A stretch of DNA of 32,589 bases. Origin: Candidatus Baltobacteraceae bacterium (lineage in GTDB: Bacteria; Vulcanimicrobiota; Vulcanimicrobiia; Vulcanimicrobiales; Vulcanimicrobiaceae). Numbering within the stretch: position 1 is the first letter of the stretch; each line of letters opens with the position of its first letter. The notes beneath the pieces were generated by a model. The model worked only from the letters and a program-made list of their open reading frames with translations, had not been told where the DNA came from and made no database searches. Below are positions 1 to 32,589 of the stretch, piece after piece. The stretch is taken from NCBI GenBank assembly GCA_035502855.1, contig DATJTX010000011.1, positions 1-32,589 of the forward strand, in the 5' to 3' direction. The position numbers and the translations under genes are program-made.

Positions 1-150
1 CGTGTTGTACGTTTGCAGTTCCTGCATTGAGGTCGTAACGCGCGTTTGTATCTGCGGATTAACTGCCGCATGTGCCGCAACGGCCGGGAAGAAGCTCAAG
101 GCGAAAATGAGCGAGGCCGCCTTAACCGGTTTGTAAAGCACACGTTTCAT
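1..150 (-). CDS. Secreted protein of unknown function, partial (C-terminus outside window)
   Basis: An open frame runs leftwards from ATG at 150 and is still open at base 1, so only the first 50 codons are visible. It begins with a typical signal peptide: a basic start (MKRVLYKPVK), a hydrophobic stretch and an AHA-type cleavage region near residue 29. The mature start carries a QTRVTTSMQELQ stretch that closely matches the QQRVAASMQDLQ stretch at the same place in the next gene upstream (214-858). The two are therefore probably tandem paralogues of one secreted family. I do not recognise the family. Codon use and the signal peptide make it a convincing gene despite being cut by the edge. Confidence 0.7.
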   Translation of the reverse strand, partial: MKRVLYKPVKAASLIFALSFFPAVAAHAAVNPQIQTRVTTSMQELQTYNT

Positions 151-213
151 CACGTATTTGCGTCAGTCGCGAGCAATTACCTTGGAGCAGCTTCCGGAAC
201 CAATTTACGGCGT

Positions 214-858
214 TTATCGTGGAGCCGGCGCGGCGAGCATTGCGTGTATTGCGGTTTGCCGGGACTCACTGAGTCCTGCCTGTTGAATAATCGCATCGAG
301 CGCCGCAACGTCCGGCGGTGCGCCGGCGCCGCTGAAGATTTGCAAATCCATCTTTAGCGAACCCATCGCGAGTTCGTCGAGGTTCCAAAGCCGGCTGTAA
401 TATAGCGCCTTTCGAGCCTTTGCTCCGTTCGCCTTAATTGCCGCAATAAAGTCGGCGCGCGCCTTGGGATCCTTGATGTTTTGGTAATCGAAGCACGTGG
501 GACTGGTTGCTCCGGGCGCTATAAGGCAGTCGAAAGGAACATCATTTGGATCATGCGGATCGTACGTGGGATCGTACGACTCCTCAATTACTTTTAGGAT
601 CTGCGCCCACGCCTGAACCAGACTTCTTCTGCGCGCCACATAGTCTGCAGGCGCGATCGATTTAATATCCCCAAAGCTAAAGAGAGTCGTGATCGCACCT
701 TGTAAGTCGCTAAATGAATGCCCGGTCCTGAAGCGCTGAAGGTCCTGCATCGAAGCAGCCACCCGCTGTTGCATCTGATCGCCCGCGGTCGCTGCATTTG
801 CTGTGACGGGAAGAGCGAGAATGAGACATAGGGTCAAGCCAATTGTTCTCTGCATCAT
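214..858 (-). CDS. Secreted protein of unknown function (214 aa), tandem paralogue of the edge gene
   Basis: The protein has a clear Sec signal peptide (about residues 1-22, ending ANA), so it is exported. The mature part is mostly predicted alpha-helical, has two cysteines around residues 110-117, and resembles no family I can name. The first mature residues (QQRVAASMQDLQ) match those of the partial gene at 1-150, which suggests duplication. It lies 12 bp downstream of the lipoprotein gene that ends at 871, so the two are probably co-transcribed. Two ATG codons stand in tandem at the start (858 and 855), and either could be used. Function unknown; envelope or extracellular location is inferred. 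Confidence 0.7.
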   Translation of the reverse strand: MMQRTIGLTLCLILALPVTANAATAGDQMQQRVAASMQDLQRFRTGHSFSDLQGAITTLFSFGDIKSIAPADYVARRRSLVQAWAQILKVIEESYDPTYDPHDPNDVPFDCLIAPGATSPTCFDYQNIKDPKARADFIAAIKANGAKARKALYYSRLWNLDELAMGSLKMDLQIFSGAGAPPDVAALDAIIQQAGLSESRQTAIHAMLAAPAPR

Positions 859-870
859 GTTCGCGGGCTC

Positions 871-1854
871 CTAACACGGGAAGGACGTGTAGCAGGACGT
901 CGGGCTGTTTATTGTTATCGACGGCTCACTCGTGACGCCTCCCTTGTACATCGACAGAGCGCCAGCGCTAGTGAGAGTCGCTTCCTGTGTTGTGGTTGTA
1001 ATCGGATACCACGTCCCTGTCGGATCGCTGACGACCACGTACTCGTCTGGTATCTGAAACTCCTCATATCCAGCGGTCGGCGCCACAGGCTGACCGTTGC
1101 TCGTGAAGGTGCAGCCGGCGGAATATGCGATATCGGTGGTGTTAACTTGCGACCCAAGGGTTCCGGACTCCGGTAGAACAGCAAGCGGTGTCGGTGTTGG
1201 GGCTGGCAGGTGCGGGTTATTAGCCTGGCAAGACCAGGCGGCTGGCTCGGGTGCGGCAACCTGCGCATAGGCTTGAACCTCTTGAAATTCGACGTTCGTG
1301 AACGAGACGGTGTCCGGTTGCAGATAATAGTAAGTTTCCATGCCAATGTCGTCGAGGCCCTGGGTGTGCTTCAGACCGTTCACCTGTTCATAGACCAAGC
1401 CACTGGGCGCAATGACGGTAAAGGAGACGGACCTCTCATTGCATTCCTCGTCATAATCCAAATTGCTGTCTTCGGTAACGGTCACCTCGCCCGCTACGGC
1501 ACCCGCATAAAATACCGTCGGGCCCGGCACGGTGCTGCTGAGCGCCCCGTCGTCGCCGGTTACGAACCAGCCGCCGCCGTTCCCCGAGAGCTCAACCACT
1601 TCGCCGACGCCGATAGTAGTTCGTTGCTGATCAGCAGGCGACGTGGCGAGTTCGGTGTAGTTTAGGGTGCATGGGGGCGGCACAGCAGGGTGGCAGGGGG
1701 ACGTGCCGCATCTTGGGATGACCGATTGCGGACTCGCATGAACCTGGGGACCGCCGCTCGTGTAATCTCGAACTATCGGCATGCCGCTGCCACCGCCGCA
1801 AGCAACCAATGCAACGACGAGCCAAAGACAAAAAAGACCCTGCAGTGTTCTCAT
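871..1854 (-). CDS. Lipoprotein of unknown function (327 aa)
   Basis: I chose the ATG at 1854 rather than the upstream one at 1881. It gives a clean lipoprotein signal: MRTLQGLFCLW, a hydrophobic core, then a lipobox LVAC at about residues 15-18 followed by GGGSG. A purine-rich GGGGGCAGGCGA lies just before it. The mature protein opens with a flexible Ser/Pro/Cys-containing linker. It continues with beta-rich, Thr/Val-rich sequence typical of surface Ig-like or Big-type domains, and ends in a Cys pair (SCYTSFPC). No enzymatic motif is visible. The 140-bp gap upstream (1855-1994) probably holds its promoter, but I see no convincing consensus there. First gene of a likely operon with 214-858. 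Confidence 0.72.
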   Translation of the reverse strand: MRTLQGLFCLWLVVALVACGGGSGMPIVRDYTSGGPQVHASPQSVIPRCGTSPCHPAVPPPCTLNYTELATSPADQQRTTIGVGEVVELSGNGGGWFVTGDDGALSSTVPGPTVFYAGAVAGEVTVTEDSNLDYDEECNERSVSFTVIAPSGLVYEQVNGLKHTQGLDDIGMETYYYLQPDTVSFTNVEFQEVQAYAQVAAPEPAAWSCQANNPHLPAPTPTPLAVLPESGTLGSQVNTTDIAYSAGCTFTSNGQPVAPTAGYEEFQIPDEYVVVSDPTGTWYPITTTTQEATLTSAGALSMYKGGVTSEPSITINSPTSCYTSFPC

Positions 1855-1994
1855 TCGCCTGCCCCCACATGCCGTGCCCACACCAAATTCCGTGGGACGC
1901 CGCCCTGGCGAGCGTTACGGAAAGCCAGTGTAGCACGGTCCGAAAAGCCCAAGCAAGTCAAGGGTCGGCCGGTAGGCCTTAAGTCCTACATTCC

Positions 1995-3494
1995 TCATTC
2001 ATCGGGGAGTCGGAAGACAAAGAGGGCGTCGCCCTTCGGCGTCCCGAGTTGTTGATTACCGCCGGAGGCGACGGCTACGTACTCGCGACCGTCCTCCCGA
2101 AAGACGATCGGCGGCGCGTTGACCCCCGCGCCCGTCTGAAACTGCCATAGCCGCACACCTGTTCGCGTGTCGAGCGCATCGAAATGTCCGTTTCCCTCGC
2201 CGACGAACGTGACGCCGCCGGCTGTTGAAACCGTACCGCCCACGAGTCCACCGTCGAACTCGTCTTGCCATACGATAGCGCCCGTTCCCACGTTCACGGC
2301 CGAAACGGAACCATATATCCGTGCCCACTCGCGTTTCAGCTCCTCGATCCCCGATCGGTGCTTCCCCCGCTCCGGCCGAAGATGTCGAGTCGCCGTCACG
2401 ATCACATACCTCAGATGAGGATCGTACGACGTGGGCGACCAGCTCGCACCGCCCGTCCAAGCATCCTTGCTGTCACCCGGCATGTTGAGACTGGACACGT
2501 CGATCGATCGGCGTATCAACTTGCCGCTTTCGCGATTGAGGACGTAGAAGATTCCGTTCTTCCCGATCTCGCCGACTGCGTCGACCCGTCGCCCACGGGC
2601 ATCCACCGTTTGAAATAGCACGGGCGGTGAGGCCGCGTCGAGGTCCATCGTGTCATGAGCCACCTCCTGAAAATACCATCGCATCCGACCGGTAGAAGCG
2701 CTCAGAGCGACGATACAATCCGTAAAAAGGTTGTCACCTGGCCGCGATTCACCATTGAGATCGGGCCACGGATTTCCAGTCGTGAAGTAGATCGAATCGC
2801 GTGAAGGATCGATCGCCGGTGTGGTCCAGATCCCGCCGCCGCCGCGCTTCCAGGTATTACCAAACCAATGGTGCGCATCCGTGGCAAACCAGCGCCAACG
2901 CAGTCTACCATTGCGCAGGGAGAGCGCCATCAGAGCTCCACGAATTCCGAGGTCGCTGCCACCCACGCCAACGATGACAGAATCGCGATAGATGAGCGGC
3001 GCCATGGTGATGCTATAGCCCTGCGCGTTATCGGCGACGCGAACGCTCCATTTCCGAAGTCCCGATTTACGATCAAGCGCAACAACGCGGCCATCTAACT
3101 GCCCGATCACGACGAGGTCTTTGGACAGGGCAACGCCCCTATTCACCGGACCACAGCACTGGCGAAATGTGCCTGGCAGCGGATCGCGCTTCCACAGGAG
3201 CCTGCCGCTCTGCGCATCGATCGCGAAGACGCCGTCATACGCGGTGGTCAAGTACATCACACCTCCGGCAACCAGTGGGCTGGTTTCAAACGCCCCGAGG
3301 ACGCCGGTTTGAAATACGTACACAGGAGCTAGGTGCTGCGCGTTGCGGCTGTTGATCTGATCGAGCTGCGAAAAGCGTTGGTTGGAGTAGTCGTGACCAT
3401 AAGAAAGCCACTCTGCGCTTGATGCAGAGTAAGAGTTCCCGGCTGAGCACGCCGAACAAAAGACGACGGTAGCGAATAACAGCCAGCGGAGCAT
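1995..3494 (-). CDS. PQQ-dependent (quinoprotein) dehydrogenase, lipoprotein form
   Basis: Quinoprotein dehydrogenases oxidise alcohols, aldoses or related substrates in the periplasm using PQQ. The 499-aa protein starts with a lipobox (FCSAC, Cys16), so it is likely anchored to a membrane. Eight-bladed propeller signatures follow. The vicinal disulphide pair typical of the family is present as QCCGPVNRG (C113-C114). The metal/PQQ region GNPWPDLNG...RPGDNLFTD leads to HDTMDLDA (about 280-287), which aligns with the usual HDxWDxD catalytic-Asp motif, with Met in place of Trp. The family ending GGVTFVGEGNGHFDALD...G is also there. There is no C-terminal cytochrome c domain, and no pqq biosynthesis or electron-acceptor gene is nearby. 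At about 500 aa it is shorter than the usual 570-600. Substrate unknown. Confidence 0.88.
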   Translation of the reverse strand: MLRWLLFATVVFCSACSAGNSYSASSAEWLSYGHDYSNQRFSQLDQINSRNAQHLAPVYVFQTGVLGAFETSPLVAGGVMYLTTAYDGVFAIDAQSGRLLWKRDPLPGTFRQCCGPVNRGVALSKDLVVIGQLDGRVVALDRKSGLRKWSVRVADNAQGYSITMAPLIYRDSVIVGVGGSDLGIRGALMALSLRNGRLRWRWFATDAHHWFGNTWKRGGGGIWTTPAIDPSRDSIYFTTGNPWPDLNGESRPGDNLFTDCIVALSASTGRMRWYFQEVAHDTMDLDAASPPVLFQTVDARGRRVDAVGEIGKNGIFYVLNRESGKLIRRSIDVSSLNMPGDSKDAWTGGASWSPTSYDPHLRYVIVTATRHLRPERGKHRSGIEELKREWARIYGSVSAVNVGTGAIVWQDEFDGGLVGGTVSTAGGVTFVGEGNGHFDALDTRTGVRLWQFQTGAGVNAPPIVFREDGREYVAVASGGNQQLGTPKGDALFVFRLPDE

Positions 3495-3503
3495 GCGGGT
3501 CGG

Positions 3504-4154
3504 TTATTGCGGACCGGAAGCCAAATCCTCGGTGACCACGGTAGAGGCCGGATTACCGTCGCTGGTCACGATTGTAGCGCCATTCTCGTCGGTACGGTAG
3601 ACCTGTGCCCCGGCGCGTTCGAGCGTCTCGATTGTCGACGGCGCCGGATGGCGGAAGATGTTATGACGTCCGACGGAGATGATCGCGTAACGCGGGTGCA
3701 CGGCGGCGATGAATTCGGGTGACGATCCGTAGGCGGACCCGTGGTGCCGGACCTTCAGGACATCGGCGTGCAGATCGATCCCTTCATCCAAAAGGCGTTG
3801 CTCGGCGAGGCTGCCCGCGTCACCGGTGAAGAGCATCCGAAAGCGCCTATACGTCAGGATGAATGCGATAGAGTTCTCGTTGATTGCATTACGGCCGCCC
3901 ACGAATGGCAATTGCGGTCCGATGAATTGCAGCGTCACGCCGTCGCCGGTGCGCCACACCTCGCCGGCGCGCGCTCAGCATGTGCAACGTCGAGGAAGTC
4001 GTGATAGGCGTGACCGCCGGACGTCTGACCGCTATCGGCGATCTCCGCAACGCGCAATTTCCGCAACACCGGCGAACACCCGCCAACGTGATCGCCGTGC
4101 GGATGCGTCACCGTGACTCGGGACGGCGGGTCATTTGAGGTGACGTGATGCCCG
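3504..4154 (-). pseudogene. ComEC/Rec2-type metallo-beta-lactamase domain, truncated and frameshifted
   Basis: Two frames together encode the last part of a ComEC-type metallo-beta-lactamase domain. The upstream frame (about 4154-3970) carries the metal-binding motif VTHPHGDHVGG (near 4111-4079) and runs to about HAERAPAR, then reads into a stop. The downstream frame (3959-3504, apparent GTG start) continues with WRTGDGVTLQFIG, NENSIAFIL, FTGDAG, LKVRHHGS and the C-terminal ISVGRHN...HPAPSTIETL. The strand that should precede the HPHGDH motif, including the family's DVGQGD segment, is missing; an in-frame TGA sits at 4159. The family normally acts in DNA uptake or as a secreted hydrolase. Here the N-terminal truncation and a reading-frame break around 3960-3990 make it a probable relic. 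A sequencing indel could explain the frameshift but not the missing N-terminus. Confidence 0.8.
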
Positions 4155-4180
4155 TATCACGAGTCTCTTCACGGGGTTGC

Positions 4181-4921
4181 CTACTGCGAGGGCGGTGTGA
4201 CCAGCGTCAGCGTCGTCGGATCGACGTCGTAGTTTCCCGGCGCGACCACGTTGTTCGGAAACGCGCAGACCACGCTGTTGTCCGGGCCCCAGATGACGAC
4301 GAGATTGGGCGGTCCGCAAGGCGTCTGCGTCAGGCCGTAATCCTGCAAGAGGGTTGCACCCGGCGATTCCGGCTGCACCGCGTATGACGGATAGATCTGC
4401 TGATCCTGATAATCGATGATGGACCCGAGCAGCGCGATGCCGAGAGCCGCGCCGATCGCGAAGGGACCCCAAAAACCGCCTCCCCAGTAGATCGGCGCCG
4501 GATACCACCGCACGCCGTGATTCCAGGACCAGTTGCTCCAATGGTGCGGGTTGACGATATGCGGGCCGTTATAGTTTGGCGGAATCGGGCGCACGTACGC
4601 GCGGGCCGGCGGGCGCGCGATCGGCGCACGCGGACCCTGCGGCAGATTTCCGGGACGCGCGACGGGGCGCGCTGGGGCAGCCGGACGGTTGACGTCGTGC
4701 GGAAACGAGAAGCCGGGCGGTTGCGCCGGACGCGCCGGGGCAGCCGGCGCCGGATGATATGCCGGGGCCGGACGTGCTGCAGGCGCGGGGCGTGCCGCGG
4801 GCGCGGGGCGCGCTGCTGGCGCCGGATGCCCTCCGCCGCCGCCCGGACGTTGAGCGAGCGCGGCGGCCGGCAGGGCCGCGGCTAAGATGAGCGCCACGGC
4901 GGCGCGCACGATGCGTTTCAC
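4181..4921 (-). CDS. Pro/Ala-rich secreted or envelope protein (246 aa)
   Basis: The start is GTG at 4921, directly abutting the TAG stop of the preceding gene (TAGGTG), so translation is probably coupled. A signal peptide (residues 1-23, ending ALA) is followed by a Gly run and a low-complexity region with repeated PAPAAR units (about 33-70). A Pro/Arg-rich linker and an Asn/His/Trp-rich segment come next. A hydrophobic Gly/Ala-rich stretch (about 150-170) could be a membrane helix or glycine-zipper-like segment. The last 70 residues contain two cysteines (TPCGPPN and VVCAFPN) that could form a disulphide. The layout resembles small envelope proteins with a glycine-zipper region, but no function can be assigned. 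Third gene of the PPK2 operon. Confidence 0.75.
   Translation of the reverse strand: MKRIVRAAVALILAAALPAAALAQRPGGGGGHPAPAARPAPAARPAPAARPAPAYHPAPAAPARPAQPPGFSFPHDVNRPAAPARPVARPGNLPQGPRAPIARPPARAYVRPIPPNYNGPHIVNPHHWSNWSWNHGVRWYPAPIYWGGGFWGPFAIGAALGIALLGSIIDYQDQQIYPSYAVQPESPGATLLQDYGLTQTPCGPPNLVVIWGPDNSVVCAFPNNVVAPGNYDVDPTTLTLVTPPSQ
4715..4825 (-). repeat. Tandem 18-bp coding repeat (PAPAAR units)
   Basis: Within the preceding gene, residues about 33-69 consist of degenerate six-residue units (PAPAAR, PAPAAR, PAPAAR, PAPAYH, PAPAAP) encoded by GC-rich near-identical 18-bp units. Copy number at such repeats commonly varies between strains by slippage. The encoded segment is likely an extended, flexible spacer. 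Confidence 0.7.
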
Positions 4922-5374
4922 CTATTTCACCTCGTCGAGATGGCCGCGTACCGTTATGAAGGTTCCGTGCTGCGTCTTGATCGCCACCATCAGACCGTGC
5001 GGCCCGATCGGCCGCGACGAATATGGAACGTGACCTGTTTTGCCGGAGAGATTGATGTAGACGGTGCCGTTCGCGATCGCGATCGGATGCTTCTTGCCGC
5101 TTTGATGAAGCGTGATCGAGTAGGGTAGGCAGCGCAAAACACTGCCGGCATAGGAACAAGCACCAGTGGTGATTTGCAGCACGCCTTTGCCGTCGGCGCT
5201 GTGGAGCCAGAGCGTCTGCCCGGTCCAGGCCATCCGGACCTGCGGGTAGTCCCGCACCGAACCGTCGCTCTGCTGCACGCGCACGACGCCGTTGGCGTAG
5301 GCGGGCGAGGCGAAAGCGACGCCGGCGAACGCGGCGCACAGCAGTAGGGCCGAGGCCGTCTTTTTGTAGCTCAT
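4922..5374 (-). CDS. Small secreted protein of unknown function (150 aa)
   Basis: The start is ATG at 5374, inside the ATGA overlap with the PPK2 stop codon. This is far better than the longer upstream frame, which lies antisense within PPK2. The signal peptide covers about residues 1-27 (MSYKKTASALLLC..., ending AYA). The 120-residue mature part is beta-rich with Val/Gly/Ser and has one Cys pair (GACSYAG and LRCLPY), likely a disulphide. No catalytic motif or known family is recognised. Its stop codon abuts the GTG of the next gene, so the order PPK2, this gene, Pro/Ala-rich gene is a translationally coupled operon. Confidence 0.78.
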   Translation of the reverse strand: MSYKKTASALLLCAAFAGVAFASPAYANGVVRVQQSDGSVRDYPQVRMAWTGQTLWLHSADGKGVLQITTGACSYAGSVLRCLPYSITLHQSGKKHPIAIANGTVYINLSGKTGHVPYSSRPIGPHGLMVAIKTQHGTFITVRGHLDEVK

Positions 5375-6213
5375 GACGCACCAGTTCGCGCTGCTGCTTC
5401 GTGATACTTGCGCCGGATCTGGTCGAGATCGACGGTGACGGGCGGCAAGCGCATGTTCAGTGTTTCGAGTGTTTCGACGACGATTTTCGAGACCGCCAGG
5501 TTGCGGAACCACTTGTGGTCGGACGGGATGACGAACCAAGGAGCGTACTCGGTGCTCGTCTCTTCGAGCACGTCTTCGTAGGCTTTCATGTATTCTTTGA
5601 AATACGATCGTTCGGTGTAGTCGGCTTCGCTGATCTTCCACCGGCGGTGCGGATCGTCGAGCCGGCCTTTGAAACGCTCGAGTTGCTCTCCCTCGCTCAT
5701 GTGCAAGTAGAATTTCAGAATCGTGACGTTCGCCTGCCCCAGATCCGCTTCGAAGGAATTGATGAGGTCGTAGCGTTTCGACCACACGCTCTTGGGGACG
5801 AGATCGTGTACGCGTACGATCAACACGTCCTCGTAGTGCGACCGGTTGAAGATGACGATCTCGCCGCGCGCCGGCGTCTGCAAGTGCGCGCGCCAGAGAA
5901 AGTCGTGCGCGAGCTCTTCTTTCGAGGGTTCTTTGAAGGCGTGCACGCGCGCGCCTTGCGGATTGAGCCCGCTAAAGACGTGCGAGATCGTGCCGTCCTT
6001 GCCGGACGCGTCGAGTCCCTGCAGCACGATCAAGAGCGCGTGCGCGTTGCCGGCGTAGAGCAGGTACTGCAGTTCGGTCAGCCGTTTGGTGTCGGCCTCG
6101 ATTTCGGCGGCCGCGTCGGATTTGTGGCGGTGGTGCCCGGTGAAGCCCGGGTCGATATCGGCTAGGCGAACCTTCGCGGCCGGCTTCACCATGAATCGCT
6201 TGCGGAAGCTCAT
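5371..6213 (-). CDS. ppk2: Polyphosphate kinase 2 family (polyphosphate:nucleotide phosphotransferase)
   Basis: PPK2 enzymes transfer phosphate between inorganic polyphosphate and nucleotides (ADP/GDP or AMP/NMP by class) in the cytoplasm. The 280-aa protein has the P-loop GLDASGKDGT (about 66-75) and the Walker-B-like motif FNRSHYEDV (122-130). The family segments FKEPSKEELAHDFLWR, KFYLHMS and RFKGRLDDPHRRWK are present, as is APWFVIPSDHKWFRN near the C-terminus. Length matches single-domain PPK2. The ATG at 6213 begins the homologous region; the upstream extension of the frame is arginine- and serine-rich shadow over the divergent regulator gene. It overlaps the following secreted-protein gene by 4 bp (ATGA). 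The AMP-, ADP- or bifunctional class cannot be decided by eye. Confidence 0.93.
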   Translation of the reverse strand: MSFRKRFMVKPAAKVRLADIDPGFTGHHRHKSDAAAEIEADTKRLTELQYLLYAGNAHALLIVLQGLDASGKDGTISHVFSGLNPQGARVHAFKEPSKEELAHDFLWRAHLQTPARGEIVIFNRSHYEDVLIVRVHDLVPKSVWSKRYDLINSFEADLGQANVTILKFYLHMSEGEQLERFKGRLDDPHRRWKISEADYTERSYFKEYMKAYEDVLEETSTEYAPWFVIPSDHKWFRNLAVSKIVVETLETLNMRLPPVTVDLDQIRRKYHEAAARTGAS

Positions 6214-6254
6214 GGCCTCAGCTTTCCCCGGCAGGGCGCAAGCGCCCGCCTGGG

Positions 6255-6287
6255 CAATGATTGCGAACCTAATGACAAAGATCATTG
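6255..6287. promoter_or_regulatory. Candidate operator: inverted repeat over the start of the Mo/W regulator gene
   Basis: CAATGAT at 6255-6261 is matched by its reverse complement ATCATTG at 6281-6287, a 7-bp perfect inverted repeat with a 19-bp spacer. An inner AATGA/TCATT pair (6271-6275/6282-6286) overlaps it. The block is notably AT-rich for this window. It sits at the beginning of the regulator gene, 42 bp from the divergent PPK2 start, and could be an autoregulatory binding site. The role is inferred from position and symmetry only. Confidence 0.35.
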
Positions 6288-7210
6288 CCTGCCGGCTGGA
6301 ATCGCTGCGAACCGCGCGCGGGCTCTCGCAGCGGACGCTGGCGCGGGCGGCCGGCATCACGCGGCAAACGGTCGGCGCGATCGAGAGCGGGCGTGTGCAG
6401 CCGAGCGTCGGCATCGCGCTTTCGCTGGCGCGCGTGCTCGGCTGCACCGTCGAAGAACTCTTCGACCTACCGGCCGATCCGCCGCGACGCGCGTTCGACG
6501 CGGTCGCGCGCGAGCATCTCGCGCTCGAGCCGACGCAGCGCGCGCTCCCCACGATCTTCGTCGCCGGATGCGACGTCGCCGCAGGATTGCTCGCGCGGCA
6601 CGCGATGCTGCGCGAACGCGATCTGCACGTACTGTGGCTGCCGATGACCAATCGCGCGGCGTTGGACGAACTGCGCGCCGGCAGCGTGCACGCCGCGGTG
6701 CTGCACGGCGAAACCGGCACACGGCTCGCGCGCGAGGGGTACGAGCGCTTCGAACTGGCTACCACCGAAGAAGGCTGGCTGCTGGCGCGCGACAATCCGC
6801 TGCGATTTCGCGGCGCCGGCGATATCGCACGCACGCGCGCGCGCCTGGTGAACCGCCCGCGCGGCGCCGCGGCGCGCGCATTGCTCGACGAGCGCCTGCG
6901 CGGCGCCAAGCTCGAACCGCAGCGCATTCGCGGATACGATCGCGAGGTCGCCGGTCAGGTCGATGCCGGTCGCGCGATCGCGCAGGGGTTCGCCGACGTC
7001 GCGGTCGGCATGGCAAGCGTCGCGCGAATCTTCTCGCTTGATTTCATTCCGCTGCGCGAGGAGCGCTGCACGCTGGTCGTCGCGTCGGGCGCGTTGCGCG
7101 TGTCCGGCGCTCGCGTGTTGCTCGAAACGCTGCGATCGCAAGCGTTCCGGCGCGACGTACATGGCCTCGACGCGTACGACCTGAGCCGAGCGGGGGAGCG
7201 TATCGCGTGA
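6257..7210 (+). CDS. XRE-type regulator with molybdate/tungstate-like ligand-binding domain
   Basis: This is a one-component regulator. Residues about 6-65 form a Cro/C1-type helix-turn-helix (LESLRTARGLSQRTLARAAGITRQTVGAIESGR...ALSLARVLGCTVEELF). The rest (about 90-310) looks like a periplasmic-binding-protein-fold domain of the PBP-like family (PF12727 type) found in molybdenum regulators. Features include FVAGCDVAAGLLARH, VHAAVLHGETG, WLLARDNPLRF, LVNRPRGAAARALLDE and a DVAVGMASVAR segment. ATG at 6257 and 6272 are both possible. Neither has a Shine-Dalgarno sequence, so a leaderless transcript is plausible. Its TGA overlaps the GTG of the binding-protein gene (GTGA), placing it first in the transport operon. 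Molybdate or tungstate as the effector is inferred from family and context. Confidence 0.83.
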   Translation: MIANLMTKIIACRLESLRTARGLSQRTLARAAGITRQTVGAIESGRVQPSVGIALSLARVLGCTVEELFDLPADPPRRAFDAVAREHLALEPTQRALPTIFVAGCDVAAGLLARHAMLRERDLHVLWLPMTNRAALDELRAGSVHAAVLHGETGTRLAREGYERFELATTEEGWLLARDNPLRFRGAGDIARTRARLVNRPRGAAARALLDERLRGAKLEPQRIRGYDREVAGQVDAGRAIAQGFADVAVGMASVARIFSLDFIPLREERCTLVVASGALRVSGARVLLETLRSQAFRRDVHGLDAYDLSRAGERIA

Positions 7211-8103
7211 ATCGACGGGAGTGGATCGCGGCGGGCGCCGGTCTCGCAAGCGCCGCGCTGATCGCCCCCGCAAACGCGCAGCCGTTGACGGTGCTCGACG
7301 TCGCCTACGCGGGGTCGATGGGTTCGATGATGGAAGGGCCGGTGAAAACGGCGGTCGTCAAGAGTCTTGGTGTTGACATCCACGGCCGCGCGCAGGGTTC
7401 GGATGCGCTGGCGCAGTTGATCGTGAGCGGCACGATCGCGGCAGACGTCTTCGTGCCGGTTACACCCGGGCCGATGCGCACCGTGCTCGGGGCCCGCAAG
7501 GTGAAACGCGCGATTCCGATCGCGCGCACCGAGATGGTGATCGCGTACAGTCCGAAGAGTCCGGTGGCGGCGTCTTTCGTCGCGCGCCCGTGGTACGAGG
7601 TGCTGCAGCAGCCGGGGGTGCGGTTCGGACGAACCGATCCCGCGACCGATCCGCAAGGCCGCAACATCATCTTCACCCTGCAGCTGGCGGAGCTGTACTA
7701 CGATCGGCCCGGCCTCGCTCAAAAAATCCTCGGCGAGACGATCAATCCGGCGCAGATCTTCGCCGAAGGGTCGGTGGAGGCGCGTCTGCAGAGCGGCGAA
7801 CTCGATGCCGCGTCGGCTTATAAGACGCAGCCGGGACCGTTCGGACTGCCGTTCGTGCGGTTGCCCGACGAGATCAATCTCGGCAACCAATCGATGAGTG
7901 TCCGCTACGCGCACGCGTCGCTCGAATTGAACGGTAAGAGCTACCATCCGCAAGCACTGGTCTATTATGCCGCCGCGATCGAAGGTTCGCGGCATGCCGC
8001 CAAGGCGCAGGCGTTCGTGAATTGGTTCTCCGGCCCCGAGGCGAAAGCGATCCTCACCCAATACGCCTACGATCCGCCTACCGGCGCAAGCATCTTGACG
8101 TGA
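7207..8103 (+). CDS. Molybdate/tungstate-type ABC transporter substrate-binding protein
   Basis: This periplasmic receptor of an oxyanion ABC importer has 298 residues. It has a GTG start overlapping the regulator stop by 4 bp, and a signal peptide with an arginine pair and Ala-rich core (MNRREWIAAGAG..., ending ANA, about 1-24). The mature part has the ModA/WtpA-like pattern: LDVAYAGSMGSMMEGPVK, LIVSGTIAADVFVPVTPGPM, RTEMVIAYSPKSP, GRTDPATDPQGRN, SGELDAASAYKTQ and a C-terminal AQAFVNWFSGPEAKAIL. Ligand choice between molybdate and tungstate cannot be read from sequence by eye; WtpA/TupA-type tungstate binding is possible. A GTGA overlap leads directly into the permease gene. Confidence 0.85.
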   Translation: MNRREWIAAGAGLASAALIAPANAQPLTVLDVAYAGSMGSMMEGPVKTAVVKSLGVDIHGRAQGSDALAQLIVSGTIAADVFVPVTPGPMRTVLGARKVKRAIPIARTEMVIAYSPKSPVAASFVARPWYEVLQQPGVRFGRTDPATDPQGRNIIFTLQLAELYYDRPGLAQKILGETINPAQIFAEGSVEARLQSGELDAASAYKTQPGPFGLPFVRLPDEINLGNQSMSVRYAHASLELNGKSYHPQALVYYAAAIEGSRHAAKAQAFVNWFSGPEAKAILTQYAYDPPTGASILT

Positions 8104-8816
8104 AGCGTGCGGGCGCGGCGCTTTTCGCTCTCGCGCTGCTCTACCCGCTGGCGGGACTGTTCGCGCGCGTCGGTCCGTGGCGCTGGAACCTCGCGGCAAT
8201 GCTCGCCCCGGTGCGCGTCTCGCTCGGTCTGACGGCGCTTGCGATGCTTATCGTCGTCGCCCTCGGTACGCCGATGGCGCACTACATCGCGCGCGCGCCG
8301 TCGCGCGAGCGCATTGCGTGGCAGGCGGTCTTGCTGATCTCCGTGTTGCTGCCGCCGCTGGCGCTCGGAATTCTGCTCTCGCTCGCGTTCGGCGCGCATT
8401 TCGCCAACACGGCGATCGCCTTCGTCGTCACCCAAGTTTACGTGAGCATCGGGTACTACGTGCTCGGTGCGATCGCCGCGCTCGAACGCGTGCCGCGCGC
8501 GCTCGAGGTGCAAGCCGGCCTGCTCGGCCGCGACGCCTGGAGCGTGTTCTGGCGCGTCACCTTTCCGGTGGCGCGGCTCGGTTTTGCCGTCGCCCTCAGC
8601 CTGGCGTGGGTGCGCGCGCTCACCGAATTCGGTGCGGTGGTCATTACCGCGTACTATCCCGCCGGAATGCCGGTCGCCATTTGGGTCAACCTGCAAAACT
8701 TCGGTTTGCCGGCGGTGATGCCGCTGATGGTCGTGTTTCTTGCGACCGCGCTGCCGCTGCCATGGCTCGTGCACGTGCTCGCACAGCGCCGGGTACGCGA
8801 AGCGAATCGTGCTTGA
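8100..8816 (+). CDS. Molybdate/tungstate-type ABC transporter permease
   Basis: The GTG at 8100 overlaps the stop of the binding-protein gene (GTGA). The 238-aa protein has about six hydrophobic helices. It also has the inner-membrane permease EAA-type loop: ALERVPRALEVQAGLLGRD, then AWSVFWRVTFPVARLG and a following ALTEFGAVVI segment as in ModB/WtpB. It forms the membrane channel with the ATPase encoded next. The two genes overlap by 8 bp (8809-8816), so translation is coupled. Length and helix count fit the family. Confidence 0.88.
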   Translation: MKRAGAALFALALLYPLAGLFARVGPWRWNLAAMLAPVRVSLGLTALAMLIVVALGTPMAHYIARAPSRERIAWQAVLLISVLLPPLALGILLSLAFGAHFANTAIAFVVTQVYVSIGYYVLGAIAALERVPRALEVQAGLLGRDAWSVFWRVTFPVARLGFAVALSLAWVRALTEFGAVVITAYYPAGMPVAIWVNLQNFGLPAVMPLMVVFLATALPLPWLVHVLAQRRVREANRA

Positions 8817-9501
8817 CGTTCGTCTTCGCAAAGCCCGCACGCAGTTCACCGTCGACGTGCGCTTTCGGGTGGCATCCGGCGAGGCGTGCGCAATCTTCGG
8901 CGCGTCGGGCGCGGGGAAGAGCACGATTCTTGCTTGCATCGCAGGGGCCGAGATTCCCGACGACGGCGAAATACGGCTTGACGACGACGCGCTCTTTCCG
9001 CCGCCGTTGCCGCTGCATCGCCGGCCGCTCGGCTATCTGACGCAGGACGCGCATCTCTTCCCACATTTACGCGTGAGCGAGAACGTGCGCTTCGGTCTGA
9101 CCAACGGCGCGCGCGGAGCCGATTCGTGGGTTACGCAGTTGCGCGAGCGTTTGCAGCTCGAACCGATCTGGAATGAGAACGTGCACGCGATTTCCGGCGG
9201 GCAAGCGCGGCGCGTCGCGCTCGCGCGGATGCTGGCGCGCAAGCCGCGGCTCGTTCTGCTCGATGAGCCCTTCGCCGGGCTGGATCGATATCTGGTACGC
9301 GAATTGGTCGCCGCGCTCGCCGATTGGCAGTGCCAACTTCGTTTCACCATGCTCGTCGTCGATCACGAAGCGGATCTACTTGAACAGCTTTGCGCTCGGG
9401 CGATTGCGATCGAGCGAGGGCGCGTCGTGCAGGATGCTCCCTGGCACGCGCTCAAATCGGCTCCCGCGACGCCGCTGCTCGCGCGTATTCTCGCGCCGTA
9501 A
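8809..9501 (+). CDS. Molybdate/tungstate-type ABC transporter ATPase
   Basis: This is the energising subunit of the importer. The GTG at 8809, overlapping the permease end by 8 bp, gives a 230-aa single ABC domain. Walker A is GASGAGKST (about 31-39), the Q-loop is LTQDAHLFPHL, the signature is ISGGQARRVALARML, Walker B is LVLLDEPFAGLD and the H-loop is VVDHEAD. The C-terminal Mop/TOBE regulatory domain of classical ModC is absent, so this is a short form. The upstream extension of the frame lies inside the permease gene and is not used. Confidence 0.9.
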   Translation: MLDVRLRKARTQFTVDVRFRVASGEACAIFGASGAGKSTILACIAGAEIPDDGEIRLDDDALFPPPLPLHRRPLGYLTQDAHLFPHLRVSENVRFGLTNGARGADSWVTQLRERLQLEPIWNENVHAISGGQARRVALARMLARKPRLVLLDEPFAGLDRYLVRELVAALADWQCQLRFTMLVVDHEADLLEQLCARAIAIERGRVVQDAPWHALKSAPATPLLARILAP

Positions 9502-9506
9502 GGAGG
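9501..9506 (+). promoter_or_regulatory. Strong ribosome binding site AGGAGG
   Basis: AGGAGG lies six bases before the ATG at 9513 and begins on the last base of the ATPase stop codon. It fixes the start of the zinc protease gene and rules out the longer upstream frame. It is one of the few textbook ribosome binding sites in the window. Confidence 0.75.
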
Positions 9507-9512
9507 CATTTG

Positions 9513-11972
9513 ATGGTCCGCCGACTCGCCGAGTTCATCTCGGCCGCTCTTGTTGCGATCGTTTTGACGGCGGCTGCTCCGTCGCCCGCACCGGCGCCGA
9601 CTGCGCTCGAAGCGTTCATGAAAGGCGCGACGATCCACCCGGGATTGATTCCGATCGTGGACAAAGCGGGCAAGACCTATTTGGAACTTTCGACCGCGCA
9701 ATTCGGCGAGGATTTCATCGAAACGTCGGTACCGGCGAGCGGAATGGGCGGCTTCGGTCCGGCGCCCGGCGAGCCGTACATCGCGCCGGCGCGTATCCTT
9801 CACTTCGAGCGATACGGCGAGACGATCGTGCTGCGCTGGCCGAACACCTACGCGTTGACCGCGAACGGCTCCGCGCAGCGCGCCGGGGTCGAGCAGTCGC
9901 TCCCGAACTCGATCGTAGCCGTCCTTCCAATCGAAGCGCAAGACGGCGAGCACGTCGTGATCTCCGCAGCCCCGTTCCTGGGCGACGTCGGGAATCTCGC
10001 GGACACCCTGAAGTATGCGGTGAAAAATCCCGCGCACGCCTATCATATCGACGCGACCAAGTCGTTCTTTCTCGCGACCAAGGCGTTTCCCGAGAACGAC
10101 GTGCTGCGCGTCGATCAGACCTGGACCTCGGCCGATCCCGATCTGGTCGATAACGCGCCGGATCCGCGCAGCATCGAAGTGCGCATCACCTATAACCTGA
10201 TCCAGGCGCCGAACGACGGATATGTGCCGCGCGTCTACGATCCCCGCGTCGGCTTTTTCTCGCAACCGCTGCTCGATTTCAGGAACGACACGCGGCTGCA
10301 GCGCACGATCGATTACATCATCCGCTGGAATTTCGGCACGCGCACGTCGAGCGCGCCGGCAAACGCGGCGAATCCGGTCGTCTATTATCTGAGCAGCGAC
10401 ATCCCGCCCGAGTACCGCCAGACGGTTCGCGACGCACTCTTGACGTGGAACAAAGCCTTCGCCAAAGTGGGCATCTTGAACGCGATCAAAGTCGAGCAAC
10501 AGCCCAGCGATCCGTCGTGGGACAGCGACGACATCCGCCACAACATGATTCGCTGGGTCGACACGAGCAATCCGGCCTACGGTGCGCAAGCCGAGATCAT
10601 CGACGACCCGCGTACCGGGGAAGAGATCAACGTCGGCGTGAACTTCGATGCGGCCGTGCCCATGCACGGACGGCTCGATTACAAGTACGCCGTCGCTCCG
10701 GCGCGTGGTCTGCCCGACTCGCTTGCCGCCGAGAATGCGTTTGCGCAGAACCTGCTTCGCTCGGTCGTTCTTCACGAATCCGGCCACGATTTCGGTCTGC
10801 AGCACAACTTCATCGCTCACGAAGCCTATTCGGCGCGTCAACTCCAGAGCAAATCGTTCACCGACCGTTACGGCATCGCAAGCTCGGTGATGGAATACGC
10901 GCCGATCAACCTCTGGCCGAAAGGCACGCCGCAGGGCGACTACGTGCAGCTCGTGCTTGGGCCGTATGACTACTACGCGATCCAGTACGGCTACGGCCTC
11001 GTTCCGAACGCACCGAATTGGACAAATCCATGGTTTCGTTTCGCGAGCGACGAGGACGCACGTGAGTTCGCCGGCGGGCATTCGATCGATCCGCGCGTGC
11101 AGACCTTCAACCTCACCAACGATCCGCTGGCGTGGTGCAAAACGCAGGCGGCGATGTATCACGGCTTGATGGACTCGGTCAATGCGCGATTTCCCGAGCG
11201 CGGCATGCCCTACGATGAGGCGCGCGCGGCGTTCGTGACCGATATGAGCGGCTACCTGCGCTGCGTGTACGATCCGGTGCACACGATCGGCGGCGAGTAT
11301 CTCTCGCGCGCACAGCGCGGCGATCCCGGCGCGCTCGCACCGCTGACGCCGGTAACGCTGGCGCAGGACCGTGACGCCTGGGATCAGCTCGACGCCGGCC
11401 TCTTCTCCGAGGCGGCGTGGCACTTCAATCCGGCGGTGCTCGACACGCTGACCTATTCCGAGATCAGCGTGCCGTTGTTCAGCGCGAAGTGGGCCTACGA
11501 TCCCGCACCCCATCACGGAGTTTCGATCTTGAGCACGGTCGGCGCGGCGCAGCAATCGGCGCTCGCGGAACTCTTCTCCCCGATTCGTCTGCAGCGGATC
11601 GACGAGTTCTCGCTGCGCTATCCGCCGGGAAAGACGATGACGCTCACCGATCTCTTCGATTGGACGCGGGCGGGCATTTTCGGCGACATCGCGGGCGGGG
11701 CCGTGACGCACGAAGGGCCGGTCCGGCGAAATCTGCAGACCATGTACGCGACGTTTCTGGGACAAATGGTGACCGCACCGCGGCCCGGAACGCCGGGCGA
11801 CGCGCAGGCGCTCGCTCGCCTGCAACTCGAGGATCTGCGCAGCGACACGAGCGCCGCGCTTTCGCGGCGGGGCCTCGACGAAATGACGCGCGCACAATTG
11901 GAATCGCTGCGCGCCATCGCCGAGCAGTCGCTTTCGGCGCGCGCAACGATTGGAACGTCGCTCCACCCATAG
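9513..11972 (+). CDS. Secreted zinc-dependent metalloprotease, DUF5117/DUF4953 type
   Basis: The 819-aa protein has an N-terminal signal peptide (about 1-22, MVRRLAEFIS...TAAA) and a beta-rich DUF5117-type region (about 40-280, with IDATKSFFLATKAFPEND). The catalytic half carries the metzincin-like zinc motif HESGHDFGLQH at about 421-431. It also has the following Met-turn-like SVMEYAPINL and LGPYDYYAIQYGY, which are hallmarks of the DUF4953 family. The C-terminal part is helical. It probably degrades proteins or peptides in the periplasm or outside the cell. The start is fixed by AGGAGG. It follows the transporter ATPase by 11 bp, so it may share that transcript despite the unrelated role. 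Functionally it fits better with the peptide-utilisation genes downstream. Confidence 0.88.
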   Translation: MVRRLAEFISAALVAIVLTAAAPSPAPAPTALEAFMKGATIHPGLIPIVDKAGKTYLELSTAQFGEDFIETSVPASGMGGFGPAPGEPYIAPARILHFERYGETIVLRWPNTYALTANGSAQRAGVEQSLPNSIVAVLPIEAQDGEHVVISAAPFLGDVGNLADTLKYAVKNPAHAYHIDATKSFFLATKAFPENDVLRVDQTWTSADPDLVDNAPDPRSIEVRITYNLIQAPNDGYVPRVYDPRVGFFSQPLLDFRNDTRLQRTIDYIIRWNFGTRTSSAPANAANPVVYYLSSDIPPEYRQTVRDALLTWNKAFAKVGILNAIKVEQQPSDPSWDSDDIRHNMIRWVDTSNPAYGAQAEIIDDPRTGEEINVGVNFDAAVPMHGRLDYKYAVAPARGLPDSLAAENAFAQNLLRSVVLHESGHDFGLQHNFIAHEAYSARQLQSKSFTDRYGIASSVMEYAPINLWPKGTPQGDYVQLVLGPYDYYAIQYGYGLVPNAPNWTNPWFRFASDEDAREFAGGHSIDPRVQTFNLTNDPLAWCKTQAAMYHGLMDSVNARFPERGMPYDEARAAFVTDMSGYLRCVYDPVHTIGGEYLSRAQRGDPGALAPLTPVTLAQDRDAWDQLDAGLFSEAAWHFNPAVLDTLTYSEISVPLFSAKWAYDPAPHHGVSILSTVGAAQQSALAELFSPIRLQRIDEFSLRYPPGKTMTLTDLFDWTRAGIFGDIAGGAVTHEGPVRRNLQTMYATFLGQMVTAPRPGTPGDAQALARLQLEDLRSDTSAALSRRGLDEMTRAQLESLRAIAEQSLSARATIGTSLHP

Positions 11973-12094
11973 GATTTAATTATTCCATAACCCTTGCAAT
12001 TGTTGGCATAATTAGATTACGAAGAGGTATTATTTGGTATAGCGTTGCGCGCATGCCACAGGAGCGGCACCGCGCGTCAGAGCAGCCGTAGGGC
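11973..12094 (+). promoter_or_regulatory. AT-rich intergenic region, probable promoter of the aminotransferase operon
   Basis: About 75 bases here (roughly 11973-12048) are strikingly AT-rich against a GC-rich background and contain several TATAAT-like hexamers (for example TATTAT and CATAAT). I cannot fix a convincing -35/-10 pair. The base composition and position before a new gene block suggest a promoter. No clear terminator hairpin is visible for the protease gene. Confidence 0.35.
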
Positions 12095-13282
12095 ATGCAA
12101 ACACTCGCGCGGCGAGCCATGCGGCTGCCGGGGCCGCTCCATCCGGATTCGGCCGATGCCATTTCACTGGACTCCGGCTATGCGTTTCCGGAGATCTTCC
12201 CGGATCTGACCCGCGCCGCGGCGCGGGCGCTGACCGTTTTTCGGAGCGAGTCGCTGCAGTACGGCTCGCCCTACGGATTGCGGCCCATGCGTGAGTGGAT
12301 CGCTCAATACATGCGCGACGACGGCGCCGCGGTTACCGCGGAGAACGTGATCGTCGTCAACGGCGCGAAGCACGGTCTGGAGTTGATCTGCCGCCTGCTG
12401 GTCGACGACGGTGACGCGGTCGTCGTAACCGGACCGACGTACTTCACCGCGATTCCGATCCTACGCAGTTTCGGCCTGACGTTCATCGAGGTGCCGCAGG
12501 ACGAGGAAGGTCTCGACGTCGTCATGCTCGCCAAGCGGCTCGCCCAGCGCGAACGCGACCGGTTGCCCGCCCCGAAGTTCATCTACGACGTTCCCGACTT
12601 TCACAATCCGAGCGGTATCACGATGTCGCTGCGACGGCGGCAGGCGTTGCTTGCCCTCGCGACGTCGCGAAGCATTCCGATCGTCGAGGATAGTCCCTAT
12701 CGCCGGTTGCGCTTCGAGGGTTCGTCGGAGCCGTCGCTCAAATCGCTCGACCGCTCCGGCATCGTCTTTGCGCTCGGTACGTTCTCCAAATTGATTGCGC
12801 CGGGCTTACGGATCGGTTGGATCTGTGCCGAGGCCGATTCGATCGTGCGGATCGCGCAGCTCAAGAGCGACGGTGGAACTGCGCCGATGACGCAGCGCAT
12901 CATCGTCGAATTTTTTGCCGACGGAGGCCTCGAGCCGCAAATCGCGCGCGCGCGCGCCGCGTACGGGGAGCATCGCGATCGCATGATCGAAGCCGTCCGG
13001 CGCGACCTTCCAAGCGCCGTTTTCACGCCTCCTCACGGCGGATATTATCTCTGGCTGCGCTTCCCCGACGGCATCGACACCGGCGTGCTGGCCGAACGCG
13101 CTTTTGAAGCGGGGGTGTCGCCGATCGCCGGGAACGCATTCTTTGCCGCCGATGACCCGTCGTCGGCGCGGGCACAGGGGATCCCAAGCCATTACATGCG
13201 GCTCGCCTACAGCAACGCGACGCCGGATCGGATCGACCGCGGAGTGAAACTGCTGGCGGACACGCTTCGTTCGATGGAGTAG
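12095..13282 (+). CDS. PLP-dependent aminotransferase, class I/II (ARO8/LysN-like)
   Basis: Fold-type I aminotransferase of 395 residues, cytoplasmic. Visible elements are YGSPYGLRPMREWIA (about 57-70), VVNGAKHGLELICRLL (88-102), GPTYF (113-117), the FHNPSG motif with Asn171, VEDSPYRRLRF with the PLP-nitrogen Asp199, and the Schiff-base lysine in GTFSKLIAPGLRIGW (Lys232). The pattern matches the MocR/2-aminoadipate aminotransferase subgroup, but there is no N-terminal GntR DNA-binding domain, so it is a stand-alone enzyme. The amino-acid substrate is unknown. Its TAG overlaps the GTG of the next gene by one base, indicating an operon with a peptide-binding lipoprotein and a role in using imported amino acids. 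Confidence 0.9.
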   Translation: MQTLARRAMRLPGPLHPDSADAISLDSGYAFPEIFPDLTRAAARALTVFRSESLQYGSPYGLRPMREWIAQYMRDDGAAVTAENVIVVNGAKHGLELICRLLVDDGDAVVVTGPTYFTAIPILRSFGLTFIEVPQDEEGLDVVMLAKRLAQRERDRLPAPKFIYDVPDFHNPSGITMSLRRRQALLALATSRSIPIVEDSPYRRLRFEGSSEPSLKSLDRSGIVFALGTFSKLIAPGLRIGWICAEADSIVRIAQLKSDGGTAPMTQRIIVEFFADGGLEPQIARARAAYGEHRDRMIEAVRRDLPSAVFTPPHGGYYLWLRFPDGIDTGVLAERAFEAGVSPIAGNAFFAADDPSSARAQGIPSHYMRLAYSNATPDRIDRGVKLLADTLRSME

Positions 13283-14895
13283 TGCGTCTTCTAGCCCTAC
13301 TTGCCGCGGTCGTACTTCTGAGTGCCTGCACGCTACGCGATAGCGCGCCGCTCGACCAAACGACGCTGATCATCGGGGAGCAGCAGGAGCCGATCTCACT
13401 CAATCCGGCGCTCGATAACGGCCAACTCTCAACGCAGTTCGGCGAGTTGCTCTTTTCGTATCTGGTGAAGTACGACGATCGCGGTGACTTGATCGGCGAC
13501 GTCGCAACCGAGGTGCCGACGCTCGCGAATGGTGGGATCAGCGGCGACGGCCGCACGATCACCTATCATCTGCGTCGCGACGTCCGTTTCGCCGACGGCG
13601 TGCCGCTGACGGCCAAGGATTGCGTCTGGTCGATCGACGCGATCGACAATCCGGCCAACAACGTGCAGACGCGTTACGGTTACGATCGTATCGTCTCGGC
13701 GCAGGCGCCCAACGATTACACGCTCGTGCTCCACTTGCGTGCGCCGTTTGCGCCGATCGTCTCGCTGGTGCTTGCACCGCAAGGCTTTCCGATTCTGCCG
13801 GAACATTTGCTCGCGAAATACCCCGACTTCAACCATCTGGCGTTCGACTCGAAACCGGTCGGTTCGGGGCCGTACGTGGTCGTGCGCTGGCTTCGCGACG
13901 ACCAGGTCGAGATGCGGGCGAATCCGCGGTATTTTCTCGGCGAGCCGGAGATCCGCCGGCTGATCGTGCGCTTCATCGCGGTTCCCTCCGAAGGCACGAC
14001 GCAGCTGGCCACACACGAGATCCAGGCGTACTTCAACGAGCAGGACTACTCGCAGTATCCGCAGCTGCGCGCGCTGCGCGGTTACCGCGTCATGGACACG
14101 CCGGTCGACGCCGTCGACGCGCTGATTTTCAACACGCAAAATGCCGTGACGAACGACGCGCGCGTTCGCCGCGCGCTCGCCGAAGCGATCGATTTCCGCA
14201 CGCTCGTGGCAACGGCGTACCGTGGCGCGCTCGATAGCCGGCAGGCCGGGCGCGGGCTCTTTCTCTGGGCATTCGATTCGAAGGCCTATCCCGATGTGCC
14301 GTACGATCCCGCCGCCGCGCGGCGGCTGCTCGACGAAGCGGGTTGGAAGCGCGGCCGCGAGGGAGTCCGGCACAAGGACGGACGGCCGTTGGATCTGCGG
14401 TTGATCGTACAAGCCGGCGTGATCGGCGAAGCGGTTGCCGCCAACGAGATCGCGCAGTACGAGCGCGCCGCCGGAGCGCGCGTGACGATCCGCGAGTTCA
14501 ACGTCACGCAGTTCGGTGCGCCGGCCGCAATGGGAGGTCCGGTCTATGCCGGCAGATTCGACCTCGCGTTGTACTCGTTCGTGAACGGCGACGATCCCGA
14601 TACGACCGACCAGTTTGCGTGCGCCAACGTTCCCCCCAACGGATACAACAAGTCGCGGATCTGCGATCGGCGCATCGACGCGCTGCTCGCCGCCGGGCGT
14701 GCAACCTATGACCGGGCGCGCCGCGACGCCGTGTACGCGCGCCTGCAGTCGCTGCTCTACGCCGACTTACCGATCGTTTTGATCTATCAGCGTCGTGAGC
14801 TCGACGTTTTTCCCGACCGTCTGCGCGGGCCCAGCGGCTCCAACGATTCGGTTTTTTGGAACGTCGCGCGCTGGCGCTTCGCGCGCGGTGCCTGA
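13282..14895 (+). CDS. ABC transporter substrate-binding lipoprotein, peptide/opine family 5
   Basis: The GTG start lies within the TAGTG junction with the aminotransferase. A lipoprotein signal (MRLLALLAAVVLLSAC, Cys16) anchors it. The 537-aa protein shows the SBP_bac_5 (DppA/OppA) pattern: EQQEPISLNPALDN, LLFSYLVKYD, YHLRRDVRFADGVPLTAKDCVWSID, the conserved GSGPYVV, VRRALAEAIDF and YNKSRICDRRIDALL. Such proteins capture oligopeptides, dipeptides, opines or nickel. No permease or ATPase genes follow, so it must work with a transporter encoded elsewhere. Its last 109 bp overlap the end of the convergent Lrp-type gene. Confidence 0.88.
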   Translation: MRLLALLAAVVLLSACTLRDSAPLDQTTLIIGEQQEPISLNPALDNGQLSTQFGELLFSYLVKYDDRGDLIGDVATEVPTLANGGISGDGRTITYHLRRDVRFADGVPLTAKDCVWSIDAIDNPANNVQTRYGYDRIVSAQAPNDYTLVLHLRAPFAPIVSLVLAPQGFPILPEHLLAKYPDFNHLAFDSKPVGSGPYVVVRWLRDDQVEMRANPRYFLGEPEIRRLIVRFIAVPSEGTTQLATHEIQAYFNEQDYSQYPQLRALRGYRVMDTPVDAVDALIFNTQNAVTNDARVRRALAEAIDFRTLVATAYRGALDSRQAGRGLFLWAFDSKAYPDVPYDPAAARRLLDEAGWKRGREGVRHKDGRPLDLRLIVQAGVIGEAVAANEIAQYERAAGARVTIREFNVTQFGAPAAMGGPVYAGRFDLALYSFVNGDDPDTTDQFACANVPPNGYNKSRICDRRIDALLAAGRATYDRARRDAVYARLQSLLYADLPIVLIYQRRELDVFPDRLRGPSGSNDSVFWNVARWRFARGA

Positions 14896-15380
14896 ACCGC
14901 GGCACCCGGCTCGACGCCGTCGATCGGCAGCGGCGCGCTGCCCTCTTTGACGGATTCGAGCAGCACGCTCGACTGAATGCCGCGCACCCCGGCGACGTTG
15001 TAGAGCGTCCCAAAGAGAAAGTTGGAGTATTCGGCGAGATCTTTCGCGACGATCTCGAGCAGTACGCCCGACTCCCCGGTCAGGATGTAGCACGCGACGA
15101 CTTGCGGCAGTTTGGCAATGTCCTCGCGCAAGGTTCGTGCGCGCGGCCACTCGATCTGAAGACGGGCGAACGCCGTGACCCCCAGTCCGATCGCCGGCCG
15201 GTTGAGAATCGACCGATAACCTAGAATAAAGCCCCCTTGTTCCATGCGCCGGACGCGGCGCAGACAGGGCGAGGGAGAGAGCCCGACGCTCTTCGCAAGA
15301 TCGGCGTTGGAAAGGCGACTATTGCGCTGAAGGGCAATCAATATGCGCTTATCTATCGCGTCGAGCTCGATTCTTGGCAC
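14787..15380 (-). CDS. Lrp/AsnC family transcriptional regulator with C-terminal extension
   Basis: Feast/famine regulators sense amino acids. The 197-aa protein has the winged HTH (about 4-55: LDAIDKRILIALQRNSRLSNADLAKSVGLSPSPCLRRVRRME). A RAM ligand-binding/oligomerisation domain follows (about 66-142, with VVACYILTGESGVLLEIVAKDL). GTG at 15380 is chosen because GGGGAG lies 7 bases upstream on this strand; the longer frame runs antisense into the TonB gene. The family is usually about 150-160 aa. The extra basic tail of about 40 residues is antisense to the end of the binding-protein gene and may be dispensable. Divergent to the TonB receptor gene with an 85-bp gap, so it probably controls that operon, itself, or both. 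Confidence 0.88.
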   Translation of the reverse strand: MPRIELDAIDKRILIALQRNSRLSNADLAKSVGLSPSPCLRRVRRMEQGGFILGYRSILNRPAIGLGVTAFARLQIEWPRARTLREDIAKLPQVVACYILTGESGVLLEIVAKDLAEYSNFLFGTLYNVAGVRGIQSSVLLESVKEGSAPLPIDGVEPGAAVQAPRAKRQRATFQKTESLEPLGPRRRSGKTSSSRR

Positions 15381-15414
15381 AAAACACTCCCCTAATACGG
15401 AAATTTGGTACAAG
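15374..15414. promoter_or_regulatory. Candidate Lrp-type operator: two direct repeats 31 bp apart
   Basis: TTGGCACAAA at 15374-15383 and TTGGTACAAG at 15405-15414 match at 8 of 10 positions. They lie 31 bp apart, close to three helical turns, which would place both on one DNA face. The first copy overlaps the Lrp-type gene's start codon; the second is in the middle of the divergent promoter region. Phased repeats are usual for Lrp-family binding, but the assignment is inferred. Confidence 0.4.
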
Positions 15415-15465
15415 ATTGCTGAGTGGGCGGAGGGCTTCGCAGCGGTATCGTGGCAAGCCTTCACG

Positions 15466-18390
15466 ATGCAAAGCCTTCTTCGGAACTCGCTACTCGCGGT
15501 AGTGATGGCCGCGATGACCTCTATTCCGCTCGGTGCGCTCGCTGCGGAAACCGGCGTCGTTTCCGGCACCGTGCACACCGCCGACGGCGCGCCGATCGGC
15601 GGCGCTGCCGTGTCGCTGCGCGGCGCGGCGACGCTCGGAACCACGACCGACGCGGCCGGCGCGTTTACGATTGCGAACGTACCGCCGGGAGAATATACGC
15701 TGCTCGTTTCGAAGGCGAGCTTTCAAGAGTACCGCAACGACACGGTGCTGGTCTTCATCGGCGAAAACGAGAGCCTGGCCGTGACGCTGGTACCGGTGAG
15801 CTTCTCGGGGCTGCGCACGATCGCAACGGTGTCGACCAACGCGGCCGGCCAACCGCAGATGAACACCTCGAGCGCGGCGGTCACTTCGATCAGCAACCAG
15901 GTCTTCCAGGACCAAGGTGTGACGCAGGTTACCAAGATCCTCAACGAGACCCCCGGCATCATCTCGGCCGCCTCACCCGAAAACGGGAACGGCGCATCCG
16001 CCGGCGCGCTGCAGAGCATTCAAATTCGCGGCGCGTTGCCGTACGAGACCGAGCAGCTCATCGACGGTCACCCGACGGCCCTCTCGCTCGGCGGAACCTA
16101 CAATCCGATCTATCTCAACCCGCTCTTGCTCGACTCGATCGAGATCGTGAAGGGTCCGGGCGCGATGCCGGAAGAGATCAACTACGCGATCGGCGGAACC
16201 GTCAACTACGTCACGCTGCAGCCGACGCGTACGAATCAATCGACGCTGCTGCTTGGCAGCGACAACTGGGGCGGCATCACGACCGCGCTGCGCGCGACCG
16301 GTTCCACCAAAACCCACTGGCTCGATTACGCGCTGGGTTTTGCGACCGACGGCGCACCTGGGCCGCTCCGGAATTACCCGATCGCCGGGTCGCAGATCAA
16401 CCTCGTCGCAGGCTTGGGTGCCCCCACGATCAACGGTCAGCAGATCGCGCAGTCGGTCGAGGGCTTCGGGCTCTATCCGCCAACCAGCAACTACGCGGGC
16501 ATCGGCGGATTGCAATTCTACGACCCGCTCTACATCTGTTGCTACGACGTCAATACGGCCTATTACTCGCGCAACGAACTGGCGAAGCTACGCTTCAATC
16601 TCTCGCCGTTCACTTCGCTCACGGTCAGTTATCTCGGCGCGCAGGCGTTCAGCAATGTCGGCGGCGTCGACCTGACGTCGCTTTCGCCGATCGGCACCGA
16701 TAGCTCCAGCTTCTCGGTCTTCGAGCCGTGCGCGAACGGCTTCAACGCCACGCCCCCAGCGTGTCCGGGTTACACCGGCTCCGTCGCACCGGGCACCTCG
16801 ATTCCCTACGACCTTGAAGCTTTCATTCCGCAGTACGAGTCGGTGCAGCAGAATCTGTTTCAGGCCGAATTTCGCACGAGCTTCGGCAACTGGGCGATGC
16901 TCGGGCGCTACTTCAGCGGTTCCGATACGGACTACGCGTACATTCAAACCGCTCCCGACGGCAGCTTGAGCTTCAGCGGCGCAACCTATGGCGGCATCAT
17001 GGTGTGTCCGTCCGGCGCCACGTACGATCCCGCGACCGGCGCGTGCAGTTCGGGTGCTCCCACGACCGAGTATTTCAGCGGACAAACGGCAACGCTGAGC
17101 GTAGCTGACGCGACCAACGAAGATCTCGAGCAGGATCATCTGCGCGGCGAGTCGCTGCTCTTTACGCGCCCGTTCGGCAACGGCGACGACGTTTCGTTCT
17201 CGATCGATCAGGCGCACCACGATTCGCTCTCCTATACCGACGACGCGACCGCCGGTCCGCCGTTCTTCGGCTTGCCCCCCGGCGCCGGCCAGAACTTCAC
17301 GACCGAGATGGTGCGCGGGCACTTCTACGTCGCTCCGCGCGTGTTTCTTGGCTTGGCAAACTACGGGATTCAGTACAGCAGTCACTACACGGACAATGGT
17401 GGAGCGACGTGGCAGAACGCGACACGCGGCTACGACGCACCGCGCATGGGTCTAACGTGGGCGCCGAACAACGATACGACGTGGCGGCTCGGAGCCGGGT
17501 TTTCGATTGCGCCACCGGAACTCTCGCTGCTCTCCTCGCCGGGCACGACGCCGCTGCCGAACATCAACGGTGCGCCGACATACTACACGGAGAACCTCAA
17601 CAACGGCGCGATCGCGCCGGAAACGGCGTTCGGTGTCGATCTCGGCGTCGACCGCCGGCTGGATCGATCTACGCTGCTTTCCGCGGACGTGTACGACGAG
17701 ACGCTACGCAACGAGTTTCTCAGCAGCACCTCGCTCATCGGAACTTACGTTCCGCCGGGCGTCGAGCCTCCGCCGGCACCGTTGCCTCTCTACGCGACCG
17801 AAACGAGCAATCTCGGTCATGCGAGATACGCCGGCCTCGAAGTGATGTTAGAAGGAACGCCGCTGGTCGGCTGGGGCTATCGGATCCAGGGCGATCTGCA
17901 GCGCGCGTACGCATACGATCTGCCGCCGTACTTTTATTGCTCGGTTCCCGGACCGGGCTGCACGCCCAATACCAATCTCGGCATTCTACCCAACGCCAAT
18001 TGGAACGCGAGCGGCCTGGGATTCAACACGGTCAACGGTTCGGCTGTCCCCTATATGATGGGGTACGCGGAAGTGAACTACCGCACGCCGCACGGGACGT
18101 ATTATCTCTTCGGGTCGACCTACTACGGAGAGAACAATACGTTCAGTTTACCGCCGTTCTTCATCTTCAACGCCGCCATTCGCGAACCGCTTCGTCCGGG
18201 AACCAATTTGCAACTCTCGGTCGATAACATCTTCGACACATACGGCTCGAGTTGGACCAACTACTTCGGCGGCATTAATGCGCCGCTGCTGCCGGGAACC
18301 GGTTTGGTCGGTCTCACCGTCGGCGGCAACTACGGTCCGACGAGCGTCCACGTGGAGTTGATCCAGAATCTCGGCTCGACGCCGCACTAA
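15466..18390 (+). CDS. TonB-dependent receptor with N-terminal carboxypeptidase-regulatory-like domain (Oar/SusC-like)
   Basis: This outer-membrane active-transport channel has 974 residues. ATG at 15466 gives a signal peptide ending ALA (about residue 26). A CarboxypepD_reg-like beta domain (about 28-108: VVSGTVHTADGAPIGGAAVSLRG...GAFTIANVPPGEYTLLVSK) is followed by a plug domain (about 130-245). The plug carries the family signatures VTKILNETPGI, IQIRGA, QLIDGHP and the IEIVKGPGAMPEEINYAIGGTVNYV box. The remaining roughly 720 residues are beta-barrel-like. Several short Cys-containing loops (YICCYDV, SVPGPGCTPN) are probably extracellular. Substrate unknown; the neighbouring peptidase, hydrolase and Lrp regulator suggest peptides or amino-acid-containing compounds. 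It is followed after 12 bp, in the same frame, by the S9 peptidase gene. Confidence 0.92.
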   Translation: MQSLLRNSLLAVVMAAMTSIPLGALAAETGVVSGTVHTADGAPIGGAAVSLRGAATLGTTTDAAGAFTIANVPPGEYTLLVSKASFQEYRNDTVLVFIGENESLAVTLVPVSFSGLRTIATVSTNAAGQPQMNTSSAAVTSISNQVFQDQGVTQVTKILNETPGIISAASPENGNGASAGALQSIQIRGALPYETEQLIDGHPTALSLGGTYNPIYLNPLLLDSIEIVKGPGAMPEEINYAIGGTVNYVTLQPTRTNQSTLLLGSDNWGGITTALRATGSTKTHWLDYALGFATDGAPGPLRNYPIAGSQINLVAGLGAPTINGQQIAQSVEGFGLYPPTSNYAGIGGLQFYDPLYICCYDVNTAYYSRNELAKLRFNLSPFTSLTVSYLGAQAFSNVGGVDLTSLSPIGTDSSSFSVFEPCANGFNATPPACPGYTGSVAPGTSIPYDLEAFIPQYESVQQNLFQAEFRTSFGNWAMLGRYFSGSDTDYAYIQTAPDGSLSFSGATYGGIMVCPSGATYDPATGACSSGAPTTEYFSGQTATLSVADATNEDLEQDHLRGESLLFTRPFGNGDDVSFSIDQAHHDSLSYTDDATAGPPFFGLPPGAGQNFTTEMVRGHFYVAPRVFLGLANYGIQYSSHYTDNGGATWQNATRGYDAPRMGLTWAPNNDTTWRLGAGFSIAPPELSLLSSPGTTPLPNINGAPTYYTENLNNGAIAPETAFGVDLGVDRRLDRSTLLSADVYDETLRNEFLSSTSLIGTYVPPGVEPPPAPLPLYATETSNLGHARYAGLEVMLEGTPLVGWGYRIQGDLQRAYAYDLPPYFYCSVPGPGCTPNTNLGILPNANWNASGLGFNTVNGSAVPYMMGYAEVNYRTPHGTYYLFGSTYYGENNTFSLPPFFIFNAAIREPLRPGTNLQLSVDNIFDTYGSSWTNYFGGINAPLLPGTGLVGLTVGGNYGPTSVHVELIQNLGSTPH

Positions 18391-18402
18391 GGATTACCGA
18401 CG

Positions 18403-20334
18403 ATGATCACTCCAGCGGCGGCGCACGCGCGTCCGTTTACTTTCGATGACTATTACCGCATCGTCGGCGTGGAGAGCCCCCAGCTTTCTCCCGACGGCAA
18501 GCAGATCGTCGTGGTCGTCTCGCACACCGATGCCAAAGCGGATCGCAGCGATCGTGAGCTCGTCCTAGTCAACGTGAACGACGGATCGCAGCGTGTTCTC
18601 ACGCACGACCGCAAGGACGTCGGCGATCCGCAGTGGTCTCCCGACGGCACGCAACTCGCATTCGTCGACGTGGTTCAAAACGGCAAAGAGGAGACGGCGC
18701 AGGTTTGGGTCATGCCGATGAACGGGGGCGACGCGCATCCGGTGACGAGCGCAAAAAACAGCGTGGAGGCGTATGCGTGGCGGCCGGACGGGAAGGCGAT
18801 CGCCTTCGTCTCGCCTGACGATCCGGCGAACGCCGCGGCGCTCAAAGCGCACGACCAACTGTGGACCGTCGGCGACAACTCGTATCTCTTGCGCGCCGAA
18901 CCGATTCCGGCCCATTTGTGGCTGCAAACGATCGGCGGCCAACCGGAGCGATTGACGCAAGGGTCGTGGAGCGTCTATCCGGATCAGCTCTCGTTTTCGT
19001 CCGGTGGAAAGTATTTGGCGTTCAGCCGGATGCCGGACGCCTATCACGATAGCCTGTTCAAGACGCGCATTGCCGTCTACGACTTTGCTACCAAAACCGT
19101 GAGCATCGTCGGCGACGATCGCTGGAGTTGGAGTCCCGCGTTTGCCCCCGAGGGCGATCGTATCGCGTATGAGGGAGCTGCGCATCAATCGGTCGTGCTC
19201 CAACAGGATCTCGTTGCAGCCACGCCGGGTTCGCACGAAACACGCGAGATCGCGCCCTCGCTCGATCGCAACGTAGAATTTCTCGCGTGGATGCATCACG
19301 GCGACGAAATCGCCGTCGCCGCGAACGATCATGTCACGACGCCGATGTGGATCGTGAGCGGCGGGAAAGCCCGTCGCGTCGACATGGGCGACGTCGCTTT
19401 CGCCGGCAGCGGAAGCGCGGCGAACGGTGCGGTGGCGTTCATCGGCTCGACGCCGCACGACCCGGGCGAACTCTATTACCTCGCACCGGGCGCATCGAAA
19501 CCGGCGAAGCTGACCGACTTCAACCACGCAACCGCCGCACTCGATTTGGCGGACTCGCGCGAGCTGACTTGGAAAAACGGCGGCTTCGACGAGGACGGCG
19601 TGCTGACGTATCCGCTCGGTTACGAACGCACGAAGACCTATCCGCTCGTACTGGTCATTCACGGCGGCCCGACTTTCGGAGCCTCGACGACCGCCTTCGA
19701 TCCGCTCGTGCAGATCCTCGCAGCCCACGGCTACGTGGTGTTGCAACCGAACTATCGCGGCAGCGACAACCTCGGTTTTGCGTACGCGCACGCGATCATC
19801 GGTGACGAGCCGCCGCTCGGCCCGGGCGAGGATTGCGTTGCCGGCCTCAAAGCCGTCGAAGCCGCGATTTCGATCGATCCGGCGCGTGTCGGCGTTTCCG
19901 GTTGGTCGGCCGGCGGATGGCTGACCTCGTGGCTGATCACCCACTACGACTATTGGAAAGCCGCGGTGAGCGGCGCAGCCGTCGACGACGCGGTGATGCA
20001 GTACACGCTCAGCGAGATCGACTCGTACATGGCCGATCTGTTCGGCGGCCTCACGCCGTGGACGCCGCACGGCCTCGACGCGTACCGCAAGAGCTCGCCG
20101 GTTACCTACGCCGCGAACGTCAGCGCGGCGACGTTGATCTTGAGCGACGATTACGATCCGCGGGCACCGACGCCGGAAGCATACGAATTCTATTCGGCGC
20201 TGCGCGACCAGGGGAAGACGGTGCAGTTCGTCGCCGCGCGCGCCTACGGCCACCACCCATCCGATCCGGTCCAACGCATGGCGATCGATCGCACGTGGGC
20301 GCAGTGGTTTTTCCGCTACATTCCGAGCAATTGA
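18403..20334 (+). CDS. S9 family (prolyl oligopeptidase-like) serine peptidase
   Basis: The 643-aa protein has an N-terminal beta-propeller with TolB/WD40-like blades (SPQLSPDGKQIVVVVS, DPQWSPDGTQLAFV, AYAWRPDGKAIAFVS) and a C-terminal alpha/beta-hydrolase domain. The likely triad is Ser502 in GWSAGGW, Asp585 in SDDYDPRAP and His617 or 618 in YGHHPSDP. The oxyanion-side motif VIHGGPTFG is also present. S9 enzymes cleave short peptides. The start ATG is 8 bases after AAGGA. No normal signal peptide is present: the first residues MITPAAAHARPF look like only the cleavage region of one, and the frame upstream closes at the TonB stop. The enzyme may therefore be cytoplasmic, or the start is misjudged. 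Co-transcribed with the TonB receptor. Confidence 0.9.
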   Translation: MITPAAAHARPFTFDDYYRIVGVESPQLSPDGKQIVVVVSHTDAKADRSDRELVLVNVNDGSQRVLTHDRKDVGDPQWSPDGTQLAFVDVVQNGKEETAQVWVMPMNGGDAHPVTSAKNSVEAYAWRPDGKAIAFVSPDDPANAAALKAHDQLWTVGDNSYLLRAEPIPAHLWLQTIGGQPERLTQGSWSVYPDQLSFSSGGKYLAFSRMPDAYHDSLFKTRIAVYDFATKTVSIVGDDRWSWSPAFAPEGDRIAYEGAAHQSVVLQQDLVAATPGSHETREIAPSLDRNVEFLAWMHHGDEIAVAANDHVTTPMWIVSGGKARRVDMGDVAFAGSGSAANGAVAFIGSTPHDPGELYYLAPGASKPAKLTDFNHATAALDLADSRELTWKNGGFDEDGVLTYPLGYERTKTYPLVLVIHGGPTFGASTTAFDPLVQILAAHGYVVLQPNYRGSDNLGFAYAHAIIGDEPPLGPGEDCVAGLKAVEAAISIDPARVGVSGWSAGGWLTSWLITHYDYWKAAVSGAAVDDAVMQYTLSEIDSYMADLFGGLTPWTPHGLDAYRKSSPVTYAANVSAATLILSDDYDPRAPTPEAYEFYSALRDQGKTVQFVAARAYGHHPSDPVQRMAIDRTWAQWFFRYIPSN

Positions 20335-20350
20335 CGCAAAAGGGGATACG

Positions 20351-21079
20351 ATGCAAACCCGTTCGATTCGCAGAGAGATTCGCTTTCTTCGCTACTATTC
20401 GCTGGCCGTCACGCTGATCGCCGGTACATTCCTACTCGCGGCCGCGCACGAAGCGAGCAGCAATGCGACGATCGACACGCTCACCGTGCATCGCATCAAC
20501 GTCATCGATCGTGAAGGCAAGCTGGCCGTGGTCATAACCAGCCACGACGACTTTCCGCCGCCGATCGTCAACGGCAAGGCGCTCAAGCGTTCGAGCGGCG
20601 CGGACAACGGGCTCATTTTCTACAACGAGCGCGGTGACGAACAAGGTGGACTCACCTGGACCGGCATCAAGAAAGCCGACGGCACGTTCGCTTCCGGCAA
20701 TACGCTCTCGTTCGATACGGTCGTGACGGATCAATTGCTGCAAGTCGATGACGGTAACGACAACGGCAAGACGTATGCGTACATGGTTGGCTGGAATCGT
20801 CCGCGCTACGATTCGCCTGAGATGATGAACGTGATCCAGCAGGTCGAGAACGCCAAGACGATGGCCGAAAAGCGCGCGATCATCGCGCAGCACCCGAACC
20901 TGCGCGCGGCAACCCGCTTCCTGTTCGGATACGATCCGGATAATACCGCGCAGGTGATGCTGGCCGACGGAGCAGGCAAGCCGCGCATCAAGATGTTCGT
21001 CACCGCCGGTGGGCAGGCCGAGCTGCAATTCCTCGACGCCGACGGCAAGGTCGTCGCGCAATATCCGGAGGTGAAATAG
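20351..21079 (+). CDS. Conserved membrane-anchored/secreted protein of unknown function (242 aa)
   Basis: A single hydrophobic segment (about 16-33) after an Arg-rich start (MQTRSIRREIRFLRYY) would act as a signal anchor. The exported part begins with a recognisable but unnamed family pattern: DTLTVHRINVIDREGKLAVVITS, then GLIFYNERGDEQGGLTW, and near the end FLDADGKVVAQYPE. Proteins with this RINVvexdGxlrlvIsn ... GmlFyndeGdExGGL pattern occur beside secreted hydrolases in several phyla, as far as I recall; their function is unknown to me. AAGGGG lies about 7 bases before ATG. The TAG overlaps the GTG of the next gene by one base, so it is tied to the hydrolase translationally. Confidence 0.75.
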   Translation: MQTRSIRREIRFLRYYSLAVTLIAGTFLLAAAHEASSNATIDTLTVHRINVIDREGKLAVVITSHDDFPPPIVNGKALKRSSGADNGLIFYNERGDEQGGLTWTGIKKADGTFASGNTLSFDTVVTDQLLQVDDGNDNGKTYAYMVGWNRPRYDSPEMMNVIQQVENAKTMAEKRAIIAQHPNLRAATRFLFGYDPDNTAQVMLADGAGKPRIKMFVTAGGQAELQFLDADGKVVAQYPEVK

Positions 21080-22743
21080 TGATCGCGGCGCCTCTCCTCG
21101 CGTTGCTCGTGAACGTCAGTTTCCCCGCGTCGGTACATTCGGCACCGATCACCGGACGTGTCTACGTCGTCCTGACGAAAAGCGATAAACTCGATCCACG
21201 CATCCAAGTTCTCTCGCCGGAAGAATCGCCGCCGTTCTTTGCCGCCGACGTGAGCGCGCTTGCCCCGGGGCACGACACGGTGATCGACGGATCGAGCGAG
21301 GGCTATCCGCTCGCGAGCATCAATGACGTGCCGGCCGGCGATTACTACGCCGAGGCGTTCGTCGACATCTACGTTCGCTATCATCGCGCCGACGGCCATG
21401 TCATCTGGGCGCACGAACAGTGGGCGCCACAGATCTTTTCTCTCGACCCCGGCAATCTCCACAGCGCGATCCAACGCGTGCACATCGATGCGGCGCACCA
21501 CGCCACCCTGCGTTTCGTGATGAATCAGGTCATCTCGGAGAAAGACATTGCCAACCTGCTCGGCGGACCCGGCTACGACAGCGACACGCCGTGGATCAAA
21601 CACATTCGCATCCTCAGCCCCTCGCTCACGAAGTTCTGGGGAAGCCCGATCTATCTGGGCGCGACGATCCTTTTGCCAAAAGGGTATGCATCGCATCCGA
21701 ACTCGCGCTATCCGGTCGTCTACAACCAAGGACATTTCTACGATCGGATACCCTGGGAGTTCACGACCGACAACAGCACCGAGACACCCGCCGCGGCGGC
21801 CGCCGGCAAACGCGCGGGGATCGGGACCGGCTACGAGTTCTACGAAGCCTGGAACTCGGATCATTTTCCGCGCTTCCTGCTGATCACGTTCCAGCACCCC
21901 TGCCCGTTCTTCGACGACTCGTACGCGGTCAACGGTGCGAACTGCGGTCCGTTCGGCGACGCGCTGATGAATGAGTTGATTCCCTATCTCGAAACGCATT
22001 TTCGCGTGTTGCGCGAAGCGCGAGCGCGCTTCACCGAAGGCGGATCGACCGGCGGGTGGGAGTCGCTAGCGCTGATCTTGCAGCACCCCACGTTCTTCGG
22101 TCACGCGTACGTCTTCGATCCGGACCCGATCGATTTCAGCGCTTTCCAGCTCGACGATCTCTACACCGACGCGAGCGGCTGGTTCGCGCCCGCGCCGCCG
22201 GACGATCCTTGGCATCGCTACCCGCGCTATTTTTCGCGCATGCCCAACGGGCAGAACCTCGCGACCGAACAGGAGTTGAGCCGATACGAATTGGCGATGG
22301 GTTCGCACGGGCGTTCGGAGTATCAGCTCGACGGCTGGTGGGCGATCTTCGATCCGGCCGGACCCGACGGTTATCCGAAACCACTCTGGAACATGCGCAC
22401 CGGCGTCATCGATAAAAGCGTCGTGCAATACGCGCGCGATCACGGCTACGATTTGGTTGCCTACATGAAGGCACAGTGGCCGAAGATCGGTCCCGATCTG
22501 ACCGGCAAGCTACGCTTCTTCGTCGGCGACATGGACAGCTATTTCCTCAACCTTGCCGTCTATAAGGCACAGGACTTCTTGCAGAGCGTTACGCCGAACC
22601 CGAAAGCGACGTTCGAATACGGGCGTCCGATGAAAGGCCACGGCTGGCATCCGATGACCTGGGCCGCGTTGTTAGAGATGATGGCGCGGGACGTGCGCAA
22701 CGCGACGCCGGCGGGCGTAAGCAACGCGGAGTGGAACTACTAG
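21079..22743 (+). CDS. Secreted alpha/beta hydrolase, esterase D-like
   Basis: The GTG start lies in a TAGTG junction with the gene upstream. A signal peptide of about 22 residues (MIAAPLLALLVNVSFPASVHSA) is followed by a roughly 190-residue beta-rich N-terminal domain. An esterase-type alpha/beta-hydrolase domain comes next, with the nucleophile in GGSTGGW (Ser323) and a possible catalytic His in KGHGWHPMTW (about 525-532). The segment SRYPVVYNQGHF corresponds to the usual RYPVlYlqHG strand of esterase D/enterochelin-esterase-like enzymes. It probably hydrolyses an ester or amide bond in the periplasm. Substrate unknown. It lies in the TonB receptor operon, so it may process the compound imported by that receptor. 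Confidence 0.8.
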   Translation: MIAAPLLALLVNVSFPASVHSAPITGRVYVVLTKSDKLDPRIQVLSPEESPPFFAADVSALAPGHDTVIDGSSEGYPLASINDVPAGDYYAEAFVDIYVRYHRADGHVIWAHEQWAPQIFSLDPGNLHSAIQRVHIDAAHHATLRFVMNQVISEKDIANLLGGPGYDSDTPWIKHIRILSPSLTKFWGSPIYLGATILLPKGYASHPNSRYPVVYNQGHFYDRIPWEFTTDNSTETPAAAAAGKRAGIGTGYEFYEAWNSDHFPRFLLITFQHPCPFFDDSYAVNGANCGPFGDALMNELIPYLETHFRVLREARARFTEGGSTGGWESLALILQHPTFFGHAYVFDPDPIDFSAFQLDDLYTDASGWFAPAPPDDPWHRYPRYFSRMPNGQNLATEQELSRYELAMGSHGRSEYQLDGWWAIFDPAGPDGYPKPLWNMRTGVIDKSVVQYARDHGYDLVAYMKAQWPKIGPDLTGKLRFFVGDMDSYFLNLAVYKAQDFLQSVTPNPKATFEYGRPMKGHGWHPMTWAALLEMMARDVRNATPAGVSNAEWNY

Positions 22744-22746
22744 CGC

Positions 22747-25644
22747 ATGATTCCTGCACTGCTTCTCGGCGCCGCGCTCGAGTTTCGCAACATCGGGCCG
22801 TTTGACGGACGGCTCGACACCGTTGCGGGCGTTCCATCTGACCCGGCGATCTATTACGCGGGTGGTCTCGGCGGCATGTTCAAGAGCACGAACGGCGGCG
22901 AAACGTGGTCGTCGATCTTCAATAACGAGCCGGTCAGTTCGATCAGCGCCATCGCGGTCGCGCCGTCGAATCCGTCGATTCTGTACGCCGGTACCGGCGA
23001 GCAGAATTTGCGCAACGACGTTGCGTTCGGCGACGGCATGTGGCGCTCGAGCGACGCGGGTAAAACCTGGACGCATGACGGACTCGACGCCACCGGATCG
23101 ATCGCCGCGGTCGCGGTGGATGCGAGCAATCCGGATCGCGTCTTCGTCGCGGCGCTCGGCGACGTGTATCGCGCCAGCACCGATCGCGGTATCTACCGGA
23201 CGACCGACGGCGGCAAGACCTGGCAAAAAGTTCTCTATACCGACGATCGCACCGGCGGCTCGAGCATCGCGATCGATCCGGCCGATCCGAACGTGATCTT
23301 CGCCGGCATGTGGGAAGGCTGGCGCAACGCGTATCATCTCACCAGCGGCGGTCCCAACGACGGCATCTACGAATCGACCGACGGCGGCGACCACTGGACG
23401 CGCTTGCAAGGCCACGGCCTGCCGAGCGGCGTCACCGGACGCATCGCGCTCGCGTTCGCGCCGAGCAATCCGCAGCGGATCTATGCGATGATCGAATCAT
23501 CGCAAGGAACGCTCTGGCGCAGCGACGATCGCGGCAAGACCTGGACGATGGTGAACACCTCACACGGCATCGATCAGCGGCCGTTCTATTTCACCTCGCT
23601 CGCCGTCGATCCGAAGAACGAGAATCACGTCTACTTCATGTCGGTCGAGATTTGGCAAACCACCGACGGCGGAAAGACGGTTCACACGATCAAGCGTCCG
23701 GCCGGGTTCGGCGACAACCATCAGATGTGGATCGATCCCTCGAATCCCGCGCGCCTTGCCGTTGCCAGTGATGACGGCATCGCCGTAAGCGTCGACGGAA
23801 CGAACACGCTGACCTGGAAGCCGATGCCGATCGCGCAGCCGTATCATCTCGACGTCGATGACCGCGTTCCGTACACGATTTGCGCCGAGGATCAAGACGC
23901 CGGCAGCGCCTGCGGCCCGAGCAACAGCCTCGAATACCAAGGCATCGGCCTAGGCGACTTTTTCTACGCCGGCGGCGGGGAGAGCGGTTGGATTCTTTTC
24001 GACCGGGCGGATTCGAACATCATCTACGGCGACGGCTACCAAGGATCGCTCACGCGATTCGATCGCCGAACCACGCAAGTGCATGCGATCAACGTGTGGC
24101 CCGAAGACGCGATGGGGTGGCCGGCGGCTCCGCTCAAATATCGCTTTCAATGGACCTCGCCGCTCGCGATGCCGCCGCAGCATCCGCACCGGCTCTTCAT
24201 GGGCGGGAACCGAATCTTCGAAACCGACGACGGCGGGGCCACCTGGCGCCCGATCAGCCCCGACCTGACCCGCAACAACAAGGCGCGCCAACAACTCTCC
24301 GGTACGCCGCTCACGCCCGACAATACCAGCGTCGAATATTACAACGTCGTCTTCAGCATCGGTCCGTCGAGCGTTCGCGACGGCGAAATTTGGGCCGGCA
24401 CCGACGACGGCCGCGTGTGGCTCACGCGTGATGACGGATCGCACTGGCAAAACGTCACGCCGCCGCAGTTCCGTTTCGTGCCGAAACAGCATTGGCTGCG
24501 CGTCGACTACGTCGCGCCCTCGCCCTTCGACGCGGCGACGGCCTATGTCGCGGCCGACGCGCACAAGTGGGGCGATCGCGCACCGCATCTGTTCGTCACC
24601 CACGACTACGGCAAGAGCTGGAGCGTGATCTCGAACGGATTGCCGCAGAACAGCTACACGCGCATGATTCGCCCCGACCCGTTCCGCCGAGGTATGCTCT
24701 ACGCCGGAACCGAGACCGCGCTCTGGTATTCCTACGACGACGGCGCGTCGTGGACGCAATTCGGGTTCGGATTGCCGACGGCCCCGTATTACGACTTCAA
24801 GATCCAGCGGCGCTTCGACGATCTCGTCGTTGCGACGCACGGGCGCGGCATCTGGATTCTCGACGACCTGCATCCGCTGCAAGAGATGAGCGCAGCCGTC
24901 CGCGCGCAGCCGCTGCACCTCTTCACGCTGCGCGATGCCTATCGCTTCGAGCTGCGGCCGAGCCTGGCGACCGCGTCGATCTGGGGAGAGAACCCCGGAT
25001 ACGGCGCCGACGTCGATTTCTGGTTGTCGGCGGTGCCCGCACACGCTCACGTGACGGTTGAAATTCTCGACGGAGCGCACGTGATCCGAACGATCGGCGT
25101 GAAGAAACCGATCGCCGGCATCAATCGCGTTTGGTGGAATCTGCGCTACGACAAGATCGAACTTGCTGCAAACTACGTTCCTTGGAACCCCGGCGGCTTT
25201 GCGGGGCCGCTCGCCATTCCGGGACGCTACACCGTTCGAGTGCTTGCCGGCGGACGAACCGTCCAAGGGTCGGTGCGCGTGCTGCAAGACCCGCGCTCGA
25301 CCGCGTCGCCCGCGGCCCTGCGGGAGCAACTCGCGTTCGTGCTGCGCATTCGCGGGGATCTCGTGTCGCTGACGAAAACGATCGATCGTTTACAGGCGCT
25401 CAAGAAAAAGAAACCCGCGCAGGCCGCGGCGATCGACACCCTGCTGCGCCGCATTTACACGCCGGGTTTGACCCAGGGCGAGGACGCGCTGCGCGTGCAG
25501 GAGCGCGTCTACGGGCGTTTGAGCTTCCTCGCATCGGATGTTCGCTCCGGCGAGGCGGCGCCGACACGCGCTGATTACCAGGTCTTGCGATTGCTCGAAA
25601 CGCAGGCAAATACGCTCAACGCCCAGGCACGCGCCTATTTCTGA
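22747..25644 (+). CDS. BNR/VPS10 (sortilin)-like beta-propeller protein (965 aa)
   Basis: The protein consists mainly of BNR/Asp-box propeller repeats: STNGGETWSSIF, SSDAGKTWTHDG, TTDGGKTWQKVL, STDGGDHWTRLQ, SDDRGKTWTMVN, TTDGGKTVHTI, TDDGGATWRPIS, TRDDGSHWQNV, THDYGKSWSVIS and SYDDGASWTQFG. The C-terminal 250 residues carry a beta-rich domain (PGRYTVRVLAGG, about 825-840) and a helical tail. Such proteins resemble VPS10/sortilin-type or glycosyl-hydrolase-like proteins that commonly accompany TonB receptors and peptidases in soil bacteria; no activity is established. The family normally has a full signal peptide. Here only MIPALLLGAALEFRNIG precedes the first blade, so export is uncertain. 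It starts 3 bp after the hydrolase stop and overlaps the convergent decarboxylase gene by 10 bp. Confidence 0.85.
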   Translation: MIPALLLGAALEFRNIGPFDGRLDTVAGVPSDPAIYYAGGLGGMFKSTNGGETWSSIFNNEPVSSISAIAVAPSNPSILYAGTGEQNLRNDVAFGDGMWRSSDAGKTWTHDGLDATGSIAAVAVDASNPDRVFVAALGDVYRASTDRGIYRTTDGGKTWQKVLYTDDRTGGSSIAIDPADPNVIFAGMWEGWRNAYHLTSGGPNDGIYESTDGGDHWTRLQGHGLPSGVTGRIALAFAPSNPQRIYAMIESSQGTLWRSDDRGKTWTMVNTSHGIDQRPFYFTSLAVDPKNENHVYFMSVEIWQTTDGGKTVHTIKRPAGFGDNHQMWIDPSNPARLAVASDDGIAVSVDGTNTLTWKPMPIAQPYHLDVDDRVPYTICAEDQDAGSACGPSNSLEYQGIGLGDFFYAGGGESGWILFDRADSNIIYGDGYQGSLTRFDRRTTQVHAINVWPEDAMGWPAAPLKYRFQWTSPLAMPPQHPHRLFMGGNRIFETDDGGATWRPISPDLTRNNKARQQLSGTPLTPDNTSVEYYNVVFSIGPSSVRDGEIWAGTDDGRVWLTRDDGSHWQNVTPPQFRFVPKQHWLRVDYVAPSPFDAATAYVAADAHKWGDRAPHLFVTHDYGKSWSVISNGLPQNSYTRMIRPDPFRRGMLYAGTETALWYSYDDGASWTQFGFGLPTAPYYDFKIQRRFDDLVVATHGRGIWILDDLHPLQEMSAAVRAQPLHLFTLRDAYRFELRPSLATASIWGENPGYGADVDFWLSAVPAHAHVTVEILDGAHVIRTIGVKKPIAGINRVWWNLRYDKIELAANYVPWNPGGFAGPLAIPGRYTVRVLAGGRTVQGSVRVLQDPRSTASPAALREQLAFVLRIRGDLVSLTKTIDRLQALKKKKPAQAAAIDTLLRRIYTPGLTQGEDALRVQERVYGRLSFLASDVRSGEAAPTRADYQVLRLLETQANTLNAQARAYF

Positions 25645-26015
25645 TACGCATTGACGGCGCGTTCGGCGGCGCGGAGCGCTTCGGCTGCGACCGGAACCCC
25701 GGCGTAGACGGCGGTGTGCAGGATGACCTCGATGATCTCGTCTTCGGTGAGGCCGTTGTTGAGCGCGCCGCGCACGTGTGTTTCGAACTCCGGCCAGCGG
25801 CCGAGGGTGGAGAGAATCGCGAGGTTGATGATGCTGCGCTCGCGCAGCGCCAGTCCCGGCCTGATCCACACGTTCGCCCAAACATGCTCGGCGGCGAAAT
25901 CGGCGAAGGCCTTTTGAAACTTCGAGGGCGCCGCCCCGTGGAGGTCGACGTACTCGTCGCCCAGCACGGTGCGCCGGAGGGCCTTGCCCTGGGCGATGCG
26001 TTCTGTTTCGTTCAT
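25635..26015 (-). CDS. Carboxymuconolactone decarboxylase (AhpD-like) family protein
   Basis: I take the ATG at 26015 (MNETERIAQGKALRRTVLGDEYV) because family homology begins there; an upstream ATG at 26108 would add 31 unlikely residues. The 126-aa protein has the CMD fold features LRERSIINLAIL, the conserved NNGLTEDEIIEVILHTAVYAGVPVA segment with its His, and a helical C-terminus. The redox CxxC pair of AhpD is absent, so it is closer to gamma-carboxymuconolactone decarboxylase (PcaC-like) proteins. No protocatechuate pathway genes are nearby and the reaction is uncertain. Its last 10 bp overlap the propeller gene end to end. Confidence 0.88.
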   Translation of the reverse strand: MNETERIAQGKALRRTVLGDEYVDLHGAAPSKFQKAFADFAAEHVWANVWIRPGLALRERSIINLAILSTLGRWPEFETHVRGALNNGLTEDEIIEVILHTAVYAGVPVAAEALRAAERAVNAYQK

Positions 26016-26161
26016 TCGTGCACTGTACTCCGCGCGCGAGGAGAGCGTCAACGTTTCGGGAACGGAAGGCCACGGACCGGCGTGGGTGAACGGGGGCCCG
26101 CTCGGCACCGAAGCGAGTTACTTCGTGGCAATTCGCCAAGGTTGGGTAGATAAAAGAATAG

Positions 26162-26180
26162 CGGTTGCGCGACGCAACCG
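26162..26180 (+). promoter_or_regulatory. Perfect 8-bp hairpin upstream of the membrane-protein gene
   Basis: CGGTTGCG at 26162-26169 and CGCAACCG at 26173-26180 form a perfect stem with a CGA loop, 31 bases before the ATG at 26212. An AT-rich GATAAAAGAATA lies just upstream (26149-26160). It could be an operator or an mRNA 5' structure next to the ribosome binding site. No poly-T follows, so it is not a terminator. Confidence 0.4.
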
Positions 26181-26211
26181 AACACCCATCCCTTAGGAGG
26201 AACACAATCTC

Positions 26212-26874
26212 ATGACTACGTCTCACGTCCACGGTGAACGAACGGTCGTCGAAGTCGAGACCGCCGGTTCGGTTATCGAGGCTGGAGCCGGAGTTGCCGT
26301 CATTGCCTTAGCCATTATCGGTTTGGCGCGTGGCGACAATGGATTCGTCACGGCCATTGCGGCGATCGTTCTCGGCGCGGCGCTATTCGCGCAAGGCGGA
26401 GCGATCGCAGCTCAATACTCCAAACTCGTCGATCTCATCAGCGGAGGCGCGATCGGCGCGATCGAACTCGGCGGCGGCATGGGCAGCGATATCATTGCCG
26501 GTGCCGCGGTCGTCGTGCTCGGCATTCTCGGGTTGATCGGCTTTTCGCCGGGCATCCTGCTGGCGAGTGCCGTCATCGCCGCCGGCGCAACGCTGCTGTT
26601 AGGTTCTGCCAGCATCGAGCGCCTGGCGATGTTTCGCGCCAGCGCTGCCGGCCTCAGCGAGATGGCCACGAAGCTCACGCAAGCCACCGTCGCGAGCGCG
26701 GTGACCGCACAGGTCCTCACCGGCTGCGGCGCCATCGTACTCGGCATCATCGCTCTGGCGATGCCGGCGCACGCCATCGCGCTTACGCTGATCGCGCTTC
26801 TGGCGCTCGGCGGATCGATAATGGTTACCGGCGCGGCGCTTACCGGCCGTCTGATGCAATTCTTCGAACGCTGA
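26212..26874 (+). CDS. Six-helix membrane protein with three repeated hairpins (HdeD/DUF308-like)
   Basis: The 220-aa hydrophobic protein has three similar units of about 60-70 residues, each made of two transmembrane helices. They start near residue 20 (GSVIEAGAGVAVIALAIIGLA), near 93 (GSDIIAGAAVVVLGILGLIG) and near 165 (TAQVLTGCGAIVLGIIALAM). Each ends with a Gly/Ala-rich second helix and an LxxL-type tail. This architecture recalls HdeD/DUF308 proteins, some of which act in acid or stress resistance, but the match is by pattern only. The N-terminus is a polar tail with two His. AGGAGG at 26196-26201 lies 10 bases before the start. It stands alone between divergent and convergent neighbours, so it has its own promoter in the 196-bp upstream gap. 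Confidence 0.72.
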   Translation: MTTSHVHGERTVVEVETAGSVIEAGAGVAVIALAIIGLARGDNGFVTAIAAIVLGAALFAQGGAIAAQYSKLVDLISGGAIGAIELGGGMGSDIIAGAAVVVLGILGLIGFSPGILLASAVIAAGATLLLGSASIERLAMFRASAAGLSEMATKLTQATVASAVTAQVLTGCGAIVLGIIALAMPAHAIALTLIALLALGGSIMVTGAALTGRLMQFFER

Positions 26875-26905
26875 TCCCGATCGCCCAACCATCCGCGCCG
26901 CGCGG

Positions 26906-28870
26906 CTATGACGATGCTTGCGCGACGCGGCGGCGCTGGAAGCGCCGCGGTACACGCGGACTGGGTTCGCGCCGGTCGAGCATGATCGGCAACTCAGCCG
27001 TCACGCGATTACCGCGGCGCGTGCGCGCGATCGTGAGCGCGCGCGCGAGGTTCTCGACCAGCAGTAAGCCGCGTCCGCCTTCGGCGAGAGCGTCGGGCTG
27101 CGCGACCGCATGGACGATCGGCTGGCCTTCGTCGGCGACGTGCAAGAACGCGCCGTCTTCCATGATCTCGAGCGTGATCTCGGCCGATCCGGGCGTATGG
27201 CGTGCCACGTTGCCGACCAGTTCACCGAAAATGAGTTCCGGTGCGGACAGGTCGGTTCCGTCGGACGCGAACTCGCCCAGATGCCAGAGGAACGCGCGCT
27301 TGGCGCGGCGGGCGGCCGACGCGCTGCGCGCGTCGATCGTCCAGGTCTTCACCGTGTTCACACGCGCGAATCCGATGTCGGTGATGCCGATGAAGAGCAC
27401 GGCCGCGTCGTCGCCGGGAACGCTCCCGTCGAGTACGTCGCGCAGGATGACGTTCGCGATGTTCTCGGTGGCGTTGTAATACTCGCGGTTCACGATGTCG
27501 ATCAAACGCTCGACGCCGGCGGAGTAGTCGCGGCCCAATTTCCGGTCGACTTCGACCACGCCGTCGGTGAAGACGACGATCGCCGAACCGGCGTCGAGGG
27601 AGAGGGAATGTTGCCGGTACTCGGCGCGCCGGTCGGCGCCCATGATCAGACCGCCGCCGGTAATCTGCTCGACGACGCCGGTTGCGCGAACGGTGATCGG
27701 CATCGGGTGACCGGCCGACGCGTAGCGCAATACGCCGCTGGTCAGTGAAAGCTCGCCGTAGAAAAGCGTCACGAGCGGGCCGCTGTCGTCGCACGCGGCG
27801 CGATTGACGGCTTGCAGCACCTCCGAGGGCTGTTCGTACAAGCGCGCGGCCATGCGCACGGATTGACGCATCTGTGCCATCGTGCTCGCGGCTTGCAAGC
27901 CATGCCCCGAAACGTCGCCCACACTGATGCAGAGCCGTCCGTCACCGAGCAGAAAGACGTCGTACCAGTCGCCGCCGACGTCGGCGCCGGCGAGCGAAGG
28001 CGTGTACGACGCGTCGATGCGCACGCCCGGGACCTGCGGCAGATTTTGCGGAAGCAGCGCGCGCTGCAGCACGGTTGCGTTGTTGTGCTCTTGCTGCATG
28101 CGCGTGAGGATCGTACGGTATTCCCGTTCGGCGCCCGCGATCTCGTCGTCGCCGGGCAACGGATCTGGATGTTCGCCGCGCAGCAGTTCCTCGGCGTTCG
28201 TGCGCAATCGCTCCGCACGTCGCGCGACGTGGATCGCGAAGGCGACGGCGAGCGCCAGAAACAGCACCATACCGCCGAGGAGCGTCCCGAGCAAGATCGC
28301 CGAGAAGCGGCGAAGGTACAGGCTGGTGCTCGCGAGCGCGTTGACGGCGATCACACGCTCGGCGCGGTCGACGTCGCGTTTTGCGGTCACCAGCGTGGCA
28401 GAGAGTTTTGCCGTTGCGGGCGATGCGATCATCGCCTTCATCGTGGCCGAATCGCCGCGCCGCGCCGCGTAGAAATAGCGCGCCAGAAACGCGCTGCCGG
28501 TATCGACCGCGGTCGCGAATATGCCGGCGTACCGCCGCTCGCCCGGCGTCGCATCGGCCTCCGACACGAGGGTAGCCACGCGCCGGCGCACTTCTCGAAC
28601 CGCCGCACGAAATGCGGCGACGTCTCGCGCGTCGTCCGCCCGGCGGTAGCTGGTGGCGACGTCGTCTTCTTGGCTGAACGCGTTCTGCAGCGCGTCGTTG
28701 GCAAGGATCACCCGCTGGGTGTGATCGGCCCAAAACGCGGTTCGGCCGATTGCGGCTCGCGTGCTCACGGTATAGGCGAGCATTGCTGCCAGCACCACGA
28801 TCGGCACCAGTGCGATCAGAATCGCTTGGACGCGGAGTTGCGAGAAGAGCGTGCCCAAAGGCCGTACCAT
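26906..28870 (-). CDS. Membrane sensor SpoIIE/RsbU-type phosphatase fused to an anti-sigma-type HATPase domain
   Basis: In partner-switching systems, PP2C phosphatases dephosphorylate anti-anti-sigma factors and HATPase kinases bind sigma factors. This 654-aa protein combines both. It has TM1 (about 15-36), a helical extracytoplasmic sensor region (37-188), TM2 (190-213), a HAMP-like linker (214-262), then a SpoIIE domain. The SpoIIE metal ligands sit in GGDWYDVF (Asp301), GDVSGHG (Asp319), FTDGVVE (Asp436) and GDDAAVL (Asp487/488). A C-terminal RsbW-like HATPase domain (about 505-635) has the N-box ELVGNVARH (Asn554) and the G-box GGRGLLLVENLA. The fusion implies that phosphatase and kinase act on the same partner. 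The signal sensed is unknown. Its start lies 104 bp from the divergent small Cys/His gene. Confidence 0.92.
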   Translation of the reverse strand: MVRPLGTLFSQLRVQAILIALVPIVVLAAMLAYTVSTRAAIGRTAFWADHTQRVILANDALQNAFSQEDDVATSYRRADDARDVAAFRAAVREVRRRVATLVSEADATPGERRYAGIFATAVDTGSAFLARYFYAARRGDSATMKAMIASPATAKLSATLVTAKRDVDRAERVIAVNALASTSLYLRRFSAILLGTLLGGMVLFLALAVAFAIHVARRAERLRTNAEELLRGEHPDPLPGDDEIAGAEREYRTILTRMQQEHNNATVLQRALLPQNLPQVPGVRIDASYTPSLAGADVGGDWYDVFLLGDGRLCISVGDVSGHGLQAASTMAQMRQSVRMAARLYEQPSEVLQAVNRAACDDSGPLVTLFYGELSLTSGVLRYASAGHPMPITVRATGVVEQITGGGLIMGADRRAEYRQHSLSLDAGSAIVVFTDGVVEVDRKLGRDYSAGVERLIDIVNREYYNATENIANVILRDVLDGSVPGDDAAVLFIGITDIGFARVNTVKTWTIDARSASAARRAKRAFLWHLGEFASDGTDLSAPELIFGELVGNVARHTPGSAEITLEIMEDGAFLHVADEGQPIVHAVAQPDALAEGGRGLLLVENLARALTIARTRRGNRVTAELPIMLDRREPSPRVPRRFQRRRVAQASS

Positions 28871-28937
28871 GCAACGCCTTTCTTCGTCGGCACCTCAATC
28901 TCGCCTAGGCGCCTGCTTGCTTCCTTTCTCTCCACGC

Positions 28938-28964
28938 TTTTAACCGGTGGGGCGAGCCGGGTAT
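28938..28964 (+). promoter_or_regulatory. Candidate sigma-B/sigma-F-like promoter
   Basis: TTTTAA (28938-28943), 15 bp, then GGGTAT (28959-28964). The -10 hexamer equals the sigma-B/sigma-F consensus (GTTTAA or GTTT, about 12-17 bp, GGGTAT) and the -35 is close. The predicted transcript would start about 4 bases before the ATG at 28975, so it would be nearly leaderless. It sits between partner-switching genes of the type that control such sigma factors. Sequence match only, no experimental support. Confidence 0.5.
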
Positions 28965-28974
28965 CTTTCTCACC

Positions 28975-29274
28975 ATGGCCATCTCAAAGAAGAAAATCGA
29001 CGCGATTTACGATCTCCGCGAGGCCGCCGAGGCCAAGGCGATCGCCGAAAAGGAAGCGAGCGATCATCCCTCACCGCAGCGCCGGAGTGAATTGCTCGAT
29101 GCGCAGCTTACCCTCGAAGACAAGACGATAGTGGCCATCGAGGCCTGTCACGAATGCGGTCACGAGCACGAGGTGGGAATGCCGCATGGGCCGGCCGCCG
29201 ACGTGATTGCGCTCGACGTCAAACGCCGCCGTCGGCCGGCGTCGCCTGATGCGAACTCTGGGGAAGGTATTTGA
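28975..29274 (+). CDS. Small charged protein with a Cys/His cluster (99 aa), unknown function
   Basis: A plausible short gene. Residues 1-50 are highly charged and helical (MAISKKKIDAIYDLREAAEAKAIAEKEAS), suggesting a coiled-coil or helical hairpin. Then comes ACHECGHEHE (about 57-66), a compact set of two Cys and three His that could bind zinc or another metal. The end is basic (KRRRRPAS). No signal peptide, so likely cytoplasmic. I know no family for it. Its candidate promoter resembles sigma-B-type sites, and it lies between a SpoIIE/HATPase fusion and a stand-alone HATPase, so it may be a general-stress gene. Its last 56 bp overlap the convergent HATPase gene. Confidence 0.6.
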   Translation: MAISKKKIDAIYDLREAAEAKAIAEKEASDHPSPQRRSELLDAQLTLEDKTIVAIEACHECGHEHEVGMPHGPAADVIALDVKRRRRPASPDANSGEGI

Positions 29275-29644
29275 CCAACCGCAGCCGCCGCCCGCGATCG
29301 AGGTAATGCACCTCGTCGAGCAAGCGGTGCATGATGAGAAAACCGTAGCCGCGCGGCGATTCGCGCTCGCGCCGCTCGGCGACGACGTCGGACCGCAAAA
29401 AGCCGACGACGCGATCCTCGATCTCGACGACCACGCGTTCGTCGTCGCACGCGCACGACACGATCAGTGTCTGTCCGCCGCCGTGCTCCACCAGGTTCGC
29501 CAGTGCTTCGCCCAACGCGATCTCGAACTCGGAGAGATGCTCTCCCGAGAGCCAGGAGCGCACCGCATCGACGATGATCTTCCGCGCCCGATGCAGACTG
29601 TCTGCCGAGCGCTGAAAGTAGCGGCGATAGCTCGCGGGGTCCAT
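29219..29644 (-). CDS. Anti-sigma-factor-type HATPase (RsbW-like)
   Basis: This 141-aa single-domain GHKL ATPase acts in the cytoplasm, probably as a serine kinase/sigma-binding switch. The N-box is EIALGEALANLVEHGGG (about 41-57, Asn50), the G1-type box is VVVEIEDRVVGF (Asp77), and the G2-type box is SPRGYGFLIMHRLLDEV (about 96-112). The ATG at 29644 begins the domain. Upstream, GAGGAG precedes a four-codon ATG frame whose TAA overlaps this ATG (TAATG), a possible but unproven leader. The gene is co-oriented with the amidase-like gene 50 bp upstream. It is a likely partner of the neighbouring SpoIIE fusion. Its C-terminal 56 bp overlap the Cys/His gene in antisense. Confidence 0.85.
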   Translation of the reverse strand: MDPASYRRYFQRSADSLHRARKIIVDAVRSWLSGEHLSEFEIALGEALANLVEHGGGQTLIVSCACDDERVVVEIEDRVVGFLRSDVVAERRERESPRGYGFLIMHRLLDEVHYLDRGRRLRLVKYLPQSSHQATPADGGV

Positions 29645-29694
29645 TATAGAATGTTCATGCCCAAGCGCTCTCCTCGTTACACCGCGAATAGTGC

Positions 29695-30294
29695 TCAAGG
29701 CGGGGCAGGAAACGGAACGCGGACGCCGATTCGTTCGCCCAGGAAGTAGGCAAGTAGCGCGCCCTCCCAGCGCAAGTGGCGTTTCAGCCAGGCGTATTGC
29801 GCCGGACACGTCATCTCGCCGCCTTCGATCAGAAACTGGCCGTCGGTTGCGATCACGTGATGGTATGCGTAGTACGCGCGCTCGGTCGGCGTGAAGTCGT
29901 CGTGCTTGAATCGGTAAGGCCAATATTTTCCGTAGAGCCGTTTCCACGCGTCCGCGATATTTTTCGATGCGGTGCTATAGCGCGGATAGGCGACCGATGC
30001 GCCCGAACTACACGGGACCACGTTGCCGTCGAAGTGCACGTAGACCGCGACGCGCACGTGATAGGTTCCGTGCACGTACGCGGGCAGCCGCAACACGCGC
30101 ACGCCGTGCGCGCGCAAAACACGCGCCGCTTCGTTGGCCACGATCGGATTCCAGACGATCTCTCCCGGCGGCGTGCCGGCCCCGGTGTTGTGGCATAGGC
30201 TCTGCGGCTCGCGCCAACAATCGGGACGCCCTTGGTGCCCGGCTTGAATCAATACGTCATAGTGTGTGAGGACGGCGAGGAGCAACCCTAGCAT
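29695..30294 (-). CDS. N-acetylmuramoyl-L-alanine amidase-like protein (amidase_3 fold)
   Basis: The 199-aa protein shows the sparse but ordered signature of zinc amidases of the AmiA/CwlV type: VLIQAGHQG with His20, IVANEAARVLRAHGVRVLRL with Glu55, VAVYVHFDGN with His87, and a late acidic residue in FLIEGGEM (Glu157 or Glu160). In this family the two His and the first Glu bind zinc, and the last Glu is catalytic. The usual HxDA motif after the second strand is replaced by HFDG. The N-terminus (MLGLLLAVLTHYD) is too short for a standard signal peptide, so location is unclear. Peptidoglycan as substrate is inferred. It is divergent from the oxidoreductase gene, with only 26 bp between starts. 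Confidence 0.65.
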   Translation of the reverse strand: MLGLLLAVLTHYDVLIQAGHQGRPDCWREPQSLCHNTGAGTPPGEIVWNPIVANEAARVLRAHGVRVLRLPAYVHGTYHVRVAVYVHFDGNVVPCSSGASVAYPRYSTASKNIADAWKRLYGKYWPYRFKHDDFTPTERAYYAYHHVIATDGQFLIEGGEMTCPAQYAWLKRHLRWEGALLAYFLGERIGVRVPFPAPP

Positions 30295-30320
30295 ATCGAG
30301 GCCTGTTCCACACGATAGCT

Positions 30321-31304
30321 ATGCGTGCATTGCGATTCGAAAAATTCGGTGAGCCCTCGTCCGTGCTTCAGGTCGCGGACCTTCCCGACCCGGTCGCAAG
30401 CGAGGGCTTTGCGGTGGTTCGCATCACCGCCGCGTCGATCAACCCGAGCGACGTGAAAAACGTGGCGGGTGCGATGGAGGGGACGACGCTGCCGCGCACG
30501 CCGGGGCGCGATTATGCCGGTATCGTCGAGGACGGTCCAAGAGAGTGGCTCGGTCGCGACGTCTTCGGAACGGGCGGCGAGATCGGGTTCACCATCGACG
30601 GCTCGCACGCCGAGTTGATGCGGCTGCCGGTCGCGGCGCTGACGCCCAAGCCTTCCAAGTTGAGCGCTGCCGAAGCCGCGAGCGTGGGCGTAACCGCGGT
30701 CATCGCATGGCTCGGCTTGATCGAATTCGCGGCGTTGCTGCCCGGCGAGAGCGTCGCGATCGTCGGCGTCGGCGGCGGGGTAGGCACGGCGGTCGCACAA
30801 CTTGCGCGCTGGCGTGGTGCATCGTTCATCGTCGGTGCCGACGTGTTGCCGCCCGCACCGGGTTCACCGGCCGCGCGCGCGATCGATCGCTACGTCGCAA
30901 GCGACGAGCATCTCACGCAGGCGATTCGCGATGCAACCGGCGGCAAGGGCGCTGACGTCATCTTCGATGCGGTCGGCGGCATCACGTTCGAAGCTTCGCT
31001 CAAGAGCCTCGCACTCCGCGGGCGACTGGTGACGATCGCCGCGACCGGGAAGACGCGTGTCGAATTCGATCTGCGGGACTTCTATCATAACGAAAGCCGA
31101 ATCATCGGTGCGGATAGCCGTAAGCTCGATGCGAGCGCGTCGGCCGAGCGCTTGCGGGCGATGCTTCCCGCCTTTGAATCGGGCGCGCTGGCAGCGGCGC
31201 CGATGGACCGCGCCGTGCCACTGGGCCAGGCGGTTGATGCGTACGAGCAGGTGGCCAAGGGTGCGCGGGATCGCTTCGTTCTGGCACCGCGTGGTAGACT
31301 CTAG
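30321..31304 (+). CDS. MDR-superfamily quinone oxidoreductase-like protein (zinc-free)
   Basis: NAD(P)H-dependent medium-chain reductase of 327 residues. It has a GroES-like N-terminal domain (MRALRFEKFGEPSSVLQV, AASINPSDVKNVAG, PGRDYAGIVEDG) and a Rossmann domain with the nucleotide-binding turn AIVGVGGGVGTAVAQLARWRGA. Then follow GGKGADVIFDAVGG and the C-terminal FVLAPRG. The catalytic and structural zinc cysteines of alcohol dehydrogenases are absent, so it belongs with QOR-type reductases acting on quinones or enones; the substrate is unknown. First of three closely spaced genes (2-bp gap to the His-rich gene). The 26-bp gap to the divergent gene leaves almost no room for a leader, so the transcript is probably leaderless. 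Confidence 0.9.
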   Translation: MRALRFEKFGEPSSVLQVADLPDPVASEGFAVVRITAASINPSDVKNVAGAMEGTTLPRTPGRDYAGIVEDGPREWLGRDVFGTGGEIGFTIDGSHAELMRLPVAALTPKPSKLSAAEAASVGVTAVIAWLGLIEFAALLPGESVAIVGVGGGVGTAVAQLARWRGASFIVGADVLPPAPGSPAARAIDRYVASDEHLTQAIRDATGGKGADVIFDAVGGITFEASLKSLALRGRLVTIAATGKTRVEFDLRDFYHNESRIIGADSRKLDASASAERLRAMLPAFESGALAAAPMDRAVPLGQAVDAYEQVAKGARDRFVLAPRGRL

Positions 31305-31306
31305 AC

Positions 31307-31651
31307 ATGGAACATACGACGCACGACAAGCATTCGCATAGTCATGGGACCGATTGTGCGCATCCGAAAATCCAACACAAAGGGCACGTGGATTATCTTC
31401 ACGACGGCCATCTGCATCACGTGCACGAAGGACACATCGACGAACACGTCGTCGAGGTCTCGAGCACGAATCCCGCCGAGTGCACCAAAACGCATGCGTG
31501 CGGAGGTCACGAAGGATCGCACAAACACGGCACGGGTTGCGGCCACAATGCCGTACCGCACGGCGATCATGCGGATTACTTGGTGAAGGGCCATCTGCAC
31601 CACGCGCACGATTCGCATTGCGACGATCACGGGGTGCTGGCCACCGCGTAA
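31307..31651 (+). CDS. Histidine-rich metal-binding protein with internal duplication (114 aa)
   Basis: About 28 of 114 residues are His, with five Cys and many Asp/Glu, which strongly suggests binding of zinc, nickel, copper or a similar ion. The protein has two homologous halves. The first (about residues 13-47) has HGTDCAH followed by KGHVDYLHDGHLHHVHEGH and then IDEH. The second (about 74-108) has HGTGCGH followed by GDHADYLVKGHLHHAHDSH and then CDDH. They are joined by a linker (VVEVSSTNPAECTKTHACGG) with two Cys. There is no signal peptide or membrane helix, so it is likely cytoplasmic. I recall similar His-rich proteins in other bacteria, but no named function. It may store or buffer metal, or deliver it to a partner. 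Second gene of the operon, 2 bp after the oxidoreductase and 18 bp before the phosphatase. Confidence 0.78.
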   Translation: MEHTTHDKHSHSHGTDCAHPKIQHKGHVDYLHDGHLHHVHEGHIDEHVVEVSSTNPAECTKTHACGGHEGSHKHGTGCGHNAVPHGDHADYLVKGHLHHAHDSHCDDHGVLATA

Positions 31652-31669
31652 ACCGAGCCCCCGTATCCC

Positions 31670-32416
31670 TTGAAGAAGCTGGTCGTCTTCGATCTCGACG
31701 GCACGCTGGCACCGAGCAAGTCCGCGATCGACGACGCGATGGCGGCGTTGCTCGGGCGTTTGCTCGAGGCGGTGAAGGTCGCGATCATCTCCGGCGGCGA
31801 TTTCCCGCAATTTCAAAAACAAGTCGTCGACCGTCTTCCGGCCGCAAGCACGCTAGAGAACCTTTCGATCTTGCCGACGAGCGGAACGAAATTTTTTGCC
31901 TATGACGGCCGGTGGCGCAAGCTCTATTCCGAAGATCTGACCGATACGGAAAAACAGACGATCGAGGAGGCGCTCGAGAAGGCCGTCGCGCAGGCCGGGT
32001 TTCAGCCGCAGCAAACCTGGGGCGAGCGCATCGAAGATCGCGGAACGCAGATCACCTACTCGGCGCTGGGCCAGCAAGCTCCGCTCGCAGCGAAGGAGAG
32101 GTGGGATCCGGACTTCGCCAAGCGCAAAGCGATCAGCGCAATTCTCGCTACGACGCTGCCCGGATTCTCCGTGCGGCTCGGCGGCACGACCTCGATCGAC
32201 GTAACCCGTCCCGGTATCGACAAAGCCCACGGCATCCACAAGCTGCGCGAGATTTTGCACGTTTCGATTGCCGAGATACTCTATGTCGGCGACGCGATCT
32301 TCCCCGGCGGAAACGACTACGCCGTGTTGCAGGCGGGCGTCGACTGCATCGGCGTTCGCGATCCCGAGGATACCAAGCACGTGATCGAGACGATCCTCGC
32401 CTGGACAGGGTATTGA
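31670..32416 (+). CDS. HAD-IIB family hydrolase, phosphomannomutase/sugar-phosphatase-like
   Basis: The cytoplasmic 248-aa protein carries all HAD motifs: I, VVFDLDGTLAP (about 4-14, nucleophile Asp8); II, VAIISGGDF; III, the Lys in GIDKAHGIHKL; IV, LYVGDAIFPGGND. The cap insertion between motifs II and III, with the segment GGTTSIDVTRPGIDKAHG, is of the C2b type seen in eukaryotic-type phosphomannomutases and sugar phosphatases. TTG at 31670 is the only start that keeps motif I intact (it encodes MKKLVVFDLDG). The most likely activity is sugar-phosphate phosphatase or phosphomannomutase. Last gene of the operon, followed by a strong hairpin. Confidence 0.87.
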   Translation: MKKLVVFDLDGTLAPSKSAIDDAMAALLGRLLEAVKVAIISGGDFPQFQKQVVDRLPAASTLENLSILPTSGTKFFAYDGRWRKLYSEDLTDTEKQTIEEALEKAVAQAGFQPQQTWGERIEDRGTQITYSALGQQAPLAAKERWDPDFAKRKAISAILATTLPGFSVRLGGTTSIDVTRPGIDKAHGIHKLREILHVSIAEILYVGDAIFPGGNDYAVLQAGVDCIGVRDPEDTKHVIETILAWTGY

Positions 32417-32420
32417 ATCG

Positions 32421-32453
32421 TAGGGAAGCTCTGACTTCTTCAGAGCTTCCCTA
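32421..32453 (+). terminator. Perfect 14-bp hairpin, likely terminator of the oxidoreductase/His-rich/HAD operon
   Basis: TAGGGAAGCTCTGA (32421-32434), loop CTTCT (32435-32439), then TCAGAGCTTCCCTA (32440-32453). The stem is perfect over 14 bp and lies 4 bp after the phosphatase stop. The expected run of T after the stem is missing, perhaps because the insertion sequence begins right there. Termination is inferred. Confidence 0.6.
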
Positions 32454-32458
32454 GTGTA

Positions 32459-32589
32459 GTGTCTCGTAAATTAGTTGAATAATTCTGCACATCGTGTTAG
32501 AGTTACATCATGGGTCGTCCTCTTCGTGATCTGAACATGACGGATGCAGAGCGCGCGACATTGCAGAGCTGGGCGCGTCGGCCGAAGAC
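32459..32589 (+). mobile_element. IS630-family insertion sequence, left end (truncated by window)
   Basis: The sequence GTGTCTCGTAAATTAGTTGA starting near 32459 is low in GC, unlike the neighbouring genes. It resembles IS630-type terminal repeats and is followed by a transposase start. TA dinucleotides at 32452-32453 and 32457-32458 could be the duplicated target, as IS630/mariner elements insert at TA. The exact border (32454 or 32459) cannot be fixed because the right end is outside the window. Confidence 0.6.
32510..32589 (+). CDS. IS630-type transposase, N-terminal fragment (continues beyond window)
   Basis: From ATG at 32510 the frame reads MGRPLRDLNMTDAERATL and then QSWARRPK up to the window edge, 26 codons. 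The TDAERATLQSWARRPK stretch matches the conserved N-terminus of IS630-family DDE transposases as I know them (usually followed by TAQALALRARIVL). The terminal repeat is about 50 bases upstream. The C-terminal DDE domain is not visible, so integrity of the element is unknown. Confidence 0.72.
   Translation, partial: MGRPLRDLNMTDAERATLQSWARRPK

Follow-up and report, generated by a model that had tools for sequence, protein, structure and literature searches.

In Pseudomonas aeruginosa, one DppBCDF permease is served by the five binding proteins DppA1–A5, whose ligands are peptides, and this provides an experimental precedent for a shared permease (PMC4206461). Methanobactin uptake relies on the TonB-dependent transporter MbnT and the OppA-related binding protein MbnE, for which neither a permease nor any other inner-membrane step is known (PMC7558416). 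The DgcN-DgcA pathway has been described for D-glutamate (PMC10845958). In lasso-peptide isopeptidase loci, an S9-type enzyme comes directly after a TonB receptor. Loci of the SusCD type, which serve the utilisation of polysaccharides or peptides, combine an outer-membrane TonB receptor with a lipoprotein, hydrolases and a regulator. The locus described here resembles this last arrangement. However, its lipoprotein belongs to the SBP_bac_5 family, no SusD family occurs among the Pfam matches, and the receptor reaches 49.1 bits on the SusC/RagA model TIGR04056, of which the cut-off is 368.

The locus most likely comes from a soil-dwelling member of the Eremiobacterota, a little-studied and nearly uncultivated phylum that is common in poor soils. 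The window, meaning the whole stretch of DNA that we analysed, is the entire contig G000:C11 of 32,589 bases in an assembly of 3.33 Mb and 39 contigs. Its G+C content is even, at about 60–66% over most of its length, so the composition gives no sign of recent import. No tRNA was found in the window. Judged by sequence, positions 12095–25644 are a real conserved island of eight genes: an aminotransferase (AT), a solute-binding protein (SBP), an Lrp-type regulator (Lrp), a TonB-dependent receptor (TonB), an S9 peptidase (S9), a protein of 242 aa (Unk), an esterase (Est) and a BNR propeller protein (BNR) (Table 1). We favour, at somewhat better than even confidence, the reading that the eight genes are inherited and function together as a single island, which scavenges a peptide or a peptide-like compound, and in which the SBP feeds a shared OppBC-DF transporter and Lrp controls the receptor operon.

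Table 1. Features of the island and of its upstream neighbour, in positions of the window.
Feature	Position	Strand	Evidence or remark
Met-zincin metalloprotease (DUF4953/DUF5117)	9513..11972	+	Pfam; neighbour, probably outside the unit
PLP aminotransferase (AT), kynurenine/2-aminoadipate aminotransferase-like	12095..13282	+	Pfam Aminotran_1_2
OppA/DppA-type solute-binding lipoprotein (SBP_bac_5), lipobox LSAC	13282..14895	+	PF00496 E 1.4e-64
Lrp/AsnC-type regulator, GTG start 15383	14787..15383	-	PF13404 E 3.6e-18, PF01037 E 9.3e-15
Conserved block ATTTGGTACAAGATTGCT, candidate operator or promoter core	15403..15420	.	Four orthologous intergenic regions aligned
Oar-like TonB-dependent receptor, N-terminal CarboxypepD_reg	15466..18390	+	PF13620, PF07715, PF00593
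S9 serine peptidase, acylaminoacyl/dipeptidyl-peptidase type	18403..20334	+	Peptidase_S9 E 4.9e-35
Unk, membrane-anchored or secreted, 242 aa	20351..21079	+	Orthologues 61-68% identical at the same place
Esterase (Est), CE1/feruloyl-esterase-like fold, extra N-terminal domain	21079..22743	+	PF00756 E 1.8e-8
Sortilin/VPS10-type BNR beta-propeller protein	22747..25644	+	PF15902 E 1.7e-36

All open reading frames of the initial annotation are located where it had placed them, and Pfam assigns them to Met-zincin, Aminotran_1_2, SBP_bac_5, HTH_AsnC, TonB, Peptidase_S9, Esterase and Sortilin/BNR. Every part of the island is covered by a known family except Unk, for which no Pfam or NCBIfam family matched. 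The tight spacing is also as it had described, with one-base overlaps at the TAGTG junctions of AT/SBP and Unk/Est and gaps of 12, 16 and 3 bp in the remainder of the TonB run. The SBP and Lrp genes run towards each other and share 109 bp. Lrp is divergent to the receptor, and an intergenic space of 82 bp (15384–15465) separates the two. For the receptor, ATG 15466 is a more likely start than 15343, because a predicted signal peptide follows the former and the latter falls within the Lrp gene. In the intergenic space, an 18-bp block is alignable in four orthologues. We do not claim a palindromic Lrp operator in this block, since its half-sites differ in register between the orthologues.

The SBP carries a lipoprotein signal, as expected of the binding protein of an Opp/Dpp-type importer. 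The ligands of SBP_bac_5 proteins also include nickel, heme and opines, among others. The same genome encodes 11 SBP_bac_5 proteins, together with a sole Opp-type permease pair (OppBC, C31:27958-29533, found by BPD_transp_1 search) and, at a separate site, a sole OppDF ATPase pair (C31:243012-244183, found by oligo_HPY search); only the permease pair at 28 kb of C31 carries OppC_N, and the other BPD_transp_1 matches in the genome are typed to family level. We notice that the OppBC and OppDF pairs (L082, L128) are far apart, that no SBP gene adjoins either, and that in several relatives the permease pair adjoins a beta-keto-acid-cleavage-like gene.

Across 31 genomes of the family, each at least 95% complete, we counted 333 SBPs and 53 OppC. 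Exactly one OppC is present in 19 of these genomes, with 4–19 SBPs each. Eight genomes from other families of the class have 10–17 SBPs and 2–5 OppC, and seven from other classes of the phylum have 2–5 SBPs and 1–3 OppC. The surplus of OppA-type proteins is therefore a trait of the class. The counts make it most likely that a single inner-membrane transporter serves both the orphan SBP and some ten other binding proteins encoded at scattered sites in the genome. The initial annotation had regarded an OppA-type protein lacking its own permease as part of what might be new. Permease and ATPase genes are indeed missing from the island, but this is better explained by a family in which genomes generally encode some ten OppA-type proteins and, in many cases, a single OppBC. 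The likeness to P. aeruginosa thus lies in having several OppA/DppA-type proteins per permease, here judged from gene counts. In contrast to that system, whose five binding proteins are not described as individually coupled to TonB receptors and degradation genes, the number of SBPs per OppC in the 19 genomes reaches the range given above, the permease and ATPases are encoded apart, and SBPs lie inside receptor islands. Neither the extent of this surplus nor the tie of SBPs to receptor islands was found in the open-licence papers that we searched.

The receptor shows the Oar-like make-up of an N-terminal CarboxypepD_reg domain, a plug and a beta-barrel. In ten genomes with both receptor and SBP data, we grouped receptors by identity to that of the window. 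Among those at least 42% identical, 11 of 13 have an SBP_bac_5 gene no more than 10 kb away, compared with 1.24 expected from the SBP density; the p value of ~3e-10, which assumes independence, overstates the significance, because the receptors were grouped with the data already in view and are related to one another. One of the two unpaired receptors sits at a contig end. None of the 11 less similar receptors has an SBP gene within 10 kb.

Genes near the related receptor/SBP pairs encode DgcN-like DUF1611 proteins, DgcA/dipeptide-epimerase-like proteins, class-C beta-lactamase-like hydrolases, an M81/MlrC peptidase and an amidohydrolase, where the NCBIfam assignments are taken from best hits that score below the curated cut-offs. 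MlrC is the microcystin-degradation type of M81 peptidase. Two loci with such neighbours are in the same genome as the window (L072, L093), and these, along with L063, L064, L069, L071 and L074, combine TonB and OppA-type genes with varying sets of DgcN-like, DgcA-like, beta-lactamase-like and MlrC/M81 genes. The neighbours point to peptides as the general substrate class, some perhaps with D-residues. Peptide import, as proposed in the initial annotation, gains indirect support from them, and it is on this basis that we infer the substrate class; for the island itself, a peptide or an ester-containing peptide is likely. The DgcN- and DgcA-like genes recall the D-glutamate pathway, but they are absent from the window island.

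The regulator consists of an AsnC-type helix-turn-helix and an AsnC_trans_reg ligand-binding domain, the make-up of the Lrp/AsnC family. Its nearest relatives outside the island (L065, L066 and L067, from two genera; 53–58% identity) are divergent to 4-hydroxyphenylpyruvate dioxygenase genes, one of which scored 432 bits against a cut-off of 277. This location points to the sensing of aromatic amino acids, and by analogy the Lrp of the window may sense one.

The same components could be arranged around a different cargo. The solved relatives of the SBP include MbnE (5icq), and the island, like the methanobactin system, joins a TonB-dependent receptor to an OppA-related binding protein, so that it might import a metal chelator or a peptide-derived carrier instead of a nutrient. 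The peptidase and esterase would then open the carrier after uptake, and the presence of both beside a TonB receptor would suit release from a chelator built of esters or amides. We consider this unlikely. The receptor has a CarboxypepD_reg domain, and no NCBIfam siderophore receptor model scores above its cut-off. Receptors of the same clade adjoin amino-acid and peptide enzymes, the linked switch is an Lrp regulator instead of a metal regulator, and biosynthesis genes were not recognised in the window. The Mbn system, in contrast, carries metal, and we know of no S9, esterase, BNR, aminotransferase or Lrp in the MbnT/MbnE set.

The best solved relatives of AT are multi-substrate, alanine-glyoxylate, 2-aminoadipate and kynurenine aminotransferases. 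S9 combines PF00326 with propeller repeats, its Ser/Asp/His triad motifs are conserved in the orthologues, as in the S9 family, and the closest solved structures are those of S9 and acyl-peptide hydrolases. In the window (18403-18440), S9 starts with MITPAAAHARPF and has lost the N-terminal signal peptide kept by its orthologues; no in-frame ATG, GTG or TTG start was found upstream. Its compartment is therefore uncertain, and it may be cytoplasmic here. The AlphaFold model of Est has a mean pLDDT of 79.9, and its best fold match is the soil esterase 8z91 (TM 0.66–0.68 on target); feruloyl and acetylxylan esterases come next, with a low overall TM. The nucleophile motif GGSTGG is invariant in 12 relatives and places the Ser in a G-x-S-x-G pattern, in agreement with an alpha/beta-hydrolase of the CE1-like (PF00756) kind. 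The model of Unk is mainly beta after an N-terminal helix, at low confidence, and with a mean pLDDT of 55.9 it was too poor to be used for a fold assignment.

As in lasso-peptide isopeptidase loci, the S9 gene follows a TonB receptor, and S9 matches the lasso-peptide isopeptidase model NF033523 with 134.9 bits. Together, an esterase, a peptidase and an aminotransferase would be in keeping with a compound that contains ester as well as amide bonds. It is conceivable, at a low probability, that the receptor, the SBP, an isopeptidase-like S9 and the esterase serve the scavenging of one defined natural product, such as a lasso peptide, a depsipeptide or an acylated peptide. However, the isopeptidase cut-off is 400, the Dpp5 model scores higher (159.6), no lasso maturation genes were recognised, and neither the compound nor a precursor gene was identified. 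This reading is a narrower form of peptide scavenging, and not its opposite.

The initial annotation had named scattered homologues as the outcome that would speak against an island. Instead, the core order is kept in a second genus, and all families recur, rearranged, in the genome G098 (JASHOG). In the second Eremiobacterota genus (L055, G019:C38), the eight genes have identical order and orientation, with tblastn identities of 49–75% (AT 62%, SBP 75%, Lrp 72%, TonB 49%, S9 60%, Unk 65%, Est 68%, BNR 56%). L056 (G054:C65) has the same order from Lrp onward, and its contig begins inside Lrp. Position-matched TonB orthologues are 47–49% identical in L055, L056 and L104, AT orthologues 61–62% in L055 and L104, and SBP orthologues 74.5–75% in L055 and L101. 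The Lrp of L055 holds the same divergent position beside the receptor, and that of L104 is 68% identical. BNR lies directly downstream of the esterase in L055, L056, L100 and L101 (54–59%).

When the collection was scanned with the esterase alignment, nine loci in named MAGs were recovered; the close relatives are in 'Candidatus Eremiobacterota' MAGs and more distant ones in Acidobacteria, which makes Eremiobacterota the most likely source of the window. In G098, one rearranged locus (L104, L121) reads BNR, AT, Unk, Est, Lrp, TonB, S9, Unk, Est, Unk, S9, BNR. The other (L101/L119) reads SBP, S9, Unk, Est, BNR, without Lrp and TonB, so the two halves of the island can part. A match in L101/L119 to Lrp residues 168–198 was ruled out as an Lrp remnant, because Lrp overlaps the SBP gene and these residues correspond to the antisense strand of that gene's conserved end. 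Shorter runs are TonB-S9-Unk-Est (L103) and S9-Unk-Est-BNR (L100). In Acidobacteria (L105–L107), an esterase with 57–59% identity occurs with Unk and/or BNR, which suggests transfer or an older cassette. L105 holds, between two esterases, an Oar-like gene of TonB-receptor size, as judged by size and N-terminal sequence only. The distribution is patchy: Unk is found in 9 of 98 relative genomes, a close Lrp in 6 of 98, and the island is absent from most relatives, including G001, the only further member of the window's genus that was searched (an assembly 74% complete). In one further genome (G018:C25:88189-88765), a Unk homologue is broken into two parts that lie in different frames, which may reflect a pseudogene or a fault in the assembly. 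We did not find this particular gene set in the open-licence papers searched, and looking there for work that links Eremiobacterota to TonB and peptidases, or to oligopeptide transport, yielded nothing directly relevant.

That the island is two unrelated neighbours, an amino-acid/peptide unit AT-SBP-Lrp-TonB and a travelling S9-Unk-Est-BNR cassette that degrades something else, is suggested by the locus L101/L119, by the Acidobacterial esterases without AT, SBP or Lrp, and by an esterase fold closest to plant-ester hydrolases, but it is quite improbable, as the cassette directly follows the receptor in L055, L056, L103 and L104 and the window gaps are only 3–16 bp.

The zinc protease, which the initial annotation had included as a unit member, is probably not part of this conserved unit. 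In L055, the one relative where it could be checked, no trace of it was found in the 595 bases upstream of AT, and for this lack of conservation we reject it as the unit's first gene. Its own upstream neighbour in the window is an ABC-transporter set (7207-9501) composed of a ModA-like binding protein (SBP_bac_11), a BPD_transp_1 permease and an ATPase. An HTH/PBP_like regulator precedes this set, and the region 6086-9501 as a whole is an ordinary molybdate-type transporter set. A PPK2 (polyphosphate kinase 2) gene is at 5371-6927 on the minus strand. On the other side of the island, also on the minus strand, 26906-28870 encodes a membrane phosphatase of the SpoIIE type with a fused HATPase_c_2 domain; phosphatases related to it are near the TonB/SBP loci L068 and L070.

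For the peptide-scavenging island that we favour, the gene families suggest the following route. The Oar-like receptor would carry the compound over the outer membrane. S9 and the CE1-like esterase may trim it, in compartments that are uncertain, with Unk and the propeller as putative accessory proteins. The OppA-type lipoprotein would capture the fragments in the periplasm and, as the gene counts suggest, pass them to the single, separately encoded OppBC-DF that would serve all OppA-type proteins. Inside the cell, the aminotransferase may use an amino acid that is released. We speculate that the divergent Lrp reads such an amino acid and controls the receptor operon, in view of its position and the conserved block.

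Extended to the class, the picture is more tentative and somewhat short of an even chance. Many outer-membrane receptors for peptide-like compounds, each with its own OppA-type protein and processing enzymes, may act as spokes that converge on one transporter with separated permease and ATPase genes. The window would be one such spoke, in which S9-Unk-Est-BNR handles a compound with ester and amide bonds under an Lrp switch related to those beside tyrosine-degradation genes. The first Eremiobacterota isolate grew on yeast extract and not on the tested sugars or single amino acids (PMC9758169), a pattern that would fit peptide feeding. If the picture is true, orphan binding proteins networked on one transporter would explain a peptide diet from genome structure, and binding proteins without a neighbouring permease should then not be called non-functional.

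Follow-up and report, generated by a model that had tools for sequence, protein, structure and literature searches.

A small Cys/His protein and a stand-alone RsbW-like HATPase are encoded tail to tail in a restricted group of bacterial genomes. We favor, at about even chances, the reading that this conserved convergent unit consists of an orphan RsbW-like HATPase, whose STAS partner would be encoded in trans, and a small protein that would serve as its dedicated third partner. What is new is the pairing with this small protein, a modest addition as long as binding is a proposal. No such pair was found in the literature searched, which is no proof that it is unpublished.

Gene organization in the window

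The analyzed stretch of 32,589 nucleotides (the window) covers contig C11 completely; the genome comprises 3.33 Mb in 39 contigs. At positions 26906–28870 (minus strand) it encodes a protein of 654 amino acids with membrane segments, as read from the translation, in which Pfam recognized a SpoIIE phosphatase domain (residues 310–494, E = 1.9e-41, 142.6 bits with a cut-off of 25) and a C-terminal RsbW-like HATPase_c_2 domain (residues 517–625, E = 1.6e-9). The original prediction of a membrane phosphatase with its own RsbW-like domain was thus borne out, as were a second, stand-alone HATPase close by and a small Cys/His protein between the two. The small gene (28975–29274, plus strand) encodes 99 amino acids with the motif CHECGHEH. 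The stand-alone HATPase (29219–29644, minus strand; 141 amino acids) matched HATPase_c_2 with E = 5.3e-17 and 62.5 bits (cut-off 27.4). The 3' ends of these two genes overlap by 56 bp (29219–29274). Their opposite strands and tail-to-tail overlap were absent from the prediction, which did not propose a conserved pairing. A simple sigma-70 scan of positions 26800–30400 returned no promoter-like site, and the three terminator-like sites in this region equal chance (3.0 in shuffles). At 31307–31651 (plus strand) the window also encodes a very His-rich protein of 114 amino acids with Cys and repeated DGHLHHxHxxH stretches; it had no Pfam or NCBIfam match at E 0.01 and is possibly metal-binding.

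HATPases of the SpoIIAB/RsbW family bind STAS proteins and phosphorylate them, a modification that SpoIIE-type phosphatases reverse. The SpoIIE and HATPase_c_2 domains, together with sigB, rsbV and rsbW genes elsewhere in the genome, agree with the assignment of the genes to partner switching. As predicted, no STAS or sigma-B-type gene was matched on the window contig. The genome contains six STAS matches (PF01740) and one match above the cut-off of the TIGR02980 profile (279.9 bits), a sigma-B-type factor, all of them elsewhere.

Conservation of the convergent pair

Relatives of the small gene were located in 22 genomes, giving 23 loci with G066 counted twice. The HATPase adjoins the small gene in 21 of these (exceptions G046 and G048), and the pair is convergent in 20; in G045 the genes are adjacent but divergent. 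Both stop codons share an exact 4-bp overlap in nine loci, G043 among them, and in most other pairs the ends are tight, with gaps of up to 52 bp in some; frameshifts blur the gene ends in G025 and G073. The adjacent pair spans 12 genera. Convergent gene pairs are treated in PMC2716372 and PMC2174442, and according to the latter 4-bp convergent overlaps form a general peak. The overlap length is therefore ordinary, and the retained adjacency is not.

The neighborhoods were compared through the ORFs of 20 stretches, namely the end of the window and 19 stretches from other genomes. The small protein was matched in as many as 19 other stretches, the HATPase in as many as 17, and ORFs that overlap neither of the two in at most four. 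No neighbor beyond the HATPase, SpoIIE included, is conserved beside the small gene. Two further observations were made on the loci: genome G066 carries two convergent pairs that have diverged from each other (L088 and L093), and 3 of the 21 loci scanned have a tRNA gene no more than about 120 bp from the small gene (L082, 6304–6379; L092, 5928–6000; L120, 1755–1841). The nearby tRNA genes could mark an insertion site.

A conserved association of SpoIIE with the pair was considered and rejected, as SpoIIE adjoins the pair only in the window genome among the loci examined. The window SpoIIE protein had no tblastn match in the other 21 small-gene loci and no blastp match in the 19 larger stretches from other genomes. 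Its nearest relative, 67% identical, was found in a Candidatus Eremiobacterota MAG on a 6-kb contig (L041), where the small-gene/HATPase pair is absent. The window genome has eight SpoIIE (PF07228) and 19 HATPase (PF13581) matches; five of the 19 share frames with SpoIIE matches, which gives five fusions in the genome, that of the window included. The fused phosphatase-kinase is a known architecture of the Rv1364c kind; the presumed target of its phosphatase activity is a STAS protein from another locus. The best explanation is that the fusion and the convergent pair are two separate things side by side. The predicted compact module accordingly stands for the tie between the small protein and the stand-alone HATPase, but not for SpoIIE.

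The small Cys/His protein

Among the 103 genomes of the order, a single-sequence search found the small protein in 21, and a profile search at E 0.01 in 22, one of them weak (G029). In the phylum as a whole, matches at E 0.001 came from 22 of 149 genomes and 14 of 70 genera, with one genome outside the family (G121). Neither Pfam nor NCBIfam gave a match to the window protein at E 0.01. Judged by these searches, it is a lineage-restricted family with no database name. DUF6891, the best Pfam candidate (E 0.0021, in one of 20 members), was taken as chance, as was a proteasome subunit, the best solved relative by sequence (E 0.11). A phage, plasmid or defense origin was likewise rejected: there was no PHROGs or PADLOC match and no relative in viral contigs or plasmids.

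Identity to the window copy falls to 29%. L14, R15, T51, A54 and C58 are invariant in 20 aligned small proteins, and C61 and H65 are kept in at least 90% of them. The Cys/His motif is present in most members and absent from the copy on G066 contig C245, which belongs to the second pair. In six ortholog pairs dN was 0.08–0.34 and dS 0.55–2.13, with dN below dS in every pair, which indicates that the small ORF is under purifying selection. AlphaFold2 predicted two long helices as a confident hairpin (block pLDDT up to 99), with CxxCxxxH at the end of the second helix and a tail of pLDDT 56–68. Fold matching returned no PDB match at E 0.001, and the matches listed were long-helix proteins. A DksA/TraR-like protein was considered as a possible reading of the hairpin. 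The CxxCxxxH makes a metal or redox input, as originally suggested, plausible; the one member that lacks the Cys/His motif counts against such an input.

The stand-alone HATPase

NCBIfam matches of the stand-alone HATPase to RsbA, RsbW and SpoIIAB were weak and all below cut-off, those to the equivalog models far below it (RsbW, 23.5 bits with a cut-off of 145; SpoIIAB, 22.4 bits with a cut-off of 135). Among its orthologs R21, N50, H54, G81, R98, G99 and G101 are invariant, and E46 is kept in at least 90%. The window protein retains E46, N50, H54 and RGxG, and DRVVG replaces the DxGxG of the majority. As counted by eye, the Asp of this box is His in 4 and Asn in 1 of 18 HATPases. With these substitutions and the DRVVG box, kinase activity is not assured, and in the window HATPase, given its DRVVG, even ATP binding is uncertain.

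Paralogs account for many of the matches that a profile of the HATPase subfamily gave, at E 1e-20, in 61 of 103 genomes. Among the first 21 HATPase loci retrieved, five had no intact small gene, which makes the small protein dispensable at these loci. In G024 the small gene is cleanly removed, with its upstream sequence directly abutting the HATPase, and in G008 it is cut to its first codons (both read by eye 3' of the HATPase in L126/L137). These cases represent apparent losses in close relatives. In a tree of 47 HATPases, which has long branches and some unsure parts, HATPases with and without a paired small gene are intermingled (7 and 6 changes). The family's RsbW proteins form one clade (100/100) with the stand-alone HATPase outside it, and the fused domains lie apart from the paired HATPases. 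The proposal of two cooperating kinases was not sustained, since adjacency to SpoIIE is not kept and the tree places the two HATPase domains apart from each other.

A STAS gene was found beside the HATPase with a locally built STAS profile in two loci only: in G078 it lies upstream in the same orientation, and in G011 it is divergent. The STAS proteins at C29:50260 and C27:102190 are the closest of the six in the window genome to those of G078 and G011, and on this similarity they are partner candidates, no more.

The proposed promoter and the sigB operon

The original prediction placed a sigma-B-like promoter of the form GTTT-N15-GGGTAT in front of the small gene. GGGTAT is indeed present at 28959–28964, in the actual context TTTTAA-N15-GGGTAT (28938–28964, plus strand), but the window holds five copies with 4.82 expected by chance, and GTTT-N15-GGGTAT was not matched in it with up to one mismatch. 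TTTAA-N11–17-GGGTAT has a single match in the genome, the window site itself, and therefore marks no regulon. A genome search for the predicted pattern gave no enrichment of GTTT-N13–17-GGGTAT (11 against 8 in the control, the window site not among them) or of GTTT-N14–16-GGGWAW (22 against 20). Of the 22 small-gene loci, 3 have GGGTAT in the 100 nt upstream, compared with 0 for the reversed control, and 19 lack it. This is a weak hint in favor of the prediction.

The genome does contain the switch, away from the window. On contig C39 (minus strand) the order is cysteine-desulfurase-like, DUF948-like and YtxH-like genes (names read from translations), followed by rsbV, rsbW and sigB. Within the family, 95 of 99 genomes carry a close relative of rsbV, as do all 55 of the high-quality ones. 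In 22 of 30 rsbV loci (L151–L180) a GTTT-N15-GGGAA-like site (N16 in L168) lies approximately 360–435 nt upstream of rsbV; other matches of the loose pattern (L178, and a second one in L162) lie elsewhere. The footprinted site, GTTTAC-N13-GGGAAA-like, is at the end of the DUF948-like gene, just before the start of the YtxH-like gene, and the genome's own copy is on C39 near 177131. As the site lies in coding sequence, its conservation could in part reflect constraint on the protein. The Leu codon at the site is TTA in 22 of 30 rows (counted by eye), whereas TTA makes up 1.7% of Leu codons in the long ORFs of the window and 2.6% in a wider set, which points to a DNA signal. Upstream of ytxH-like/rsbV/rsbW/sigB this is apparently a sigma-B-type promoter, and the footprinted promoter of a conserved operon offers a starting point for tests of the general stress regulon in the phylum.

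Scored against the matrix of the 30 sigB-operon rows, the window site reached 1.5 bits at its best spacer. On their own matrix, 28 of the 30 rows scored at least 17 bits and the other two 6.3 and −7.1. A sigma-B-dependent promoter was taken as a GTTT-like −35 and a GGGWAW-like −10 with a spacing of 12–15 nt, and the window site falls outside this definition. A sigma-B promoter at the window site is not supported, as the pattern is absent, not enriched and not conserved, and there is probably none.

Discussion

In the reading that we favor, the stand-alone HATPase would bind a STAS partner encoded elsewhere and, in many members, phosphorylate it. The small helical-hairpin protein would bind the HATPase and shift its state, perhaps in response to a metal, or to thiol oxidation, at CxxCxxxH. 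This reading draws on the adjacency in 21 of 23 loci, 20 of them convergent, set against at most four matches for other ORFs, and on the double pair of G066. Purifying selection on the small gene, the Cys/His motif in most members, the confident hairpin and the invariant HATPase residues also favor it, as do the STAS genes of G078 and G011 and the separate positions of the RsbW clade and the fused domains in the tree. It is weakened by the five HATPase loci that lack an intact small gene, by the small genes of G046 and G048 that lack an adjacent HATPase, by the motif-less G066 copy and the DRVVG box, and by the presence of STAS beside the HATPase in two loci only. A more specific version appears possible but doubtful: a lineage-specific metal- or thiol-sensing adaptor would be the third partner of the orphan kinase, and the two would form a self-contained convergent cassette, duplicated or transferred whole and adjusted through its tail-to-tail overlap.

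Both genes might instead be linked by inheritance or hitch-hiking with no functional tie, as a small neutral cassette or at an insertion spot carrying both. The patchy distribution, the apparent losses and the tRNA genes near 3 of 21 loci would fit this, but other neighbors are not kept although the pair spans 12 genera, with small proteins down to 29% identical to the window copy, and the small gene is under purifying selection; we regard neutral linkage as unlikely. The DNA arrangement itself could keep the pair if overlapping 3' transcripts, through antisense RNA or colliding polymerases, led to alternate expression of kinase and small protein. Such coupling is suggested by the 20 convergent loci, the exact stop overlap in nine, the tight ends of most others and the 56 bp shared in the window. 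However, the G045 pair is adjacent yet divergent, the ends of some pairs lie up to 52 bp apart, and 4-bp overlaps belong to the general peak of PMC2174442, which leaves this coupling rather improbable. Least credible, and in our view very improbable, is a single sigma-B-linked module in which the SpoIIE-HATPase protein, the small protein and the stand-alone HATPase form a two-kinase switch and the small gene is transcribed by sigma-B. The three genes are clustered in the window, the genome has a complete rsbV-rsbW-sigB operon, and GGGTAT precedes 3 of 22 small genes with none in the reversed control. Against this, GTTT-N15-GGGTAT is absent with no genome enrichment (11 and 8; 22 and 20), the site scores 1.5 bits where 28 of 30 sigB-operon sites reach at least 17, and the adjacency of SpoIIE to the pair is not conserved.

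RsbW-like HATPases with no known partner are numerous in many bacteria, and the 19 domain-family matches illustrate this in the present genome. An association between one such kinase and a small protein that persists across genera offers a way into the possible control of orphan kinases, in a phylum with few experimental studies.

A literature search on SpoIIE fused with a HATPase found nothing on that fusion, and one on the sigma-B consensus found nothing. OsaC is treated in PMC10117811. According to PMC12143880, Rv1364c from M. tuberculosis is composed of a PAS domain, a phosphatase, an anti-sigma domain and an anti-anti-sigma domain. Like Rv1364c, the window protein fuses a SpoIIE-type phosphatase to an RsbW-like domain; unlike it, the window protein is a membrane protein and has no PAS or STAS domain. 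As in the RsbV-RsbW-SigB and SpoIIAA-SpoIIAB-SigF switches of B. subtilis, the HATPases are of the HATPase_c_2 family, and STAS and sigma-B-type genes are present in the genome. In contrast to those switches, the stand-alone HATPase lies outside the sigB operon and the RsbW clade, has no adjacent STAS or sigma gene in the window, and scores far below the RsbW and SpoIIAB cut-offs. Gin/CsfB and Fin are small zinc-binding anti-sigma proteins. The small protein resembles them as a small Cys-motif protein near partner-switching parts and differs from them in having one CxxC and a His after a helical hairpin.
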